NCBI RefSeq assembly: GCF_001306035.1
Contig: NZ_LGCM01000042.1
Location: 1-64,000 of the forward strand
Reading direction: 5' to 3'
DNA: 64,000 bases
Source of the DNA: Levilinea saccharolytica
Lineage (GTDB): Bacteria; Chloroflexota; Anaerolineae; Anaerolineales; Anaerolineaceae
This document shows positions 1 to 64,000 of the stretch, in pieces. Each line of letters begins with the position of its first letter. The first letter of the stretch is position 1. The notes under the pieces were generated by a model. That model was not told the origin of the DNA and did no database searches. It was given only the letters and a program-made list of their open reading frames with translations. Both the position numbers and the translations under genes were made by a program.

Positions 1-227
1 CAAGCACCTTTTTACCGACCGCGGGTCAGGGGAGCGGCTGGTGCTGTTTGAGGCTGCGGACGACCACTCGGAAGCCACTTATGTGGTGGACCTCATCGGT
101 CAGAACATGGCCGGAGACCGCAAGGCGCGCAGCCCTTCGCGTTCACCGGGGAAGGTCAGGCTGAGGTGGTTGACCTTGAGCACGGCGCAGTCCCGCGGCC
201 CCCACCGCGGCGGCATCCGGCGGTCTG
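1..227. other. Unassigned stretch before eutC, possible frameshifted eutC 5' end
   Basis: No complete gene is recognisable. Frame 2 is open from the window edge to 235, but its translation resembles no family I know. The eutC frame is open only from 180; residues read from about 189 (Pro/Ala-rich, then SGGLVIDLPDP) look like the normal EutC linker, yet a stop codon lies at 177-179. The true EutC N-terminus may therefore be split by an indel here, or the preceding eutB may end upstream of the window. What this stretch encodes is unresolved. Confidence 0.35.
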
Positions 228-1007
228 GTGATTGACCTGCCCGACCCCACCAGCGACGAAGCCCGCGCCGAGCCGGGCATTGACCGCCCGCTGGACGCCG
301 AGGGCCTAACTGCCCTGATGAACGCCACCACCGCCCGCATCGGCGTGGGGCGCGCCGGGCCGCGCGTGCGCACCCGCTCGCTGGTGCTCTTTCAAGCCGA
401 TCTGGCCGTGACTCAGGACGCTCTGCTGCGCGACGTGGACCCGCAGCTCTTGGACGAGTTCAAACTCCTGCGCGTGCAGACCCGCGTCACCGGCGGCAAA
501 GCCGAATACCTGCTGCGCCCCGATCTGGGCCGCCAGCTCAGCGACGAGGCCCGCGCCCAGATCAGCCAGCACTGTGTCAAGAACCCCAACGTGCAGATCT
601 GCGTCGGCGACGGCCTCAGCGCCGCGGCCGTGGAGGCCAATTTGCGCAAGATCATGCCCGTGCTGGAGGCTGGGTTTCGCCAGGCAGGGCTCAGCCTGGG
701 CACGCCTTTCTTCATCCAGTTCTGCCGCGTGGGCGTGATGAACGACATCGGCGACCTGCTGCACCCCGACGTGCTCATCCTGCTCATCGGCGAGCGTCCC
801 GGCCTGGGGCGGGCTGAATCGATGAGCGCCTACATGGCCTACCGCCCGCAGTCCGGACACACCGATGCCGAGCGGGACGTCATCTGCAATATCTACGACG
901 GCGGCGGCACCAACCCCCTCGAAGCCGGGGCCTTCGCCGTGCAGATGGCGCAGAAAATGATCCAACACCAGGCAGCCGGCGTCAAGCTCAAGCTGCTGGA
1001 ACAGTGA
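228..1007 (+). CDS. eutC: Ethanolamine ammonia-lyase small subunit EutC
   Basis: This is the small subunit of the adenosylcobalamin-dependent ethanolamine ammonia-lyase, which splits ethanolamine into acetaldehyde and ammonia with EutB, normally inside a microcompartment. The 259 residues after a GTG codon carry EutC hallmarks: ARIGVGRAGPR near residue 36, CVGDGLSAAAVEAN near 125 and GERPGLGRAESMSAYMAY near 188. The frame stays open upstream to 180 and reads like a family linker, so the real start may lie upstream and be disrupted. Its stop lies 11 bases before eutL, so the two are probably cotranscribed. EutB is not in the window. The family call is secure; the start is not. Confidence 0.9.
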   Translation: MIDLPDPTSDEARAEPGIDRPLDAEGLTALMNATTARIGVGRAGPRVRTRSLVLFQADLAVTQDALLRDVDPQLLDEFKLLRVQTRVTGGKAEYLLRPDLGRQLSDEARAQISQHCVKNPNVQICVGDGLSAAAVEANLRKIMPVLEAGFRQAGLSLGTPFFIQFCRVGVMNDIGDLLHPDVLILLIGERPGLGRAESMSAYMAYRPQSGHTDAERDVICNIYDGGGTNPLEAGAFAVQMAQKMIQHQAAGVKLKLLEQ

Positions 1008-1018
1008 GGAAGGTGCGC

Positions 1019-1675
1019 ATGGCCATTTTAGACCCCATCCCCGCCAACGCTCTGGCAGTCCGCCTGATCCCCAGCGTGGCCCCCGAATACGCCCGCCAGT
1101 TGGGGCTGCGGCCCGATCAGCGCAGCCTGGGGCTGCTGACCGCCGATAACGACGACGCCACCTACGTCTCCATTGACGAGGCCACCAAAATGGCCGATGT
1201 GGAAGTCGTCTACGCCCATTCGTTTTACGCGGGCGCGCGCCACGCCTCCGGCCCGCTTTCGGGCGAGATCATCGCCCTGCTCGCCGGGCCCAACCCCGCC
1301 GAGGTGCGCGCCGGTTTAGACGCCGCCCTGCGCTATCTCAGCACCCGCGCCCTGTGGTACAGCGCCAACGCCGAGGGCACCATCGCCTTCTTCCCCCACG
1401 TCATCTCACAGACCGGCCGCTACCTGTCGCAGCTGTGCGGCGTGCCTGTCGGCTCGCCCATCGCCTATCTGATCGCCCCCCCGCTGGAGGGCGTCTACGG
1501 GCTGGATGCGGCCCTCAAAGCCGCGGATGTGCAGTTGGCGTCGTACACCCCCCCGCCCTCCGAAACCAACTTCATGGGCGCAGTGCTCACCGGCACACAG
1601 TCGGCCTGTCAGGCTGCTGCCCTGGCCTTTCAGGATGCCGTCCTCGAAGTCGCGCGGCGCCCCATCGAATACTGA
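1019..1675 (+). CDS. eutL: Ethanolamine utilization microcompartment shell protein EutL
   Basis: EutL is a tandem-BMC-domain trimeric shell protein whose gated central pore is thought to pass large substrates or cofactors in the ethanolamine microcompartment. From ATG at 1019 the product has 218 residues, close to the usual EutL length. It begins MAILDPI and contains NDDATYVSIDEATKMADVEV and YAHSFYAGARHASGPLSGE, typical of the first BMC repeat. I chose ATG 1019 because GAGGAAGG lies 5 bases upstream; a GTG at 1004 overlapping the eutC stop is the alternative. It is the last gene of the cluster, followed by a strong hairpin. Confidence 0.9.
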   Translation: MAILDPIPANALAVRLIPSVAPEYARQLGLRPDQRSLGLLTADNDDATYVSIDEATKMADVEVVYAHSFYAGARHASGPLSGEIIALLAGPNPAEVRAGLDAALRYLSTRALWYSANAEGTIAFFPHVISQTGRYLSQLCGVPVGSPIAYLIAPPLEGVYGLDAALKAADVQLASYTPPPSETNFMGAVLTGTQSACQAAALAFQDAVLEVARRPIEY

Positions 1676-1702
1676 TCCGCTGCCGGAACATCACCAGAAA
1701 AA

Positions 1703-1740
1703 AAGAACGCGCCCCTGAAATCACTCAGGGGTGCGTTCTT
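1703..1740. terminator. Bidirectional terminator between eutL and the ABC importer operon
   Basis: Two 16-base arms (1703-1718 and 1725-1740) pair with a single G-T mismatch around a 6-base loop. A run of A at 1698-1704 becomes a U-tract on the minus strand and TT follows on the plus strand. It sits between the convergent stops of eutL and the ABC ATPase gene and can serve both. Confidence 0.8.
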
Positions 1741-1767
1741 GTCCGTGCAGACTGCCGCGCTAGCCGC

Positions 1768-2826
1768 TTACACCACCAGGCAGGCCTCGCGCGGGAAATA
1801 CACGGTCAATTTTTCTCCCACCTGAGGGGGAACCAGGTGCGGATTGTTGAACATATCAAAGAACAGCTTGCTCTTTTCCAGCCGCACCTGCACGCGCACG
1901 ATCGAGCCCAAGAAGGTCACCGTGTCCACCGTGCCGCTCAGCTCGTTGGTGCCGCCGCTGCCGCTGTTGGCGGTCATGCGCAGCATTTCGGGCCGCACGG
2001 CGATGCGCACCGTCTGGCCTGCGGAAACCGACAGCGGCTGGGCGGTTTGGATCTCCTGCCCGTCCACGGTCAGTGCCCCGCTCTGCGGATCGCGCACCAC
2101 GGCGTCCACCACGTTCAGCGTGCCCACGAAAGAGGCCACAAAGGGCGTTTCGGGGAAGTTGTAAATCTGGAAGGGCGACCCCACCTGCTCGATGTGCCCG
2201 TCTTTCATCACCACGATGCGGTCCGAGAGCGACAGAGCTTCTTCCTGATCGTGGGTGACGTAAATGGTGGTGATGCCCAGCTTTTGCTGAATGGCGCGGA
2301 TTTCCGTGCGCAGCTCCACGCGGATTTTGGCGTCCAGCGCAGACAACGGCTCATCCAGCAGCAGCACCTGCGGGTGAATGGCCAGGGCGCGGGCCAAGGC
2401 CACGCGCTGCTGCTGCCCGCCCGACATCTGGTAGGGGTAGCGCTGGCGGAAGGATTCCATGTGGATCAGCGCCAGCATTTCATCCACCACTTTGGCGATC
2501 TCATCTTTACCCTTACGCGCCACCTTCAGCCCAAAACCGATGTTATCCGCCACCGTCATGTTGGGGAACAGGGCGTAGCTTTGGAACACCATACCCACAT
2601 TGCGCTGGTTCGGCGGCTTATGGGTCACGTCTGCGCCGCTGATCAAAATCTCGCCTTCCGTCGGCATTTCAAACCCGGCCACCATGCGCAGCGTGGTGGT
2701 CTTGCCGCAGCCGCTGGGACCCAGGAAAGAGACAAATTCCCCCCGCTCCACCTTGAGGTTAAAATCTTCGACAGCGACGAACTGGCCAAAGCGTTTGTTG
2801 ACGTTGTTAATCTCTAAAAATGCCAT
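1768..2826 (-). CDS. ABC transporter ATP-binding protein (polyamine/iron-type importer)
   Basis: This is the energising ATPase of a binding-protein-dependent importer. The 352 residues contain Walker A GPSGCGKTT near 37, the signature MSGGQQQRVALARAL near 135, Walker B LLLDEPLSALD near 156 and the H-loop YVTHDQEEAL. The roughly 130-residue C-terminal extension fits the TOBE-type regulatory domain of PotA/FbpC/MalK-class ATPases. It is the last gene of a four-gene operon, 16 bases after the second permease. Substrate cannot be read from the ATPase. Confidence 0.88.
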   Translation of the reverse strand: MAFLEINNVNKRFGQFVAVEDFNLKVERGEFVSFLGPSGCGKTTTLRMVAGFEMPTEGEILISGADVTHKPPNQRNVGMVFQSYALFPNMTVADNIGFGLKVARKGKDEIAKVVDEMLALIHMESFRQRYPYQMSGGQQQRVALARALAIHPQVLLLDEPLSALDAKIRVELRTEIRAIQQKLGITTIYVTHDQEEALSLSDRIVVMKDGHIEQVGSPFQIYNFPETPFVASFVGTLNVVDAVVRDPQSGALTVDGQEIQTAQPLSVSAGQTVRIAVRPEMLRMTANSGSGGTNELSGTVDTVTFLGSIVRVQVRLEKSKLFFDMFNNPHLVPPQVGEKLTVYFPREACLVV

Positions 2827-2842
2827 GAGGGACCTCGTTGTG

Positions 2843-3622
2843 CTATTTCATACCGCCCAGGGCCGTCCCAGACGTTCCGCGGGTAAAGACCTGGATCAGG
2901 CCAATCATGCCCCAGGTGAGGGCAAAGGACATAATTGCCAGCGCCGCTGGTTCATAGGCGCGGTTTTGTCCTAATAAGGCCATGTACGGCCCCAGCGCAG
3001 GCCAGGCCAACAGCGAAGCCAGAGTCAGCTCGCCGATGACAATGGCAAAGGTCAGGAACGTGCCGCTCAGCAAAGCCACCTTCAGGTTGGGGAAGATCAC
3101 CTTCAGCAGAATGGTCCCCCACCCCGCCCCCAGAGACTGGGCTGCCTCAGTGAGTGAGCGCACGTCCATGGCACGCAGGCCGTTATCCACCGCTCGATAC
3201 ATGTAGGGAAAAGACAGCACCACATAACCTGCCACCAACAACGCCGGACTGGCGGTCAACACAAACGGAGGGCGGCTGAAAATACGGATCAGGCCGAAGA
3301 CCAACACGATCGCGGGGATAACGAAGGGCAGTAAGGTGATAAACTCCACAATCGGCTTGGCCTGCGGCAGCCGCAGATGCACCCAATAGGCCGTGGGGAC
3401 GATCAGGATCATGCTGGCCAAAATAGTGAAAAAGGCCATCTCCGCCGAAAAGGTGAATGATTTGACAAACCCAGGGTCAGCCAGCACCTTTTCATACGCC
3501 ATCAGGCTGATTACGTCTTTCTTCATACGCAGCGAGAAGTTGAGCGTGGCCAGCAGCGGGATGAAAAAGTACAGGATGCCCAGGCCAATCCACAACCAGG
3601 ACCAAAAGCGAGAGCGTTTCAT
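2843..3622 (-). CDS. ABC transporter permease (PotC-like)
   Basis: This is the second inner-membrane permease of the importer, 259 residues with about six hydrophobic segments. The cytoplasmic coupling motif is visible as SLTEAAQSLGAGWGTILLKVIFP near residues 160-180, the EAA loop that contacts the ATPase. I start it at ATG 3622, which overlaps the stop of the upstream permease as ATGA and gives a normal length; the open frame continues upstream only as out-of-frame reading of that gene. Confidence 0.87.
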   Translation of the reverse strand: MKRSRFWSWLWIGLGILYFFIPLLATLNFSLRMKKDVISLMAYEKVLADPGFVKSFTFSAEMAFFTILASMILIVPTAYWVHLRLPQAKPIVEFITLLPFVIPAIVLVFGLIRIFSRPPFVLTASPALLVAGYVVLSFPYMYRAVDNGLRAMDVRSLTEAAQSLGAGWGTILLKVIFPNLKVALLSGTFLTFAIVIGELTLASLLAWPALGPYMALLGQNRAYEPAALAIMSFALTWGMIGLIQVFTRGTSGTALGGMK

Positions 3623-4521
3623 CGCAGCCACCTCGACGCACGGTTTTGCAGAACAGTGTAGCCCAAAATGCTGGCGCCCATGATCACCACCATGCCCAGG
3701 GCCAAAGCATAGCCCAGGCCGGTGTCGTGCAGCACATCGCCGCGAATCTGCGCACCGATGATGATGGGCACCAGGTTCAAGGAGCCGCCCGTCAGGGCAT
3801 AGGCGGTGGCGTAGGCACCAAAGCTGTTGCCAAACAGCAGAATCGTGGTGGAAATGAGCGCCGGGGTCAGGATGGGCAAAGCCACATGCCGCCAGTAATG
3901 CCACGAAGAGCCGCCCAAATTCTCACAGGCTTCCCGCCACTCGCGCCGCAGCCCATCCAACGACGGGCTGATGATCAGCACCATAAGCGGGAATTGGAAG
4001 TACATGTAGGTGAGGCATAAGCCCCAAAAGGAGTACAGATTGAAGCCTTGCTGGTAAATATTGATCCCTAAGGATTTCAGGATCACCGTCACCAGACCCA
4101 CACGCCCCAGGGTGGAAATGAAGGCGAAGGCCAGGGGCACGCCCGCGAAGTTGCTGGCAACCCCAGAAAAGGTGGTCAGAGCGGTGCGCAGCCAGCGCGG
4201 CAGCCCGCCCAGGGTGACGGCATACGCCATCAGGAAGCCAAATAAGGCTCCGCCGACCGCCGTCACCAGGCTGACCTGAATGGTCAGTTTGTAAGAATTC
4301 AGAATATAGGGTGTGAACAGGTTCTTGATGTTGTTAAACGTAAACTGGCCCTGATTATCCTGAAAACTACCGACAAAAAGGGAACTGGCGGGCAGAATGA
4401 GGAACAGCAGCGCGAAGAGAAAAAACGGCATAACCCCCAGCCAGTTCCAGTTGATTTTGGGAAGGGAGGGACGCGCCAGAGGCGCGTCCCCTTGCTGCTT
4501 TGATTTCATTCCGGATCCCAT
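3619..4521 (-). CDS. ABC transporter permease (PotB-like)
   Basis: This is the first permease of the importer, 300 residues. A polar N-terminus of about 25 residues precedes the first membrane helix (LGVMPFFLFALLFLIL). The EAA coupling loop reads REACENLGGSSWHYWRHVALP near 190. The ATG at 4521 abuts the stop of the binding-protein gene; an in-frame ATG at 4509 (MKSKQQ) is an alternative. Translational coupling with the downstream permease (ATGA) supports a heteromeric transmembrane pair. Confidence 0.87.
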   Translation of the reverse strand: MGSGMKSKQQGDAPLARPSLPKINWNWLGVMPFFLFALLFLILPASSLFVGSFQDNQGQFTFNNIKNLFTPYILNSYKLTIQVSLVTAVGGALFGFLMAYAVTLGGLPRWLRTALTTFSGVASNFAGVPLAFAFISTLGRVGLVTVILKSLGINIYQQGFNLYSFWGLCLTYMYFQFPLMVLIISPSLDGLRREWREACENLGGSSWHYWRHVALPILTPALISTTILLFGNSFGAYATAYALTGGSLNLVPIIIGAQIRGDVLHDTGLGYALALGMVVIMGASILGYTVLQNRASRWLR

Positions 4522-5736
4522 TTACGGGGCGGCTTTGACTTCGACGCCCACAACCTTGTCCCAACCTTCGGCAACAGCAGCCTTCAGCGCATCCTGCTGT
4601 TCCAGGGTGGGGAACACGGCCGTGGCGTAGTATTCCGCCGGAGGCAGTTTGGCGGCCAGTTCAGCCGGGACCACATTGCGCGCAACCATGTCGTTGTAGC
4701 GAATGGGGTGCACATAGCCCTTCAGCCAAATATTCTGACCTTCATCCGAGTAGAGGAATTCCATCCACAACTTGGCCGCATTCGGGTGCGGGGCATAGGC
4801 GCTGATGGCCTGAACGTACACGCCCGCAACCACACCGCTCTTGGGGATGACCACTTCGATTTCCGGGTTGGCCGCAAAGCTGTCGCGGTCGGCCAGGGCC
4901 AGGTAGTCCCACATCATGGCGATGGGGGTTTCGCCGGAAGCAATCGTGCCGGGTTTGGCGATGACCGGGACGAAATTGCCGGCTTTGTTCATCTTGTCAA
5001 AGTAATCCAGGCCAGCCTGGGGTTCTTCGATCTTGCCGCCGTTGGCCAGCGCCGCAGCCGCGATGGACAGGATCGCCATGTTGGAGGTGCGGGGGTCGCC
5101 GCCCAGGGCTACCTGACCGTTGTACTTGGGATCCAGCAGGTCAGCCCAGTCTTTGGGCAGATCGGTGACAGCGCTCTTGTTGATTTCGAACGCCAGCACG
5201 CCGTAATAATCGCCGTACCAGTAGCCTTCAGCGTCTTTCAAATTCTCGGGGATCGAATCCCAGGTGGCCACTTTGTAGGGGGTGATCAGCCCTTCGTCTT
5301 TGGCGATGGGGCCAAAGGACAGACCCACGTCAATCACGTCCGGAGCCTGGGGGCCTTTGTTGTCTTTGTTGGCGCGAATGGCCTGGAGTTCATCGCCGGA
5401 GCCGGCGTTGGGGTCCAGTTCATTAACCTTGATCCCGTATTTCGCGGAGAAGGTGTCAATCATTTCGCCATAGTTCGCCCAGTCGCGGGGCAGAGCGATG
5501 ACGGTCAGCTCGCCTTCGGCTTTGGCCGCAGCGATCAGAGCATCCATGCCGGTGGCTTCAGCAGCCGGAGCAGCCGGTTCGGCGGGAGCAGCCGGTTCGG
5601 CGGGGGCAGCGGGTTCAGCCGGGGCAGCCGGGGCGGCAGGTTCAGCCGGGGCAGGGGTTGCAGCGGGGGTGCAGGCGGCCAAAACCATCGCCACCATCAC
5701 CAGCAAACTCAGCGTGACCAACAAGTTCTTTTTCAT
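4522..5736 (-). CDS. ABC transporter substrate-binding lipoprotein (polyamine/Fe3+-type)
   Basis: This is the extracytoplasmic receptor of the importer. It has a lipoprotein signal with lipobox LAAC at residues 18-21, then about 45 residues of Ala/Pro/Glu repeats as a flexible tether, then a periplasmic-binding-protein fold from about residue 65 (DALIAAAKAEGELTVIALP). The fold resembles the families that bind spermidine/putrescine, Fe3+ or 2-aminoethylphosphonate. Later segments such as WYGDYYGVLAFEINK and GETPIAMMWDYLAL are typical of the class. It is the first gene of the operon. The ligand is not determined by what I can see. Confidence 0.85.
   Translation of the reverse strand: MKKNLLVTLSLLVMVAMVLAACTPAATPAPAEPAAPAAPAEPAAPAEPAAPAEPAAPAAEATGMDALIAAAKAEGELTVIALPRDWANYGEMIDTFSAKYGIKVNELDPNAGSGDELQAIRANKDNKGPQAPDVIDVGLSFGPIAKDEGLITPYKVATWDSIPENLKDAEGYWYGDYYGVLAFEINKSAVTDLPKDWADLLDPKYNGQVALGGDPRTSNMAILSIAAAALANGGKIEEPQAGLDYFDKMNKAGNFVPVIAKPGTIASGETPIAMMWDYLALADRDSFAANPEIEVVIPKSGVVAGVYVQAISAYAPHPNAAKLWMEFLYSDEGQNIWLKGYVHPIRYNDMVARNVVPAELAAKLPPAEYYATAVFPTLEQQDALKAAVAEGWDKVVGVEVKAAP
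5566..5661. repeat. Tandem A/P/E-coding repeats in the lipoprotein tether
   Basis: A degenerate 18-base unit, with gcagccggttcggcggg as the clearest copies, repeats here and codes for the Ala-Pro-Glu-rich linker behind the lipid-anchored cysteine of the binding protein. Such tracts vary in length by slippage. It is part of the coding region. Confidence 0.7.
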
Positions 5737-5837
5737 AAGGTTCTCTTCTCTTTCCGAACGAATCTAAAGGTTGAACATTGAAGGCGCAGCCTCAGCGGGC
5801 TGCTAGAACGGAATACGTTTGATTTTTCGGCTTCGGG

Positions 5838-5850
5838 GGATCACCTCCTT
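5838..5850 (-). promoter_or_regulatory. Orphan perfect Shine-Dalgarno sequence in the importer leader
   Basis: The minus strand reads AAGGAGGTGATCC, complementary over 13 bases to the conserved 3' end of 16S rRNA. No ATG, GTG or TTG starting an open frame lies at a usable distance, and the binding-protein start is about 100 bases further on. It may be a ribosome standby site, a remnant of a leader peptide, or chance. Confidence 0.45.
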
Positions 5851-6005
5851 GAATGTTTCAAGGGTATCACCAGGGGATAGGGTTCATCCGTTTGTACGGA
5901 CCTCCCTTTAAAACACCCACATCCCGCAGAGAGGATACCCTAATATTAACCCCAAAATGCCCATTATGCAACCGATATATGAGGATGATCATACTCCGAT
6001 CCGGA

Positions 6006-6041
6006 AATTCTGCCCCGCCTCGGTGGAGGCGAGGCAGAATT
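6006..6041 (-). terminator. Hairpin terminator after nifJ
   Basis: Arms 6006-6021 and 6026-6041 are 16 bases each with one mismatch around loop GGTG, starting 25 bases past the nifJ stop. There is no long U-tract, so its efficiency is uncertain, but the stem is very stable. Confidence 0.65.
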
Positions 6042-6065
6042 CCAGTATCACACCCTAATCAAGAA

Positions 6066-9000
6066 CTAGGATTCGCTGGTCAGCGCGCTCAACTCAGCGT
6101 AAGCTGCCGCCAGCTTTTGCAGCCGCTCCCAGCGGAAGCGCGCATCCTCATTGGCCGCCTGCATCAGCTCTTCGGCGCGGGCCTCGTTGCTGATGGTCAG
6201 CATGCGGTAGCGCGTTTCGCGGTAGGCATAATCTTCCACCGGAATAGTCGGCGCCTTGGAATCAATCGCCAGCGGCGGTTTGCCCTCGCGCGCCAGAGCC
6301 GGGTTGAAGCGGTACAGCGGCCAAACCCCGGCCTGTACGGCCAGTTTTTGCTGCTGGAGGCCCTCTTTCATGTCAATGCCGTGGGCGATGCAGTGCGAAT
6401 AGGCGATGATCAAAGACGGGCCGTCATAGGCATCCGCTTCCAGGAAAGCCCGCAGCGCCTGCGCGTCGTTGGCCCCCAGCGCCACCCGCGCCACATAGAT
6501 ATGCCCGTAAGACATGGCGATCATGCCCAGGTCTTTCTTGCCCATGCCTTTGCCGCTGGCGGCAAATTTGGCCACCGCCGCGCGCGGCGTAGCTTTAGAA
6601 GCCTGCCCGCCGGTGTTGGAATACACTTCGGTGTCCAGCACCAGAGCGTTGATGTTGTAGGGGCTGGCCAGCACGTGGTCCAAACCGCCGTAGCCGATGT
6701 CGTAGGCCCAACCGTCGCCGCCGATGAGCCACACACTCTTGCGGATCAGCGCATCCGCCACGCCCATCAGCATGCCTGCCCGCGGGTCTTTCATCATCAC
6801 CAGCCGATCTTTCAAGGCCGCCACGCGTTCCCGTTGGGCGCGCAGGCCGCTTTCCGTGCTCTGCTCCGCTCCCAAAAGTCCGTCGGCCAGCACCGTGCCA
6901 ATTTCACCGGCCAGCTGTTTCACCAGTTCGCGGGCAAAGCCGTTCTGCTTTTCCACCGAAAGGCGCATGCCCAGGCCAAATTCGGCGTTATCCTCAAACA
7001 ACGAGTTCGACCAGGCCGGGCCGCGTCCGTCGCGGTTGGCCGACCACGGCGTGGTGGGCAGGCTGCCGCCGTACACCGAGGAGCAGCCCGTGGCGTTGGC
7101 GATGATGGCGCGGTCGCCGAAGAGCTGCGAGACCAGCTTGACATACGGCGTTTCGCCGCAGCCCGCGCAAGCCCCCGAGAACTCAAACAGCGGCTGGAGC
7201 AGCTGAGAATTTTTCACCGTGGTGGGTTGGAAGGCCGTGCGGTCCGCCTCCGGCAGCTGCAGGAAGAACTCCCAGTTCGCCCGCTCCGTCTCGCGCAGGG
7301 GCGGCTGCGGGGCCATGTTCAGGGCCTTGCGCCCCGTCTGTGCCTTATCTTTGGCCGGGCAGACTTCCACGCACAGGCCGCAGCCTGTGCAGTCTTCGGG
7401 CGCCACCTGAATGGTGAAGCGCATCCCCGGGAATTCTTTGAAATTGGCGTCCATCGAGCGGAAGGTCTCTGGCGCGCCCGCCAAAGCCTCCGGCGCATAC
7501 ACCTTCATGCGGATGCTGGCGTGCGGGCACACCAAAGCGCACTTGCCGCATTGAATGCACAGTTCCGAAGCCCAGGTGGGAATTTCCAGCGCGATATTGC
7601 GCTTTTCATACTGGGCCGTACCGGAGGGGTAGGTGCCGTCCGCCGACATCCTGCTCACCGGCAGGGCGTCGCCGTTGTTGATCAAAATTTCGCCCAACAC
7701 CTCGCGCACATAGGCCGGGGCCGATTCAGACATGGCCGCGCGCATGCCAAACGCGCTGCTCACCTGCGCCGGAACAGCCACTTCCTTCAGGTTCGAAAGG
7801 GTGTTGTCCACCGCCTCAAAGTTCTGCCGCACCACCGTTTCGCCGCGCTTGCCGTAGGTCTTCTTGATGGATTTCTTGATCTGGGCGATGGCCTCCTCCC
7901 GCGGCAGCACGCCGCTGATGGCGAAGAAGCAGGTCTGCATGATGGTGTTGATGCGGCTGCCCATGCCCGACGCCTCGGCCACATGGTGCGCGTCAATCAC
8001 GTAGAATTTCAGTTTCTTTTCCACCAACGCCTGCTGCACCTCGCGCGGCAGGTGATCCCACACCGCTTCCGGCCCGTACAGGCTGTTCAGCAGGAACACG
8101 CTGCCCGGGCGGGAATACTTGAGCATGTCAAAGCGCTCCAGGAAGGAGAAGTTATGGCAGGCCACAAAATTGGCGTCGCCTTCCCCGATCAGATAGGGGG
8201 CGCGAATGGGCTTGGGGCCAAAGCGCAGATGCGAAACGGTCACCGAGCCGGACTTCTTGGAATCGTACACAAAGTAGCCCTGACCAAAATTGCCGCCCTC
8301 TTCGCTGATGATCTTGATGGAGTTCTTGTTGGCGCCCACCGTGCCGTCCGCGCCCAGGCCAAAGAACACGCAGCGCACCGTCTCGTCCCCCTCAATGGAG
8401 AAGGTGGGGTCATAGCTCAGGCTGGTGTGGCTGACGTCGTCGTGAATGCCCACAGTGAAATGGTTCTTGGGTTTGGCTTTGGCCATCTCGGCAAAAATGC
8501 CCTGCACCATGCCCGGCGTAAATTCTTTCGAGGCCAGGCCGTAGCGCCCGCCCAAAATCCGCGGAGGATTAACAAAGGGGCTCGTGCCTTCGGCCGCGGC
8601 TTCCTGCACTGCCGCCACCACATCCAGGTAGAGCGGCTCGCCGCTGGAACCGGCCTCTTTGGTGCGGTCCAACACCGCCAGGGTGCGCACCGTGGACGGC
8701 AGAGCCTGGATGAAATGCGCGATGGAGAAGGGCCGGAACAAATGCACCGTCAACACGCCCACCTTCTCGCCCCGCGCCGCCAGAACGCGCGCCGTCTCTT
8801 CGGCCGTCTCGGCACCCGAACCCATGATCACAATCACCCGCTCCGCATCCGGCGCACCGGCGTAATCAAACAGGTGATAGGCGCGGCCCGTGAGCGCCGC
8901 AAATTGATCCATGGCCGCCTGCACATGCTCTGGGCAAGCCGCGTAAAACGGGTTGACCGACTCGCGTCCCTGGAAATACACGTCCTGGTTTTGCAGTGTG

Positions 9001-9653
9001 CCGCGGATGAAGGCCCGCTCCGGGTTTAAGGCCCGCGTGCGGTGGGCCGCCACCAAAGCCGGATCCATCATTGTGCGCATCACATCTTCGGGGATCAGGG
9101 TGATTTTGTTGACCTCATGCGAGGTGCGGAAGCCGTCAAAGAAGTGCAGGAAGGGAACCCGCGCCCGCAGCGTGGCTGCCTGGCAGATCAGCGCCATATC
9201 GTGGGCTTCCTGCACCGAGCGCGAAGCCATCAGGGCAAAACCCGTGGCCCGCGTGGCCATCACATCCGAATGATCGCCGTAGATGGAAATGGCCTGATAC
9301 GAAAGCGCCCGCGCCGAAACGTGAAAGACCGTCGAGGTCAATTCACCGGCGATCTTATACATGTTGGGGATCATCAACAGCAGGCCCTGCGAGGCGGTGA
9401 AGGTGGTGGTCAGCGCACCGGTCTGCAGCGAGCCGTGCACCGCGCCCGCCGCCCCACCTTCGGCCTGCATTTCAGCCACCAGGGGCACGCTGCCCCACAC
9501 ATTGGGGATGTTCGCCGCCGCCCACTCATCCGAAAGCTCGCCCATCCCGGAGGAGGGCGTAATGGGATAAATGGCGATGACCTCGTTCGTGCGGTAGGCA
9601 ACATAAGCAGTTGCCTCATTGGCATCAACGGTTACTGTCTTTTCAGTTGTCAT
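6066..9653 (-). CDS. nifJ: Pyruvate:ferredoxin (flavodoxin) oxidoreductase
   Basis: This single-chain enzyme oxidises pyruvate with CoA to acetyl-CoA and CO2 and reduces ferredoxin; it is central to anaerobic fermentative metabolism and acts in the cytoplasm. The 1195 residues match the fused homodimeric class. In order: N-terminal domain with YPITPSSGMGELSDEW near 30; ferredoxin-like domain with two [4Fe-4S] motifs, CIQCGKCALVCP near 697 and CTGCGLCVEVCP near 753; the cluster and thiamine-diphosphate region with CAGCGETPYVK near 827 and GDGWAYDIGYGG near 978. ATG 9653 has GGAGG 5 bases upstream. It is monocistronic, with a long inverted repeat upstream and a hairpin after its stop. Confidence 0.96.
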   Translation of the reverse strand: MTTEKTVTVDANEATAYVAYRTNEVIAIYPITPSSGMGELSDEWAAANIPNVWGSVPLVAEMQAEGGAAGAVHGSLQTGALTTTFTASQGLLLMIPNMYKIAGELTSTVFHVSARALSYQAISIYGDHSDVMATRATGFALMASRSVQEAHDMALICQAATLRARVPFLHFFDGFRTSHEVNKITLIPEDVMRTMMDPALVAAHRTRALNPERAFIRGTLQNQDVYFQGRESVNPFYAACPEHVQAAMDQFAALTGRAYHLFDYAGAPDAERVIVIMGSGAETAEETARVLAARGEKVGVLTVHLFRPFSIAHFIQALPSTVRTLAVLDRTKEAGSSGEPLYLDVVAAVQEAAAEGTSPFVNPPRILGGRYGLASKEFTPGMVQGIFAEMAKAKPKNHFTVGIHDDVSHTSLSYDPTFSIEGDETVRCVFFGLGADGTVGANKNSIKIISEEGGNFGQGYFVYDSKKSGSVTVSHLRFGPKPIRAPYLIGEGDANFVACHNFSFLERFDMLKYSRPGSVFLLNSLYGPEAVWDHLPREVQQALVEKKLKFYVIDAHHVAEASGMGSRINTIMQTCFFAISGVLPREEAIAQIKKSIKKTYGKRGETVVRQNFEAVDNTLSNLKEVAVPAQVSSAFGMRAAMSESAPAYVREVLGEILINNGDALPVSRMSADGTYPSGTAQYEKRNIALEIPTWASELCIQCGKCALVCPHASIRMKVYAPEALAGAPETFRSMDANFKEFPGMRFTIQVAPEDCTGCGLCVEVCPAKDKAQTGRKALNMAPQPPLRETERANWEFFLQLPEADRTAFQPTTVKNSQLLQPLFEFSGACAGCGETPYVKLVSQLFGDRAIIANATGCSSVYGGSLPTTPWSANRDGRGPAWSNSLFEDNAEFGLGMRLSVEKQNGFARELVKQLAGEIGTVLADGLLGAEQSTESGLRAQRERVAALKDRLVMMKDPRAGMLMGVADALIRKSVWLIGGDGWAYDIGYGGLDHVLASPYNINALVLDTEVYSNTGGQASKATPRAAVAKFAASGKGMGKKDLGMIAMSYGHIYVARVALGANDAQALRAFLEADAYDGPSLIIAYSHCIAHGIDMKEGLQQQKLAVQAGVWPLYRFNPALAREGKPPLAIDSKAPTIPVEDYAYRETRYRMLTISNEARAEELMQAANEDARFRWERLQKLAAAYAELSALTSES

Positions 9654-9693
9654 GGATCCTCCGGGGAGAAAGGGGAATACAAAAAATCAGGCC

Positions 9694-9739
9694 GGGTCAA
9701 AGATATATGGTATACGATACATCCATTATATCATGACCC
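9694..9739 (-). promoter_or_regulatory. Inverted repeat with TATAAT upstream of nifJ
   Basis: GGGTCA (9694-9699) and TGACCC (9734-9739) flank AT-rich arms GATATA/TATATC and a near-palindromic centre GTATACGATAC. A TATAAT on the minus strand occupies 9730-9725, about 70 bases before the nifJ start. It may be the nifJ promoter/operator. The minus-strand T-run just past the repeat (about 9682-9687) would also fit a long-loop terminator for the gene ending at 9771. Confidence 0.45.
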
Positions 9740-9770
9740 AGCCCGGATTGTTCCCCGCAATTTTGCCAGC

Positions 9771-10499
9771 TTAAGGCAGAGTCACCCCCAAGAGCGCCAT
9801 CACCGCCACCGCCAACGGGGCCACGATCAGCGACGGCAGCATGTTGCCGGTGCGCACCGGCCGCAGCTCCAAAATCCCGCTCACCGCCACCGCCACCAGC
9901 AGCACGCCCCCCACCGCCGTCATCTCGGTCATCATCGGCGCCGTCACCAGCGTTTGGGCCTGGGCCGCCAGCAGGCTCAGCCCGCCCTGATAGGCCAGAA
10001 TGATCAACGCGGAGAAAGCCACACCCACCCCCAGCGAAGCCGAAAAGGCCAGCGCCATCACCAGGTCCAGGGCCGATTTGATCGCCAGCAGGCTGATATC
10101 GCCGGTTAGGCCGTCTTGAATCGAGCCTAAAATGGCCACCGGCCCCACGCAGAAGACCAGCGAGGCCGTCATGAACCCGCGCAAAAAGCGCGACTGCCCC
10201 GATACCGCGCCGGAGCCGTCCTCGGCGGGCATAAAGCGCCGCTCCAGGGCCTTGCCGATCCATTCCAGCCCTTTTTCAATCTGCCACCACTCGCCCAACA
10301 CCGCCCCCACCAGCACGCTGGCGAGCACCAGCATCGAATTTTGTGTCTTCAGGAACATCTGCACGCCGTATAACAGCGTAAAAAGGCCCAAACCCGAAAT
10401 CACCGTTTGCCGAAAACGCACAGGAAGCCGGTCGCCCAAGACTGTACCCAAAACACCCCCCAACACCACCGCAGCCGTATTTAATAAAGTACCTGTCAT
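9771..10499 (-). CDS. DUF554 family membrane protein
   Basis: This is an integral membrane protein of 242 residues with six to seven hydrophobic segments and the glycine-rich start GTLLNTAAVVLGGVLGTVLG typical of DUF554 (YdfK/YqgA-like). The function of the family is unknown. Other hallmarks are LVGAVLGEWWQIEKGLEWIG near 65 and a VFCVGPVAILGSIQDGL turn near 115. I start it at ATG 10499, 7 bases after the adenosyltransferase stop, because the longer open frame only reads through that gene. It is probably the last gene of the operon beginning near 13.6 kb. Confidence 0.85.
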   Translation of the reverse strand: MTGTLLNTAAVVLGGVLGTVLGDRLPVRFRQTVISGLGLFTLLYGVQMFLKTQNSMLVLASVLVGAVLGEWWQIEKGLEWIGKALERRFMPAEDGSGAVSGQSRFLRGFMTASLVFCVGPVAILGSIQDGLTGDISLLAIKSALDLVMALAFSASLGVGVAFSALIILAYQGGLSLLAAQAQTLVTAPMMTEMTAVGGVLLVAVAVSGILELRPVRTGNMLPSLIVAPLAVAVMALLGVTLP

Positions 10500-10506
10500 A
10501 CCATCC

Positions 10507-11055
10507 TTAATCTTTGGCCAGCGTCGGGCCAGCGCGGCCCGCCGCCTGAGATTCGTATAACTCCAACACAAAACATAATGAAGACAAGCGGTTCAAATAG
10601 CGCAGCAGCTCGGGGTTTTGCAGTTCCCCGGCTTCCACCAGCACGGCCACGCGCCGTTCAGCCCGGCGCACCACCGTGCGCGCCAAAGCCAAAAAAGCTC
10701 CAGGGCGCGTATCCCCCGGCACAATAAATTCGCGCGGCAGACTCACCTGCGCGCTGAGCGCATCAATCTGCGCCTCCAGCCAGGCCACCCGCTGGGGGGT
10801 GATGGCCCGGAAGGTCTCGGCGTTTTCAGGGGTGGCGGCCACCTCACCCATCAGCCCATACAGGTCGCGCTGCGCCTGCATCACCAGCGCGGCGGTGTCT
10901 TGCCCCAGGGCAAAACTGCGCACCATGCCCAGGGCCGCCGAAGCCTCGTCCACGCTGCCCAGGGCTTCCATGCGCGCATCCGTCTTGGAAACCCGCCCCG
11001 GGCCCAAAACGCCCGTGGTGCCGTCATCGCCTTTGCGTGTGTAAAAACGGGTCAT
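10507..11055 (-). CDS. PduO-type cob(I)alamin adenosyltransferase
   Basis: The enzyme transfers adenosyl from ATP to cob(I)alamin to form coenzyme B12, the cofactor of ethanolamine ammonia-lyase encoded at the window start. The 182-residue product opens with MTRFYTRKGDDGTTGVLGPG, the ATP-binding N-terminus of the PduO/MMAB family, followed by SVDEASAALG near 40 and the helical-bundle signature FIVPGDTRPGAFLALARTVV near 120, then RRAER. ATG 11055 overlaps the upstream stop as ATGA. The link with eut is metabolic inference, since the genes are 9 kb apart. Confidence 0.9.
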   Translation of the reverse strand: MTRFYTRKGDDGTTGVLGPGRVSKTDARMEALGSVDEASAALGMVRSFALGQDTAALVMQAQRDLYGLMGEVAATPENAETFRAITPQRVAWLEAQIDALSAQVSLPREFIVPGDTRPGAFLALARTVVRRAERRVAVLVEAGELQNPELLRYLNRLSSLCFVLELYESQAAGRAGPTLAKD

Positions 11056-11642
11056 GAGGGTGTTGCCGCCTGATGCACTTGAAAGTAGAGATACCAAAAA
11101 CGCTGCGGGTCAAAGGCCGGCTGCAGGACCGCAGCCCAAACGAAGCTGCCGGGCTGGCCCGCCAACCGCAGCCGGTGATCCAACCCCGTCAGCACCGTCA
11201 GGTTGGGCGTATCCGCGGGGATCTCGTCTGCCAGCAGATCCAACAAGCAGCGCCACTGCACCGCAAAGGCATACGTCTGGGGTGAACGCGGCGGTTCGGC
11301 CAACAGCTCCTGCAGCTCTGCCTGCCACAGCCGCAGGCGGGCCGCAAATTCCTGGGTGGATTTCTGAATCCAATGGCTTTTCCAGGCCTCGCGCGTGGCA
11401 GCCACCGTCTCGTTCCAGGCATCTGCCTGGGCCTGTTCCGCCGCGGGTAAGGGCGCCGCCAGCAAACGCCGCTGGCTATACATCAGCGTGCCGGGGGTCA
11501 GCCGTTGGATGCGGCTGGGCAAGCCGTCGTGGGCTTTTGCGCCGTACAGCGGCCAATACAAGGTGCGCCCGAGCAAATATTCTTTCAGCTCATACGCCGC
11601 CGCGCGCACCACGAGCAAGTCTTGATCCCACCAAGCCGCCAT
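11052..11642 (-). CDS. Conserved hypothetical protein in the adenosyltransferase operon
   Basis: I do not recognise this 196-residue protein. It is soluble, with no signal peptide or membrane segment, and rich in Trp, Ala, Leu and Gln. Its middle (residues about 60-130) looks helical with many Gln/Arg/Trp positions and could form a coiled bundle. The stop overlaps the start of the adenosyltransferase gene as ATGA, so translation is coupled; a role near cobalamin adenosylation is only guilt by association. The start lies 29 bases past the solute-binding-protein stop. Confidence 0.7.
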   Translation of the reverse strand: MAAWWDQDLLVVRAAAYELKEYLLGRTLYWPLYGAKAHDGLPSRIQRLTPGTLMYSQRRLLAAPLPAAEQAQADAWNETVAATREAWKSHWIQKSTQEFAARLRLWQAELQELLAEPPRSPQTYAFAVQWRCLLDLLADEIPADTPNLTVLTGLDHRLRLAGQPGSFVWAAVLQPAFDPQRFWYLYFQVHQAATPS

Positions 11643-11671
11643 GCTTCCCCTCCCATCTCACCCGCTGAAGA

Positions 11672-13339
11672 TTATTGCCCGCCCACCGTAGCCTGCATGA
11701 ACCACTTCGCGGCCGTGGCAAAGCGGTCGCTGCTGTCAAACAGCGGCCCCATCTGCACCCCCTGTACCCCGCGGTCCACCGCGTAGGTGTACACCGGGTA
11801 ATACAGGGTCAGCGCGGGGGTTTCATCGCTGAACACTACCTGAAAATTGCGGTACAGCCGGGCGCGCTCGCCCAAATCGGCGGTCACGCGCGCCTGTTCC
11901 AGGTACTCGCTGGCGTTGCGGTTATCCCACTGGGAATAATTCTGCCCGCCGGTGGCCTGCGCCTGATCCCAGAAGGGATAGGGGTCAGGGTCGGGCGAGC
12001 GGGTCAGGTTCAAATCCACCAGGGCCGCCTGAAATTCACGGTTGGCCAGGCGCTCATTCACCAGCTGGTCGTAGGCCACCGCCTCCAGCTTCACGTCCAC
12101 CTGCAAATCGCCCCAGTTCTTCTGAATCACCTCGGCAATTTGACGGTGCAATTCGGTATCGGGGTACAGCAGGGTAAAGCTGAGCGCGCGGCCGTCCTTC
12201 TGGCGGATGGGGTCGCCTTCCGCCGGTTCCACATACCCGGCCCGCTTCAGCTGGGCGCGCGCCGCTTCCACGTCGAAATCAATGTGCGGCAAATTATCGT
12301 AATAGGCCCAGGTTCCCGGCATAATCGGCCCATCGGCCACGATGGCCTGCGAGCCCAACAGGCGGTCCACCAGCCATTGGCGGTTGGTGCCTTTCAGCAG
12401 GGCCTGGCGCACTTCCTTATCCTCAAAAAAGGCCACTTCAGGGTCTTTGTGGTTGAACAGCACCATCGAAAGCTGCGGCTGACGGCCGGAATACACCGCC
12501 AAATCCGGCTCGGCCAACACCTGCGGCAGCACATCCGGCGAAACGTAGCCGATCCCCTGCACCACCTCGTTGCGGTAAGCCTGCAAAGCCGCCGCGGAAT
12601 CGGGGTAGTAGCGGAAGATAAACTGTTCAATGAAGGGAGGCTGTTCGTAATACAGCTCGTTGGCCTTCAGCATCACACCCGTGATCTTGCCGTCCTCCAC
12701 CACCAGTTGGTCAAAGCGGTAGGGGCCGGTGCCCACCGGCTGCAAATTGAAGGGTTCGTTCACCACCTGCTCCAGCGTTTTGCCGCCCAAAATGTGCTGG
12801 GGCAAGATGCCAAAGGCCAGGTAGTCCAGGAAGGGCGCAAACGGCTCCGGCAGGCGGAACTGCAAATCCGTGTCGCTGAGCACAATGACGTCAATCTCTT
12901 CCCAGAAGCTGCGGATGTCCTCCGGAACCCATTCGCCGCCGGTGCGGATCAGATCAATGGTGAAAACCACGTCGTCCGCGGTGACCGGCTCGCCGTCGTG
13001 CCAGCGCAGGTTCGGCTTGAGGGCAAAGTTGTACACCGTGCCGTCTTTGGCGATGCCGTAGGTCTCCGCCAGGTCCGGCACAGGCACACCGCGCGCATCA
13101 AAGCGCACCAGCCCGCTGAAGATCAGGCGGTTCACCTCGCGATCCACCGGGTTAGCATAATCCAGCACCGGGTTCAGGCGCTGCAGCGAACCGATCAGCG
13201 CCTCGGTATACACACCGCCGCGGGCAGGCTGCGGGGTCAGACTGGTGACCGGACCGCCGGGCTGGTCTGCCAACAGCAAAATACCGACCAGCAGGCCGGT
13301 CAGGAATATGATGATCAGTTGCCAGCGTAGCTTTTTCAT
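11672..13339 (-). CDS. Peptide/nickel-type ABC transporter substrate-binding protein
   Basis: This is a family 5 extracellular solute-binding protein (DppA/OppA/NikA-like), 555 residues. The N-terminus is an uncleaved-looking hydrophobic anchor (residues 5-24) without a lipobox cysteine. The mature domain starts near 38 with GGVYTEALIGSLQRLNPVLD and contains LRWHDGEPVTADDVVFTIDL near 108, the diagnostic motif of the family. No permease or ATPase genes are adjacent, so it either serves a transporter encoded elsewhere or has another role. A hairpin lies just upstream of the start. Confidence 0.87.
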   Translation of the reverse strand: MKKLRWQLIIIFLTGLLVGILLLADQPGGPVTSLTPQPARGGVYTEALIGSLQRLNPVLDYANPVDREVNRLIFSGLVRFDARGVPVPDLAETYGIAKDGTVYNFALKPNLRWHDGEPVTADDVVFTIDLIRTGGEWVPEDIRSFWEEIDVIVLSDTDLQFRLPEPFAPFLDYLAFGILPQHILGGKTLEQVVNEPFNLQPVGTGPYRFDQLVVEDGKITGVMLKANELYYEQPPFIEQFIFRYYPDSAAALQAYRNEVVQGIGYVSPDVLPQVLAEPDLAVYSGRQPQLSMVLFNHKDPEVAFFEDKEVRQALLKGTNRQWLVDRLLGSQAIVADGPIMPGTWAYYDNLPHIDFDVEAARAQLKRAGYVEPAEGDPIRQKDGRALSFTLLYPDTELHRQIAEVIQKNWGDLQVDVKLEAVAYDQLVNERLANREFQAALVDLNLTRSPDPDPYPFWDQAQATGGQNYSQWDNRNASEYLEQARVTADLGERARLYRNFQVVFSDETPALTLYYPVYTYAVDRGVQGVQMGPLFDSSDRFATAAKWFMQATVGGQ

Positions 13340-13353
13340 AGCGGAATACGAAA

Positions 13354-13386
13354 GAGGGCTGTCCCCCCTGCGGGTGAGAAGCCCTC
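13354..13386 (-). promoter_or_regulatory. Leader hairpin before the solute-binding protein gene
   Basis: GAGGGCT (13354-13360) and AGCCCTC (13380-13386) form a 7-bp stem around a 19-base loop, 15 bases before the start codon. It may attenuate read-through from secG or stabilise the message. No riboswitch class is recognised. Confidence 0.4.
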
Positions 13387-13423
13387 GTCGAGTCTCCCTG
13401 TGTGATTCAATCGGACGATCAAG

Positions 13424-13654
13424 TTATTTACTGAGGATCACCGTGACCAGCGTCAGAATGAAGAACAGCGCGCTCAAGCCAATGGTGATGTAGAAGAGCG
13501 TCTTTTCAATCCCGCGCCGAGCCGTGAACACTGTGCCCGAATCGCCGCCCGCCAACGAGCCCAGACCCACACCCTTGTTCTGCAAGATCACGCTGACGAT
13601 CAGGGCGATTGACGTTATAATCAATGCGATATCAAAGTATCCCGAAATATTCAC
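13424..13654 (-). CDS. secG: Protein translocase subunit SecG
   Basis: SecG is the small accessory subunit of the SecYEG translocon and assists SecA-driven export. The 76-residue product has the family plan: a first membrane helix (residues 8-24), the conserved loop ending LQNKGVGLGSLAGGD, and a second helix (55-74). It starts at GTG 13654 with GGAGG 6 bases upstream. It is the first gene of a minus-strand group and is divergent from the PHP gene. Confidence 0.92.
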   Translation of the reverse strand: MNISGYFDIALIITSIALIVSVILQNKGVGLGSLAGGDSGTVFTARRGIEKTLFYITIGLSALFFILTLVTVILSK

Positions 13655-13723
13655 AGATAGCCTCCTGAGGTTCTACAAGCAGGCCTGATTATACTGTCTT
13701 TATATGGGAATCGTCAACCGCGT

Positions 13724-14812
13724 ATGCACGAACTCACCCTCAACCTCCACATGCACACCACCTATTCTGACGGCTCCGGCAGCCATGAGGATATCGCCCA
13801 GGCGGCCTTACGCGCCGGCATTGACGCCGTCATCGTCACCGATCACAATGTATGGGTCAACGGCGTAGACGGCTACCGCTCGGCTAACGGGCGGCGCATG
13901 CTGCTCATCGCCGGAGAAGAGGTGCACGACCGCACCCGCCAGCCCCAAAAGAACCACCTGCTGGTGTTTGGCGCCAACCGCGAGATGACCACCTTTGCTC
14001 CCGACCCCCAGAACCTGATTCGTCAGGTGGAACAAGCCGGGGGGCTGTCTTTCATCGCTCACCCCTGGGATCCAGCCATGCCGGCGTTTGGCGAGGATGA
14101 TATCTCCTGGGTGGCCTGGGATGTGGAAGGCTACACCGGTTTTGAGCTGTGGAATGGACTGAGCGAGCTGAAAAGCGTGGCGCATTCGCGTCTGCAAGCC
14201 GTTTTTTATGCCCTGTTCCCTCAATACCTGGCGCATGCCCCCCTGCCCCAAACCCTGGCCAAATATGATGAACTGCTCAGCCAGGGACGCCGGCTGACCG
14301 CCGTGGGCGGCTCGGACGCGCACGCCCTGCACATGCACATGGGCCCCCTGCACCGCGTCATCTACCCCTACGAGTTTCACTTCCGCGCCATCAACAACCA
14401 CCTGCTCACCCCCCGCCCCCTGGGCGAGAACCTGCTCGAAGACCGGCGCATGATCTACGACGCCCTGCGCGCTGGGCGTTCCTTCATTGGTTACGACCTG
14501 CCCCACCCCACCCACGGCTTCCGCTTCACCGCTCAGGGGCTCAACGCCGTTGCCACGCTGGGCGAAGAAATCCCCCTGCATGGCAGCATCACCTTCCAAA
14601 TTCGCCTGCCAGCCCCGGCCTACTGCCGTTTGCTGTGCAACGGCAAGCCGGTCAAAGCCTGGCGCGGGCAGGAGATTTGCTCCTTCATCGCCAGCCAGCC
14701 GGGGGCCTACCGCGTGGAAGCCTATCTGGATTTTCTGGGCAAACGCCGCGGCTGGATCTTCAGCAACCCCATCTACGTGCGCGCCCCGCACCCCCGCGCG
14801 AGGGTCTCATGA
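13724..14812 (+). CDS. PHP-domain metal-dependent phosphoesterase
   Basis: This is a polymerase-and-histidinol-phosphatase-type metallohydrolase, 362 residues. The N-terminal active site is clear: NLHMHTTYSDGSGSHEDIAQ near 7, VIVTDHNV near 38 and GEEVH near 64; FIAHPWDP near 112 and GSDAH near 199 supply further metal ligands. The C-terminal ~90 residues look like a small beta-rich domain. The phosphoester substrate is unknown. Its stop overlaps the next start as ATGA, coupling it to the YbaK-type gene. A possible -10 (TATACT, 13690-13695) lies 29 bases before the start. Confidence 0.85.
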   Translation: MHELTLNLHMHTTYSDGSGSHEDIAQAALRAGIDAVIVTDHNVWVNGVDGYRSANGRRMLLIAGEEVHDRTRQPQKNHLLVFGANREMTTFAPDPQNLIRQVEQAGGLSFIAHPWDPAMPAFGEDDISWVAWDVEGYTGFELWNGLSELKSVAHSRLQAVFYALFPQYLAHAPLPQTLAKYDELLSQGRRLTAVGGSDAHALHMHMGPLHRVIYPYEFHFRAINNHLLTPRPLGENLLEDRRMIYDALRAGRSFIGYDLPHPTHGFRFTAQGLNAVATLGEEIPLHGSITFQIRLPAPAYCRLLCNGKPVKAWRGQEICSFIASQPGAYRVEAYLDFLGKRRGWIFSNPIYVRAPHPRARVS

Positions 14813-15294
14813 TCACCAACAATGTCACCCGCCTGCTCGACAGCCGCAAGATCGCTTACACCGCCTTTGAACTGCCCCCCGAAAAGATCGGCGCGCTGGA
14901 AACCGCCGCCCTGCTGGGCGTCCCCCCGCAAATTGTGTTTAAGACCATTGTGGTGGTGCGGGCCAAACCCGCCAAACCCATCCTGGCGGTCATCCCTGGG
15001 GATGCCGAAGCCGATCTGAAAGCCATCGCCGCCCTGGTGGGCGAGAAAAAGGTGCACATCCCCACCCAGCGCGAGGCCGAGCAGATCACCGGCCTGCAGG
15101 CGGGCGGAATCTCTCCCCTGGCCCTGCTCCAAAAAGGTTTCACCGTGCTCCTGGACGAATCCGCCCAGACCCACGGCCAGATTCACATCTCCGGCGGGCA
15201 GCGCGGGCTGAATCTGCGCCTGCCGGTGGACGCCCTGGTCAGCCTGACCCGCGCCCGCCTGGCCCCCATCAGCACCCGCCCCCCCGCAGACTAG
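14809..15294 (+). CDS. ybaK: YbaK/EbsC-type aminoacyl-tRNA deacylase
   Basis: Members of this family hydrolyse mischarged tRNAs, typically Cys-tRNA(Pro), in trans. The 161-residue product shows the ProX/YbaK pattern: [16 protein letters not shown] with the catalytic-type lysine near 45, [23 protein letters not shown] near 62-84, and GGISPLAL near 101. ATG 14809 overlaps the PHP stop. Its TAG stop overlaps the convergent rtcB stop within CTAG. The exact tRNA specificity is inferred from family. Confidence 0.87.
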
Positions 15295-16742
15295 CCTTTG
15301 ACTACCGCCACAGGCCGCAGCCGCGCCACCTTGCGCGTGATGCCGGCGCCGCACACCGTGCGCACCACCTCATCCACATCCTTATAGGCCTGGGGGGCTT
15401 CTTCGGCCAGTCCGCCCATCGAACCCGCCCGCACCTGAATGCCCTGCTTTTCCAGGGCGCGCAGCAGGGCCTCGCCGCGAATTTCGCGCTTGGCCTGGCT
15501 GCGGCTGAAGACCCGCCCAGCCCCGTGGCAGCTGGACGCGTACGAACGCTCCATGCTCTCCGCCGTGCCCGCCAGCACCCAGGAGCCCGTTCCCATGCTG
15601 CCCGGAACCAGAACCGGCTGGCCGGTGTGGGCGTATTCCGGCGGCAGATCTGGGCTGCCGGGGCCAAAGGCGCGCGTGGCCCCTTTGCGGTGCACGCACA
15701 CGCGCTGCGCCCGCCCATTCAGGGTGTGCGTTTCCAGCTTGGCGATGTTGTGGGTGATGTCGTACACCAGGTGCAGGTGAAAATTGCGCACCACCCCCGC
15801 CAAAGCCGCTTCAAAGGCCAGCCGCGCCTGATGCGCCAGGATCTGGCGGTTGGCAAAGGCGTAATTGGCCGCGGAACGCATCGCCCCCAAATAGGCGCGG
15901 CCCTCGGGTGAATCCAACGGAGCGCACACCAGTTCCCGGTCAGGGATGGAAATGCCGTAGCGGCGCACCGCCCCTTGCAGGCTCTGCACCGCATCCGTGC
16001 AGATCTGGTGGCCAAAACCGCGCGAACCGCAGTGGATCATCAGCGTCAGGCAGCCCGGCTCCAGGCCCATCGCCTGGGCGGCTTCCAGATCGTACACATC
16101 TTCCACCACCCCCACCTCGATGAAATGGTTGCCCGCCCCCAGCGTGCCCAGTTGCGTGCGGCCCCTTTCACGTGCCCGCGGGCTGACAGACGCAGGGTCG
16201 GCCTCCGGCAAACAGCCGCCGTCCTCACAGCGCCGCAGGTCCATCTCGGTGGCCCAGCCGCGCTGCTGCGCCCAGCCCGCCCCCAAACGGCACACCTTTT
16301 CCAGATCGGCATCGCTCAGCCGCAAACTGCCCGCGGTGCCCACCCCGCTGGGGCAGTGCTGATCCAGGGCCGTGACCAGCCGCTCCAGGTAGGGCTGCGC
16401 CGCCTCCAGCGGCACCGCTGAGGCCATCAGCCGCACCCCGCAGTTGATGTCGTAGCCAATGCCCCCCGGCGAGATGACCCCGTCCGGCAGGGCGGTGGCA
16501 GCCACCCCACCGATGGGGAAGCCGTAGCCCTGGTGCATGTCGGGCATCACCACCACCGGCCCGGCCAGCCCGGGCAAAGAGGCCGCGTTAACGGCCTGCT
16601 GCACGGCGTTATCTTTCAGCACGGCCTCCAGCAGGCGCCGCGTGGCGAACAGGCGCACCCCCACGCGCATGCCCTTACGCGCATCCGCCGGAATCTCCCA
16701 TTCGAATTCGCTGACCGGCGTCAAATCATGAATTGTGACCAC
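15291..16742 (-). CDS. rtcB: RNA-splicing ligase RtcB
   Basis: RtcB is a GTP- and Mn2+-dependent ligase joining 2',3'-cyclic phosphate or 3'-phosphate RNA ends to 5'-OH ends, in tRNA splicing or RNA repair. The 483 residues carry all landmarks: [16 protein letters not shown] near 67, [14 protein letters not shown] near 92 with metal-binding Asp and Cys, [10 protein letters not shown] near 200, [12 protein letters not shown] near 233, and [15 protein letters not shown] near 402 with the guanylylated histidine. It starts at GTG 16742 with GGAGG 5 bases upstream and follows archease by 19 bases. No intron or suicide tRNase gene is visible nearby. Confidence 0.96.
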
Positions 16743-16761
16743 GGCCGCCTCCTTTTTTAAC

Positions 16762-17175
16762 TCAAACGTCCAGCACCAGGGTCGCCTCCAGCCCGCGCGG
16801 GGTGGGGCGCACCTCCAGAGCGTGGTACGTCACCGCTTTAACCCTCCTGCCCACCGCAGCCGCCGGGCTGCCGCGCAGCACCGCCCGCAGCGTGCCGCCC
16901 TCCACGGTCAGCGTCAGGTCGTCAAACACCGTGCTTTCCACCTCACAACGGTAGAGCAGCTCGGCCAGAAACTGCACCAGCAGGCTTTCGGCGTCCTCCG
17001 CCTGCAAAACCAGTTCCGCTTCCTGGCGCGGGCCCGCCGCCCAGCGCACCCCCATCAGCGCGTATAGGCCCCGCGCCGCGGCGCGCAGAAGACCCCCCAA
17101 ATCTGCCCCCCAAACGTGCAGGCTCAGGTCGGCCGTGTGTGCAATTTCTTCAAAACCCTCAGCGATCGTGTTCAT
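16762..17175 (-). CDS. Archease, RtcB activator
   Basis: Archease promotes RtcB guanylylation and multiple turnover. The 137-residue product starts [20 protein letters not shown], containing the conserved HTAD signature, and continues with AARGLYALM near 33 and the acidic [17 protein letters not shown] near 60. The C-terminal Val-Leu-Asp-Val matches archeases with an Asp near the end. A TATAAT is 10 bases upstream of ATG 17175, so the message may be nearly leaderless. It is first in a two-gene operon with rtcB. Confidence 0.93.
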
Positions 17176-17180
17176 CTTCA

Positions 17181-17192
17181 GTATAATTATAC
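17181..17192. promoter_or_regulatory. Palindromic double -10 box between archease and aph
   Basis: GTATAATTATAC is a perfect 12-base palindrome and contains TATAAT on both strands (17182-17187 plus, 17191-17186 minus). It can act as -10 for the archease-rtcB operon (start 10 bases downstream) and for the aph gene (start 65 bases downstream). No clear -35 accompanies either side. Confidence 0.55.
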
Positions 17193-17252
17193 GCCGCGCG
17201 CCTTCCCTCCGCGGGAGCGCGCCCACCTCACCCGCAAAGAGAGTCGCCTGCC

Positions 17253-18050
17253 GTGCCGGATTTAACCCTTTCCAAACAATTGAGCGCCCTCCTGCGCGGG
17301 TACCAGCGGACGCCCGACTCCCGCGGCCAGTCTCCCGCCCGCGTGTATGCCCTCACCGGCCGCCAGCCGACTCTGTACCTCAAAACCTCCGACCGGCGCT
17401 GCCAGGGCACCTCCTACGATGTGGAGCGCGAGAAAGACCTGCTGCTGTGGTTACAGGACCGGCTGCCCGTGCCGGAGGTGCTGCATTACGAGGAATACGC
17501 CGGCGTCCGGTTCCTGCTGATGAGCGCGGCAGAAGGCACCGCGGTTTGCGAAGATCAGCGTCAGCAGCCTGACCCAGAACGGTTGGCGCGGCACTACGCC
17601 GAGGCCGTCCAGCTTTTGCGCTCTGTCAGCATCGCGGACTGCCCCTACCCGTACGGCCTGGATCAGCGCCTGCAGGAGCTGGAAGTTTTGTTGGCGCGCC
17701 AACTGACGGACGTGGAGCGCACCGACTGGGAAGCCGACACCCCCTTTGCCGATGCCGAGTCCCTGGCTGCGCACCTGCAAACCCACCGGCCGCCGGAAGA
17801 ATGGGGCTTCACCCACGGCGACCTGGGTAGAGAAAATCTATTGGTCCGCGGCGGGCGTATCAGCGGCTTTATTGATGTCGGCAGGAGCGGGGTGGCCGAC
17901 CCCTGGTTGGATATTGCCCTGTGCGTGCGTTCCCTTCAGCACACCTGCGGCGGCCGCCGGGAACCCCTGGATCTGTTTTTTAAATGGCTTGAAATCGAAC
18001 CAGATTGGGATAAAATAAGGTATTACATTTGGTTAGACGAGCTGTTCTGA
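17253..18050 (+). CDS. APH(3')-III-like aminoglycoside O-phosphotransferase
   Basis: This is predicted to phosphorylate the 3'-hydroxyl of kanamycin-type aminoglycosides with ATP. At 265 residues it is nearly collinear with APH(3')-IIIa (264 residues, recalled from memory). The key residues fall at the same numbers: K44 in LYLK, E60 in YDVEREKD, catalytic D190 in HGDLGREN, N195, and metal-binding D208 in SGFIDVGRSGVAD. The C-terminus PDWDKIRYYIWLDELF closely matches the drug-binding tail of that enzyme. Start is GTG. Base composition matches its neighbours and no mobile element flanks it, suggesting a resident chromosomal gene. Activity and natural substrate are untested. Confidence 0.88.
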   Translation: MPDLTLSKQLSALLRGYQRTPDSRGQSPARVYALTGRQPTLYLKTSDRRCQGTSYDVEREKDLLLWLQDRLPVPEVLHYEEYAGVRFLLMSAAEGTAVCEDQRQQPDPERLARHYAEAVQLLRSVSIADCPYPYGLDQRLQELEVLLARQLTDVERTDWEADTPFADAESLAAHLQTHRPPEEWGFTHGDLGRENLLVRGGRISGFIDVGRSGVADPWLDIALCVRSLQHTCGGRREPLDLFFKWLEIEPDWDKIRYYIWLDELF

Positions 18051-18168
18051 GCCTCATCACCGCCGAACCATGCGCGCCCCGGGTGTTGGGGATTTCTCCG
18101 GCGTTTTCAGAGCCTTTCTGCGTCCGAATTTTTCCTGGTTCCCGCCCCAGCAGGTAGCACAAGCCGGT

Positions 18169-18951
18169 ATGAAAACATCCTTGGATCTCATCGAAAGTCG
18201 TTTGCGCGAGTTCATCGAAGGCAGCAGCGCCGTGCTTCTGCCGGGGAACCGCCGTGACATCTCGCTGGCCAACCGCCTGGCCGAGGCCATTCAGGGCGCC
18301 ATGCAGGCTTCTGAATCCCAGCCGGAGGCCGCCCCCAACCTTTTCACCCTGCACCTGCCCCCCGAAGACCTGCCCTACTGGCAGGAGCGCCAGGGAATGT
18401 TGGACGCCCTCAGCGGTGCGCTGCAAGAGGCCGTCAGCCAGACCGATTTATACTTTCCAGCAGCCCCCAACCTGCGCCTGCAAGCCGACCCGCAGCTGAC
18501 CAGCGGCGATTTCCGCGTGGAAGCCGCCTATCCGCAAGAGGCCACCGGCTCTACCGCGGTCATTTCCATCGCCCCTGCTGCCGCCGAGCCCGAAACCCAG
18601 GATCCCCGCCCCGCCAATGCCTTCCTGATCATTGACGGAACGCGCACCTTCCCATTGCGCCTGCCGGTGATCAACATCGGCCGCCGCCTGGATAACCATC
18701 TGGTGATTGACGACCCGCGCGTCTCGCGCAGCCACGCTCAACTGCGCGCCGTGCGCGGCCACTATGTGCTCTTTGACCTCAACTCCACCGGCGGCACCTA
18801 CGTCAACAGCAACCGCATCACCCAATACACCCTCAAGCCGGGGGATGTCATCTCGCTGGCGGGCGTACCGGTGATTTACGGCGAAGACGTGCCCCAGCAC
18901 AAGGGCGATACCGGGCAGCTGCCTGTGCTGCCCCGCCCGATCACGGAGTAA
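18169..18951 (+). CDS. FhaA-like protein (DUF3662 plus FHA domain)
   Basis: This is a phosphothreonine-binding adaptor. Residues 1-130 match the DUF3662 domain found at the N-terminus of mycobacterial FhaA (SLDLIESRLREFIEGSSAVL). A linker rich in Ala/Pro/Glu follows, and residues 155-240 form an FHA domain: LPVINIGRRLDNHLVIDDPR, VSRSHAQL and FDLNSTGGTYVN, with Arg, Ser and Asn positions for pThr recognition intact. I start at ATG 18169; the longer frame reads an unlikely leader. It is followed after 6 bases by a second FHA gene, recalling the fhaA-fhaB-rodA-pbpA order of actinobacteria. Confidence 0.86.
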   Translation: MKTSLDLIESRLREFIEGSSAVLLPGNRRDISLANRLAEAIQGAMQASESQPEAAPNLFTLHLPPEDLPYWQERQGMLDALSGALQEAVSQTDLYFPAAPNLRLQADPQLTSGDFRVEAAYPQEATGSTAVISIAPAAAEPETQDPRPANAFLIIDGTRTFPLRLPVINIGRRLDNHLVIDDPRVSRSHAQLRAVRGHYVLFDLNSTGGTYVNSNRITQYTLKPGDVISLAGVPVIYGEDVPQHKGDTGQLPVLPRPITE

Positions 18952-18957
18952 AAAATC

Positions 18958-19383
18958 ATGGCGGCTGTGGTGGTCTTAGTCCTGCGCGTTCTGTTGGCCC
19001 TGGCCTTATATGCCTTCCTGGGCTGGGCCTTCATCACCCTGTGGCGCGAACTGCGCCTCACCAGCCAGATCGTCTCTGTGCGCAAAATCCCCGAGCTGAC
19101 CCTGCAGGAGCAGTTTGGTGAAGCCAAAACCTACACCTTCGCCGTCATGGAAATCACCCTGGGGCGCGACCCCACCTGCGATGTGCCCCTGCTGGATGAC
19201 ACCATCTCCGCCCACCACCTGCGCCTCAGCTACCACCACAATCAATGGTGGGCCGAGGACCTCAATTCTACCAACGGCTCTTTCCTCAACGATGAAAAAA
19301 TCACCACCCCCACGGTGATGATCTCTGGCGACGAGCTGCGGGCCGGTCAACTGCGCTTGCTGGTCACCATTGCCCCCCATTAA
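18958..19383 (+). CDS. Membrane-anchored FHA domain protein (FhaB-like)
   Basis: The 141-residue product has one N-terminal membrane helix (residues 2-27) and a cytoplasmic FHA domain from about 60 to 140. FHA motifs are ITLGRDPTCDVPLLDDTISA, HHLRL and DLNSTNGSFLN. The usual SxxH is ISAHH here, with Ser retained. It resembles FhaB/FipA, which binds phosphorylated cell-wall regulators. It is coupled to the FhaA-like gene and probably reads the same kinase signal; no Ser/Thr kinase is encoded in this window. Confidence 0.85.
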   Translation: MAAVVVLVLRVLLALALYAFLGWAFITLWRELRLTSQIVSVRKIPELTLQEQFGEAKTYTFAVMEITLGRDPTCDVPLLDDTISAHHLRLSYHHNQWWAEDLNSTNGSFLNDEKITTPTVMISGDELRAGQLRLLVTIAPH

Positions 19384-19421
19384 CCGCCGGAAAAGCTGGC
19401 CTCATTTCCCCGTAATCTCAC

Positions 19422-19427
19422 TATAAT
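19422..19427 (+). promoter_or_regulatory. -10 box (TATAAT) before the HhH membrane protein gene
   Basis: TATAAT lies 37 bases upstream of ATG 19465, and GGAGG sits 6 bases before that start. No convincing -35 is present. It would separate this gene from the FHA pair transcriptionally. Confidence 0.45.
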
Positions 19428-19464
19428 AGAATCATCGTACCCATACAGGCTCAGGAGGTTTCCT

Positions 19465-19872
19465 ATGCTGTTCTTTTGGTTGGGTTTGCTGGTCCTCATC
19501 CTGGTTTTCCTGTGGTGGTTTTTCCGCGATAAGCAGCAGCCCCCCGCGGAACCACCCACCCTGCCGGCTTTGCCCACGCGCAGCGCCGCCCCCCTCAGCG
19601 TAGAAGCCGAAGCCGCCCCCGTCGAAGATGACTTAACCCTCATCGAAGGCATCGGTCCCAAGATCAACCAGCTCTGCCACGCCGCCGGCATTCACACCTT
19701 TGCCGACCTGGCCCAGGCGGATGTCAGCCGCCTGCAGGCCATATTGGACGAGGCCAAACTGCGCATTGCCGACCCGACCACCTGGCCTGAACAGGCCCGC
19801 CTGGCCGCCGCGGGCGACCTGGAAGCCCTGAAAACCTACCAGGACAGTCTGAAAGGCGGGCGCGTAGTCTGA
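19465..19872 (+). CDS. Small membrane protein with C-terminal helix-hairpin-helix domain
   Basis: The 135-residue product has an N-terminal membrane helix (residues 2-20), a Pro/Ala-rich linker and a C-terminal helix-hairpin-helix domain starting DDLTLIEGIGPKINQLCHAA near residue 54, then GIHTFADLAQADVSRLQAIL. This arrangement occurs in many bacterial membrane proteins of unknown function. The motif resembles those binding DNA nonspecifically, but partner and role are unknown. Confidence 0.75.
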   Translation: MLFFWLGLLVLILVFLWWFFRDKQQPPAEPPTLPALPTRSAAPLSVEAEAAPVEDDLTLIEGIGPKINQLCHAAGIHTFADLAQADVSRLQAILDEAKLRIADPTTWPEQARLAAAGDLEALKTYQDSLKGGRVV

Positions 19873-19996
19873 TCTGCCCCCCTCTCGCCGTCCGATCCGG
19901 TTCCGGCTGAAGGAAAACCGCCCGCGAAATTCACGCTCTGGCGGATCGTTTTCCTCTGTGCTATGATTCGCGCATCTTGACCAAAGGAGAACCTGC

Positions 19997-20869
19997 ATGT
20001 CTGAAAACAGCCCAGTCTTAGGCATTATTGGCGGTTCCGGTTTATATCAGTTCCCCGGCCTCACCGACACCGCCCAGGTGGAGGTCGAAACCCCCTTTGG
20101 CGCGCCCAGCGCGCCCGTCATCACCGGAACCCTGGCGGGCAAGCGCGTGGCCTTTTTGGCCCGCCACGGCCTGGGGCACACCCTCACCCCCACCGAGGTC
20201 AACTACCGCGCCAATATCTACGCCCTCAAATCCCTGGGCGTGCGCCGCGTCCTGGGCGTCAGCGCTGTCGGCTCGCTGCGCGAAGATTACGCCCCCGGCC
20301 ACCTCATCGTCCCCAACCAGCTGATTGATTTCACCCGTAAACGCGCCAGCAGCTTCTTCGGCGAGGGTTTGGTGGCCCATGTGGGCGTGCCGGATCCCTT
20401 CTGCCCCGACTTTTCCGAGCTGACCTACCAGGCCATCTCCAGCACCGATGCCATGACCCACCAGGGCGGCACCCTGGTCACGATCGAAGGCCCGCGTTTT
20501 TCTACCCGCGCCGAATCGCATCTGTTCCGCTCGTGGGGCGTATCTCTCATCGGCATGACCGCCTGCCCCGAAGCCTTCTTGGCGCGCGAAGCCGGGCTGT
20601 GCTATGCCACCATCGCCCACGTCACCGATTACGATGTCTGGCATCAAAGCGAAGAGCCCGTTTCGGTGGAAATGGTCATCCAGACCCTGCACCGCAGCCT
20701 GCACATCGTTCAGGAAGCCATCCTCTCCCTGCTGGAGTCCTTAGACGCCGAACCGACCTGCGGGTGTGAAAGCAGCCTGGAGAAAGCCCTCATCACCAAC
20801 CCCAGTCACATCCCGCCGGAAACGCGCCAGCGCCTGGCCCTGCTGGTGGGCAAATACCTGGAGCCGTGA
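19997..20869 (+). CDS. mtnP: S-methyl-5'-thioadenosine phosphorylase
   Basis: The enzyme cleaves methylthioadenosine with phosphate to adenine and methylthioribose-1-phosphate, salvaging the by-product of polyamine synthesis. The 290 residues are of the trimeric PNP/MTAP family: GIIGGSGLYQFPGL near 10, RHGLGHTLTPTEVNYRANIY near 53, DFTRKRASSFF near 109, EGPRFSTRAES near 161 and the MTAP-type end of the active site, AHVTDYDVWH, near 208. The start has AAAGGAGA upstream. Its stop overlaps the next GTG start (GTGA). Substrate assignment to MTA rather than inosine rests on family resemblance. Confidence 0.92.
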   Translation: MSENSPVLGIIGGSGLYQFPGLTDTAQVEVETPFGAPSAPVITGTLAGKRVAFLARHGLGHTLTPTEVNYRANIYALKSLGVRRVLGVSAVGSLREDYAPGHLIVPNQLIDFTRKRASSFFGEGLVAHVGVPDPFCPDFSELTYQAISSTDAMTHQGGTLVTIEGPRFSTRAESHLFRSWGVSLIGMTACPEAFLAREAGLCYATIAHVTDYDVWHQSEEPVSVEMVIQTLHRSLHIVQEAILSLLESLDAEPTCGCESSLEKALITNPSHIPPETRQRLALLVGKYLEP

Positions 20870-23502
20870 ACCACCTCTTCCCGCAAAGCGTCTCGCCGCG
20901 AGACCAAACCCAAAGCCGCCTGATGCTGCTGGCGGCCGGGTTTGTGTTCCTCTACGCCGCCGCCCTCACCCTGGCCCCCGCCGTGCGCCTGCACACCTGG
21001 CAGGCTGAGCTGCGTTGGGCGCACTGGCTGGGGGTGGCCGTGTGGGTGTCCACCTTTGCCCTGCTCCACCGCCTGCTGCTGCGTCAGCTCCCTGACCGCG
21101 ACCCCTACCTGCTGCCGGCCGCCGCCCTGCTGACGGGCTGGGGACTGATGACCATCTGGCGCCTGGAACCCCAGTTTGGTCTGCGCCAGACCCTTTGGCT
21201 GGCCATTTCTGGCGGGGTGTTTGCCCTCGGCCTGCGCATCCCCGAACCGCTGCGCCTGCTGCGCCGCTATAAATACCTGTGGCTGACCAGCGGACTGCTG
21301 CTCACCGCGCTGACCTTCTTCATCGGCGTCTATCCTGCCGGGGCCGGGCCGGAATTATGGCTGGGCTGCTGCGGGGTGTATTTGCAGCCTTCCGAGCCGC
21401 TCAAGCTGCTGCTGGTGGTGTACCTTTCGGCCTATCTGGCCGACGCCCTGTGGCTCAAGTTCAATTGGGTGTCGCTGCTTTCCCCCACCCTGGTGCTCAC
21501 CGGCGCCGCGCTGGCCCTGCTGCTGGCTCAGCGCGACCTGGGCACCGCGCTGATCTTCCTGACCCTGTATTTCCTGATCCTGTATCTGGCCTCCGGCCGT
21601 GCGCGGGTGATGGCCGCCGCGGTGGGGGTGGTGTTGGCGGCGGCGGTGTTGGGCTCGCTGCTGTTTGATGTCATCCAGACGCGCATGGCCGCCTGGTTAA
21701 ATCCCTGGGCCGACCCCTCCGGGCGCTCCTTCCAAATTGTGCAGTCCATTATGGCCGTCGCCGCGGGCAGCCTGATGGGCAGCGGCCCCGGCCTGGGCAG
21801 CCCAGGTCTGGTTCCAGTGGCCCATTCCGATTTTATCTTCGCCGCTATCGCCGAAGAAATGGGGTTGGCGGGCAGCCTGGGTCTGCTGGCGGTGGTGGGT
21901 CTGTTCGTCTCCCGCGGCCTGCGCGCCGCGCTGCACGCCCCGTCCAATTACCAGCGTTATCTGGCCGCCGGTCTCAGCGCCTACATCGGCGTACAGTCCA
22001 TCCTCATCATCGGCGGCAACCTGCGCGCCCTGCCCCTCACCGGCGTTACCCTGCCGTATGTCTCCTACGGCGGCTCTTCCCTGTTAACTTCGTTCATCAT
22101 CCTGCTGATTCTCATTCTCATCAGCAGCCCCGCCGAGCTTGAACCGGCGCCGCTGCCCAAGCCCGCCCCCTACCGCCTGTTGGCCCTGGGCATGGTGGGC
22201 GCGCTGACCGTGCTGGCCCTGGGGGCAGGCTGGTGGGCGCTGGTGCGCGCCGCTCCCCTCAGCACCCGCGCCGATAACCCCCGCCAGGCCATTTTGGACC
22301 GCTTTGTGGGACGCGGACGGCTCTTAGACCGTTCGGGGCAGGCGCTGGTGGCCGATGTGGGCAGCCCCGGCAGCTACCGCCGCCAGATCAACGTACCCTC
22401 CCTGAGTCTCGTCACCGGCTATGCGCACCCCCTCTATGGCCTCTCCGGGCTGGAAGCCGCCCTCAACCCCTATCTGCGCGGCTTACAGGGCGTTCCCACC
22501 TCCGAGATTCAAACCAACCAGATGCTCTACGCTCAGCGTCCCCCGGGTCTGGATGTGCGCCTGAGCCTAGATCGAGCCTTGCAGGCCGAAGCGGACCGCC
22601 TGCTGGGCGAACACCGCGGCGCGCTGGTGTTGATGAACGCGCAGACCGGTGAAATCCTGGCGATGGCCTCACACCCCTACGCCGATTTCAACCGCCTGGA
22701 CAGCGATTGGGACACCTGGCGGCAGGACCCCTCTGCCCCCCTCTTCAACCGCGCCGTGCAGGGAACCTATCCCCTCGGAGCCGCCGTCAACCCCTTCCTG
22801 CTCACCGCCGCCGCGGGGCGCGGGCCGCTGCCCGCCCTGCCGGGGGCCTTCGCCAACCGCTCCAATTCGGCAATTTTGGAATGTGCCCTGCCCCCCACAG
22901 GGGATCTCAACTGGGAACACGTGGTCTCGGCGGGCTGCCCCGAAGCCGCCGCTGCCCTGGAAGAGCTGCTCGCCCCCACCGCGGTCAGCAATCTGTACCG
23001 TGATCTGGGTTGGGCCGAAGCCCCCGATCTGCCGTTGAATGTGGCCGTCCCGCCGGTGCAGGATGCGGCACAGCCGCTGCAAACCGCATCCCTACGCGTT
23101 TCTCCCCTGCAAATGGCCCTGGCGGCAGCCAGCCTGAGCGCCGACGGGCGCACCCCCGCCCCGCGTCTGACGGTGGCGGTGAACACCCCCGCCGAAGGCT
23201 GGGTGATTTTACCCAGCGGCCCCACCCGCGAAGCCCTGCCGTCGCAGCCCGTTCAGGATATCTCCGCCCGGCTGGCCCTCACCGATCTGCCCCTGTGGAT
23301 GAGCGTGGCCCGTGCCGCCAGCCCAGAGCAAACCGTCACCTGGGGCCTGGGCGGAACCGTGGCCCGCTGGCAGGGTTCACCCCTGGCCCTGGCCGTGGTG
23401 ATTGAAGAAGACAACCCCGCCGCCGCCGCGCACATCGTGCGCGAAATGCTCCAGGCCACGTTGAACCCCACCACCCTCAGCAGCAGCCCAACTCAGCCGT
23501 AG
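20866..23502 (+). CDS. RodA/FtsW glycosyltransferase fused to a degenerate penicillin-binding domain
   Basis: This is a natural fusion of 878 residues. Residues about 20-420 form a SEDS peptidoglycan polymerase with ten or so membrane helices and family motifs YLQPSEPLKLLLV near 175, QRDLGTALIFLTLYF near 222 and VPVAHSDFIFAAIAEEMG near 314. Residues about 440-878 align in layout with the PBP transpeptidase domain of PbpA (RGRLLDRSGQALV, RLSLDRALQAEADRLL, GALVLMNAQTGEILAMAS). The SxxK motif is replaced (YPLGAAVN near 635) and the KTG motif reads LGG (near 826), so acyl transfer is not expected. The C-terminal half may act as an allosteric partner. It follows the FHA genes, as in actinobacterial wall clusters. 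Confidence 0.87.
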   Translation: MNHLFPQSVSPRDQTQSRLMLLAAGFVFLYAAALTLAPAVRLHTWQAELRWAHWLGVAVWVSTFALLHRLLLRQLPDRDPYLLPAAALLTGWGLMTIWRLEPQFGLRQTLWLAISGGVFALGLRIPEPLRLLRRYKYLWLTSGLLLTALTFFIGVYPAGAGPELWLGCCGVYLQPSEPLKLLLVVYLSAYLADALWLKFNWVSLLSPTLVLTGAALALLLAQRDLGTALIFLTLYFLILYLASGRARVMAAAVGVVLAAAVLGSLLFDVIQTRMAAWLNPWADPSGRSFQIVQSIMAVAAGSLMGSGPGLGSPGLVPVAHSDFIFAAIAEEMGLAGSLGLLAVVGLFVSRGLRAALHAPSNYQRYLAAGLSAYIGVQSILIIGGNLRALPLTGVTLPYVSYGGSSLLTSFIILLILILISSPAELEPAPLPKPAPYRLLALGMVGALTVLALGAGWWALVRAAPLSTRADNPRQAILDRFVGRGRLLDRSGQALVADVGSPGSYRRQINVPSLSLVTGYAHPLYGLSGLEAALNPYLRGLQGVPTSEIQTNQMLYAQRPPGLDVRLSLDRALQAEADRLLGEHRGALVLMNAQTGEILAMASHPYADFNRLDSDWDTWRQDPSAPLFNRAVQGTYPLGAAVNPFLLTAAAGRGPLPALPGAFANRSNSAILECALPPTGDLNWEHVVSAGCPEAAAALEELLAPTAVSNLYRDLGWAEAPDLPLNVAVPPVQDAAQPLQTASLRVSPLQMALAAASLSADGRTPAPRLTVAVNTPAEGWVILPSGPTREALPSQPVQDISARLALTDLPLWMSVARAASPEQTVTWGLGGTVARWQGSPLALAVVIEEDNPAAAAHIVREMLQATLNPTTLSSSPTQP

Positions 23503-23518
23503 TTTTTACCTGCGAATT

Positions 23519-24787
23519 TCAGCGCGACCAGGCGGGCAGGCGTTCCACCAGGGCTGTCAGCGTCATTTCGCGCAGGCTGGCAGAGCGCAGCCACACCTCG
23601 CGCAGCGCCGCCCCCAGGCCGGTCAGCCCCAGCCATTCCGCCCAGCGCAGGGCCGACCCGCGCGTGATCACGTCCCCATACCCGGCGTAGAAATCCAGAT
23701 AGGCGTTGAAATCCCAAATGGGAAATTGGAACAGCAGACGGTTGAAGATCACCAGCGCGCCCCACAGATAGAGCACCTCATACACATGCACCGGCTGTTC
23801 GCGGTCCTGCAAAATCAGGCTGATAAAAAACGCCTGCGGGATGAAGAAGAAGGTCGCGTAGCGCATCATATCCGTGCCGCCGTACATCATCCCCAGCAAA
23901 TTGACCCCCAGGTAAATCCAGATCCACGGGCGGTAGGCCCCCAGCCCCTGCCAGGCGCGCCGCAGCCGCCCCGGGGTGGCCAGAATCAGCAGCGGCATCC
24001 AATACGCCGCCAGGTTGAAGACGTAGTTATAGTTGCGTTTCCAGTTCAGCGGCATGCCGAAGAGGGTCTTTAGAAATTGGGGATCGTTGAAGGGGTCCAA
24101 AATTTGCTGGGTCATGGTGATGGGGATCAGCCAGCGCGGCAGCGCCAGCACCAAAAGCGTCCCCGCCGCCGTCAGGCCCATCCACACCAGGGGGCGCACA
24201 TCCTTGCGGTTCGCCCACCATTCCCGCGCCCACAAAAACAGGGCGATGGCGATGGGGATGATCAAATACTCGCGGATGAGCAGGCCAAGCACGCCCAAAG
24301 ACACGGCCAGCGTCGGTTTGCGGTACATCAGCGCCAAAATGGCGAACACCAACAGCGGGTAGGCCAGCTGGTCGGGGCGGTAAAAATCAAACAGCAGGAA
24401 TTTGACGTTAAACAAGGCCCCCGCCGGGATGGACATGACCACCAGAGCCGCCCAAAAGCCAGCCCCCAGCTTGCGCGCCACAAAATACACCCCCCACAGG
24501 GCCGTCAGCAGCCCGCCGTAAGCCAGCAGCTTAAAGCCCACAAAGGTGGGCGTCCCCAAAAGCTGATTCAGCCCGCGAGCCAGCAGCGGGGTAATAAAGC
24601 GGTAAGCGTAAGGCGCGGCCAGGTTGGGGTTGCCCCACACGCCGTTCTCAGCCATATCAATGTAATACACAAAATCCCAGGCGTGGCCTTCCACCACATC
24701 CAATCGGTTGGTCAGGCGGTCTAAGGCCAGAAGAATCAACAGCGCCAAAGCCAGCGCGGTCAGCGCCTGTACGGTCGTTTTTTTCAT
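23519..24787 (-). CDS. Polytopic membrane protein, GT-C-like
   Basis: The 422-residue product has about ten hydrophobic segments and an early luminal loop with Asp/Trp/Tyr residues (WDFVYYIDMAENG near 38; PYAYRFITPLLARGLNQLLG near 59). This layout resembles polyprenol-dependent GT-C glycosyltransferases, but no catalytic motif is decisive. The loop after helix 4 contains FDFYRPDQLAYPLLVFAILA. It is transcribed toward the RodA fusion (convergent) and appears monocistronic. A sugar-transfer role is a guess from topology only. Confidence 0.65.
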   Translation of the reverse strand: MKKTTVQALTALALALLILLALDRLTNRLDVVEGHAWDFVYYIDMAENGVWGNPNLAAPYAYRFITPLLARGLNQLLGTPTFVGFKLLAYGGLLTALWGVYFVARKLGAGFWAALVVMSIPAGALFNVKFLLFDFYRPDQLAYPLLVFAILALMYRKPTLAVSLGVLGLLIREYLIIPIAIALFLWAREWWANRKDVRPLVWMGLTAAGTLLVLALPRWLIPITMTQQILDPFNDPQFLKTLFGMPLNWKRNYNYVFNLAAYWMPLLILATPGRLRRAWQGLGAYRPWIWIYLGVNLLGMMYGGTDMMRYATFFFIPQAFFISLILQDREQPVHVYEVLYLWGALVIFNRLLFQFPIWDFNAYLDFYAGYGDVITRGSALRWAEWLGLTGLGAALREVWLRSASLREMTLTALVERLPAWSR

Positions 24788-24878
24788 GCGGGTCGTCCCT
24801 TTCGGTTAAAAATCATCCGGCCCAATTGTACCTTAACCGTACAGGCTTGGGCCGGAAGTAGAGCCGAAAAAGGGGGGA

Positions 24879-25784
24879 TCAGCCCAGGGCTTCGCGCAGG
24901 GCCGCACTCAAATCGGGCTGGCGGAAGGTGTAGCCCAATTGCAGCAGCCGCGCCGGAACCGCTCGCTGCCCATCCAGCACCAGGGTGCTCATCTCACCCA
25001 GCAGCAGGCGCAAGGCAAAGGCAGGCACAGGCAGCCAATAGGGCCGCCCTAACACGCGTGCCAGGGTGCGGCCAAAATCACTCATGGTCACCGGCTGCGG
25101 GGCGGTCAGGTTAAACGGCCCGCTGGCCTGGGGATGATCCAGCAAGAAGAGCATGGCTTCCACCTGATCGCGCAGCGAGATCCACGGCCACCACTGCTGG
25201 CCGCTGCCCAGCGGGCCGCCGATGAACAGGCGGAAGGGCAGCAGCAGCCGTTCCAGCGCCCCGCCGGTAGCCGTCAGCACCAGCCCGGTGCGCAGCAGCA
25301 CCCGCCGCACGCCCAAAGCCTCAGCCGCCTGGGTGGAATGCTCCCAATCCACGCACACCGAGGAGAGATAATCCTCCCCCGCGGGGGCTTCCTCGGTCAG
25401 CACGTCCTGGCTTTTCACGCCGTAGTAGCCCACCGCCGAGGCTTGCAGCAGCAGCCCAGGGCGTTTTTGGGCCTGTTCCAGCGCGCGCACCAGCGCCTGG
25501 CCGCTGTCCACGCGGCTTTGGCGGATGCGCGCTTTGCGCTCGGCGTTCCACCGGCCCGCGCCGATATTCTCGCCCGCCAGGTTCACCAGCGCATCGGCCT
25601 CTTCCAGCCAATGCACCCAGCCCTGGGGCGTGTGCCCATCCCAGGCGGCGGCCTGCGCCCCCGCCGGAAGCCGCACCCGCTCCGGATTGCGGCTGAGCAC
25701 CGTCACCGCATCGCCGCGCTCCACCAGCCGCCGCACAAAGGCCTGCCCAATCAGGCCGCTCCCGCCCAGGATCAATACGCGCAT
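24879..25784 (-). CDS. TIGR01777 family (YfcH/SULA-type) NAD-dependent epimerase-like oxidoreductase
   Basis: This is a short-chain dehydrogenase of the extended, epimerase-like class. The Rossmann dinucleotide motif LGGSGLIGQAFVRRL is near residue 6, the family motif DALVNLAGENIGAGRW near 64-80, QASAVGYYG near 113 and the C-terminal DUF1731 part near 245-300 (GRPYWLPVPAFALRLLLGEM). I chose ATG 25784, 8 bases after GGAGG; ATG 25790 lies only 2 bases from it. Substrate unknown; members have been tied to division or sugar-nucleotide roles without strong proof. Divergent from the HNH gene. Confidence 0.85.
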   Translation of the reverse strand: MRVLILGGSGLIGQAFVRRLVERGDAVTVLSRNPERVRLPAGAQAAAWDGHTPQGWVHWLEEADALVNLAGENIGAGRWNAERKARIRQSRVDSGQALVRALEQAQKRPGLLLQASAVGYYGVKSQDVLTEEAPAGEDYLSSVCVDWEHSTQAAEALGVRRVLLRTGLVLTATGGALERLLLPFRLFIGGPLGSGQQWWPWISLRDQVEAMLFLLDHPQASGPFNLTAPQPVTMSDFGRTLARVLGRPYWLPVPAFALRLLLGEMSTLVLDGQRAVPARLLQLGYTFRQPDLSAALREALG

Positions 25785-25904
25785 GTTCATACCCTCCGCT
25801 TTTCAGACTCATTCAGCCGCTTTAAGGCGGTTGACCTGCCTTGATTGTATCCCCAAAGGCAGAAACGGCTCAACGCTTTGTGTAAGGTTGCCGCAGGGGG
25901 CAAA

Positions 25905-25932
25905 TTGCTGCCGCCTCAAGTCGTGCTATAAT
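25905..25932 (+). promoter_or_regulatory. Promoter of the HNH gene
   Basis: TTGCTG (25905-25910), 16-base spacer, TATAAT (25927-25932). Transcription would begin near 25939, leaving about 12 bases before ATG 25951 and no clear Shine-Dalgarno. Confidence 0.7.
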
Positions 25933-25950
25933 CCTTCCAAGGGTGCTGCG

Positions 25951-26454
25951 ATGGATGAAGCGGTATTGGTACTCAACGCCAATTACGAACCGATCAACGT
26001 CTGCGATATGCGGCGTGCGGTCGGGCTTCTCCTGGCCGAAAAAGCCTCACTGGTGGTAAACGGTCGCGGGAGTATTAAAACTGCGCGCAACGCCTTCCCC
26101 CGCCCCTCCATTATCCGCCTGGATAAGATGATCCACCGCCCCCGCCCCACCGTCAAGCTGACGCGGCGCGAAGTCTTCCGGCGCGACGCCCACACCTGCC
26201 AATACTGCGGTCGCACCGGCGGTGAGATGACCATTGATCACATCTTCCCGCGCCGTTTGGGAGGCCGCCAGACGTGGACCAACGTGGTCACGGCCTGCGC
26301 CGCCTGCAACCACCGCAAGGGGGGCCGCACCCTGGAGGAATCGGGCATGACCCTGCTGCGCCCGCCCAAGGAGCCGCCGGCCTCTGCCCTGTATATTTTT
26401 GGTAGGCATTTAAAAGAATATTTCGAGTGGGAACCCTACTTGAACGGCTGGTAA
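25951..26454 (+). CDS. HNH endonuclease family protein
   Basis: The 167-residue product is a compact, stand-alone HNH protein of a family widespread in Chloroflexota, cyanobacteria and actinobacteria. The N-terminus VLVLNANYEPINVCDMRRAV is highly conserved in it. The HNH domain spans about 80-135: CQYCGRTGGEMTIDHIFPRR with the central DH pair, then NVVTACAACNHRKGGRT with the second CxxC and the final His. The four cysteines form a structural zinc site. The biological role, repair or otherwise, is not established. Confidence 0.88.
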   Translation: MDEAVLVLNANYEPINVCDMRRAVGLLLAEKASLVVNGRGSIKTARNAFPRPSIIRLDKMIHRPRPTVKLTRREVFRRDAHTCQYCGRTGGEMTIDHIFPRRLGGRQTWTNVVTACAACNHRKGGRTLEESGMTLLRPPKEPPASALYIFGRHLKEYFEWEPYLNGW

Positions 26455-26466
26455 CCGCCCCCCAAA

Positions 26467-27219
26467 TTACAGCTCAAACTCCATAAAGTCTTTCGCCAGC
26501 TGCACCGGCTTGCCGAACGTCTCAGCCGCCGCCGCGGTCAGCTCGGCTTCTTCCAGGGTGGTATCGTAATGGATCAAATACAGCGCCTCCACCCCGGCCT
26601 GGCGCGCGGTTTCGCCTGCCTGCGCGGGGGAGGAATGGCCGGTTTGCTGGCCCGCCGATTCGTGCAGCAGTAACTGCGCCCCGCTGGCCAGGCCCACCAC
26701 CGCCGGGCAAGGCTCGGTGTCGCAGGAATAGGCTGCCGCCTTGCCGCTGGCATGGAACAGTACGCGCAGCCCCACCGTGGGGATGAGATGGCGCACCGGC
26801 GACGCCCACACCGACAGGGCCGCGTCAGCCACCACCGGCGTCATTTCCTCGGCCGGCAAGACGTGGAACACCACCGGGTAAAAATCTGGCCAGCGCTTCC
26901 AGTTGTACAGATCCATCATGGCCTGCAGGCGGTCGGTCACATCCGCTAACCCGTACACATGCAGCGGTTCGCGGCGCCCCAGCAGCCACAGATCCATCAA
27001 GAGCAGCGGCGCACCCGCCACATGATCGGGGTGGAAATGGGTCAAAATCAAATCGGTCAGCCGCAGCGGGTCTACCCCCAGCCGGCGCAGGCGCGGAATA
27101 GGACTGCTGCCGCAATCCACCAGCACCACGCGTTCGCCCGCAGTGAACAGCAGGTGCGTGTTTTCTTGCTCCAACCCCGCCACCGCATTTGCGGATCCCA
27201 GGACAATGATCTTACCCAT
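26467..27219 (-). CDS. MBL-fold metallohydrolase (RNase Z-like)
   Basis: This is a 250-residue metallo-beta-lactamase-fold hydrolase. The metal motif LILTHFHPDHVAGAPLLLMD is near residue 58, preceded by VVLVDCGSSP near 31; later ligands are SPVRHLIPTVGLRV near 135, SCDTEPCPAVV near 159 and a C-terminal YLIHYD near 220. The order resembles RNase Z/arylsulfatase-like members, but the exosite for tRNA is not evident. It follows the HNH gene convergently. Confidence 0.8.
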   Translation of the reverse strand: MGKIIVLGSANAVAGLEQENTHLLFTAGERVVLVDCGSSPIPRLRRLGVDPLRLTDLILTHFHPDHVAGAPLLLMDLWLLGRREPLHVYGLADVTDRLQAMMDLYNWKRWPDFYPVVFHVLPAEEMTPVVADAALSVWASPVRHLIPTVGLRVLFHASGKAAAYSCDTEPCPAVVGLASGAQLLLHESAGQQTGHSSPAQAGETARQAGVEALYLIHYDTTLEEAELTAAAAETFGKPVQLAKDFMEFEL

Positions 27220-27230
27220 ACCCTCTCCTC

Positions 27231-28646
27231 TTAGCGGAAGAATAAGAGCGCCAGGCGCGGGGTAAGCCAGGATTCAATTCCCGCGGCGATGATCAGCAGC
27301 GGAATGACCACCCCTACCATGATCTTACACCAGTTTGCAAAAGCCGCCAAACCCACCTCGCCCACAGTTTTGGATGAATCCGGCGTGGCCAGGCGTGCCC
27401 CCGCGTGGATCACCGCCGCCGTGGCCAGCACCGCCGCGGGGATTTCCAGCACGGCGTGCGGCAGGATCAGCATCACAAAGGTCAGCGGCGGAAAGCCGTT
27501 GGAGACCAGCAGCCCGTACAGATACCCCACCGCCGCGGTGGAAGCCATGAGGGGTAAAACCCCCAGAATACCCAGGGTAAAAGCCCCCACCACCGAGGCC
27601 AACAGCAGCACGCGCATATTCTGCCAGAAAATGGCCATCACCGGCGCCGCCCCCGCCAAAGACCACAGGTCCAACAGGTCTTGCAGGCGGCCGCCCATCT
27701 GGTCCATATCCGCAACGTTCAGCGTCAGGAAAAAGCGCGGCACAATGCTCAGGCCGATGGCCACCCCGGCAACTGCCAGCCCCGCCGCCACCCAGATGCC
27801 CACGCGCATATCGCGCAACGCGCGCGGCAGGCTGCGCGTCAGCCACATGCCAAAATGCGCCGCCCCGCCGGTAAATTCCCGCCGGAAGACGCGCCACATC
27901 CATTTCACATTGAGCACATCAATTTCGCGGCCCAAAAGCTCCTCGCGCTGAAAATGGGCCGTGCCCACCCGCACCAGCAGCACCGTCAGCACCAACAGCC
28001 CCCCCACCGCCCACCACAGGGTGGTGTAATCGCCCCAAAACATCACCACCGACTCGCCCTGAATGAGCAGCGCCACCGGGATGATGATGAAGCTGGAGAG
28101 CAAATTGGCCGAGCGCACCGAGGTGGCCTGGGAGGAAACCACCACCGCCCCCGCCACCATCATCACCGCCTGCACCACCGTCAGCGAGAAGATCTGGAAC
28201 AGCACTTGCAGCGGCGGCAGGGGCACCCCCCCAATCACCAGACCCGCCAGGTACACCGACATGCCCAAAAAGCTGGACAAGAGGGGCGGGATGGTGGCCG
28301 CCAGCAGCTTGCCCAAATACAGCTGCCAGTCTTCCAGGGGCGTATTGAGCAGGGGCTCAATGCTGCCGCGCTCTTTCTCGCCCACAAAGGTTTCCAGGGC
28401 GATCACCAGCGATACCGAGATGGGGAAGAAGCCCACGATCATCAGCAAGAAGGGCACCAGGCGCTCACCGATGATGGTGGCCCCGTAGCGGTTGACAAAG
28501 CCCAACATCTGCTGGGCGGTGAAGTTCATCAGGAAGGGGAAAAAGACCGTCAGGCCCAACACCGGGAAGATGATGCGCCAGTCGCGCAGCTGGTCGCGCA
28601 CTTCGCGGCGGGTGATCACCAGAGCAGGGTATAAACGCTTAAACAC
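27231..28646 (-). CDS. ABC-2 type permease fused to a SpoIIM (DUF95) domain
   Basis: The 471-residue permease partners the ATPase encoded immediately upstream. Residues 1-260 are a NatB/ABC-2 transmembrane domain: LVITRREVRDQLRDWRIIFP, a long extracytoplasmic part, then FVGEKERGSIEPLLNTPLE near 115, the usual ABC-2 signature. Residues about 300-471 resemble SpoIIM/DUF95: FWQNMRVLLLASVVGAFTLG and LPHAVLEIPAAVLATAAV. I chose GTG 28646, with AGGAGG 7 bases upstream and an 8-base overlap with the ATPase stop. Probably an exporter; the cargo is unknown. Confidence 0.82.
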   Translation of the reverse strand: MFKRLYPALVITRREVRDQLRDWRIIFPVLGLTVFFPFLMNFTAQQMLGFVNRYGATIIGERLVPFLLMIVGFFPISVSLVIALETFVGEKERGSIEPLLNTPLEDWQLYLGKLLAATIPPLLSSFLGMSVYLAGLVIGGVPLPPLQVLFQIFSLTVVQAVMMVAGAVVVSSQATSVRSANLLSSFIIIPVALLIQGESVVMFWGDYTTLWWAVGGLLVLTVLLVRVGTAHFQREELLGREIDVLNVKWMWRVFRREFTGGAAHFGMWLTRSLPRALRDMRVGIWVAAGLAVAGVAIGLSIVPRFFLTLNVADMDQMGGRLQDLLDLWSLAGAAPVMAIFWQNMRVLLLASVVGAFTLGILGVLPLMASTAAVGYLYGLLVSNGFPPLTFVMLILPHAVLEIPAAVLATAAVIHAGARLATPDSSKTVGEVGLAAFANWCKIMVGVVIPLLIIAAGIESWLTPRLALLFFR

Positions 28647-29580
28647 GGGCGGCCTCCTGGCGGTTTTCTTGGGCAACGGCCTCCAAGTAGGCTTGTTCCA
28701 GGCTGCGCGGCACTTCGGAGAAGGCCACCACCGCCAGACGTTCCTCCAACAGGCGGCGCAGCAGCCTGGGGTTGGCCGCATCCGGCGCTTCCACGCCAAA
28801 GCGCAGCCAGTTTTCGCCCTGCCCGGTCAAATGCACGCCCTCCGGCAGCCCATCCGGCGTCCAACCATTCAGGCTGCTGCCCAGGCGCGCCTCAAATTCC
28901 GGCGCCCCCAGCAGTTCGCGCTTCAGGTTTTCCGGCGTGCCGGTGCGGATGATGCGCCCGGCGCGGATGATGGCCACCTGATCGGCCAGCTCTTCGGCTT
29001 CCAGCAGGTTGTGGGTACACAGCAAAATGGTGCGCTCGCTGGAGCGCAGGGTGTGAATGGCGTCGCGCACCATGCGCGCGCTTTCGGGGTCCATGGCTGA
29101 GGTGGGTTCATCCAGCAGCAGAACGGGCGGCTCGTGCAGCAGGGCGCGCACCAGGGCCAGCTTTTGGCGCATGCCTTTGGAATATTCCCCCAGGCGCTTC
29201 TTGCCTGCCGAAGCCAGGCCAAACTGCTCCAGGAGTGCATCGCTGCGGCGGCGCGCCTCGCGGCTGCTCAGGCCGTATAAATTGCCGTAAAACTCCAGGT
29301 ATTCATGCGCGTTCATGCGCCCATACAGGCCGTGATGTTCGGTCAGCACCCCCACCACCCGCCGCACCTCATGGGCCTGCCGCACCACATCAAACCCCGC
29401 CACCAGCGCTCTTCCGCGGGTGGGCGTCAGGATGCTGGTCAACATGCGCACGGTGGTGGTTTTTCCAGCCCCATTCGGGCCTAAAACCACCATCACCCGC
29501 CCGGTAGGCACGTCTAAAGAGATACCATTAACGGCCACAAAATCGTCAAAATGCTTGGTAAGATCCTCTGCCAGGATCAT
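28639..29580 (-). CDS. ABC transporter ATP-binding protein (ABC-2 exporter class)
   Basis: The 313-residue ATPase has Walker A GPNGAGKTTTVRML near 35, a Q-loop followed by LTEHHGLYGRMNAHEYLEFY near 80, signature YSKGMRQKLALVRAL near 130, Walker B LLLDEPTSAMD near 150 and H-loop LLCTHNLLEAEELAD near 180. The C-terminal ~90 residues are typical of NatA-like exporters. I start at ATG 29580 with GAGGG 7 bases upstream, excluding ten unlikely upstream codons. Translationally coupled to the ABC-2/SpoIIM permease. Confidence 0.88.
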   Translation of the reverse strand: MILAEDLTKHFDDFVAVNGISLDVPTGRVMVVLGPNGAGKTTTVRMLTSILTPTRGRALVAGFDVVRQAHEVRRVVGVLTEHHGLYGRMNAHEYLEFYGNLYGLSSREARRRSDALLEQFGLASAGKKRLGEYSKGMRQKLALVRALLHEPPVLLLDEPTSAMDPESARMVRDAIHTLRSSERTILLCTHNLLEAEELADQVAIIRAGRIIRTGTPENLKRELLGAPEFEARLGSSLNGWTPDGLPEGVHLTGQGENWLRFGVEAPDAANPRLLRRLLEERLAVVAFSEVPRSLEQAYLEAVAQENRQEAARV

Positions 29581-29622
29581 CCGGCAACCCTCTTTCTTGG
29601 GCCGCCCCACAGGGCAAACGGT

Positions 29623-30492
29623 CTAGGCGTCTGCCTCCGCGGCCGGCTCCAATGGTTCGTCGTCGCCCGCCTCGTCCTGAACTTCTTCCGGTTCCACCGG
29701 AAACAGCTGCCGACGCAGCAGGATGAATGCCAGCGAAGACAGAGCCGTGATGGCCATCAGGGTTTGGTTAGCGTTTAAGCCAGCGACCGGAGAAGGATCC
29801 AGCCGCAAATACTCCAGGAAAAAGCGTCCCACAGGGTAGATAATCAAGTAAAGGAAGAAAATCTCACCCTTACGCAGGCGCTGTGCAAAACGCGCACCCA
29901 CCCACAGCAGCACGCCCATATTCAGCAAATTCCACAGCATTTCATAGAAAAACAGCGGGTGGTAATATTCCACATTGGCAAAGTCTGGCAGGCGGTAGCG
30001 CGGCTCAATGAAAATCGCCCAGGGCAGGTTGGAAGGCCCGCCGTACAATTCCTGATTGACATAATTTCCCCAGCGTCCCACGGCCTGCGCCAGGGCCAGC
30101 CCCGGGGCGATAAAATCGGTCCACTGCAAAAAGCTCAGCTTGTTGCGGCGGCAGAAAATGTACACCGCGATGGCCCCGCCGATGACTGCGCCGGGGATCC
30201 CCAGGCCGCCGTTCCAGATCATGAGCATATCCAGCGGGTGGGTCAGATAATACCAGGTGGTGTAGCCGCGTTCCACCATCGAGGCCGGGGGGGTTAAAAT
30301 GTGCCAGATGCGCGCCCCCAAAACGCCGCCCAGCAGCGCCCAGGGGAGCATATCCCACACTTTTTCCGAATCCACGCCAGCTTTCTTGGCGCGCCAGGCG
30401 GTCAACCAGGCTGCCGCCAACGCCCCCAGCATGATGATCACACCGTAAAAATGGATGAACAACGGGCCGATAGAAAAACCTTCACGAGTCAC
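29623..30492 (-). CDS. lgt: Prolipoprotein diacylglyceryl transferase
   Basis: Lgt transfers diacylglycerol from phosphatidylglycerol to the lipobox cysteine of prelipoproteins in the inner membrane. The 289-residue protein has seven predicted helices and the signature GRWGNYVNQELYGGP near 147-161, plus the early motif HFYGVIIMLGALAAAW near 13 and the YPVGRFFLEYLRLD segment near 225 with its conserved Arg and Glu. The acidic C-terminal tail (EPEEVQDEAGDDEPLEP) is unusual but not disruptive. Start GTG 30492. Lipoproteins such as that at 4522 are its likely clients; LspA is encoded at 42507. Confidence 0.94.
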   Translation of the reverse strand: MTREGFSIGPLFIHFYGVIIMLGALAAAWLTAWRAKKAGVDSEKVWDMLPWALLGGVLGARIWHILTPPASMVERGYTTWYYLTHPLDMLMIWNGGLGIPGAVIGGAIAVYIFCRRNKLSFLQWTDFIAPGLALAQAVGRWGNYVNQELYGGPSNLPWAIFIEPRYRLPDFANVEYYHPLFFYEMLWNLLNMGVLLWVGARFAQRLRKGEIFFLYLIIYPVGRFFLEYLRLDPSPVAGLNANQTLMAITALSSLAFILLRRQLFPVEPEEVQDEAGDDEPLEPAAEADA

Positions 30493-30516
30493 AGGGCTAC
30501 CCTCAGAAATAAAGAA

Positions 30517-31140
30517 TTAATTCGTGCGCGCGGCATGCGCCTGACGGCGGACATGCAGGATGCGTTGGACAGCGGTCACATTTGACAGCACCGCGATGAC
30601 CCACAAAGCCGCCACCGGAATATTAAAGACCAGACCCGGGATGAGAACGATGTAGCGCTCCAGGCGGGAAAGGATGCCGATCTTGGCGTCATAGCCCAGG
30701 GCCTCGGCTCGCCCGCGAATATACGAAACCAACAGCGACCCCGCCGCCGCCAAATAAACCAGCATGGCCCCTTCGCGGTTGGCATGCTCCAGGAAATACA
30801 CCAGCAGGCCGCCCAGGATAAAGAATTCTGAATAGCGGTCGGTCACCGAGTCAACAAAGGCGCCAAAGTTGGAGGATTCTCCGCGCAGGCGCGCCATAGT
30901 GCCGTCTAAGAAATCAAAAGGCGCCATCACCAACAGCAGCAAGCCCGCCCAGGTCATGTACCCCAGGGCTGCCAAAACCGCCCCGCCCACATGCCCCACC
31001 AGGCCCAAAATCGTGATGGTATTCGGTTTGATTCCCAGGCGGTTCAAAAACACCGCGATCGGCAGAAATGCCCCCTTAAAAATCGCCCGCGCATAGTCTG
31101 TAACAGTCTTCGGCTCTTCTTTCTTCACTGCCTGTTCCAA
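30517..31140 (-). CDS. CDP-alcohol phosphatidyltransferase family protein
   Basis: The protein transfers a phosphatidyl or related group from a CDP-alcohol to an acceptor in phospholipid synthesis. The catalytic motif is complete: DFLDGTMARLRG then GAFVDSVTDRYSE, matching D-x2-D-G-x2-A-R-x8/9-G-x3-D-x3-D near residues 70-98. The 207 residues contain about six helices. The class includes PgsA, PIS and archaetidylinositol-type enzymes; substrate cannot be decided. TTG start at 31140 has GGAG 6 bases upstream; GTG 31128 is possible. Follows ftsK, precedes lgt. Confidence 0.85.
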   Translation of the reverse strand: MEQAVKKEEPKTVTDYARAIFKGAFLPIAVFLNRLGIKPNTITILGLVGHVGGAVLAALGYMTWAGLLLLVMAPFDFLDGTMARLRGESSNFGAFVDSVTDRYSEFFILGGLLVYFLEHANREGAMLVYLAAAGSLLVSYIRGRAEALGYDAKIGILSRLERYIVLIPGLVFNIPVAALWVIAVLSNVTAVQRILHVRRQAHAARTN

Positions 31141-31243
31141 GTCTAGCTCCGTCGCAAAAAGGGTAAACGCCGGCCAAAGCCAGCCTTCTTATGCTATCTT
31201 ACCCCAGGCAAACTGTCAAGCGAGAGGCTCAACCTTGCCCGGC

Positions 31244-33478
31244 TCAATCCTCGTCCTCGCCGTCATACCCATCCCGCGCTGAGCCGTCCAGGTCAATTTC
31301 ATCATCGGGACTCATCAAGACCTCGCGCTCGCGCCCGCCGGGTTGGGCCGGCCCCACCACCCCCAAAGCCTCCAACTCTTCCATCAGCCGCGCCGCGCGC
31401 GGATAGCCGATGCGCAGGCGGCGCTGAAGCATGGAGGTGCTGGCGTGCTGCGAGCGGCGAATGACCTCGATGGCCTGTTTCACCAGGGCGTCGCCCCCCT
31501 CTTCTTCGGCCTCCTGCAGCAGTTCTTCCCAGGGGGCAGCTTCCTCCGAAGGCGGAATGCTGCGCTGCCAGAAGGCAATCACCTGATCCATCTCCGCGTC
31601 GGTCAAAATGACCCCCTGAGCGCGGGTGGGCGTGCCCACTTCCGGGTTTAGGAAGAGCATATCACCGTGCCCCAGCAGCGTCTCGGCGCCGTTCACGTCC
31701 AAAATCACGCGGGAATCCACCGCCGAGGCCACCGTGAAGGCGATGCGCGCCGGGAAATTGGCCTTAATCAGCCCCGTCACCACATCCGTGCTGGGGCGCT
31801 GCGTGGCCACCACCAGGTGAATGCCCACCGCGCGGGCCAGCTGCGCCAGGCGCACAATGGCCCCTTCGGTCTGCTCTGGAGCCGACATCATCAAATCCGC
31901 CAGCTCGTCAATCAAAATTACAATGCGCGGCAGGGTGGGTTCCTTGTGGCGCAAAGCGCGCTGGTTGTACCCCTCCAGGTCGCGCACGCGGTTGGCTTCC
32001 AACAGGCGGTAGCGCGCGTCCATCTCCTGCAGCGCCCAACGCAGCACCCCCAACATGCGCTCCGTCTCGGTTTCCACCGTCCCCAGCAGGTGCGGCAGGC
32101 CCTTAAAGCGGATCAGCTCCACCATCTTGGGGTCCAACATGGCCAAACGCAGCTGCTCCGGCGAGTTGTTCATCACCAAACAGGTGGCGATGGCGGCGAT
32201 GCACACCGATTTGCCCGAACCGGTCGTCCCCGCCACCAGCATGTGCGGCATGCGCGAGAGATCCGCCAGCACCGGCTGCCCCGAGACATCCCGCCCCAGG
32301 GCCAAAGCCAACGGGGCGGTCATGCGCTGCATGGCGGGCGTTTCCAGCAGGGAACGCAGGCGCACCATGGCGCTGTGGGCATTGGGCACTTCCACCCCCA
32401 CGAAAGACTGCCCCGGCACCGGCGCCTCAATGCGCAGCCGTTCCGCCGAAAGGCGCAAAGCCAGGTCTTTGGCCAGCCCAGAAATCTGCGAAACGCGCAC
32501 CTTCTGGCGCTGAGGGGCGCCGTCGGGGCCGATCTTATCCACAAACCCGGGTTCCACCGCGTATTGGGTCACGGTGGGCCCCACGCGAAAACCCACCACC
32601 CGCGCCGGAATACCAAATTCGGCCAGGGTCTGCTCAATCAACTGGGCCGAATGATGAATCTGGCCCTCATCCGGCCGTGAATCTTGATCGGGGATCAGCA
32701 AATCCAGCGGGGGCAAATTGGGGCTGCGCTCCACCCGCGCCACCGGCTTCACCATCACCGGTTTCGGCCCGCTGCGTTTGCCGCGCTGCGGTTTGTCCGG
32801 TGCATCCGGCACAGGCTCCAGGGTTGGGGAAGCCTGGGCGGGTTCTTCGGCCGCCAGGAATTCTTCCGGCGCGTCCTGAGCCAGCCAGCTTTCAATGCGG
32901 CGGCTCAGCCAGGCCAGCCCTCCCAGGGCGTGCGCCGCAAACAGCAGCGCCAGCAGCACCAGCACCACCGCGTCCAGCGGCCCCGGCAGCGCCAGGCGCG
33001 CCAGCTCCGCCAGCCCCCAGCCCACCAGGCCGCCGTCCAGCCCCAAATCCGCGCGCTCTAAAGAACGCCCCCCCACCAGCGCAGCCAGCGCCAGCAGGGT
33101 GAAAACCAACCCTTCCAGCGAAAGCACGCGCCCCAAAGGCAGCCGCCGCAGGGGCGGGTCTCCGCGCCACAACAGCAAAACGCCGCCGAAACCGGCGGCC
33201 AAAATGACCAGGAAAGCGCCCCAGCCCAGCCAGCGGCGCAGCAGCCCGATCCAAAAATCAATCACCACCCCGTGGGTCAGGCTCACCAGGCCCAAAAGGG
33301 TCAGCAAAGCCAGCAGCAGCAGCCCCACCCCCGCCAGGTCGCTGCCAAAGCGGTCCAGGCGCAGCCAAAAGCCCGCGGCTTTATCCAGCCAGCGGTCTTG
33401 CGGTTCAGGCACTGCGGCAGGTTCGCCGCCGCGCTTTTTCCGCGGCGAACGGGGTTCCTCCGGCACGGGTGCTCTCAT
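31244..33478 (-). CDS. ftsK: DNA translocase FtsK/SpoIIIE
   Basis: The protein pumps chromosomal DNA through the closing septum. Of 744 residues, about 1-190 hold an Arg/Lys/Pro-rich start and four to five membrane helices; a short linker follows with SGPKPVMVKP. The motor spans about 270-650: Walker A AGTTGSGKS near 414, Walker B VILIDELADLM near 518 and the FtsK motif TQRPSTDVVTGLIKANFPAR near 570. The C-terminal gamma domain (AIEVIRRSQHASTSMLQRRL) is the winged helix that reads KOPS-like sites. It ends with an acidic tail. ATG overlaps the S1-gene stop as ATGA. Confidence 0.94.
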   Translation of the reverse strand: MRAPVPEEPRSPRKKRGGEPAAVPEPQDRWLDKAAGFWLRLDRFGSDLAGVGLLLLALLTLLGLVSLTHGVVIDFWIGLLRRWLGWGAFLVILAAGFGGVLLLWRGDPPLRRLPLGRVLSLEGLVFTLLALAALVGGRSLERADLGLDGGLVGWGLAELARLALPGPLDAVVLVLLALLFAAHALGGLAWLSRRIESWLAQDAPEEFLAAEEPAQASPTLEPVPDAPDKPQRGKRSGPKPVMVKPVARVERSPNLPPLDLLIPDQDSRPDEGQIHHSAQLIEQTLAEFGIPARVVGFRVGPTVTQYAVEPGFVDKIGPDGAPQRQKVRVSQISGLAKDLALRLSAERLRIEAPVPGQSFVGVEVPNAHSAMVRLRSLLETPAMQRMTAPLALALGRDVSGQPVLADLSRMPHMLVAGTTGSGKSVCIAAIATCLVMNNSPEQLRLAMLDPKMVELIRFKGLPHLLGTVETETERMLGVLRWALQEMDARYRLLEANRVRDLEGYNQRALRHKEPTLPRIVILIDELADLMMSAPEQTEGAIVRLAQLARAVGIHLVVATQRPSTDVVTGLIKANFPARIAFTVASAVDSRVILDVNGAETLLGHGDMLFLNPEVGTPTRAQGVILTDAEMDQVIAFWQRSIPPSEEAAPWEELLQEAEEEGGDALVKQAIEVIRRSQHASTSMLQRRLRIGYPRAARLMEELEALGVVGPAQPGGREREVLMSPDDEIDLDGSARDGYDGEDED

Positions 33479-34422
33479 TCCAAAAGGCTCACCAATCCCA
33501 GCCCCAGGCGGCGGCGGTTGGCATCCACATGCAAAATGCGCACTTGCACCGGCTGGCCGACGTGCAGGTAGTATTCCAGATTTTTGATCCCTTCGGGGAG
33601 CGTGATCGAAGAAATGTGGATGAGACCCTCCACGCCTTCAGGCAGGCGCGCAAAGGCCCCAAAGCGCATGATGGCGGTCACCTCCGCCGGAACAACCTCA
33701 CCGGGGTGGTGAACTTCGGTCATGTGTTCCCACGGGTTAGCGGTGAGCTGCTTCAGGCTGAGCGCCACGCGCGAAGTCTCCTCGCACACCTGCAGAACCA
33801 GGGTCTCCACCGGATCGCCGATGACGCAGATATCCCCAGGGTGCTGCACGCGGCCCCAGGAAAGCTCCGACACATGGATCAGGCCTTCCACCCCGCCCAA
33901 ATCCACGAATACGCCGAAATCGGTCACGTTGGTCACATGCCCCTGAACGCGTTGGCCCACCCGCAGCGATTGGAACAGCTGCTTGCGGCGGCCTTCTCCG
34001 GCCAAAGCGGCCCGCTCCGAAAGCACAATCCGCTCCAGCGACGGCTCACACTCGATCACTTTCAGATCCAGGGTGCGGCCCACATAGCCCGCCAGACGGT
34101 TTTGACGCTCGTCTTCCGACAGCGTGGTCGGCACATCAATCAGGTGCGATACGGGCACGAAGCCCTGCATCAATTCTCCCTGAACCAATAGGCCGCCGCG
34201 GTTGTAACCCGTCACCTGAAGGGTGATGATCTCGTCCTGTTCAAAAAGATCTTGAACATGATCCCAATCTACTGAAGCCATCCCATTCGTCTGCGAACGG
34301 CTCTGCGCTTCCGCACGGGTTGCTGAAAATGTGTCCTCATCCGCTAATACTGACGCCCACCAACCTTCATCTAAGTCTGGTGCTTGATCTTCAGCGCGGA
34401 CATCGGTGCGCTTAAACAACAT
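33475..34422 (-). CDS. S1 RNA-binding domain protein (RpsA-like)
   Basis: The 315-residue protein holds three or four S1 OB-fold repeats: one near 55-130 ([20 protein letters not shown]), one near 148-220 ([20 protein letters not shown], then [10 protein letters not shown]) and one near 232-310 ([20 protein letters not shown], then GLIHISSI). The third and fourth repeats are the canonical type. It resembles short ribosomal protein S1 homologues that bind mRNA near the ribosome. A strong GGGAGGTG lies 5 bases before ATG 34422. It is cotranscribed with ftsK. Confidence 0.85.
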
Positions 34423-34534
34423 GTATTCACCTCCCCTGGGAAGGCCTGCAAAGATCTCTAAGGATGGGAAGAAACAAATCGCCTATCATTTATTTTATAA
34501 CAATTTTACAATGAAACGCTAGTGGATTTTGTAA

Positions 34535-36466
34535 CTACTCTGAATCTGGGGGGTTTTGGGGGGTCAGATTTTCTGTTTCGGGCATTTCCACCCGCGCCAG
34601 GGCTTCCATTTCGGTCACCGCCCGCGCCACAGCCTCAATGGCCACGCGCTGCTTGCGGTACAAATCAGCCTCCGACATGGCCAGACGCATGGCCACCTCG
34701 CGCACCTTACGGCCCTCCAGGAATTTCATCTCCAGGATATTATACAGGATCCATTCACCCGTAAAGCGCCGCTCCCCTTCAGGGCGCACGCGCTCAATCG
34801 CCTCGCGCAGCACCCCCCGCACGGCGTTGGCGCGGTTGCCGTCGTAGGTATCCAGCGAATCCTGCACCACTTTCAGGTTCACCAGTGCGCTTTCGGTCAG
34901 CTTCGGCCCGCCCCAATAATGCGTCAGGGCTTCTTTCACAGACTGAGCCAGGTCGGGCGACACCTCCGGCACATCCAATTGCAGCAGCACCGAGCCGTCA
35001 TAGCGCCCCACCGCGCGCATGCGCTGGATCATGTCCATATCCGAAGACAGGGTCTGCAAACCGCCCAAAATCTGCTGCAAACTGCGCCGGTCGTGCAGGG
35101 CCAAAGCCGCGCGCTCCACCAGCAGGTTCAGCCCAAAGACCTCTTCCCGATCCAAACTGGCACGGTCGGTGTTGGCCACCACCATCAGACCCATCAGCGA
35201 ATCATTCTCCAGGGGCACAATCAAATGGGGCCCCCATTGAAAGGTTTCCAGGGACACCCCGTTTTGACCCCAACGCTCCTGTAAAGCCTCAGCCGGCGGC
35301 GTAGCCATATCCTGAGCGTTGCCCACCCGCACCAGCCAATCCAGTTCGCCCCCTTCCATCACCGCCAGCATGGCCCCGCTGGCCTGCAGCCGGTCGCAGA
35401 CCGCCGCCAGGATCATTTCTAAGAACTGGGTCAGGTCGTTTTGGGTCATAAAGTGGTCTTCCAGCCGCCGCAGCACGCTCAGGTCTTCGCGCTCCTGGCC
35501 CGAAAAAAGCACCCGCTCCCACCACGGGCTGAACACCGTGATCAAATACTGGAAGACCAAAATGGTGACCACCATCAGGATGGGCACCAAGGGGGTGTAA
35601 TTCTGCCCAAACAACTCCCCGGCCCGCCGCACCACCGTGGTGATGCCCAGGGTCAGGCTGGCGCTCACCGGCCCGCGCAGAATCCATTTGAACAGACGGC
35701 TTTTCACCGCCCGATCCGGCCACGACACCCCAAAGAAGGCCACCGAGTACGCCATCACCACCACCAGCCCGCCCAACACCAGGTTGCTGAGGGCCGAAAA
35801 AGACCAGAAGAACAGCGGGTGCTGGGCCACCAGTTCGGAGCCAAACAGCAGAAACGGGAAGGAGCCCACCGTGGGCGCCACCGCGCCCAACAGCAGGTAA
35901 CCCATGCGCCGCTGGCTGGTGGGGGTCGTGGTGCGGCGGTAGGCACGGATGAAATTGATCCATGACAGGGCGGTGATGCCCAGGTAATACAGGGTGAAGA
36001 CGTCCGTCCAAAAGGTGCGCTGCAAATGGGGCGCGGGCTGGTCGGTATTGACCACCGGGCCTAACAGTACGCCGATCACCAGGAAAAAAAGGAAACCTGC
36101 CGAGATCAGGTACGAAATGCGAACCGCCCAAAAACGCCGCCAACGGCTGGGTTTGCCAGTGGTGGCCAACAGCGCATCTGAAAAATACAGATAAGCAGGC
36201 GGGAGGAAGATGATTCCTACCCATTGGAAGTGCAGCCAAAAGCTCAGCCAGGAGGTCTGTCCGGTGGTAGAGCCGATGGCCTCACCAGTGAAAACCACAA
36301 TGACGCACACCAGAATCGCCGCAAAAGAGCGCGCCACCCGGTCGCGTAAGTTGAACGCCAGGGCATACAGCAGCAGCGCAAAGGCGGTGATGGCAATGCC
36401 AGCGGTGAGAATTTGGCTGGTGGTACGAAAAAAGGCAAGTAGCCAGGCGGTTAAGTTCAAAAGCAA
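34535..36466 (-). CDS. 7TM-GAF signalling protein with HTH-like C-terminus, no kinase domain
   Basis: The 643-residue product begins with about eight membrane helices resembling the histidine-kinase N-terminal 7TM sensor domain (residues 5-300), then a GAF-like domain near 330-470 (FLEMILAAVCDRLQASGAML). No HisKA or HATPase motif follows. Residues about 480-640 instead hold a helical region ending KVREVAMRLAMSEADLYRKQ, which looks like a helix-turn-helix. A membrane-bound transcriptional or protein-binding output is possible; this is inference. Start appears to be TTG 36466, with no better codon near the first helix. Confidence 0.72.
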   Translation of the reverse strand: MLLNLTAWLLAFFRTTSQILTAGIAITAFALLLYALAFNLRDRVARSFAAILVCVIVVFTGEAIGSTTGQTSWLSFWLHFQWVGIIFLPPAYLYFSDALLATTGKPSRWRRFWAVRISYLISAGFLFFLVIGVLLGPVVNTDQPAPHLQRTFWTDVFTLYYLGITALSWINFIRAYRRTTTPTSQRRMGYLLLGAVAPTVGSFPFLLFGSELVAQHPLFFWSFSALSNLVLGGLVVVMAYSVAFFGVSWPDRAVKSRLFKWILRGPVSASLTLGITTVVRRAGELFGQNYTPLVPILMVVTILVFQYLITVFSPWWERVLFSGQEREDLSVLRRLEDHFMTQNDLTQFLEMILAAVCDRLQASGAMLAVMEGGELDWLVRVGNAQDMATPPAEALQERWGQNGVSLETFQWGPHLIVPLENDSLMGLMVVANTDRASLDREEVFGLNLLVERAALALHDRRSLQQILGGLQTLSSDMDMIQRMRAVGRYDGSVLLQLDVPEVSPDLAQSVKEALTHYWGGPKLTESALVNLKVVQDSLDTYDGNRANAVRGVLREAIERVRPEGERRFTGEWILYNILEMKFLEGRKVREVAMRLAMSEADLYRKQRVAIEAVARAVTEMEALARVEMPETENLTPQNPPDSE

Positions 36467-36486
36467 AGCCCTGCCCTCGCTCCCTG

Positions 36487-37026
36487 TTAGCGCAGGAAGC
36501 GGCTGAAGAATAAGGCGATATCCTGGTTGGCGTAAAAATGATCGTGGTAACCAGAGAACTCAAAGCGCAATTTTCGCGCCAGGCAAATAGCCGGGTAATT
36601 CTTTGACTGCATCTCAAGCATAAAGCGCCGCAGACCGCGCTGGGCTGACCAATCTTGCCCGGCCAGAATCAGCCCGCTGGCAATCCCCTGACGGCGGAGC
36701 TGCGGTTTCACCACCAAATCCGTCACCCAGGCGGTATTGGGGATCAAACGGTCTTTAATCCGCAAATACCCCACGGCTTCCGAGCCAATCACCGCCACCA
36801 TCACCACGGCCTGCTGGCCCCATTCATCCGCCAAAACCGTGCGCGCGTAGGGGTAATCCACCTTCACCGAACGCGGCAGACGCACTTCGCGGAAATTCAC
36901 CAACGTTTGCCCATCTTCCACATTTCGATCCATCTGCCATACATATTGGGTCTCGTAGCTGTGGCCCAGACCAGCCAACACCGGCAAATCGGCAGGAACC
37001 GCAGGGCGAATTTCAATTTCGGGCAT
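36487..37026 (-). CDS. GNAT family N-acetyltransferase
   Basis: The 179 residues show a GNAT fold. The acetyl-CoA-binding stretch is WVTDLVVKPQLRRQGIASGL near 100-119, with the R/Q-x-x-G-x-G/A pattern as RRQGIA, followed by helix NYPAICLARKLRFEFSGYHD near 145. The N-terminal EIEIRPAVPADLPVLAGLGH is the usual first strand and helix. The acceptor is unknown. It sits 9 bases after the membrane/Ala-Pro protein gene and 20 bases before the 7TM-GAF gene, suggesting one transcript. Confidence 0.85.
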   Translation of the reverse strand: MPEIEIRPAVPADLPVLAGLGHSYETQYVWQMDRNVEDGQTLVNFREVRLPRSVKVDYPYARTVLADEWGQQAVVMVAVIGSEAVGYLRIKDRLIPNTAWVTDLVVKPQLRRQGIASGLILAGQDWSAQRGLRRFMLEMQSKNYPAICLARKLRFEFSGYHDHFYANQDIALFFSRFLR

Positions 37027-37035
37027 AGCGCTCCT

Positions 37036-37746
37036 CTAATCTTCCTCCGGGGCTACCACCCGGATGGTGATCTGGCAAATCGGGAAAGGTTGGTTTTGGT
37101 TATCCGTCACCACCAGCCGCAGCAGGTAATCGCCAGGGATCAAATCGGCGGTATTCCACACCCCGCCCAGGGGCTGATCTTGCAGGGGCTGATTGCCCGC
37201 CGCAATCGTCACCCAGCTGTCGCTGCCCGGCTGAGAGAACTCATACTTGTAAAAGCCCAGGTTGCCCACCGTGATGGTGCCGCGCAGCTCCACCAGACCC
37301 GAGATCTCATCCCCGTTTTGCGGCAAGGTCCATTCCAACTGCCCAGGGATGCAGCCCTCAGCGGGGGGCGCCGCCGTGGCAGCCGGGGCAGCCGGGGCCG
37401 CGGGCGCGCCTGCCAGGGCTTCGGCGGTGGGGCCTGCGGCCGCCGCGGATTCAGGCGTTGTCAGCAAATCCAACGTGGGCGTGGCCAGCATCACTGGCTT
37501 GGGACGCGCCGGAATCACAAATGACGCCAGGAAAAACTCGGCCGCAATCAGCAGCGAAAGCAAAAAAAACATCGCCAGCGAAGCGGTGATGCGCCGCTGG
37601 GCCAGTTCCCGCTCCAGGCCAAACTGGGCCGCGCGGTACTCCTGCCACACCAGGTAAGCCCGGCGCAGCGGAAATAACGCCGCCAAACCCAGCACGACGT
37701 AAATGACCACCTCGTAATTTTCGAGGAGATTGAAAATATCATCCAT
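37036..37746 (-). CDS. Membrane-anchored protein with extracytoplasmic beta domain
   Basis: The 236-residue product has two hydrophobic segments (about 12-28 and 50-72) separated by a charged loop, an Ala/Pro-rich linker (about 90-125) and a C-terminal domain (about 128-228) of repeating beta strands: LEWTLPQNGDEISGLVELRG and LIPGDYLLRLVVTDNQNQPF. The last part resembles Ig-like or penicillin-binding accessory modules. I cannot name a function. ATG 37746 was chosen over the longer frame, which adds nine codons without an RBS. Confidence 0.68.
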   Translation of the reverse strand: MDDIFNLLENYEVVIYVVLGLAALFPLRRAYLVWQEYRAAQFGLERELAQRRITASLAMFFLLSLLIAAEFFLASFVIPARPKPVMLATPTLDLLTTPESAAAAGPTAEALAGAPAAPAAPAATAAPPAEGCIPGQLEWTLPQNGDEISGLVELRGTITVGNLGFYKYEFSQPGSDSWVTIAAGNQPLQDQPLGGVWNTADLIPGDYLLRLVVTDNQNQPFPICQITIRVVAPEED

Positions 37747-37797
37747 AAGGCAGCGCGAGATGACCTGCCCCACCCACAGAATGGGCGGGGCCCTGGA

Positions 37798-38634
37798 TTA
37801 CATGCGTTCCAAAACGCCCAAAACCACCGCCTTCAAGCGCGGCACCAGCACCCGCCCGGCCTCCAACACCTCTTCGTGGGTGGTCTCGGTCGAACCGTCC
37901 AAATTGGCTTTGTTGCTGATGCCCGAAATGCCCAGCACGCGCATACGGTTGTGACGCGCCACAATCACTTCCGGCACGGTGGACATGCCCACAGCGTGCG
38001 CGCCGATGATGTGCAGGAAGCGCAGATCCGCAGGGGTCTCGAAGGACGGCCCCGACAGCGAGGCATACACGCCCTCGTGCATCGGCACGCCGCTCTCTTT
38101 GGCCACTTCCAGGGCAATTTTGCGCAAGGCCGGGTCGTAAGGCTGGCTCATATCCGGGAAGCGCTCGCCCAGCTCGGGCAAATTGGGGCCGCGCAGCGGG
38201 TTGGGGCCGGTCATGGCAATCAAAGACAGATGATCTTTGATCAGCATCAGATCCCCCGGCAAATAGCTGGGGTCAATCGCCCCGGCGGCGTTGGTGACAA
38301 ACAGGGTCTGCACGCCCAGGCGCTGCATCACGCGCACGCACAGCGTCACCTGCGACATGGAATAGCCTTCGTAATAGTGCGCCCGCCCCTGCAAAACCAT
38401 CACTTGCTTGCCCGCCAGGCGGCCAATCACCAGGCGGCCTTTGTGTCCCTGCACGGTGCTGGTCGGCCAATGCGGAATCTCAGGATAAGGCACATATACC
38501 GCATCCTCCACCGCATCCCCCAATTCACCCAGGCCGGTTCCCAAAATCATACCCACCTGGGGAAGTTCTTTTAAACGGCTGCGCACGGCCTGTGCCGCTT
38601 CGTCAATTTGTTCCAGAGTCAAAAATAGTTCCAT
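37798..38634 (-). CDS. Purine-nucleoside phosphorylase (trimeric class)
   Basis: The enzyme splits inosine or guanosine with phosphate into base and ribose-1-phosphate. The 278 residues carry trimeric-PNP markers: MILGTGLGELGD near 29, the RAHYYEGYSMSQVTLCVRVM stretch near 88-107, VTNAAGAIDPSYLPGD near 119, SGPSFETPADLRFL near 190 with the substrate Glu, and ISGISNKANL near 240 with the Asn that selects 6-oxopurines. ATG 38634 has GGAGG 10 bases upstream; the longer frame reads unlikely sequence. Divergent from the diguanylate cyclase. Confidence 0.92.
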   Translation of the reverse strand: MELFLTLEQIDEAAQAVRSRLKELPQVGMILGTGLGELGDAVEDAVYVPYPEIPHWPTSTVQGHKGRLVIGRLAGKQVMVLQGRAHYYEGYSMSQVTLCVRVMQRLGVQTLFVTNAAGAIDPSYLPGDLMLIKDHLSLIAMTGPNPLRGPNLPELGERFPDMSQPYDPALRKIALEVAKESGVPMHEGVYASLSGPSFETPADLRFLHIIGAHAVGMSTVPEVIVARHNRMRVLGISGISNKANLDGSTETTHEEVLEAGRVLVPRLKAVVLGVLERM

Positions 38635-38848
38635 CTGCGCGGTTCCTCCAATCTTCTCAAACTGAAACACGGTAAAGAAAGCTGTTTGTGCAAATAAGAG
38701 CATAGGAATTATAACAGATATGCGCACACCCCGCCCCGCGCAGGCCCGATCCAACAGGTTGTGGCACGATCGTTGCAATCCTCTGTGTGCAGAAGGACGG
38801 CTGTTTCAACCATTCCGCGGGCAATTTTTTCGCACTTTGCAATATTGT

Positions 38849-38879
38849 TTGCACATTTCCCCACCAAAAAGGTTAAAAT
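38849..38879 (+). promoter_or_regulatory. Putative promoter of the GAF-GGDEF gene
   Basis: TTGCAC (38849-38854), a 19-base spacer and TAAAAT (38874-38879), 6 bases before ATG 38886. The message would be leaderless. The upstream divergent region (38635-38848) also has the palindromes ACGATCGT and CAATATTG, which might be operators. Confidence 0.45.
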
Positions 38880-38885
38880 TTGGTT

Positions 38886-40523
38886 ATGAATGGAAATATT
38901 CCCCAAAAGGCTGAGCAATCATCCCTTCCAGGGCTAAAAAACAGCGGTGATCCTTTCCGATTGAGCACAGATGAACTGCGGCTGCTGATCTTGCCCGTCA
39001 TCCTCATTTCGGAAGGGCTGCTCATCCTATGCCTGATGACGGGCTTCGATCCGTCGCTCAACGCCCAGCAGCGCATCTTTAATGTGCTTTTGGGGGTGTT
39101 GGGGTCCATTTACAGCCTGGTGTTTTATTTCTGGATTATCCCCGTTACTCCCTATTTTAAGAGTCTGCGCTGGCTGCTGCCCATCTTCAACGGCGTGGCG
39201 GTTTCCACCACCGTCCTGCTGGGGCCGGTCTATATCCAGGAGTTCGCCCTGCTGGTGCTCATCACCTTCACCCTGGGCACCACCATCCTGTTTGGCCGCC
39301 TGCCTGGCTACACCTTTATCCTCACCTCCACCCTGCTGCTGTCCATCTTTTCTGGCCATCTCACCCAGTTGGGGGGGCTGACGGTGTGGGGTTGGGTCCT
39401 TTCCGTGCCCATCCTGGGCATCATCATTATTGAAACCGTCTCGCGCATGGTGAACATCATCAACCACCACCTGCGCCGCATGCGTACCCTCAACGATGTG
39501 GCCAGCAGCTTGTCTTCATCCATCGAAATTTCCGAAGTGTTCGAGATGATGTCCACCGCCATCCAAAGCGCGCTGCAGGCCGATACCTACTACATCGGCG
39601 TGAAGCAAAACGATGACATTCGCCTGGAACTGCTCTACGACGGCGGCGAATTCTTCCCGCCCACGCATGTCCCCATCCACGACAGCCTGTCCGGCTATGT
39701 GGTGCGCAATAACCGCTCCATCCTGCTCCGGCATGGGGCCGCGGACGCCAAAAAGATTGGGATCGAATTGAAAACCGTGGGGAAGGCGCGCCTCAGTCAA
39801 AGCTGGATGGGCGCACCCATGGAGCACGACGGCGAAGCCTTTGGGGTGGTGGCCGTGGCCTCCTACACCGACAGCGCCTTCACGCAGAGAGATTTGGAGC
39901 TGCTGGAAAACATCGCCCAACAGGCCTCCATGGCCATTGATAACGCCCGCCACCATTCTCAGGTGGAACAGCAGTCCCGCCTTGATTCGCTCACCGGCAC
40001 CTTAAACCATTACACCTTCCTGTCCGAGCTGGGCGGCCTGCTGCAAACCGCCTGCAGCCTGCGACAGCCGGTGAGCATCATCATGCTGGATATTGACCAT
40101 TTCAAGCAGTACAACGACCAGTTCGGTCATCTGGTCGGCGATCGTGTGCTTACCTCGCTGGCCCAATGCATCCTCTCCAACATCAAGTCCACCGATCTGG
40201 TCGGCCGCTGGGGCGGCGAGGAATTCATCATCGCCCTGCCCAACGCCCACGGATCTCAGGCCAATGCGGTAGCCCACCGCCTGCGCAATTCGCTGCGCGC
40301 CGTCCAGGTGCTGGACCGCACCGGTCAACCGGTGGCTCCACCCACCATCAGCCAGGGCATCTCCACCTTCCCCGAAGAGACCCAGGAAATGTACGCGCTG
40401 ATTGATCTGGCGGATAAACGCCTGTACCATGCCAAAGAAAATGGGCGAGACCAGGTTGCGGCCCCGCCCCATGCTCATATTCATACGACTGAAATCGCGC
40501 CCAAACAGCGCCCGTCCCACTAA
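38886..40523 (+). CDS. Membrane GAF-GGDEF diguanylate cyclase
   Basis: The protein should make cyclic di-GMP. Of 545 residues, about 30-195 contain six membrane helices without a known sensor signature, about 200-355 a GAF domain (ISEVFEMMSTAIQSALQADT), and about 365-525 a GGDEF domain opening DSLTGTLNHYTFL. The active site is GRWGGEEF near 440 (GGEEF, active type); the upstream RxxD inhibitory-site pattern is not evident. I start at ATG 38886; TTG 38880 is an alternative. Its stop overlaps that of the convergent threonine aldolase gene. Confidence 0.87.
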   Translation: MNGNIPQKAEQSSLPGLKNSGDPFRLSTDELRLLILPVILISEGLLILCLMTGFDPSLNAQQRIFNVLLGVLGSIYSLVFYFWIIPVTPYFKSLRWLLPIFNGVAVSTTVLLGPVYIQEFALLVLITFTLGTTILFGRLPGYTFILTSTLLLSIFSGHLTQLGGLTVWGWVLSVPILGIIIIETVSRMVNIINHHLRRMRTLNDVASSLSSSIEISEVFEMMSTAIQSALQADTYYIGVKQNDDIRLELLYDGGEFFPPTHVPIHDSLSGYVVRNNRSILLRHGAADAKKIGIELKTVGKARLSQSWMGAPMEHDGEAFGVVAVASYTDSAFTQRDLELLENIAQQASMAIDNARHHSQVEQQSRLDSLTGTLNHYTFLSELGGLLQTACSLRQPVSIIMLDIDHFKQYNDQFGHLVGDRVLTSLAQCILSNIKSTDLVGRWGGEEFIIALPNAHGSQANAVAHRLRNSLRAVQVLDRTGQPVAPPTISQGISTFPEETQEMYALIDLADKRLYHAKENGRDQVAAPPHAHIHTTEIAPKQRPSH

Positions 40524-41554
40524 AGCGCGCTGCCGAAGGCCTTCACCGCCCGTTCCACCCCCTCATCGGTAATCCAATAATGCGTCACCATGCGGAAGCG
40601 CCGCGCGCCCACCGCCCCCACCTTCACGCCCTGCTGCCGCAGGCGTTCCACCACCTGCGCCGCGTTGTCGGTGACCCCCGCGGCCAGATTGGCAAACACC
40701 ATGTTGCTGGCGGGGTGCTCTGTGTCCAACACCAGGCCGGGGATACGGCCGAGCCCAGCGGCCAAAGCCTGCGCCCGGCGGTGATCTTCGCTCAAGCGTT
40801 CCGTCATCTGCTCCAGGGCCACCAGCCCCGCTGCGCCCAAAACGCCCGCCTGGCGCATGCCGCCGCCCAACTGCTTGCGAATGCGGCGCGCCGCGCGGAT
40901 GAACTCCGCCGAGCCGCACAGCACCGAACCCACCGGCGCGCACAGGCCCTTGCTCAGGCAAAAGGTCACCGAATCCGCAGGAGCGGCCAGATCCGAAGCG
41001 GGAACGCCCAGGGCCGCCGCCGCGTTGAACAGGCGCGCCCCGTCCAAATGCAGCTTCATGCCGTTGGCATGGGCCAGCTCAGCCGCCTGCCGCGTATATT
41101 CCGCCGAAAGCACCGCCCCGCCGCAGCGGTTTTGAGTGTTTTCCAGAATCACCAGGCGCGAAATCGGGTGGTGGGGGTCATCCGGCCGCACCGCCGCCTG
41201 AATATCCTCCAGGCGCAGCGTGCCGTCCGGCTGGTTTGGCAGGGTATGGGCAAACACGCCCCCCAGGGCCGAAATGCCGCCCGCCTCAAACAAAAAGGTG
41301 TGCGCCAAATGGCCCATCACGGCCTCATCCCCGCGCTGACAGTGTGCCAGCACCGCCGCTAGATTGCCCATCGTCCCCGAAGGCACGAACAGGCCCGCCT
41401 CGTGACCCACGCGCTGCGCCGCCAGGGCTTCCAGACGGTTCAGGGTGGGGTCTTCGCCAAAAACGTCGTCGCCCACTTCAGCTTTGGCCATGGCTTCGCG
41501 CATGGCCGGGGTAGGTTGGGTGACGGTATCCGAACGCAGGTCAACGATTTCCAT
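40520..41554 (-). CDS. ltaE: Low-specificity L-threonine aldolase
   Basis: This PLP enzyme cleaves L-threonine or allo-threonine to glycine and acetaldehyde. The 344 residues have the usual order: [20 protein letters not shown] at the start, [17 protein letters not shown] near 56, [14 protein letters not shown] near 168 and the PLP lysine in [20 protein letters not shown] near 198. Glycine made here could feed the KBL enzyme encoded further on. Last gene of the lspA-rluD-ltaE group, with 32 bases before it. Confidence 0.92.
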
Positions 41555-41586
41555 AGCAGCTCCTGATGCAGTTGGGGGTAGGGGGT

Positions 41587-42504
41587 TCAGGCGCGCCGCA
41601 GGGATTGTAAAACCGTCTCCAATTCGGGCGGCAGCGCGGCCTCAAAAATTCGCGGGCTTCGTTCGCCGGGCAGCACCACCGACAAACGGTAGGCATGCAG
41701 AAAATGTCGTTCCAGGGGCAGGGTGGGGTGGCGGTGGCCGTACACTGTATCGCCCACAATGGGGCAGCCCAAAAAGGCCAGGTGCAGGCGGATCTGATGG
41801 GTGCGGCCGGTCAGCGGGTGCGCTTCCACCAGGCAGTACCCCCCCAGGGTTTCACGCACAAAATATTCCGTCACGGCCTCGCGCCCCTTGCCCGGGGCCA
41901 CCACCGCCATGCGCTTGCGGTGGCTGGGGTCGCGTCCGATGGGCGCATCTACCCGCCCGCTGGGGGTCGGCGGCGCGCCGTCGGTCAGCGCCAGATAAGT
42001 CTTGTGCACCTTGCGGCTGCGAAACTGGTTTTGCAGCCATTGATGGGTGCGGTCATTTTTGGCCATCAAGATCAAACCGGAGGTGTCCTTATCCAGGCGG
42101 TGAACCACCCCCGGGCGCACCTCGCCGCCGATGCCTTCCATGCCCGGGGCGTGCGCCAGGGCCGCGTGCACCAGCGTGCCGGAGCTGTGCCCGGCCGCCG
42201 GGTGCACCACCATGCCCGCGGGCTTGTTGATCACCATCAAATCATCGTTTTCAAACACCACATCCAAAGGGATATCTTCGGGGGTCAGGCCGCTCGGCTC
42301 CGCCGCAGGCACGTACATCCCCACGGTTTGCCCCGCTTCCAGCACCAGGCCGGGTTTGCTCACCGCGGCCTCATCCACGCTCACCAGCCCTTCGCGGATC
42401 AACGCCTGAATGCGCGAGCGGCTCAATTCCGGCATCCGTTCGGCCAAAAATTTATCCAGGCGGGTTTCCTGGCCTGAAAGGCAGGTGAAGGTATGCAGTC
42501 CCAT
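41587..42504 (-). CDS. rluD: RluA/RluD family 23S rRNA pseudouridine synthase
   Basis: The enzyme isomerises uridine to pseudouridine in RNA. The 305-residue protein has an S4 RNA-binding domain (residues 12-65, [20 protein letters not shown]) and the RluA catalytic domain with [19 protein letters not shown] near 135, containing the catalytic Asp, and [20 protein letters not shown] near 225. It starts 2 bases after the lspA stop; the lspA-rluD pairing is common in bacteria. Assignment to RluD among paralogues rests on length and S4 domain. Confidence 0.88.
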
Positions 42505-42506
42505 AT

Positions 42507-43082
42507 TTACACCACCGGGCCTTGCTCAATCGAATTTTGCGAATTTTGCTCAGCCAAAGCCGCTTCCGCGGCGCTTTGTTCCGCGGCCAGCCGCTGCTTT
42601 TCCAGCCGGCGCGCCCGGCGGTCATCCGCCCACACCCCAAGGATCAGCACCACCACCCCCACGGTGATGCTGGAATCAGCCACGTTGAACACCGGGAAGT
42701 TGCCCACCGAGAGAAAATCGGTCACATGCCCCACCGTCAGGCGGTCAATCATGTTCCCAGCCGCCCCGCCCGCCATCAGCCCCAGCGCCAGGCGCAAAGG
42801 CCAATCTTTGGCCGGAATTTGCGGAAAGTAATAAATGATGCCGATGATCACCAGCGCCGCTAAAGCGGCAAACAGCGGGTTCTGATCCTGGAACATGCCC
42901 AGGGCCACACCGGTGTTATACCAATGCACAATGCGCGCATACGGTGAAAGCGCGCTCCACGGCATCCAAATTTCACCCATCTCCAGGTTGCTGCGCACCA
43001 ACCATTTGGTCCACTGATCCAGAGCGATCACCACCCCTGCCAGCCCAAACAAAAAACCATAATCCCGTAAATATCGTTTCAA
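42507..43082 (-). CDS. lspA: Signal peptidase II (lipoprotein)
   Basis: The aspartic membrane protease removes the signal peptide of diacylglycerylated prelipoproteins. The 191 residues have four helices and both catalytic-Asp motifs: AGNMIDRLTVGHVTDFLSVG near 112 and FNVADSSITVGVVVLILG near 134. A C-terminal extension of about 35 residues (charged, Arg/Glu/Gln/Ala-rich) is longer than typical. Start TTG 43082; no better codon fits the first helix. The gene heads the lspA-rluD-ltaE group. Confidence 0.9.
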   Translation of the reverse strand: MKRYLRDYGFLFGLAGVVIALDQWTKWLVRSNLEMGEIWMPWSALSPYARIVHWYNTGVALGMFQDQNPLFAALAALVIIGIIYYFPQIPAKDWPLRLALGLMAGGAAGNMIDRLTVGHVTDFLSVGNFPVFNVADSSITVGVVVLILGVWADDRRARRLEKQRLAAEQSAAEAALAEQNSQNSIEQGPVV

Positions 43083-43162
43083 ACCCAGCCTCCGCGGTCA
43101 GCATGTGCCCCTGATTGTACTCGATTTTTAAAGGCGCGGGAATCTGCCCGGCTCACAGCGTC

Positions 43163-43190
43163 AAAAAAAGCGGAGGCATCCTCCCCCGCC
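43163..43190 (-). terminator. Terminator after the alpha/beta hydrolase gene
   Basis: On the minus strand a stem GCG..GAGG/CCTCCGC with loop ATG is followed by seven T (43169-43163). It ends the long transcript descending from about 52.3 kb. Confidence 0.75.
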
Positions 43191-43230
43191 GCATCCCCCG
43201 CCAGCCGTCTCGCCCCTGAACCTGGCCCGC

Positions 43231-44019
43231 TCAGCGCACGCGCCGCTTCCACTCTTCTTTCAATTGCAGCTGCCGCGGGCTTTCCCCCGAATTCAAGGTC
43301 AAAAAGTCCACCATCAGGCGGTTAAATTTGTTGCTCTCATCCAACATGGGGAAATGGCCCGATTCATCAAACAACACCGTGTGGGTTTTCTCTGGCAAGG
43401 CTGCCAGCTGCTCCAGGGATGGGGCTGTCACCGCCGCGTCGTTATTGCCGTGCACCAGCAAACAGGCCGTGGTAGATTGCCCCCACAGCGCTTTGAAATT
43501 GACAGAAGCCAGCGCATTGAACGAGGCGGTCAGCGCCTGAGGGTCGGTTTTGGGGGCATCCGCGCGGGCGGGTTCCGTTTCGGGAGTGCGTCCCAAAAGC
43601 CACTCAGCCAACACTGGCGGGGGACTGGTGCGCAGGCGCGGGTTGATGCTGGCCTCATCCATCGGGTAGCTCACCGCCATGACCCGATCCACCACCTCTG
43701 GGAAACGCGCTGCGTATAAAAGGGCCACAAAAGCCCCCAACCCGTGCCCCACCAAGGCCACGCGGCCAATGCCCAGCTCCAATAAGAAATTGTCCAGCAG
43801 CGAAACCTGACCTTCCAGCGTGTAGCGGCTGGCGGATTTGGCCGAATCCCCAAAACCCCATAGATCCAAAGCATAGGCGCGGTATTGAATGGCCGCCGCC
43901 TGCATCACCGGGATCCAATAGCGCCAGGAGCCGACCCAACCGTGCAAAAAGATCAGAGGCCGGCCCCTGCCCAGCACCTCGTAATGCACGATCTCGCGGT
44001 CCACCACAATAACGCTCAT
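43231..44019 (-). CDS. Alpha/beta hydrolase-fold protein lacking the nucleophilic serine
   Basis: The 262-residue protein has the alpha/beta hydrolase pattern FLHGWVGSWRYWIPVM near 24 and the DLWGFGDSAKSA stretch near 53. At the nucleophile elbow it reads VALVGHGLGAFVAL near 88-101, with Gly where GxSxG enzymes have Ser. The His region, DESGHFPMLDESNKFNRLMV near 218, is present. It may be a non-catalytic binding or signalling protein. It resembles the hydrolase at 54325-55122 over much of its length. It follows the CheY-like gene by 11 bases. Confidence 0.8.
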   Translation of the reverse strand: MSVIVVDREIVHYEVLGRGRPLIFLHGWVGSWRYWIPVMQAAAIQYRAYALDLWGFGDSAKSASRYTLEGQVSLLDNFLLELGIGRVALVGHGLGAFVALLYAARFPEVVDRVMAVSYPMDEASINPRLRTSPPPVLAEWLLGRTPETEPARADAPKTDPQALTASFNALASVNFKALWGQSTTACLLVHGNNDAAVTAPSLEQLAALPEKTHTVLFDESGHFPMLDESNKFNRLMVDFLTLNSGESPRQLQLKEEWKRRVR

Positions 44020-44030
44020 GCCGCTCCCGT

Positions 44031-44405
44031 TTACTTGCCGTACATGGATAACAGTTCGCTCACGCGCTGGGTCAATTCATCCGGCGCAAAGGGCTTAAGC
44101 AAATATTCCGAAGCGCCCGCTTCCAGGCCGTTTTGAATTTCCGCATCCTGCCCCTTGGCCGATAAAAACACCACCGGAATGTGCTTGATGCGCTCGTCCA
44201 GTTTCATGGCCGCGCAGGCTTCGTAACCGGTCATGCGCGGCATGCGCACATCCATCAAAATCAAATCCGGCATCACGCCGGGGGCCGCTTCCAGGGCCTC
44301 GGCCCCGTTACCCACCGCCACCACGTCATGCCCGGCAAACTGCAAGGTAAAAGAGATCAAATCGCGAATATCGGGTTCATCTTCTGCAATTAATATTTTT
44401 GCCAT
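44031..44405 (-). CDS. CheY-like response regulator (single receiver domain)
   Basis: The 124 residues are one receiver domain: acidic pocket LIAEDEPDIRD near 5, phospho-Asp in LILMDVRMPRMTGYEACAAM near 53, switch Ser in VVFLSAKGQDAEI near 78 and the conserved Lys in YLLKPFAPDEL near 100. No output domain, so it probably works by protein contact. It lies 3 bases past the giant kinase stop and is the obvious phosphate acceptor. Confidence 0.92.
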   Translation of the reverse strand: MAKILIAEDEPDIRDLISFTLQFAGHDVVAVGNGAEALEAAPGVMPDLILMDVRMPRMTGYEACAAMKLDERIKHIPVVFLSAKGQDAEIQNGLEAGASEYLLKPFAPDELTQRVSELLSMYGK

Positions 44406-44408
44406 TCG

Positions 44409-47400
44409 TTATTCCTCTTGCGTAAACACCGGCAGCAGAAAGCTGAAGGTGCTGCCATTTCCAGGCTGGCTGGAAAACCAAATGCGTCCATGATGCATCT
44501 CGATGATCGTCTTGGAAAGCGACAGCCCCAGCCCCGTTCCGGCTGTGGCCAAAACCAGCGGGTCTTCGCCGCGGTAGAACCGTTCAAAAATCCGCCCCTG
44601 ATCTTTGGGGGCAATCCCAATGCCGTTGTCGGTCACATCCACCTGCACCCCTTGATCCACTGGGCGCATCTGCACCGTCACCAAACCGCCCGCGGGGGTG
44701 TAGTTATAGCCGTTGGTCACCAGGTTGCCCAACACCTGGCGCACGCGTTCCAAATCGCCCCGCACCAGCGGCAGATCGTCTGGGATCTCGTACACAAATT
44801 CCATCGCCTTATTTTCTTCGCGCGACCGGCGGCGAATATCCGCGTCCACGTCCTCTGCCACCTCGCGCAAGTTCACCGCCCGGAAATTCAGCGTCACCCG
44901 GCCCGATTCAATGCGCGAGATATCCAATAAATCGTTGACCAGCACGCTCAGCCGCTCGGTGTTGCTGCGCACAATTTCCAGGAAATGGCGCTGCTTATCG
45001 TTCACCGCGCCCGCCGCGCCCATCAGCATGATGTCCACATAGCCCTTGATCGAGGTCATGGGCGTGCGCAGTTCATGGCTGACATTGGCCACAAATTCCG
45101 ATTTCAGGCGGTCTACCTGCACTTCGTGGGTGATGTCGCGGAAAATGGACACCGTACCCAGGAATTCTTCGCGGTAAATGACCGCCGCCAAGTGCACCGC
45201 CACCACGCGCCCATCGTCCAGCTCGATCTGCTCGGCGAACATTTCGTTCTGGTATTGATAGGGGTGATCCGACCAGGCGCGGATGGTTTGCATCCAGCTC
45301 TGGGCTGCCTTGCCAAACAGGCCGGTAAACTGATCCAGGCTCTTTCCCACCACCTGCGCGCTGTCCATGCCCAAAATGCGCTGAGCCGAAAGGTTGAAGA
45401 GCGATATCTTGCCGCTTTCGTCCGTCACCAGCACACCGTCGGCCACCGCTTCCAAAATGGCGCGGGAACGCGTGGCGGCGATTTGCTGGTCGCGCAGCAT
45501 GGAGCCCATGTTTTCGGCCTGATCGCGAATGAGGTTAAACAGCTCGGCGTTGCCCAGGGTCACGCCCACCTGGCGGGCCACCGCTTCTACCAGCGATACC
45601 TGCTCCACCATAAAGAAGGCTTCCTGGCGGTGCAGCATGAGCAGTGTGCCGGAAATTTCTTCACCTAAAATCAGCGGAACGGCCACCACGCTGCGGTAAG
45701 GGGCCTGCGGGCCGCCTGTGCTGCTCCAGCGGGCGTCGTTGGGCAAATCGTCCACCAGGGCAGGCGCACGGTGGCGCATCACCCAGCGGGACAATTCTTT
45801 CTCCAGCAAACCGTCAGCGGAGCTGATCCCGTCCGCCCCGGCGCGGTAAATGGTGGGGCTGGTGGTCAGCAGAATCAGGCTTTGTTCGGCGCCCAGCGAG
45901 TCGTTTAGAACGCCCAGGGTGCGCGTGAGCACATGGCGCAGGTCCAGGCTGGCGGAAAGCTCGGTGATAATGCTCAACAGGGTTTGCGTGTTCTGGTGCT
46001 CGCGCATCATCTCGGCGGTGCGCTCTTCCACACGCCGTTCCAAATCTTCGGTCAACCGCCGGGTTTCAGCGAACAGGCGCGCGTTTTGCATGGCCAGGGC
46101 CGCCTGGTTGGTGACGGTGCGTCCCAGGTCAATTTCTGGCAGGCTGAAGCGGTACACTTCCTGCTTTTGCACCCACATCCACCCGTACAGATTACTGCCC
46201 GCCAGCAGCGGCAGGGCCATGAGGGCCTTCAGGCCGCGCGGCTCAAAGTGTCTGGCGGTCAGCGGCTGCAAATCGCGCTCCGTGTGCACATCTGCGCAGG
46301 TGAAAATCCCGCGCGAATCCGCCAGACGTTCAAACAAGGGCAGGCGCGGCAGAGCCAGCGGCAGCGCGCCCACCCCGCCGGGCAGCTCCATGCTCAGGCT
46401 CAATTCGCCCTTGGCCCCCAGCAGAACCGCCGAAACCCACTCGGCGCCCAAAGCGTCCTGCAGTTGGCGGGCCGTCACCTCCAGCACCGTATCCAAATCC
46501 AGAGCGCCTCCCAGGTCAAAGGAGAAGCGGTTCAGCATGGCCAGGCGCCGCGAGCGCTGATCCAGCTCGCCCGCGCGCCGTTCGCTTTCCTCAAACAGGC
46601 GCGCATTTTCCAGCGAAATGGCCGCCTGGCTGGCGAAGGTGGTGGCCGCTCGCACCTGATCGGCGCTGTAATAATCCGCTTCGGCTTTTTCCAGGGCAAT
46701 CGCCCCCACCAGTTGGCCTTTGGCCACCAGGGGGATGCCCACCCACGAAAGGTAATCCGGCTCAATCAAGCTGGGGAAACGCTCATCCAGGCGCACATCC
46801 GGCACGCACAAAGCCTGCCCGGTGGCGATCATCTCCTGGAAGAGGCGGCTGTCCTGAATATCCACCGAAAGGCCCACCTGACGGGCGTCATCTGCAAAAC
46901 CCTGCGCCGCCGCCACCGAAAGCTGCTCCCCATTGCGCAGCCATAGGGTGGCCGTGTCAAAGGGCAGCACCTTGCGCAGATGCCCTAGCAGGGTGGTGAT
47001 GAGGTCTTCGCTTTGCAGGTTGGAAGCCAGCGCGCCCGAAACCTGATTCAAGGCCATCAGTTGCGCCGCGCGTTCTTCTGCCGAAACGAACAGGCGTGCG
47101 TTTTCTAACGCCAGGGCAGCCTGTTGGCCCAATGACTCGGTAAAGACCTGATCGTCCGCGCTGAAGGCCTCAGAGCGGGTGAAATTGTCAATCACCAGCA
47201 CCCCCAGGGCCTGATCACCCCGCAGCAGCGGCACCACCAGGCTGGAAAGCGGCAGCCGTTCGCCAATGGCCTTGCGGTAGGTCAGCAGATCTTCCGGCCC
47301 CAGGTTGTAATCTTGGGCCAGCCGCATTTCTGCCGCGCGCTGGGTTTGGCGCGAGAGGAAGGCGCGCACCGGCAACGGGGCGTTTTCGCGCTGCTCCGCA

Positions 47401-50400
47401 TCCACCGTAAAGCGCAGCGTCTTCAAGCGGCCAGAGTCCGCATAGCCCTGAGCCGCACGCACATTCAACGTTTGATCCTTCGCGTCCCACAGCCCCACCC
47501 AGGCGGCGTTGGCGCTGGGCAGCACGCGCAAAATCGTCTCGGCCAGCACGTCCAAAATGGAATTGGGGTCCAAACTGCCCAGGCGGCGGCTGAAATCGAG
47601 CAGACGGTCCAGCTCATCCACACGCCGCCGTGTGTCGGCCAGATACTGCAAATTCTGTAAAGCGATTTCGACCTGACTGGTGAGCTGCGAGAACAGCTGG
47701 TGATCTTCCGGCCCAAAAGGCGGCAGCGGCTGGGTTCCCACCGCCAGCAGCGCCGCCTGGCGGCCTTCGCCCACGCGAATGGGCAGGCCAATCAGGCTGC
47801 GAGCTTCCAACGCGTTCAGCAGCGGGGCGTTTTTCCAGGTGTTGTGGGTGCTGCGGTCGGACACCAGCAAAATGCTGCCGTCTTCCAAAATCTGGCGCAG
47901 CGGGTTGCGCTGCCCAAAAAGCGCGTCGGGGTTGACCCCTGCCGGAACCGTGCCGATCACCTCGGCCAGGCGCGGGCCGCCAGCAGCCGCCTCGGCGATC
48001 AAGACGGTTTGCAGGTTGAAGCGCGCCAAAATCTCGCGGGCCATGGTCTTGAGCACGGCCTGAGCGTTGGGCTGGCGGCTGGACATCACCGCCAATTCCA
48101 TACCCGTGCGCGTCTGATGGATCTGACGCTCCAGGTTCTGAATGGACAGGGTTTGCGAAAGCTGGCGGCGCAGCAGCATGGGCAAATTGGCGCGCGCGGC
48201 CTGGGCGGCCTGCGCCGCGCGGCTGCGGGCGATCTCCAGGGCGCTGGCTTCGCTTTGCAGCTTCTCCACGCCGTAATATGACTCCAGGGTCAGCGCCACC
48301 TGCAAAGCGAAAAGCTCCAGAGCCTGCAAAGTGGGCTGGTCGGGCTGCAAACCGTCGCGCGGAGAATCCAGGCTGATCAAGCCCAGCGGCTGGCCCTGGT
48401 TGTCGTACATGGGCAGCAGCAAAAAGTCTTCTGGGTTCCACAGGCCCTTTTGGCGCTGCCCCACGGCCGGGGTAACCCGCAGCACGTGCACATCCTCAGG
48501 AATCACCGGACGCTGATCCGAGGGGATGTAATAAGCGTTGCCAATTTTGTAGCTTGGGTCTAAAAGCACGCTCAACCCCTCCCAGGGCTGCTGCTGCGCG
48601 GTCAGGTCCTGCCAGGCGGCATCGGTGAAGCCCACCCCGCTCACCCGCCGCAGGGCGTGGGCGGCGGCGTCGTACACACTGATTAACACCACCTCGAAGG
48701 GCGTGGTTTCGGTGATGGCCGCGGCGATCACCCGCAAATTTTCTTCCAACGAGCCGTTGGTGCGCAGCGCCTGGAACACCTGGAAGAGCTTGTTCAGGGT
48801 GTCCACTTCGCGTTTCAGCAGTTCACCGCGCCGCAGTTGGGATTCAAATTGGAAAGCATTGCTCAGGGCGATGGAGGCCTGCGCGGCCAGCGACTGCACA
48901 ATTTCCACCGCGGAGGGGTCAAAGAACCCCACCCGCTCGGCAAACAGGGCAATCACCCCCGACTGCTGTTGGTTCACGCGCAGCGGCACGGCCAGGGCTG
49001 ATGCGCTGCCCTCGCGCGCCGGGGGCAATTCCGCTGCATCCCAATCGGCCACCACCACCGGCTGCTCGCTGGCCAAGGCCCGCCGCACCAGGGGGTCATC
49101 TGCCCGCGGGGGTTCTCCCACGGCGTACAGCACGGTATCCGTCTCGGGGCCGCGCTCCAGATCAAAGAGCAGCACCCCGCCTGCATTGGCGTGCGCGGTG
49201 CGCAGGGCTTCTTCCAACACCAGCCGTAAAATCGATTCCAGGTCCAGCGAGGTGCTCAATTCGCGGCTGATGCGCATCAGCGCCGTCAGCTGCTCCACCC
49301 GGTGGCGCAGGCTTTCATCGGTCTGCGTCACCAAATAGCTCTGTTCCACCACCCCGGCCAACTGCCCCGCCGCGGTGGAAACCACCTGCATATCGCCGCG
49401 GTCAAAGAAATTGGCCGCGGTGCTGCCCAGCCACAGCTCGCCAATGCCTTCATCGCGCACCACTAAAGGCACCACCACCGCGGAGACAATATCCAGGGTC
49501 TGGAAGAACTGGCGGTAGAAGGGGATGATGGGCTTTTGGCCGATTTCCAGCAGCTCCAACAGGGTGGGGTGCAGGCTGGCCGAAACGGTGAAGGGGAACT
49601 GCGGATCGTCCGCCGTCAGGCTGATGCTGCGCTCCTGGAGGCGTTTTTGGGTTCCGTAGGCTGAATCTTTGTGCAGCAGCAGGCTGGTGCGGTCCGCGTT
49701 GAGCAGGAACACCGCGCCTACCTGTGCATGCAGGAGATGTGCAAGCTCCTGCAAGGAGAACTTGAGGATTTCATCCAACGTGGCCGCCGAAGAGGTCAGG
49801 CTGGCGATGCGCCGCAGCCCCTCGGCGCGCTGGGCGCGCTGGCGCGACAGGTGCATCAGGCCGGCATTTTCCAAAATCGGCGCCACCTGATTGGCGATGA
49901 TGGTCAGCAAGTGCATTTCATCCTGCGAGAACACCGCCTGCCCGCCGCTGTGGTTGGATGCCTGCAAATAACCCAACATGCGCCCGCCGGTCACCAGCGG
50001 AACCAGGGCCGTCTCGCGCAGGCTGGCCCCCTGCGAAAGGCGTTCCAGTTCCAGCCGCGCCCAGTTGGGGTCTTCGGCTGCGTTTTCGCTCAGAATGATA
50101 TCCTGGGCCAGCAAGGCCGCTTCCAGCGGGCTGCCAGGGTTCACCCTCACCTTGTACAGCTCCAGGAACTGCGGCGGCAGGCCGTAGAAGGGAACCTGCC
50201 CCTCCAGGCTGCGCTGACTTTCGTTGTAGAGCAAAAAGCCGAGGATATCCACCGCCACCAGCGGGGCAATGCTTTGCACCAGGTTGGTGAACAGCGTCTG
50301 CGAATCGCGCGCCGAGGAAAACGCCTGGGCCAGTTGGGCCAGGCCGTTCAGCTCGTTAGCGCGATGCTGCTCCATCCGATAGAGCAAAGCGTTGTGCACG

Positions 50401-51341
50401 GCCACCGCCGCCTGATCCCCCAGCAAGCGCAGCAGATCCAGATCATCCTTCTGATACTCGCCTTCGTTCAGACTGGCCAGGGTCAGCGTGCCCAAGAATT
50501 CCTGTCCCACAATCAGCGGCACGCTCATCCACGCCCGCGCCAAAAGTCCCCCGACTTCCATCATCGAAGGACGGCCTTCGGCGGCGTCCATCTCAGGGCC
50601 GACCACCGCCTGCATGGTGCGCGCCACCTGCCCGGCCAGGCCTTCGCCCACCGCGATGCAGTCGTCCATCCGTTCCAGCTGAAATTCCTGCGGCACAATC
50701 CCGGTCAGGCGGTAGGGGCGCAAGGCCTCCATCTCCGCCTCCCATACCGCCACTTCCGAAAAATCGGCGGGCAGCACGCGGCGAATCTCCACCAGCACGG
50801 CCCGCAGGGTTTCCTGCAAATCCAAGCTGGAGGCCATCGCGCGGGTCAGATCAATATAGGTTTGCAGGGTCTCTGAGGTGAGATTGGGTGAGGCGTCAGC
50901 CAGGGCTGCGCCGCTTTCAGGCGCGCGCAGCGTCACCACCACGGCTGCCTCGGGCGCAAGGGGCAGGCGGTACGATGTGCCCACCATAGGGCGCCCGTTC
51001 ACCACCAGGGGCGATTGTCCCTCGGCCCCGCACAGGCTGAGAAAAGCGTCCTGCGGGCGTATGGCGCGCGCCACCCGTTCCAGGCTGGGCGTTTCCCCCT
51101 CCGAAAGCTGCAAGGCCTCGCGCGCCGCGCTGTTGAAGGAAGCCAGCCGCCCCCCCGGCAGCACCACAAATACCAGATCTGTGTGAGAAGAAAGGGTCTC
51201 ATCCACCGTTGGGGCGGCGTCAGAAGGAGGCATGGGGCGCAGACGGGGAATAGAACGCGCAGTCAGGCGCGTTAATACCCAGAAGGCAAGACCCAAAAGA
51301 CCGACGACGATCCCCAGGCTGAATGGATCGAAACCAGGCAT
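44409..51341 (-). CDS. Giant multi-GAF sensor histidine kinase (2310 residues)
   Basis: The protein autophosphorylates on His in response to signals sensed by stacked domains. In order: one membrane helix (residues 8-24); a PAS-like segment (about 48-130); ten GAF-like domains beginning near 172, 343, 517, 695, 860, 1090, 1255, 1442, 1612 and 1797; a PAS domain near 1959 (ILEAVADGVLVTDESGK); HisKA with VANVSHELRTPM near 2085; and HATPase_c with N-box VLGNLVTNGYNYTP, G1 DNGIGIAPKDQG near 2233 and G2 AGTGLGLSLS near 2264. Conserved Cys for bilin binding was not obvious in a GAF. Response-regulator genes flank it at 9 and 3 bases, so all are one operon. The many GAF units suggest tandem duplication. 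Confidence 0.93.
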   Translation of the reverse strand: MPGFDPFSLGIVVGLLGLAFWVLTRLTARSIPRLRPMPPSDAAPTVDETLSSHTDLVFVVLPGGRLASFNSAAREALQLSEGETPSLERVARAIRPQDAFLSLCGAEGQSPLVVNGRPMVGTSYRLPLAPEAAVVVTLRAPESGAALADASPNLTSETLQTYIDLTRAMASSLDLQETLRAVLVEIRRVLPADFSEVAVWEAEMEALRPYRLTGIVPQEFQLERMDDCIAVGEGLAGQVARTMQAVVGPEMDAAEGRPSMMEVGGLLARAWMSVPLIVGQEFLGTLTLASLNEGEYQKDDLDLLRLLGDQAAVAVHNALLYRMEQHRANELNGLAQLAQAFSSARDSQTLFTNLVQSIAPLVAVDILGFLLYNESQRSLEGQVPFYGLPPQFLELYKVRVNPGSPLEAALLAQDIILSENAAEDPNWARLELERLSQGASLRETALVPLVTGGRMLGYLQASNHSGGQAVFSQDEMHLLTIIANQVAPILENAGLMHLSRQRAQRAEGLRRIASLTSSAATLDEILKFSLQELAHLLHAQVGAVFLLNADRTSLLLHKDSAYGTQKRLQERSISLTADDPQFPFTVSASLHPTLLELLEIGQKPIIPFYRQFFQTLDIVSAVVVPLVVRDEGIGELWLGSTAANFFDRGDMQVVSTAAGQLAGVVEQSYLVTQTDESLRHRVEQLTALMRISRELSTSLDLESILRLVLEEALRTAHANAGGVLLFDLERGPETDTVLYAVGEPPRADDPLVRRALASEQPVVVADWDAAELPPAREGSASALAVPLRVNQQQSGVIALFAERVGFFDPSAVEIVQSLAAQASIALSNAFQFESQLRRGELLKREVDTLNKLFQVFQALRTNGSLEENLRVIAAAITETTPFEVVLISVYDAAAHALRRVSGVGFTDAAWQDLTAQQQPWEGLSVLLDPSYKIGNAYYIPSDQRPVIPEDVHVLRVTPAVGQRQKGLWNPEDFLLLPMYDNQGQPLGLISLDSPRDGLQPDQPTLQALELFALQVALTLESYYGVEKLQSEASALEIARSRAAQAAQAARANLPMLLRRQLSQTLSIQNLERQIHQTRTGMELAVMSSRQPNAQAVLKTMAREILARFNLQTVLIAEAAAGGPRLAEVIGTVPAGVNPDALFGQRNPLRQILEDGSILLVSDRSTHNTWKNAPLLNALEARSLIGLPIRVGEGRQAALLAVGTQPLPPFGPEDHQLFSQLTSQVEIALQNLQYLADTRRRVDELDRLLDFSRRLGSLDPNSILDVLAETILRVLPSANAAWVGLWDAKDQTLNVRAAQGYADSGRLKTLRFTVDAEQRENAPLPVRAFLSRQTQRAAEMRLAQDYNLGPEDLLTYRKAIGERLPLSSLVVPLLRGDQALGVLVIDNFTRSEAFSADDQVFTESLGQQAALALENARLFVSAEERAAQLMALNQVSGALASNLQSEDLITTLLGHLRKVLPFDTATLWLRNGEQLSVAAAQGFADDARQVGLSVDIQDSRLFQEMIATGQALCVPDVRLDERFPSLIEPDYLSWVGIPLVAKGQLVGAIALEKAEADYYSADQVRAATTFASQAAISLENARLFEESERRAGELDQRSRRLAMLNRFSFDLGGALDLDTVLEVTARQLQDALGAEWVSAVLLGAKGELSLSMELPGGVGALPLALPRLPLFERLADSRGIFTCADVHTERDLQPLTARHFEPRGLKALMALPLLAGSNLYGWMWVQKQEVYRFSLPEIDLGRTVTNQAALAMQNARLFAETRRLTEDLERRVEERTAEMMREHQNTQTLLSIITELSASLDLRHVLTRTLGVLNDSLGAEQSLILLTTSPTIYRAGADGISSADGLLEKELSRWVMRHRAPALVDDLPNDARWSSTGGPQAPYRSVVAVPLILGEEISGTLLMLHRQEAFFMVEQVSLVEAVARQVGVTLGNAELFNLIRDQAENMGSMLRDQQIAATRSRAILEAVADGVLVTDESGKISLFNLSAQRILGMDSAQVVGKSLDQFTGLFGKAAQSWMQTIRAWSDHPYQYQNEMFAEQIELDDGRVVAVHLAAVIYREEFLGTVSIFRDITHEVQVDRLKSEFVANVSHELRTPMTSIKGYVDIMLMGAAGAVNDKQRHFLEIVRSNTERLSVLVNDLLDISRIESGRVTLNFRAVNLREVAEDVDADIRRRSREENKAMEFVYEIPDDLPLVRGDLERVRQVLGNLVTNGYNYTPAGGLVTVQMRPVDQGVQVDVTDNGIGIAPKDQGRIFERFYRGEDPLVLATAGTGLGLSLSKTIIEMHHGRIWFSSQPGNGSTFSFLLPVFTQEE

Positions 51342-51350
51342 GAGCGATCC

Positions 51351-52253
51351 TTAGCCGTTGGAAGCAGCCGCATCCAGGCGGCGTTCCTCCGCGGCAATTT
51401 CGGTGATTTCGCGAATGTCGGCAAAGGTGTGGGTGGAAGGACTCACCAGCCCCACCGCCAGACTCATCAGTGGGCTTTTTTCCATTTTGCCGCTGTCATC
51501 AGGGGCCATCATGAAGCCCTGTTGGCGATCCATAAAGTTGTAATGCGACTGCACTTCCTCGTTGAAGCGGGTCTTGAGCTGTTGGCGAATTTCGCCCGCC
51601 GTGGTCTCGGAAGTCATGATCACAAAATTGTCCCCGCCCGCGTGACCGATAAAATCGTTGGCCGTGCCCAGGGTGTCCACCACCTCGCCCAGAAGCATAC
51701 CCGCAAACCGCAGCACGTCGTTGGCGGCGATGAATCCGTACACATCCTTAAACGCATCGAAATAATTGATGCGCAGATCCATAAAAGCCCAGCCCTTTTG
51801 GCGAATCAGGCGGCGCAGTTGATCTTCGATCAGGCGCCCCGCGGGCAAACCCGATTGCGGGTCCGTCAGGCTTTCGCGCTCGGCGCGGGCAATGGCGTTT
51901 TGCACGCGCAGTTTCAGCTCTTCAATATCAAAGGGCTTGGTGATGTAATCGTCCGCGCCCAGTTCCAGGCCCTGCAGTTTATCGCTGCGCTCATCTTTTT
52001 GGGTCAAAAAGATGACCGGGATATGGCTGGTGCGCGTGTTGGTGCGCAGGGTGCGGCACACCTCATAACCGTCAATATCCGGGAGCATGATATCCAGGAC
52101 GATCAGGTGCGGCATCACCTGTCGGGTTTTCTCCAACGCTTCCGAGCCGCGCTGGGCAAGGTCCACATCGTAGCCCTGGCCGTTGAAGTAAATTCGAAGC
52201 ATGTTTGAAATATCAGGGTCGTCTTCCACGATCATTAGGCGGGCTTTACTCAT
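51351..52253 (-). CDS. Response regulator with degenerate GGDEF domain
   Basis: Of 300 residues, about 1-125 form a receiver domain with phospho-Asp in HLIVLDIMLPDIDGYEVCRT near 50 and Lys in YITKPFDIEELK near 102. Residues about 140-295 resemble GGDEF, but the signature is GHAGGDNFVIM (GGDNF) and the acidic metal residues of the fourth and fifth positions are altered, so cyclase activity is unlikely; it may bind GTP or c-di-GMP, or act by contact. ATG 52253 has GGGAGG 5 bases upstream. First gene of the kinase operon. Confidence 0.85.
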   Translation of the reverse strand: MSKARLMIVEDDPDISNMLRIYFNGQGYDVDLAQRGSEALEKTRQVMPHLIVLDIMLPDIDGYEVCRTLRTNTRTSHIPVIFLTQKDERSDKLQGLELGADDYITKPFDIEELKLRVQNAIARAERESLTDPQSGLPAGRLIEDQLRRLIRQKGWAFMDLRINYFDAFKDVYGFIAANDVLRFAGMLLGEVVDTLGTANDFIGHAGGDNFVIMTSETTAGEIRQQLKTRFNEEVQSHYNFMDRQQGFMMAPDDSGKMEKSPLMSLAVGLVSPSTHTFADIREITEIAAEERRLDAAASNG

Positions 52254-52355
52254 CAAGGCCTCCCTCAAAAACGGATGTGCATATGATTCCAACCGCCGCA
52301 GGCCAGCTCCCAGGCGGCCTTTGGCCAGGCCGCGGATAGACAGCGGCCCGTTAAT

Positions 52356-52361
52356 ATTATA
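52356..52361 (-). promoter_or_regulatory. -10 box of the giant-kinase operon
   Basis: A minus-strand TATAAT lies 102 bases upstream of ATG 52253. A matching -35 is weak. The 180-base gap (52254-52433) holds no gene and contains C/G-rich partial inverted repeats near 52300-52345. Confidence 0.4.
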
Positions 52362-52433
52362 TCGTCATAATGAAATCTTACCTATTGGAGACGAGGGCAA
52401 ATGGGTTTACAACTTTGTTATGAAGCGCCCCAA

Positions 52434-53711
52434 TCACCAGGATTCCATGCTCTTTTCGCCGGGGCGCGGGTATAAACGCGGATGATTCACCGACCCGCGC
52501 ATGGTATGGTGATCGCTGTCTTCGTAATGCACATCGCGGTCAATCACCCGGCGCTGTGCCGAGGCCGCCAGCACCACATCCGATTCAATCGTGCGCGCGG
52601 GGTAGATGATCATGCCCGCCCCGATGCGGCAATTATGCCCCACACAGCCGCCCAACACGGGCCGGTTGGCGTCTTTCAAGACCCCATTCCCATCCCGAGC
52701 CTTGATCCCCGCCGACAGCAGGTTGAAATCGGTGAAGGTGCTGCCCGCCCCAATGAAGGAATTGCGCCCCACCACGCACATTTGCAGACAGGTATTTTGC
52801 GCCACCATGCTGTTGTCCATAATGGAAGTCATAAACAGCGCCGCGCGGAAGGGCAAAAACGTCCCGTCGCCCACCACCGAAAGCATCAGCTGGCAGCCCT
52901 GCGAAACGTTGACGTTATCGCCGATGATGCAGTTCTCAATCACCGCCCCCGCCCCCACCGTGACGTTGTTGCCGATGGTGGTGGGCCCGTGGATCACCGC
53001 CGATGGGTCAATCACACAGTTTTTTCCGATTTGGACCACCTTAGAACATTCCAGCAGCTGCTTACCCTCATACAGCGCCGCCGCCAACACGCCCAGCTTA
53101 AAGCCCAGGTCGGTGTTCAGGCGGTTTTCAAAACGCGCCCCGCGGCCAAACAGACCGAATACGGTGTCAATGATGAAAATATGCACCCACGAATCAATCG
53201 CCATCAAACTGCGCAGGGGAACCTGATACACCAGGTCGCCCTGACCGGTGGCCATGTAGGTGGGCACGTGATAATAGCCGATCTCACGCGCCTGCAAATC
53301 AATCACCAAAGGCGCCGCGTCGGCTTCGGGGCCGTTGGGGTAATACCACATATCCGCCAGATACAGGCCGCCCACCGGCGTGTACGACAGCGACAGCGGC
53401 AGGCAGTGTTCGCGAAAGGCGGGGTCATCCAACGAAAAAGCCGCCCGCGAAGGGCGCTTGCGCTTGCGAGCTTCTTCTAAAAAGGCCTGGATATAAAATT
53501 CGTCAAAAAACAGGTTGTCGCGGTAAACCAGGCAAGCGTCTTTCACCTGCGGCAGCGGCGAGCCTTCGGGCAGCTCCACCTCGCGGGTCACATACGGATA
53601 AAGCACGTCGCGCTGCAGCAGCCATAAGGGCTTGTTTTGAATGCGCAGATCGCGCGCGGGTTCGTTGAATGGGCGGATGGAACGTTTGCTTTGTAGGATG
53701 ATTTTCAGCAT
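52434..53711 (-). CDS. Left-handed beta-helix (hexapeptide-repeat) protein
   Basis: The 425 residues have an N-terminal domain of about 230 residues I do not recognise (LWLLQRDVLYPYVTREVELP) and a C-terminal left-handed beta helix from about 240: GKNCVIDPSAVIHGPTTIG, then NNVTVGAGAVIENCIIGDNV and GHNCRIGAGMIIYP, with the isoleucine-valine-rich six-residue periodicity of acyl- or nucleotidyl-transferases. No nucleotidyltransferase GxGTRM motif is seen. ATG 53711 excludes an unlikely 67-codon extension. It is the last gene of the GTPase-V4R operon, 8 bases after V4R. Confidence 0.78.
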   Translation of the reverse strand: MLKIILQSKRSIRPFNEPARDLRIQNKPLWLLQRDVLYPYVTREVELPEGSPLPQVKDACLVYRDNLFFDEFYIQAFLEEARKRKRPSRAAFSLDDPAFREHCLPLSLSYTPVGGLYLADMWYYPNGPEADAAPLVIDLQAREIGYYHVPTYMATGQGDLVYQVPLRSLMAIDSWVHIFIIDTVFGLFGRGARFENRLNTDLGFKLGVLAAALYEGKQLLECSKVVQIGKNCVIDPSAVIHGPTTIGNNVTVGAGAVIENCIIGDNVNVSQGCQLMLSVVGDGTFLPFRAALFMTSIMDNSMVAQNTCLQMCVVGRNSFIGAGSTFTDFNLLSAGIKARDGNGVLKDANRPVLGGCVGHNCRIGAGMIIYPARTIESDVVLAASAQRRVIDRDVHYEDSDHHTMRGSVNHPRLYPRPGEKSMESW

Positions 53712-53719
53712 CCGCAGCC

Positions 53720-54328
53720 TCAATCCAGGGGATGTTTGGAGATATGGAAGACGCACGCCTCGGCGCCGGTGCCCTTGCAGGCGGTCTCTTCCACATGGTA
53801 CACCTTGCCGCTGGCCCAATTGAGATACTCTTGCAGCAGCCCTACCGCGAACTGACACACCGGCTCCTGGCTTTCTGACGGGTGGCACCACCAGCAGCCG
53901 CGCTGCGTCCACACCCAGGCGTCAGGGGTTTCCGTAAAATCCAGCGGACTGCTGCCCACCTGCGACAACACGCCTGTGATCGCCTCCAGGCCGGCCTGAA
54001 TGCGCACCGGCGCTGGCTGCAGGCGAAATTCCGTCTGGGTTAAATGCAGTTCCTCGCCAAAATGGTCTAAGAAGGGACGAAAAGCCGCCCGCCCAGAGCG
54101 CAGCAGCACCCCCCGCCCGCCGCGGCGGCCGTACAAATCTTCCAAAGCGCGCCGCAGCGCGCGCAAATCGGTGCCTTTCAAGGCAGCCGCCGGGTCAGAG
54201 AGATGGCTCAGGTTTGCCAGGTTTAAGACCGCCACCAGCCCAACCCGCCCCACAATCTCCTGCACTCCGTCCAGCACCATCCGTCCAACTGGCTGTAAAC
54301 AACCCGATGTGCAGGCATCTCGGCTCAT
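53720..54328 (-). CDS. V4R (4-vinyl reductase) domain protein
   Basis: The 202-residue protein has the V4R small-molecule or heme-binding fold. The tail carries its typical signature: WWCHPSESQEPVCQFAVGLL near 145, YLNWASGKVYHVEETACKGTG near 170 and the ending EACVFHI. The cysteines at about 147, 156, 182 and 189 are positioned like those of the family. The N-terminal half is helical. V4R domains are found in bacteriochlorophyll and signalling proteins. ATG overlaps the hydrolase stop. Confidence 0.82.
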   Translation of the reverse strand: MSRDACTSGCLQPVGRMVLDGVQEIVGRVGLVAVLNLANLSHLSDPAAALKGTDLRALRRALEDLYGRRGGRGVLLRSGRAAFRPFLDHFGEELHLTQTEFRLQPAPVRIQAGLEAITGVLSQVGSSPLDFTETPDAWVWTQRGCWWCHPSESQEPVCQFAVGLLQEYLNWASGKVYHVEETACKGTGAEACVFHISKHPLD

Positions 54329-55122
54329 AGCGTGTTCACCGGGGTATCTAAAAAGTCCTTCAGTTTGGTGCGGCAGGACTCAGGTTCATCCATCATAATG
54401 AAATGACCAGCCTTCTTGAAGCGCTCAATGCGCGCGTAGGGAACCCCCGCCTGCAGCGCCATCCACTGCTTGGGGCTGACGATGTTGTCGCGGTCCCCAA
54501 ACATGCCCATCACCGGGATGCGCAGCCGTTTGAGGTCGGGGCGCAGATCGGTGCGGCGCAGCGAGGCGATACTGAGCAGGAAGGATTCCAACGAAGTCCT
54601 CGAAAGATCGCGGTCCATCATCTCTGGGAAATTGGGCGCGCTGCAAATGTACGGAGAGGCAAAGCGCATGGCCAGCCGGAAGGCCGGGAAAAAGGTGAAG
54701 AGCAGAAAAGCAATTGGCCGGCGCCCCGCCAGCTTCAGCGGGAAGGCCAGCGAGGACCCCACAATCGGCGAGCCGATGATGGTCACCTTCTGCACGCGGT
54801 TGGGATGCTGCAAGGCCACCGACAGGCTCACCGTGCCGCCCATGCTGTGCCCCACCAACGGCGCAGACAGAATTCCCATCTGCTCCATAAATTGATCCAC
54901 CAGGCTGACAAAGTCTTTCACGCGGTAAGTGCTGCGCTTGTTGTCCGATTCGCCAAACCCCCAAAAATCCAGCGCATAGGTGCGGTAGTACTGACCCAGG
55001 TAGGTCATGGTTTCATGCCACAACGACCAGGAACCCAGCCATCCGTGCAGCAGGATGACGGGGCGCCCCCGTCCAAATACTTCGTAATGCAGAATGCCTT
55101 GATCTGTCGTTATGGATGACAC
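54325..55122 (-). CDS. Alpha/beta hydrolase
   Basis: The 265 residues form a classical alpha/beta hydrolase: ILLHGWLGSWSLWHETMTYL near 23, LDFWGFGESDNK near 51, the nucleophile elbow PLVGHSMGGTVSLS near 88 with catalytic Ser, PVMGMFGDRDNIVSPKQW near 205 with Asp, and GHFIMMDEPESCRTKLKDFL near 238 with His. It is coupled at both ends in the GTPase operon (21 bases after the GTPase stop; 4-base overlap with V4R). Substrate unknown. GTG start. Confidence 0.88.
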   Translation of the reverse strand: MSSITTDQGILHYEVFGRGRPVILLHGWLGSWSLWHETMTYLGQYYRTYALDFWGFGESDNKRSTYRVKDFVSLVDQFMEQMGILSAPLVGHSMGGTVSLSVALQHPNRVQKVTIIGSPIVGSSLAFPLKLAGRRPIAFLLFTFFPAFRLAMRFASPYICSAPNFPEMMDRDLSRTSLESFLLSIASLRRTDLRPDLKRLRIPVMGMFGDRDNIVSPKQWMALQAGVPYARIERFKKAGHFIMMDEPESCRTKLKDFLDTPVNTL

Positions 55123-55143
55123 TCAGTCACCATCCCCTCAACC

Positions 55144-55683
55144 TCAGGCTCCCCCCGCGTCCATTTCCGCCAGGATCGAATAGAGCAGCTCCAACAGAAC
55201 CTTCTTGACCGATTCTTTGTCGGTGGCCACGCAGGGCAAGAATTTGACCTTGGAATCCAGACGCAGCGCCACGCGCATATCATCCACTTCCCAGGCGTCT
55301 TTGCAATCCTGCTTGTTAGCCGCCACCACATAGGGGGTGGGCGCATAGGCGCGGAAGGTCTCCAAAATGCTGCGGGCTTCGCGGAAGGTTTCGGGGCGGG
55401 TGCTGTCCACCATCACGATGAACCCCAACATCCCTTCCGAAAGGATCTCCCACATAAAATCGAAGCGCTTCTGCCCCGGCGTGCCAAACAGGTACAGCAC
55501 CAGGTCGTCATCCACCGTGATGCGGCCGAAGTCCATCGCAACAGTGGTCGAATCTTTAATTTTTTCCGCCTCAGCCGTAATCTTGCGCTCTGTGGAAACC
55601 ACATCAATTTCACTGACACAGCGAATAAATTCTGTCTTACCAGAACTAAAGGGGCCAGTGACCACGATTTTTACCGTTTGCAT
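55144..55683 (-). CDS. MglA/COG2229-like small GTPase
   Basis: The 179-residue protein is a Ras-like GTPase of the bacterial MglA/COG2229 group. The P-loop GPFSSGKTEFIR is near residue 10, G3 reads LYLFGTPGQKRF near 65 with Gly in place of the usual Asp, and G4 ANKQD near 119; a G5-like CVATDKESVKK follows near 150. Such GTPases act as polarity or signalling switches with roadblock or DUF4388 partners. It lies between the DUF4388 and hydrolase genes at 27 and 21 bases. Confidence 0.88.
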   Translation of the reverse strand: MQTVKIVVTGPFSSGKTEFIRCVSEIDVVSTERKITAEAEKIKDSTTVAMDFGRITVDDDLVLYLFGTPGQKRFDFMWEILSEGMLGFIVMVDSTRPETFREARSILETFRAYAPTPYVVAANKQDCKDAWEVDDMRVALRLDSKVKFLPCVATDKESVKKVLLELLYSILAEMDAGGA

Positions 55684-55710
55684 GGGCAGAATCCTTCTGA
55701 AGCGGGTAAT

Positions 55711-56526
55711 TTACATCGAACGAATACGGGTAATCAAACGGTTGACCAGCGACTTTTGCTCTTCGCGGTCCTGGGTGGGGAACATGCGCCCCGAAATGGT
55801 CACGCTGGGCGCACCCACGCGCACCACCTCGACCAGACCAGCCTGCAGCAGGCTGTACACCACCCGGCGGATTTCCAAATCGTTCAGTTTTGAGGCTTTC
55901 GCAATCTGGCGCATACTGTTTTGCGGGTTCACATACTGCACCACCCGCCACTCTTCTACGCTCAGGTTCACGTTGCGAATGTTGGTCCCCGGCCGATCGG
56001 TGAACTTCAAGGCCATGTCCAGACTGGGGATTTCTTCCTGAAGCTGTTCCCACTCGCGCATCTGGCGCGAGCCTTCAATGATCAAATTTTCCAGGTCAAT
56101 GCGCAGGGCAATTTTGTCGTCCGGCGGGCGCGCGTCCTGCTCAAAATGAAAGATGCCTTCCACCCAGGTGAACAGACGGCGCAGCACACTGATGAAATAC
56201 TGCTGCAGGCTGGCGATGATATCTTCCTGGGTCACATAGCCCGCGTTGATCAGCAGAATGCCCAGCTCCTTATCGGTCATGCGCGCCGCACGCTCTTTGA
56301 GCAGCTTGTACTGGCTGACCGAAATCTTGCTGTTGCGCTGCAAAATGGCCGCCAGGCTGCTGTCCTCATGCGCAAGCTGCGCAAAGGCCAGTTTGCCGTC
56401 GCGAAAATTAATCTGAGCCACTTCGCCTGGGCCTTCAACCACCAGGTTGCCGGTTTTCTTGGCTAAATTGACAAGATTCAAAAGCTGGGTGATGGTAAAA
56501 TCGCGCAGATTGCCTTTAAGCGCCAT
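55711..56526 (-). CDS. DUF4388 (PATAN) domain protein
   Basis: The N-terminal ~100 residues match DUF4388/PATAN (MALKGNLRDFTITQLLNLVN, NLVVEGPGEVAQINFRDGKL), a signalling domain common near two-component and GTPase genes. Residues about 110-180 resemble a helical insert (QYFISVLRRLFTWVEGIFHF) and 190-240 a winged-helix-like part (PQNSMRQIAKASKLNDLEIR). The 271-residue protein heads the operon. A good TTGACT/TATAAT promoter is upstream. Confidence 0.85.
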   Translation of the reverse strand: MALKGNLRDFTITQLLNLVNLAKKTGNLVVEGPGEVAQINFRDGKLAFAQLAHEDSSLAAILQRNSKISVSQYKLLKERAARMTDKELGILLINAGYVTQEDIIASLQQYFISVLRRLFTWVEGIFHFEQDARPPDDKIALRIDLENLIIEGSRQMREWEQLQEEIPSLDMALKFTDRPGTNIRNVNLSVEEWRVVQYVNPQNSMRQIAKASKLNDLEIRRVVYSLLQAGLVEVVRVGAPSVTISGRMFPTQDREEQKSLVNRLITRIRSM

Positions 56527-56563
56527 AGCCGCCTCTGGAGTGGACGAGATACAACTATGGCAG

Positions 56564-56592
56564 ATTATACCCGACCCCTGGGGTCAAGTCAA
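56564..56592 (-). promoter_or_regulatory. Promoter of the DUF4388-GTPase operon
   Basis: On the minus strand TTGACT (56592-56587), 17-base spacer, TATAAT (56569-56564), near consensus. Transcription should start near 56557, 31 bases before ATG 56526. The AT-rich divergent region (56593-56640) holds the palindrome ATTAGCTAAT, a possible operator. Confidence 0.8.
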
Positions 56593-56691
56593 TTAATCTG
56601 ACTTATCAATTAGCTAATCGGTTAGTTTTTTTCCACTTTTCAACCGACAAAGTTGCAAGAAGTGAGATCAGCCCCTCCGCAGACGCATTGG

Positions 56692-56697
56692 TATAAT
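56692..56697 (+). promoter_or_regulatory. -10 box of the helicase-associated-domain gene
   Basis: TATAAT lies 9 bases before ATG 56707, with no clear Shine-Dalgarno and only weak -35 candidates. This geometry suggests a leaderless transcript. Confidence 0.6.
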
Positions 56698-56706
56698 CAA
56701 TACGGT

Positions 56707-58332
56707 ATGCCAGACCTGGAACACGCCCTGCAAGGGCACGACTTAGGCTTTCTGAAAATGGTGGCGCAGGGCTGGGGCATCGAGTTAGAAGCCCCCGATG
56801 CGCCCACCGCTTTGCCGCGCCTGATGCGCGCCATGCTCGACCGCTCCGCCATCCGCGAGGTGATCGAGACTCTGCCACCCGAGGCCTACCGCGCCCTCTA
56901 CGCCCTGCTGGAATCCGAAGGTTCGCAGCCCTGGGCGCTCTTCACCCGCCGCTTTGGCGAGCTGCGCATCATGGGCGCCGGCCGCCGCGACCGTGAACGG
57001 CCCGATCTGAACCCCCAATCCCCCACCGAGATTCTCTGGTACCGCGGGTTGGTGGCCAAAGGCTTCTTCAACCGCCCGCCCGAACCCCAAGAATACGCCT
57101 ACATCCCCGACGACCTGCTGGAGCTGCTGCCCCGCCTGACCCCCAAGGAAAGCCCCCCGCTGGGCCGCCCTGCCTCGCCGGGCGAAAGCGCCTTCGCCCG
57201 CCCCGCCAAAGATAAAATCCTGGACGACGCCACCACCTTTTTGGCCGCGCGGCGCAGGGGCCAAAAATACAGCGACCGCCCCGACCGCGTCTCCGCGGCC
57301 TTTCTTCAGGCGCTGCTCAACACCGCCGGCCTGTTGGATGCGCACGGCCAGCCCCTGCCGGAGCCCACTCGCGCCTTCCTGGAAGCCGGCCGCGGCGAAG
57401 CGCTGGCCATGCTGGTGCGGGCCTGGATGCAAAGCGACACCCTCAATGAACTGCGCCTGACGCCGGGGTTGGTGTTTGAAGGCGAATGGCAGAACCACCC
57501 CCGCCAGACCCGCCAGACCCTGCTCAACCTGCTCAGCCGCCTGCCGCAGGGTACCTGGTGGTCGCTGCCGGCCTTCATCAGCGCCGTGCGCGAACAACAT
57601 CCCGATTTCCAGCGCCCCGCCGGGGATTACGACTCGTGGTTTGTGCGCCTGAACAACAGCAGCGAATATCTGCGCGGCTTTGCCTCGTGGGAAAAGGTGG
57701 ACGGGGCCATGCTGCGCCATTTCATCCACGCCGTCCTGCATTGGTTGGGCATGGTAGATCTGGCGGCCGCCAACGCCCACGAGATCAACACCGCTTTTCG
57801 CCCCTCTCCCTGGGCCGCGGCCCTGTGGCACGGACAGCCGCCGGAAGGGCTTCCCGCTGAGAACCAGCCCCTCATCGTCAGCAAGGACGGCCAGGTGGTG
57901 ATTCAGGCCCTCACCCCGCGGGCCGCTCGCTACCAGGTGGCGCGCTTCTGCACCCTGGAAGATGAAAAAGCCGATCGGTACATCTACCGCCTGACCCCTG
58001 AATCCCTCCAGCAAGCCCAAAGCCAGGGCCTGCGCGTGACGCATGTGCTCAGCGTGCTCAAACGCCACAGCGCCGCGCCGCTGCCGCCCAGTCTGATCGA
58101 AGCCCTGGAGCGCTGGGAAAAGCTGGGCGTGCAGGCCTCCCTCAGCCGCCCCACCCTGCTCACCGTGGGCGCGCCGGAGATCCTCACCGCCCTGCGCAGC
58201 ACGCGCGCCGCCCGCCACCTGGGGCCGGCCCTCAGCCCCACCGTGGTGGTGGTCAAACCTGGGGGCGAGTCCGCTGTGCGCGCTGCCCTGACCGAAATTG
58301 GCTATCTAGCCGATGCTCATTTGGATGTATAA
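56707..58332 (+). CDS. Helicase-associated (XPB/Ssl2-type) domain protein without helicase motor
   Basis: The 541-residue protein has an N-terminal half that looks like repeated winged helices (LPRLMRAMLDRSAIREVIET; LLNLLSRLPQGTWWSLPAFI) and a C-terminal part from about 395 resembling the XPB/Ssl2 helicase-associated domain (PLIVSKDGQVVIQALTP, KADRYIYRLTPESLQQAQSQ). No Walker motifs or helicase boxes are present. The role is unknown. ATG 56707 is favoured over upstream codons. The 3' 560 bases are repeated inverted at the window end. Confidence 0.75.
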   Translation: MPDLEHALQGHDLGFLKMVAQGWGIELEAPDAPTALPRLMRAMLDRSAIREVIETLPPEAYRALYALLESEGSQPWALFTRRFGELRIMGAGRRDRERPDLNPQSPTEILWYRGLVAKGFFNRPPEPQEYAYIPDDLLELLPRLTPKESPPLGRPASPGESAFARPAKDKILDDATTFLAARRRGQKYSDRPDRVSAAFLQALLNTAGLLDAHGQPLPEPTRAFLEAGRGEALAMLVRAWMQSDTLNELRLTPGLVFEGEWQNHPRQTRQTLLNLLSRLPQGTWWSLPAFISAVREQHPDFQRPAGDYDSWFVRLNNSSEYLRGFASWEKVDGAMLRHFIHAVLHWLGMVDLAAANAHEINTAFRPSPWAAALWHGQPPEGLPAENQPLIVSKDGQVVIQALTPRAARYQVARFCTLEDEKADRYIYRLTPESLQQAQSQGLRVTHVLSVLKRHSAAPLPPSLIEALERWEKLGVQASLSRPTLLTVGAPEILTALRSTRAARHLGPALSPTVVVVKPGGESAVRAALTEIGYLADAHLDV

Positions 58333-58393
58333 TTTTTTTAGGCGCGGGCCTCGCCCTGCGCATTCCCAACCCATTCCCCCGGAGTAGCCCCAC

Positions 58394-59578
58394 ATGTCCG
58401 AAAGACTTACCTGGATCCACCAAGAGCTGGACAGCCTGAAAGAGGCCGGCCTCTATAACCGCATCCGCACGCTGGGTTCGCCGCAAGGCGCCTGGCTGAT
58501 GGTGGACGGCAAACGTGTTCTCAACTTCTGCTCCAACAACTATCTGGGACTGGCCAACGAACCCGTTCTGGTCAAGACCGCCCAGGAATACACCCAAAAA
58601 TTCGGCGTCGGCCCGGCTGCCGTGCGCTCCATCGCCGGTACCATGGACATTCACCTGGAACTGGAACGCCGCCTGGCCGCCTTTAAGGGCGTTGAGGCCG
58701 CCATCACCTTCCAATCCGGCTTCACCGCCAATCTGGCCACCCTGCCCGCCCTGGTGGGCAAGGAAGACGTCATCTTCTCCGACGAGCTGAACCACGCCAG
58801 CATCATTGACGGCAGCCGCCTGTCGGGCGCGCGCATCGCGCGCTACGGCCACGCCGACCCCGCCTCGCTGGAAAAGGTCATTCAGGAAAACGCCGGCAGC
58901 TACCGCCGCGGGCTGATCGTGACCGACGGCGTGTTCAGCATGGACGGCGATATTGCCCCGCTGGATAAAATCTATGAGATCGCCGAAAAGTACGATATCC
59001 TCCTGATGGTGGATGACGCCCACGGCGAAGGTGTGTTGGGCACCGGCGGGCGCGGCATTGTGGATCATTTCCACCTGCACGGCAAAGTGGACGTAGAAGT
59101 CGGCACGCTCTCGAAGGCCTTTGGCGTGGTGGGCGGCGTGGTGGCCGGCAGCGCGGTGATTGTGGAATGGCTGCGCCAGCGCGGGCGGCCTTTCCTGTTC
59201 TCCTCGGCTGTCACCCCCGCCGATGTGGGCGCCTGCATCGCCGCGGTGGACATCCTCGAATCCTCCACCGAACGCGTGGACCGGCTGTGGGCCAACGCGC
59301 GCTACTTTAAAGAAGAAATGAAGAAACTGGGCTTCGACACGGGCGTTTCCACCACCCCCATCACCCCGGTGATGTTGGGCGAGGCCCCCCTCGCCCAGCA
59401 GTTCAGCCGCGAGCTGTTTGAGGAAGGCGTCTTTGCCATGTCCATCGGCTTCCCCACCGTACCGCGCGGCAAGGCGCGCATCCGCGTGATGATCTCCGCG
59501 GCGCACCAAAAAGAGGATCTGGATCAGGGCCTGGCGGCTTTCGCCAAGGTAGGCCGCAAGCTGGGCGTCATCGCCTAG
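58394..59578 (+). CDS. kbl: Glycine C-acetyltransferase (2-amino-3-ketobutyrate CoA ligase)
   Basis: This PLP enzyme interconverts glycine plus acetyl-CoA with 2-amino-3-ketobutyrate in threonine breakdown. The 394 residues show the alpha-oxoamine synthase family pattern: [14 protein letters not shown] near 46, SVRSIAG-like [20 protein letters not shown] near 77, [15 protein letters not shown] near 203, the PLP lysine in [20 protein letters not shown] near 240. GGAG lies 8 bases upstream. No threonine dehydrogenase (tdh) gene is adjacent. A second copy, identical in protein, is at 62195-63379. Confidence 0.92.
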
Positions 59579-59604
59579 GTTCGCTGTTCATTCTGCTGTT
59601 GTAG

Positions 59605-59637
59605 ACGAGCCGCCTCTCACCGGGGCGGCTCGTTTTA
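59605..59637 (+). terminator. Terminator after kbl
   Basis: ACGAGCCGCC (59605-59614) pairs perfectly with GGCGGCTCGT (59624-59633), followed by TTTT. It starts 27 bases after the kbl stop. Confidence 0.88.
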
Positions 59638-59650
59638 GGGGGCCGCACGT

Positions 59651-59681
59651 CATTGCGAGCCGCGCAGCGGCGAAGCAATCT
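59651..59681. repeat. Dispersed GC-rich intergenic repeat (REP-like)
   Basis: The unit attgcgag...cgaagcaatct with an inner stem GCCGCGCAGCGGC-like recurs in variant form at 61731-61770 and inverted at 62092-62122. Such units resemble REP-type extragenic palindromes. The arm boundary of the large inverted duplication falls just beyond this element. Confidence 0.6.
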
Positions 59682-59704
59682 GCACGCCGATTGGCCGCGG
59701 TAGG

Positions 59705-60643
59705 GTGGGTGCAGCTTCTTCGCCCGTGCCCACCCCCGAACCAGCTCCCGTAGCGGCAGCCCGCCGCCTGTTGGCCAGCCAGCGCCGCGTCCAGCCGGAG
59801 CAGATCCGCGTGATCTCGGCCCAGGCGGTGGATTGGCCCAACTCCTGCCTGGGGGTGGAATGGCCGGATCTGGCCTGCGCCGAGGTGATCACCCCCGGCT
59901 GGCGGGTGATTTTAGAGCTGGAGGGGCAGCAGTACACCTACCACACCGATGCGGCCGGCGCTCAAGTGGTTTTGGCCAGCGCGCCCCCGCCCCAAATCGG
60001 CGCGGTGCGCATGAACTGGCGCGAGGCCGGCAGTCAGCCCTGCTCCCAGGCGCAGATTGGGGCTGACGGGGTGGCTTTTGGGGCTTGCGGCGGGGTGCTG
60101 ATGGGAGCGGCTTTTGCCCACCCGCAGCGCGCGGCGGAGCTGGCCCATTTCTATCAAACCTACGCCCCCTTCGAAGTGGATTCAGGGGTGATCCAGTTTG
60201 CCTTTTTGGGCGGCGGCACGCAGACGGCCTCGGCGGTGGAACAGCGCGCCTTGGCAGAATGGGTGCGGGGCACCATCTGGGAGCTGCAAGCCGGGCCGGA
60301 AGACCCCTTTGGGCTCGCCCTGGAATGGCGGCGGCAGGGCGGCATCGCCGGTTTTTGCGACCATCTGCGCGTGTACCTGAGCGGCATCGCCTACGCGGAT
60401 TCCTGCAGCACGGGGACGGTGGAACCCGCGGGCAGCTATTTCCTGACCCTGGACGAACTCAAGCAGCTCTATCAATGGGTGGATCAATACGCACCCGTGG
60501 AACGGGAAATTTCCGATTCGGCCACGGCCGACAGTATGCAGATTCAGCTGAAATTCCTGGGCAGCGGCACGCAAAGCGCCGATGCATCGGATGAGGACGA
60601 CTGGCTCAACTTTGCCCAGCACCTGTACGGCTTGATGCCGTAA
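59705..60643 (+). pseudogene. Secreted/lipoprotein-like protein missing its 5' end
   Basis: From 59723 the frame encodes PVPTPEPAPV, a spacer typical after a lipoprotein anchor, then about 290 residues in two similar halves: FLGGGTQTASAVEQRALAEW near 180 and KFLGSGTQSADASDEDDWLN near 286. The GTG at 59705 and the first six codons come from the inverted-repeat arm, so the real signal peptide is absent. A matching signal-peptide start is found on the minus strand at 61167-61117. No function recognised. Probably broken, in nature or by assembly. Confidence 0.65.
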
Positions 60644-60688
60644 GCCAATCGGAACCGCCAGCAAGGGGTCAAGACGGCGGCTTGGGTC

Positions 60689-60694
60689 TATAAT
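60689..60694 (+). promoter_or_regulatory. -10 box upstream of the truncated membrane protein gene
   Basis: TATAAT ends 6 bases before ATG 60701, with no Shine-Dalgarno; the transcript would begin at or next to the start codon. Confidence 0.6.
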
Positions 60695-60700
60695 GAACCC

Positions 60701-61273
60701 ATGCATACCCTGCGCAAATCACCGCTGCTGGCCGCCCTGGGCTTCCTGTGGGTCTTGGGCATCCTGGGCCTCTATTACGTTTCGCATAAACCTTTCACCC
60801 CCGAACTGGCTGTGCAAGTGGTCAGCCGGGCCTGGGAGCTGGCGGCCGTGGGCCTGCTGACGGCCCTGGCGGGCGGGCTGGGCTGGCGCCTGGCCCCGCG
60901 GCTGCCGCTGCCCCCCCTGGCCGCCCTCTCCCTGCAGGCGGCCCTGGGCTTTGGACTGCTGGCTTTGGGCGTGCTGGCCGTGGGGCAGATCCCCGGGGTG
61001 CTGCGCTGGGCGCTGTGGGCGGCTCTGCCGGTGGGCGGCTGGCTGCTGCGCCGCGACCTGCGCGCCTGGCTGGCACAGGCCGCGGGGGTGAAGGCCCTGT
61101 GGCGGCGCAGTGACGGCTGCAGCAGGGCCGTCAGGGCAAGGGTGCGCAGGGTTCGAGAAAGGGTCATGCTTGAGGCTCCTATGAACAACCAAGGGAATTG
61201 TACCCTTTTTCCGACGCGGGGCGGATGGGAAACGTTCCCACGGCGAGGAATTTTTTCAAGGTTAGAGGGTTGA
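60701..61273 (+). pseudogene. N-terminal fragment of a polytopic membrane protein
   Basis: Residues 1-125 are a plausible membrane protein start: a helix near 8-27, the loop FTPELAVQVVSRAWELAA, then three helices. After about residue 139 (base ~61117) the frame turns into an Arg-rich sequence that is simply the antisense of a signal-peptide-coding stretch on the other strand. The natural C-terminus is missing, so the gene is likely cut at a rearrangement junction. Family unknown; the opening resembles large glycosyltransferase-like membrane proteins. Confidence 0.6.
61117..61167 (-). pseudogene. Orphan signal-peptide start, 5' fragment of a secreted protein gene
   Basis: The minus strand has AGGAG, 8 bases, then ATG at 61167 encoding MTLSRTLRTLALTALL, a convincing signal peptide start, before the sequence passes into antisense of the membrane protein at about 61117. 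It is a good candidate for the missing front of the gene at 59723-60643; about 10-15 residues including any lipobox cysteine would be absent from both parts. Confidence 0.55.
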
Positions 61274-61298
61274 CGATTTCCGCGAAGGATGCTATACT
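61270..61298 (+). promoter_or_regulatory. tRNA operon promoter
   Basis: TTGACG (61270-61275), 17-base spacer, TATACT (61293-61298): near consensus, 28 bases before the first tRNA. Confidence 0.82.
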
Positions 61299-61326
61299 TT
61301 GGCCTGTAAGTAATTCAATAGGTTTT

Positions 61327-61399
61327 GCGGGCGTGGTTCAGTTGGTAGAATGTCTCCTTGCCAAGGAGAAGGTCGTGGGTTCGAGTCCCATCGCCCGCT
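61327..61399 (+). tRNA. tRNA-Gly (anticodon GCC)
   Basis: A complete cloverleaf of 73 bases: acceptor GCGGGCG/CGCCCGC, D-arm with GTTCAGTTGGTAGAA, anticodon loop CTTGCCAAG giving GCC, T-loop GGTTCGAGTCC, discriminator T as in bacterial glycine tRNAs. No encoded CCA. Confidence 0.97.
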
Positions 61400-61441
61400 C
61401 TCTTATTTACAAGCAACGATGAGTTGCTTGTAATTTTCCCA

Positions 61442-61512
61442 GGCGACGTGGCCAAGTGGCAAGGCAAGGGTCTGCAAAACCCTGATCACGGGTTCAAATC
61501 CCGTCGTCGCCT
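61442..61512 (+). tRNA. tRNA-Cys (anticodon GCA)
   Basis: A complete 71-base cloverleaf: acceptor GGCGACG/CGTCGCC, D-loop AAGTGGCAAGGC, anticodon loop TCTGCAAAA giving GCA, T-loop GGTTCAAATCC, discriminator T typical of cysteine tRNA. No encoded CCA. It follows tRNA-Gly by 42 bases on the same transcript. Confidence 0.97.
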
Positions 61513-61538
61513 CAGCAGGGTCGCCACAAAAGAGATAA

Positions 61539-61587
61539 GATCACGGGTTCACCATCGAGGTGCTTGCAAATCCCGTCGTCGCCTCAG
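61539..61587 (+). repeat. Partial duplicate of the tRNA-Cys 3' half
   Basis: GATCACGGGTT (61539-61549) and CAAATCCCGTCGTCGCCTCAGC in two parts (61567 onward) repeat the 3' end of tRNA-Cys, interrupted by a 17-base insertion at 61550-61566. The 22-base end matches the tRNA exactly, including 4 bases beyond it. It looks like a remnant attachment site or tandem-duplication scar. Confidence 0.7.
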
Positions 61588-61600
61588 CGTCAGACCAAAA

Positions 61601-61625
61601 ACGGGCCAGGAAGGCTCGTTTTTTT
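61601..61625 (+). terminator. Terminator of the tRNA operon
   Basis: ACGGGCC (61601-61607) and GGCTCGT (61613-61619) form a stem with one G-U pair, followed by seven T. Confidence 0.85.
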
Positions 61626-61633
61626 GATTCACG

Positions 61634-61667
61634 TTTTACCGCCAAGGCGCGAAGAACGCCAAGAAAG
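61634..61667. repeat. Intergenic direct repeat, copy 1
   Basis: A 34-base unit starting TTTTACCGCCAAGGCGCGAA recurs at 61831-61864 with one difference. A related inverted unit lies at 61794-61823. Such sequences are dispersed intergenic repeats; no open frame is involved. Confidence 0.75.
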
Positions 61668-61693
61668 CGAATAAACGAACCCCTGGCGTTCTG

Positions 61694-61718
61694 GTGCGTT
61701 CGATGAAGCTGAACGCAC
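61694..61718. repeat. Small palindromic element
   Basis: GTGCGTTC (61694-61701) and GAACGCAC (61711-61718) form an 8-bp stem with loop GATGAAGCT. A variant, gtgcgttcgaagaagctgcac, marks the inner edge of the right duplication arm at 62044-62064. Confidence 0.6.
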
Positions 61719-61730
61719 CTGTCCGGGTTT

Positions 61731-61770
61731 CATTGCGAGACCAGATGGGTTTTCTGGTCGAAGCAATCTC
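61731..61770. repeat. REP-like unit, variant copy
   Basis: cattgcgaga...cgaagcaatct with an inner stem GACCAGA/TTCTGGTC. It shares its outer ends with the elements at 59651-59681 and 62092-62122. Confidence 0.6.
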
Positions 61771-61830
61771 TATCCCGAAAAGCACAGGTTGCTTTGCGTC
61801 CTTGGCGCCTCCGCGGTTCAAAGACACGTC

Positions 61831-61864
61831 TTTTACCGCCAAGACGCGAAGAACGCCAAGAAAG
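61831..61864. repeat. Intergenic direct repeat, copy 2
   Basis: This unit matches 61634-61667 at 33 of 34 positions (G to A at one base) and runs directly into a large hairpin. Confidence 0.75.
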
Positions 61865-61867
61865 TCG

Positions 61868-61975
61868 AAGCAATCTCTACCCTGAGAGAGAGATCGCCAC
61901 GCCCACCGAAAACCGGCGGCTTAGGCGGTGGTTGTCCGCCCGCGGCGATCTGCACCTTTCGGGTAGAGATTGCTT
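61868..61975. repeat. Large imperfect hairpin with nested palindromes
   Basis: Perfect 15-base arms (61868-61882, 61961-61975; AAGCAATCTCTACCC and complement) enclose nested stems such as AGATCGCC/GGCGATCT and CCGGCGG/CCGCCCG. It has no coding potential and probably is a REP/REPIN-like composite. Confidence 0.65.
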
Positions 61976-62135
61976 TGCCCTCAAAAACCGAGGGCTCGCA
62001 GTAACATGTTTTTTTTGTCATCGCGCGCCCTCGCAGCCATTCAGTGCGTTCGAAGAAGCTGCACCCACCCTACCGCGGCCAATCGGCGTGCAGATTGCTT
62101 CGCCGCTGCGCGGCTCGCAATGACGTGCGGCCCCC

Positions 62136-62168
62136 TAAAACGAGCCGCCCCGGTGAGAGGCGGCTCGT
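62136..62168 (-). terminator. Terminator after kbl, second copy
   Basis: This is the same perfect 10-bp stem and T-tract as at 59605-59637, inverted, downstream of the second kbl. Confidence 0.85.
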
Positions 62169-62194
62169 CTACAACAGCAGAATGAACAGCGAAC

Positions 62195-63379
62195 CTAGGC
62201 GATGACGCCCAGCTTGCGGCCTACCTTGGCGAAAGCCGCCAGGCCCTGATCCAGATCCTCTTTTTGGTGCGCCGCGGAGATCATCACGCGGATGCGCGCC
62301 TTGCCGCGCGGTACGGTGGGGAAGCCGATGGACATGGCAAAGACGCCTTCCTCAAACAGCTCGCGGCTGAACTGCTGGGCGAGGGGGGCCTCGCCCAACA
62401 TCACCGGGGTGATGGGGGTGGTGGAAACGCCCGTGTCGAAGCCCAGTTTCTTCATTTCTTCTTTAAAGTAGCGCGCGTTGGCCCACAGCCGGTCCACGCG
62501 TTCGGTGGAGGATTCGAGGATGTCCACCGCGGCGATGCAGGCGCCCACATCGGCGGGGGTGACAGCCGAGGAGAACAGGAAAGGCCGCCCGCGCTGGCGC
62601 AGCCATTCCACAATCACCGCGCTGCCGGCCACCACGCCGCCCACCACGCCAAAGGCCTTCGAGAGCGTGCCGACTTCTACGTCCACTTTGCCGTGCAGGT
62701 GGAAATGATCCACAATGCCGCGCCCGCCGGTGCCCAACACACCTTCGCCGTGGGCGTCATCCACCATCAGGAGGATATCGTACTTTTCGGCGATCTCATA
62801 GATTTTATCCAGCGGGGCAATATCGCCGTCCATGCTGAACACGCCGTCGGTCACGATCAGCCCGCGGCGGTAGCTGCCGGCGTTTTCCTGAATGACCTTT
62901 TCCAGCGAGGCGGGGTCGGCGTGGCCGTAGCGCGCGATGCGCGCGCCCGACAGGCGGCTGCCGTCAATGATGCTGGCGTGGTTCAGCTCGTCGGAGAAGA
63001 TGACGTCTTCCTTGCCCACCAGGGCGGGCAGGGTGGCCAGATTGGCGGTGAAGCCGGATTGGAAGGTGATGGCGGCCTCAACGCCCTTAAAGGCGGCCAG
63101 GCGGCGTTCCAGTTCCAGGTGAATGTCCATGGTACCGGCGATGGAGCGCACGGCAGCCGGGCCGACGCCGAATTTTTGGGTGTATTCCTGGGCGGTCTTG
63201 ACCAGAACGGGTTCGTTGGCCAGTCCCAGATAGTTGTTGGAGCAGAAGTTGAGAACACGTTTGCCGTCCACCATCAGCCAGGCGCCTTGCGGCGAACCCA
63301 GCGTGCGGATGCGGTTATAGAGGCCGGCCTCTTTCAGGCTGTCCAGCTCTTGGTGGATCCAGGTAAGTCTTTCGGACAT
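62195..63379 (-). CDS. kbl: Glycine C-acetyltransferase, second identical copy
   Basis: Its 394-residue product is identical to that of 58394-59578, including the PLP lysine segment [13 protein letters not shown] and the upstream GGAG. Identical copies imply a very recent duplication, gene conversion, or an assembly duplicate. If real, dosage of the enzyme would be doubled. Confidence 0.9.
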
Positions 63380-63440
63380 GTGGGGCTACTCCGGGGGAAT
63401 GGGTTGGGAATGCGCAGGGCGAGGCCCGCGCCTAAAAAAA

Positions 63441-64000
63441 TTATACATCCAAATGAGCATCGGCTAGATAGCCAATTTCGGTCAGGGCAGCGCGCACAGC
63501 GGACTCGCCCCCAGGTTTGACCACCACCACGGTGGGGCTGAGGGCCGGCCCCAGGTGGCGGGCGGCGCGCGTGCTGCGCAGGGCGGTGAGGATCTCCGGC
63601 GCGCCCACGGTGAGCAGGGTGGGGCGGCTGAGGGAGGCCTGCACGCCCAGCTTTTCCCAGCGCTCCAGGGCTTCGATCAGACTGGGCGGCAGCGGCGCGG
63701 CGCTGTGGCGTTTGAGCACGCTGAGCACATGCGTCACGCGCAGGCCCTGGCTTTGGGCTTGCTGGAGGGATTCAGGGGTCAGGCGGTAGATGTACCGATC
63801 GGCTTTTTCATCTTCCAGGGTGCAGAAGCGCGCCACCTGGTAGCGAGCGGCCCGCGGGGTGAGGGCCTGAATCACCACCTGGCCGTCCTTGCTGACGATG
63901 AGGGGCTGGTTCTCAGCGGGAAGCCCTTCCGGCGGCTGTCCGTGCCACAGGGCCGCGGCCCAGGGAGAGGGGCGAAAAGCGGTGTTGATCTCGTGGGCGT
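63441..64000 (-). CDS. Helicase-associated-domain protein, second copy, cut by the window end
   Basis: This is the last ~185 codons of a second copy of the protein at 56707-58332, identical over the visible part, including the XPB/Ssl2-like C-terminal domain. The gene continues past 64000, so the duplication extends beyond the window. Confidence 0.85.
   Translation of the reverse strand, partial: AHEINTAFRPSPWAAALWHGQPPEGLPAENQPLIVSKDGQVVIQALTPRAARYQVARFCTLEDEKADRYIYRLTPESLQQAQSQGLRVTHVLSVLKRHSAAPLPPSLIEALERWEKLGVQASLSRPTLLTVGAPEILTALRSTRAARHLGPALSPTVVVVKPGGESAVRAALTEIGYLADAHLDV

Follow-up and report, generated by a model that had tools for sequence, protein, structure and literature searches.

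In the window (the whole 64,000-nucleotide stretch of Levilinea saccharolytica DNA analysed here), the minus-strand interval 43231-56526 was found to carry a compact cassette of signalling-related genes. Every gene type named for this interval in a preliminary description (DUF4388, GTPase, V4R, Hexapep, hydrolases, receivers and kinase) was recovered above its Pfam cut-off. The features are given below in the direction of the minus strand.

56592-56564, minus: sigma-70-like promoter candidate, TTGACT-17-TATAAT, upstream of the cassette (11/12 consensus positions)
55711-56526, minus: DUF4388 (PATAN) protein, 271 aa (PF14332, 87.1 bits, cut-off 25)
55144-55683, minus: MglA-type small GTPase, 179 aa (Ras/Arf/MglA matches; PF00071, 47.8 bits, cut-off 21.6)
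54325-55122, minus: ABH1, alpha/beta hydrolase with Ser-Asp-His (GHSMGG in 35/35)
53720-54328, minus: V4R protein, 202 aa, predicted ligand-pocket fold (PF02830, 48.9 bits, cut-off 31)
52434-53711, minus: LbH, nucleotidyltransferase-like N-terminus plus left-handed beta-helix, 425 aa (Hexapep, 59.3 bits, cut-off 27)
52254-52433, no strand: 180-nt gap in mid-cassette, site of the AAR gene in many relatives
51351-52253, minus: receiver plus degenerate GGDEF (GGDNF), 300 aa (PF00072, 105 bits, cut-off 30.2; PF00990, 34.9 bits)
44409-51341, minus: giant histidine kinase, 2310 aa, with 10 GAF stretches, PAS, HisKA and HATPase_c (Pfam)
44031-44405, minus: single-domain receiver RR2, 124 aa (PF00072, 100.3 bits, cut-off 30.2)
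43231-44019, minus: ABH2, alpha/beta-hydrolase fold without nucleophile Ser, 262 aa (GHGLGA elbow)
43732-43749, minus: ABH2 nucleophile elbow motif GHGLGA, residues 91-96
43231-43263, minus: conserved ABH2 C-terminal tail LKEEWKRRVR plus stop
43190-43169, minus: intrinsic-terminator-like hairpin with T tail, directly after ABH2 (8 pairs, 6 of them G-C; six T)

Gene starts are at 53711 for LbH and at 52253 for the first receiver, and the two hydrolase-fold proteins score 109.3 and 91.5 bits against Abhydrolase_1 (cut-off 25.8). DUF4388 is here taken by us to be the same as PATAN. One promoter-like site and one T-tailed hairpin, both consensus matches only, enclose what had been described as two operons. 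The promoter candidate is the best of five within 43000-56900, where 3.8 are expected at a threshold of at least 9/12, and the hairpin is listed first among 20 with 15.7 expected, so that both kinds of site are regionally about as frequent as in shuffled sequence.

In the kinase, the PAS region (approximately residues 1958-2071 of 2310) lies beside HisKA, and Pfam recognised no PAS at the N-terminus, where a divergent one is possible. Since the kinases of four relatives carry from 5 to 16 GAF stretches, no single GAF can be a fixed docking site. The first receiver has GGDNF instead of GG(D/E)EF, a signature that varies in relatives, with PF00990 still above its cut-off; cyclic-di-GMP synthesis by this protein is thus unlikely, its active-site signature being degenerate.

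Conservation and linkage of the array

Gene neighbourhoods were compared in a set of 40 loci covering 8 families. The order DUF4388-GTPase-hydrolase-beta-helix-receiver-GAF kinase-receiver-hydrolase was retained in 23 of the 32 Anaerolineales loci with enough sequence, from 7 families, and comparison shows the cassette genes to be, as judged from sequence, one conserved array in Anaerolineales, a group of environmental bacteria. The two operons of the preliminary description are a single conserved unit. Medians of the intergenic gaps between array neighbours range from -4 to 27 bp (with ORF starts set mechanically). The genes flanking the array in the window behave differently: lspA, rluD and an aldolase-type gene occur in 0/40 loci, and the two genes upstream of the cassette in 1/40, that one from the same family; the loci reach at most about 16 kb past the GTPase start, which limits this control for the downstream neighbours.

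DUF4388 lies directly upstream of the GTPase in 39/40 loci, the fortieth (L038) being cut by the contig end, and the pair was also present in 57/57 named loci. Of 151 Anaerolineales genomes, 119 gave a match to the GTPase itself, with identities that were mostly 74-90%. GTPase and ABH2 share a contig in 49 genomes, and in 48 of these they lie on the same strand, in the same order and 8-14 kb apart; by the preliminary description, the two operons would have counted as independent systems had they never been neighbours in related genomes, and they are indeed linked. On different contigs the two genes were found in 29/78 genomes; clear splits were seen in G062, G111 and G113, and in G064 the arrangement is inverted, 16 kb apart.

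Co-occurrence, which had also been proposed as a check, pointed the same way. With genomes counted as they are, shared ancestry included, the sensor half occurs in Anaerolineales almost only alongside the GTPase (LbH in 74/75 genomes, ABH2 in 78/79); over the 151 genomes LbH and ABH2 are both present in 74, one only in 6 and neither in 71. LbH is missing from 45 of the 119 genomes having the GTPase, and phylum-wide the GTPase was found in 53/53 genomes with LbH. By this comparison of sequences, the sensor half (V4R-LbH-receiver-GAF kinase-receiver-ABH2) is shown to co-occur with the switch half (DUF4388-GTPase), even when the two are unlinked.

Outside the class, the GTPase lies at a separate locus from LbH, and apart from ABH2, in four genomes read; in G174 the GTPase, V4R and LbH are found together, with no kinase or ABH2 in the stretch read. 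All four loci L231-L234 carry LbH-receiver-kinase-ABH2 without ABH1 or AAR; LbH and ABH1 are missing from L241 and L244, where V4R, receiver and kinase persist. The cassette is present in cultured species: in Longilinea arvoryzae, Bellilinea caldifistulae and Ornatilinea apprima the locus carries DUF4388, GTPase, ABH1, V4R, LbH, receiver and kinase, and in Anaerolinea thermolimosa it carries the first five of these, receiver and kinase being absent from the 10 kb read.

Features of the individual proteins

All 41 GTPases have FGTPGQ in G3 and not DxxGQ, the replacement by GTPGQ that, in the part of the MglA survey available to us (PMC4316618), is given for MglA Groups 2-5. The T46-T47 pair, placed at the G2 site by eye alignment, is invariant in 17 aligned sequences, so that Thr and not the Arg of Group 1 stands beside the G2 Thr; judged by motifs, the GTPase belongs with MglA Groups 2-5. 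According to the same part of that survey, MglA is encoded at most four genes from MglB in 390/449 cases and the association is not universal. No Roadblock/MglB gene was found near the GTPase, the two Robl_LC7 matches of the genome being on contigs 34 and 3, and Pfam gave no roadblock family for any of the nine cassette proteins; a Roadblock partner within the cassette was thus not found.

The second hydrolase of the preliminary description does have the hydrolase fold (Abhydrolase_1) and lacks the nucleophile Ser, which is absent from ABH2 in 25/25 sequences and in 38/38 of a wider set, some from outside the class, while its paralogue ABH1 keeps it. ABH2 retains the His in 25/25 and the Asp in 23/25, and across the 38 sequences the elbow residue is Gly in 34, Asp in 3 and Ala in 1. 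In a tree, the 38 sequences without Ser and 49 with Ser separate without error (support 0.893). At the C-terminus, K-x-EWKRR-x-R is invariant in 15 aligned sequences and belongs to the most conserved stretches of the protein. On this comparison of sequences, ABH2 is shown to form one branch without the catalytic serine, including sequences from outside the class and with a near-invariant tail, which is a new observation; it looks like a former enzyme whose essential catalytic residue has gone, and its present role may be that of a sensor. The DNA pattern of the tail was found in 10/31 genomes at 11 places, and every one of the 11 closes an ABH2 gene, which does not support a general targeting tag (the exact pattern misses variants).

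The V4R protein gave an AF2 model with a mean pLDDT of 91, and fold comparison over about 150 residues returned Z scores of 13.8 for Thorarchaeal TRAPPC3, 12.8 for human Bet3, 12.2 for PoxR and 13.8 for H-NOX. As modelled, V4R is of the TRAPPC3/PoxR fold, a ligand-pocket type, a relation seen by fold comparison only, the sequence search against solved structures having returned nothing credible (best E 0.39). H-NOX was considered because its fold scores as high as TRAPPC3; the alignment has no invariant His, most sequences having a His after the second Cys where the window has Gln, and the Cys motif is absent in some relatives. The model of LbH is weak (mean pLDDT 63), so that its fold matches to ST0452 and GMPPA/B are taken as a hint only; the protein resembles sugar-nucleotide and acyl transferases.

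A tenth gene, for an acyl-thioester reductase homologue (AAR), joins the two halves in 18 of the 23 core loci. It follows LbH in 24/40 loci; among the 38 named loci that have LbH, receiver and kinase, 22 contain it and 16 do not. Its spacing is tight, with medians of 3 bp from LbH to AAR and 15.5 bp from AAR to the receiver, 16/22 lying within 60 bp; in five loci without AAR the gaps are 120-261 bp. The relatives' AAR matches 6jzu (3.5e-37) and PigE (5.7e-46), a family match to acyl-ACP reductase, and Cys292, aligned to the catalytic Cys294, is invariant in 14/14 sequences; profile match and catalytic Cys together mark it as a probable acyl-ACP reductase. No match was obtained in the genome of the window itself, in a single search that is weak for want of a positive control. 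V4R went undetected in four of the 23 core loci (L046, L050, L066 and L070); L046, L066 and L070 have too little room for the gene, and in L050, where the space would suffice, a diverged V4R may be present. Given these absences, of AAR from 5/23 core loci, 16/38 named loci and the window, and of V4R from four, neither V4R nor the making of a ligand by AAR is obligatory.

A proposed signalling unit and its alternatives

The preliminary description held that the combination was not a described system, and the papers searched indeed contain no description of the cassette as such; four of its genes are listed as nitrite reductase neighbours in an appendix table (PMC8756737). As far as the available parts of the sources go, the cassette resembles the actinobacterial conservons (CvnA-B-C-D) and MglA/MglB in joining a GTPGQ MglA-family GTPase and a histidine kinase in one array, and the conservons also in having a small partner of obscure role (PMC4316618). 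It differs from the conservon in that the unit of CvnA kinase, CvnB roadblock, CvnC and CvnD GTPase is incomplete, with no Roadblock/MglB beside the GTPase, DUF4388 replacing the CvnC-type partner, and V4R, LbH, two hydrolase-fold proteins, receivers and often AAR being added. An alpha/beta-hydrolase gene near a sensor recalls the RsbQ-RsbP-PAS modules, whose outputs, in the part of the source at hand, are kinase, GGDEF or phosphatase (PMC3183031). Unlike RsbQ, which needs its triad, ABH2 has an incomplete one and the intact ABH1 is not beside the kinase; and unlike the RsbP-PAS modules with their N-terminal PAS, the cassette kinase is GAF-based, with a PAS adjoining HisKA. V4R shares its ligand-pocket fold with the sensors PoxR, DmpR and MopR and with TRAPPC3/Bet3, TRAPP working with Rab GTPases (PMC10933270, seen in part), but in contrast to these it is a stand-alone protein whose gene shares an operon with that of an MglA-type GTPase. 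The relatives' AAR keeps the catalytic Cys, as do cyanobacterial acyl-ACP reductase and PigE, although in the arrays read no aldehyde-deformylating oxygenase or aminotransferase was recognised.

We tentatively favour, at rather less than even confidence, a conservon-like signalling unit in which the dead hydrolase ABH2 and V4R sense a hydrophobic ligand and kinase input sets the GTPase. The ligand of V4R and ABH2 would be a small hydrophobic molecule, perhaps derived from an acyl group or an aldehyde, that ABH1 and, if present, AAR would make or remove. ABH2 would dock through its KEEWKRRVR tail and report ligand occupancy to the GAF kinase, much as RsbQ does to a PAS domain, although through binding where RsbQ relies on catalysis. 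The kinase would signal through its two receivers, its input deciding which nucleotide state the MglA-type GTPase is in, and DUF4388, the constant GTPase partner, would be an effector or a regulator replacing MglB. The small-molecule gate of the preliminary description may be inferred, with some support from the V4R fold, the AAR gene of relatives (not of the window) and the serine-less ABH2.

A biosynthetic operon for envelope lipid or glycolipid (enzymes AAR, ABH1 and LbH), with its own two-component control and with GTPase and V4R regulating or localising the enzymes, has a real if minor chance of being correct. The AAR family makes aldehydes from acyl thioesters, and LbH resembles sugar-nucleotide and acyl transferases; however, the five core loci without AAR retain LbH, kinase and ABH2, the putative enzymes ABH1 and AAR are missing from L231-L234, and LbH and ABH1 from L241 and L244, and ABH2 has no serine nucleophile.

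It is unlikely that the DUF4388-GTPase pair is a polarity or pilus/gliding switch recruiting a surface motor in the manner of MglA/PATAN, with the kinase block as one input. The constancy of the pair would fit, as would the reports, in the accessible parts of two papers, that PATAN response regulators are tied to cyanobacterial type IV pili (PMC7690835) and that PATAN genes occur occasionally near MglA Groups 1 and 5 (PMC4316618). However, no motility gene was recognised within the cassette and PilT is above cut-off in only 3/151 Anaerolineales genomes, so that the standard retraction motor would not be the target in most of them, which weakens type IV pilus retraction as a general output; at any strength the PilT model matches 126/151 genomes, presumably mostly through other secretion ATPases.

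Some plant alpha/beta-hydrolase-fold proteins serve as receptors. A bolder version of the signalling unit, which we consider quite doubtful, would be hormone-receptor-like, with ABH2, a hydrolase bereft of its nucleophile, as a dedicated receptor for an acyl or aldehyde signal made by the cell itself; it would feed the giant GAF kinase as well as an MglA switch lacking Roadblock, whose exchange or activity the TRAPPC3-like V4R and DUF4388 would govern.

That ABH2 is still an enzyme through its His/Asp pair, e.g., a lyase or cofactor-free oxygenase, and not a receptor, seems improbable. The retained pair makes residual chemistry possible, and Asp, the elbow residue in three sequences, is the nucleophile in dehalogenases and epoxide hydrolases; however, the variation of the elbow residue speaks for lost function more than for a single new nucleophile, and the tail is highly conserved.

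Two independent systems, neighbours by accident, are very improbable in spite of the split and inverted loci and the separate loci outside the class, this chance neighbourhood being largely refuted by same-contig linkage, co-occurrence even if unlinked and the eight-gene core.

The cassette joins three puzzles, namely the regulation of MglA-type GTPases free of MglB, the role of DUF4388 beside GTPases and the possible use of dead hydrolases as receptors by bacteria, and its pairing of V4R with a GTPase bears on the origin of the TRAPP-Rab partnership.

Gene content of the cassette

All genes named in a preliminary description of this stretch were found on the minus strand at 43231-56526, where nine genes are transcribed from 56526 to 43231 in the following order:

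DUF4388 (PATAN) protein
small GTPase, MglA-type
ABH1, first alpha/beta-hydrolase-fold protein
V4R protein
LbH, left-handed beta-helix protein
receiver with a degenerate GGDEF domain
kinase of 2310 aa with ten GAF stretches
RR2, single-domain receiver
ABH2, last alpha/beta-hydrolase-fold protein

By pattern match, the first gene is directly preceded by a near-consensus promoter-like site, and ABH2 is directly followed by a T-tailed hairpin. The cassette falls within one arm of its contig (G000:C4, 121,772 bp), which shows an apparent inverted duplication around its midpoint, with a 2328-nt loop carrying tRNA-Gly and tRNA-Cys. Mirrored regions are seen in the window at 57773-59722 and 62051-64000, and GTPase, DUF4388, LbH and ABH2 are repeated at mirror positions of the contig, three protein queries being 100% identical. 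This duplication is probably a hairpin artefact of the assembly.

Conservation of the array and its variable middle gene

A GTPase match was obtained in 119 of 151 Anaerolineales genomes. Forty loci covering eight families were fetched from the best GTPase matches and large contigs, and 32 of them had room for the array (1 kb or more ahead of the GTPase start and 13.5 kb or more beyond it). DUF4388 was in place in all 32, ABH1 in 27, V4R in 23, LbH in 25 and a tenth gene, the acyl-thioester reductase homologue AAR, in 18; receiver, kinase, RR2 and ABH2 were each found in 23, and the eight-gene core (the ten genes minus V4R and AAR) in 23 loci of seven families. Of the genes that flank the cassette in the window, lspA, rluD and an aldolase-type gene on the downstream side were present in none of the 40 loci on either strand (0/32 with room), and the two upstream neighbours in a single one of the 40, from the window's own family. 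A named collection of the 80 best-matching loci, which is not an even sample and overlaps the 40-locus set (some public genomes figure in both), included 57 loci with room (1 kb ahead, 8 kb beyond); these held DUF4388 in 57, ABH1 in 45, V4R in 42, LbH in 43, AAR in 23, and receiver and kinase in 39 each.

According to whole-genome coordinates, GTPase and ABH2 are both present in 78 genomes, on the same contig in 49 and on different contigs in 29. The preliminary description had proposed two adjacent operons, to be regarded as independent if never neighbours in relatives; they proved linked in 48 of the 49 same-contig genomes, with ABH2 8.0-14.3 kb downstream of the GTPase on the same strand. 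In the other one (G064), ABH2 is inverted and 16 kb away. Among the 29 different-contig genomes, some have the genes close to contig ends and some are clearly split (G062 and G111, in each of which the LbH-to-ABH2 block was read elsewhere, and G113). At the level of gene order, the cassette genes form one conserved unit.

AAR (~360 aa) follows LbH in 24 of the 40 loci, at a median of 3 bp from LbH and 15.5 bp from the receiver (16/22 within 60 bp); without it, the LbH-receiver gap measures 120-261 bp in five loci and 180 bp in the window. It occurs in 18 of the 23 core loci and in 22 of the 38 loci of the named collection that have LbH, receiver and kinase. A profile built from 14 AAR proteins hits PigE at 5.7e-46 and the cyanobacterial long-chain acyl-ACP reductase at 3.5e-37, and the invariant Cys292 of AAR aligns to Cys294, which PMC8341465 describes as the acyl-bearing cysteine of such enzymes. 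No AAR match was returned by a search of the window's own genome. Since AAR stands between LbH and the receiver in many relatives, the window's two operons, correct as to their genes, may in fact be a single operon that lacks the middle gene.

Protein features and comparison with known systems

The GTPase carries GTPGQ in 41/41 sequences, together with NKQD (36) or SKQD (5). In passages of PMC4316618, GTPGQ is the mark of MglA Groups 2-5, Group 5 has been described in Chloroflexi, and members of Groups 1 and 5 are sometimes encoded close to PATAN proteins; for PATAN with MglA in the Chloroflex literature, passages of open-licence papers gave nothing beyond this source. No Roadblock gene was found beside the cassette GTPase. 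Elsewhere in the genome, G002, G003, G017, G043, G061 and members of other classes encode a further such GTPase (44-54% identity), and at L236 one is likewise preceded by a DUF4388 gene.

The AF2 model of the V4R protein (mean pLDDT 91) adopts the V4R fold, with VIA-align Z of 13.8 for both Thorarchaeal TRAPPC3 and H-NOX, 12.8 for human Bet3 and 12.2 for PoxR; of 29 aligned sequences, 20 keep Cys-x-x-Cys (CPxC or CWWC). In four relatives the kinase carries between 5 and 16 GAF stretches, always with PAS, HisKA and HATPase_c. The LbH model is weak, its top fold matches being sugar nucleotidyltransferases with a beta-helix.

The ABH1 elbow reads GHSMGG in 35/35 sequences, and that of ABH2 is devoid of serine in 25/25 (23 Gly, 2 Asp), with the His kept in all 25 and the acid in 23. 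In a wider set of 87 sequences, 49 have Ser and 38 have another residue there (34 Gly, 3 Asp, 1 Ala); the two groups are cleanly separated, with no sequence misplaced, in a FastTree tree (support 0.893). Best-hit naming gave 37 ABH2 and 50 ABH1; the sole exception, L232, was named ABH1 and counted by elbow as lacking Ser, and it belongs to ABH2 by place, elbow and tail. A single loss of the serine, before the classes split, is the simplest reading of these sequences. The ABH2 C-terminal tail is near-invariant (consensus LQLKEEWKRRVR, 15 aligned sequences), reading KEEWRRRV or similar outside the order and bearing a short extension outside the class. Its exact pattern occurs in 10 of 31 genomes, once each, except for the window's genome, where it is matched twice because the contig is mirrored; each of the 11 occurrences falls at the end of an ABH2 gene, and the reversed control pattern is found in 0/31. 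As aligned, ABH2 lacks the nucleophile and carries a conserved tail.

RsbQ-RsbP offers a precedent, since the hydrolase there forms half of the sensor; ABH2 has no serine, whereas RsbQ requires its triad, as stated in a passage of PMC3183031. By membership tests the cassette is neither a conservon nor an RsbQ module nor a strictly defined MglA/MglB pair. The one open-licence paper found for DUF4388 and GTPase together, PMC8756737, lists in its appendix DUF4388, GTPase, hydrolase and glmU-like genes of Anaerolinea thermolimosa next to a nitrite reductase, in a passage that names no system. That the cassette is not a described system, as first suggested, agrees with the open-licence papers searched, where no description was found. 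Its ligand, docking, signal direction and output are putative.

Distribution of the two halves

Among 301 genomes from the phylum, 53 have LbH, 58 the GTPase and 243 neither; all 53 LbH genomes, part of them matched by the beta-helix part only, are among the 58 (raw counts, uncorrected for ancestry). The G302 GTPase shows 47% identity. For the 151 Anaerolineales, equally uncorrected, 74 have LbH together with ABH2, 1 has LbH only, 5 have ABH2 only and 71 have neither; the one LbH and the one ABH2 without GTPase come from the same genome, 82% complete. On these counts, the cassette parts co-occur.

In the rest of the class, L218 carries all ten genes, and L219 and L220 carry DUF4388, GTPase, ABH1, LbH and AAR, with no kinase within the stretch read. 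Outside the class, L226-L228 and L230 have DUF4388-GTPase without the sensor half (V4R to ABH2). In four genomes read at both places, LbH-receiver-kinase-ABH2 (L231-L234) lies apart from the GTPase pair, adjoined by V4R in 3/4 and RR2 in 1/4; in two of the four, both halves are on one contig, megabases apart. In a fifth genome (G174, L221), DUF4388, GTPase, V4R and LbH share one locus, with no kinase within the stretch read.

Thirteen sampled genomes of the window's family (genera g3, g4, g6), several of them small, gave no GTPase, LbH or ABH2 match. In family f8, L031, L034, L035, L036 and L040 carry an additional V4R gene and a further receiver ahead of DUF4388, ~3 kb upstream of the GTPase. 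L055 and L057, whose sensor half is elsewhere, have downstream of V4R two genes that we take to encode a HAD-type phosphatase and a fatty-acid-desaturase-like protein. Of the cassette genes, L061-L065 and L068 hold just DUF4388 and the GTPase, which is followed in 5/6 by a receiver 34-42% identical to RR2.

The DUF4388-GTPase pair is the core of the cassette, since LbH is absent from 45 of the 119 Anaerolineales genomes with the GTPase.
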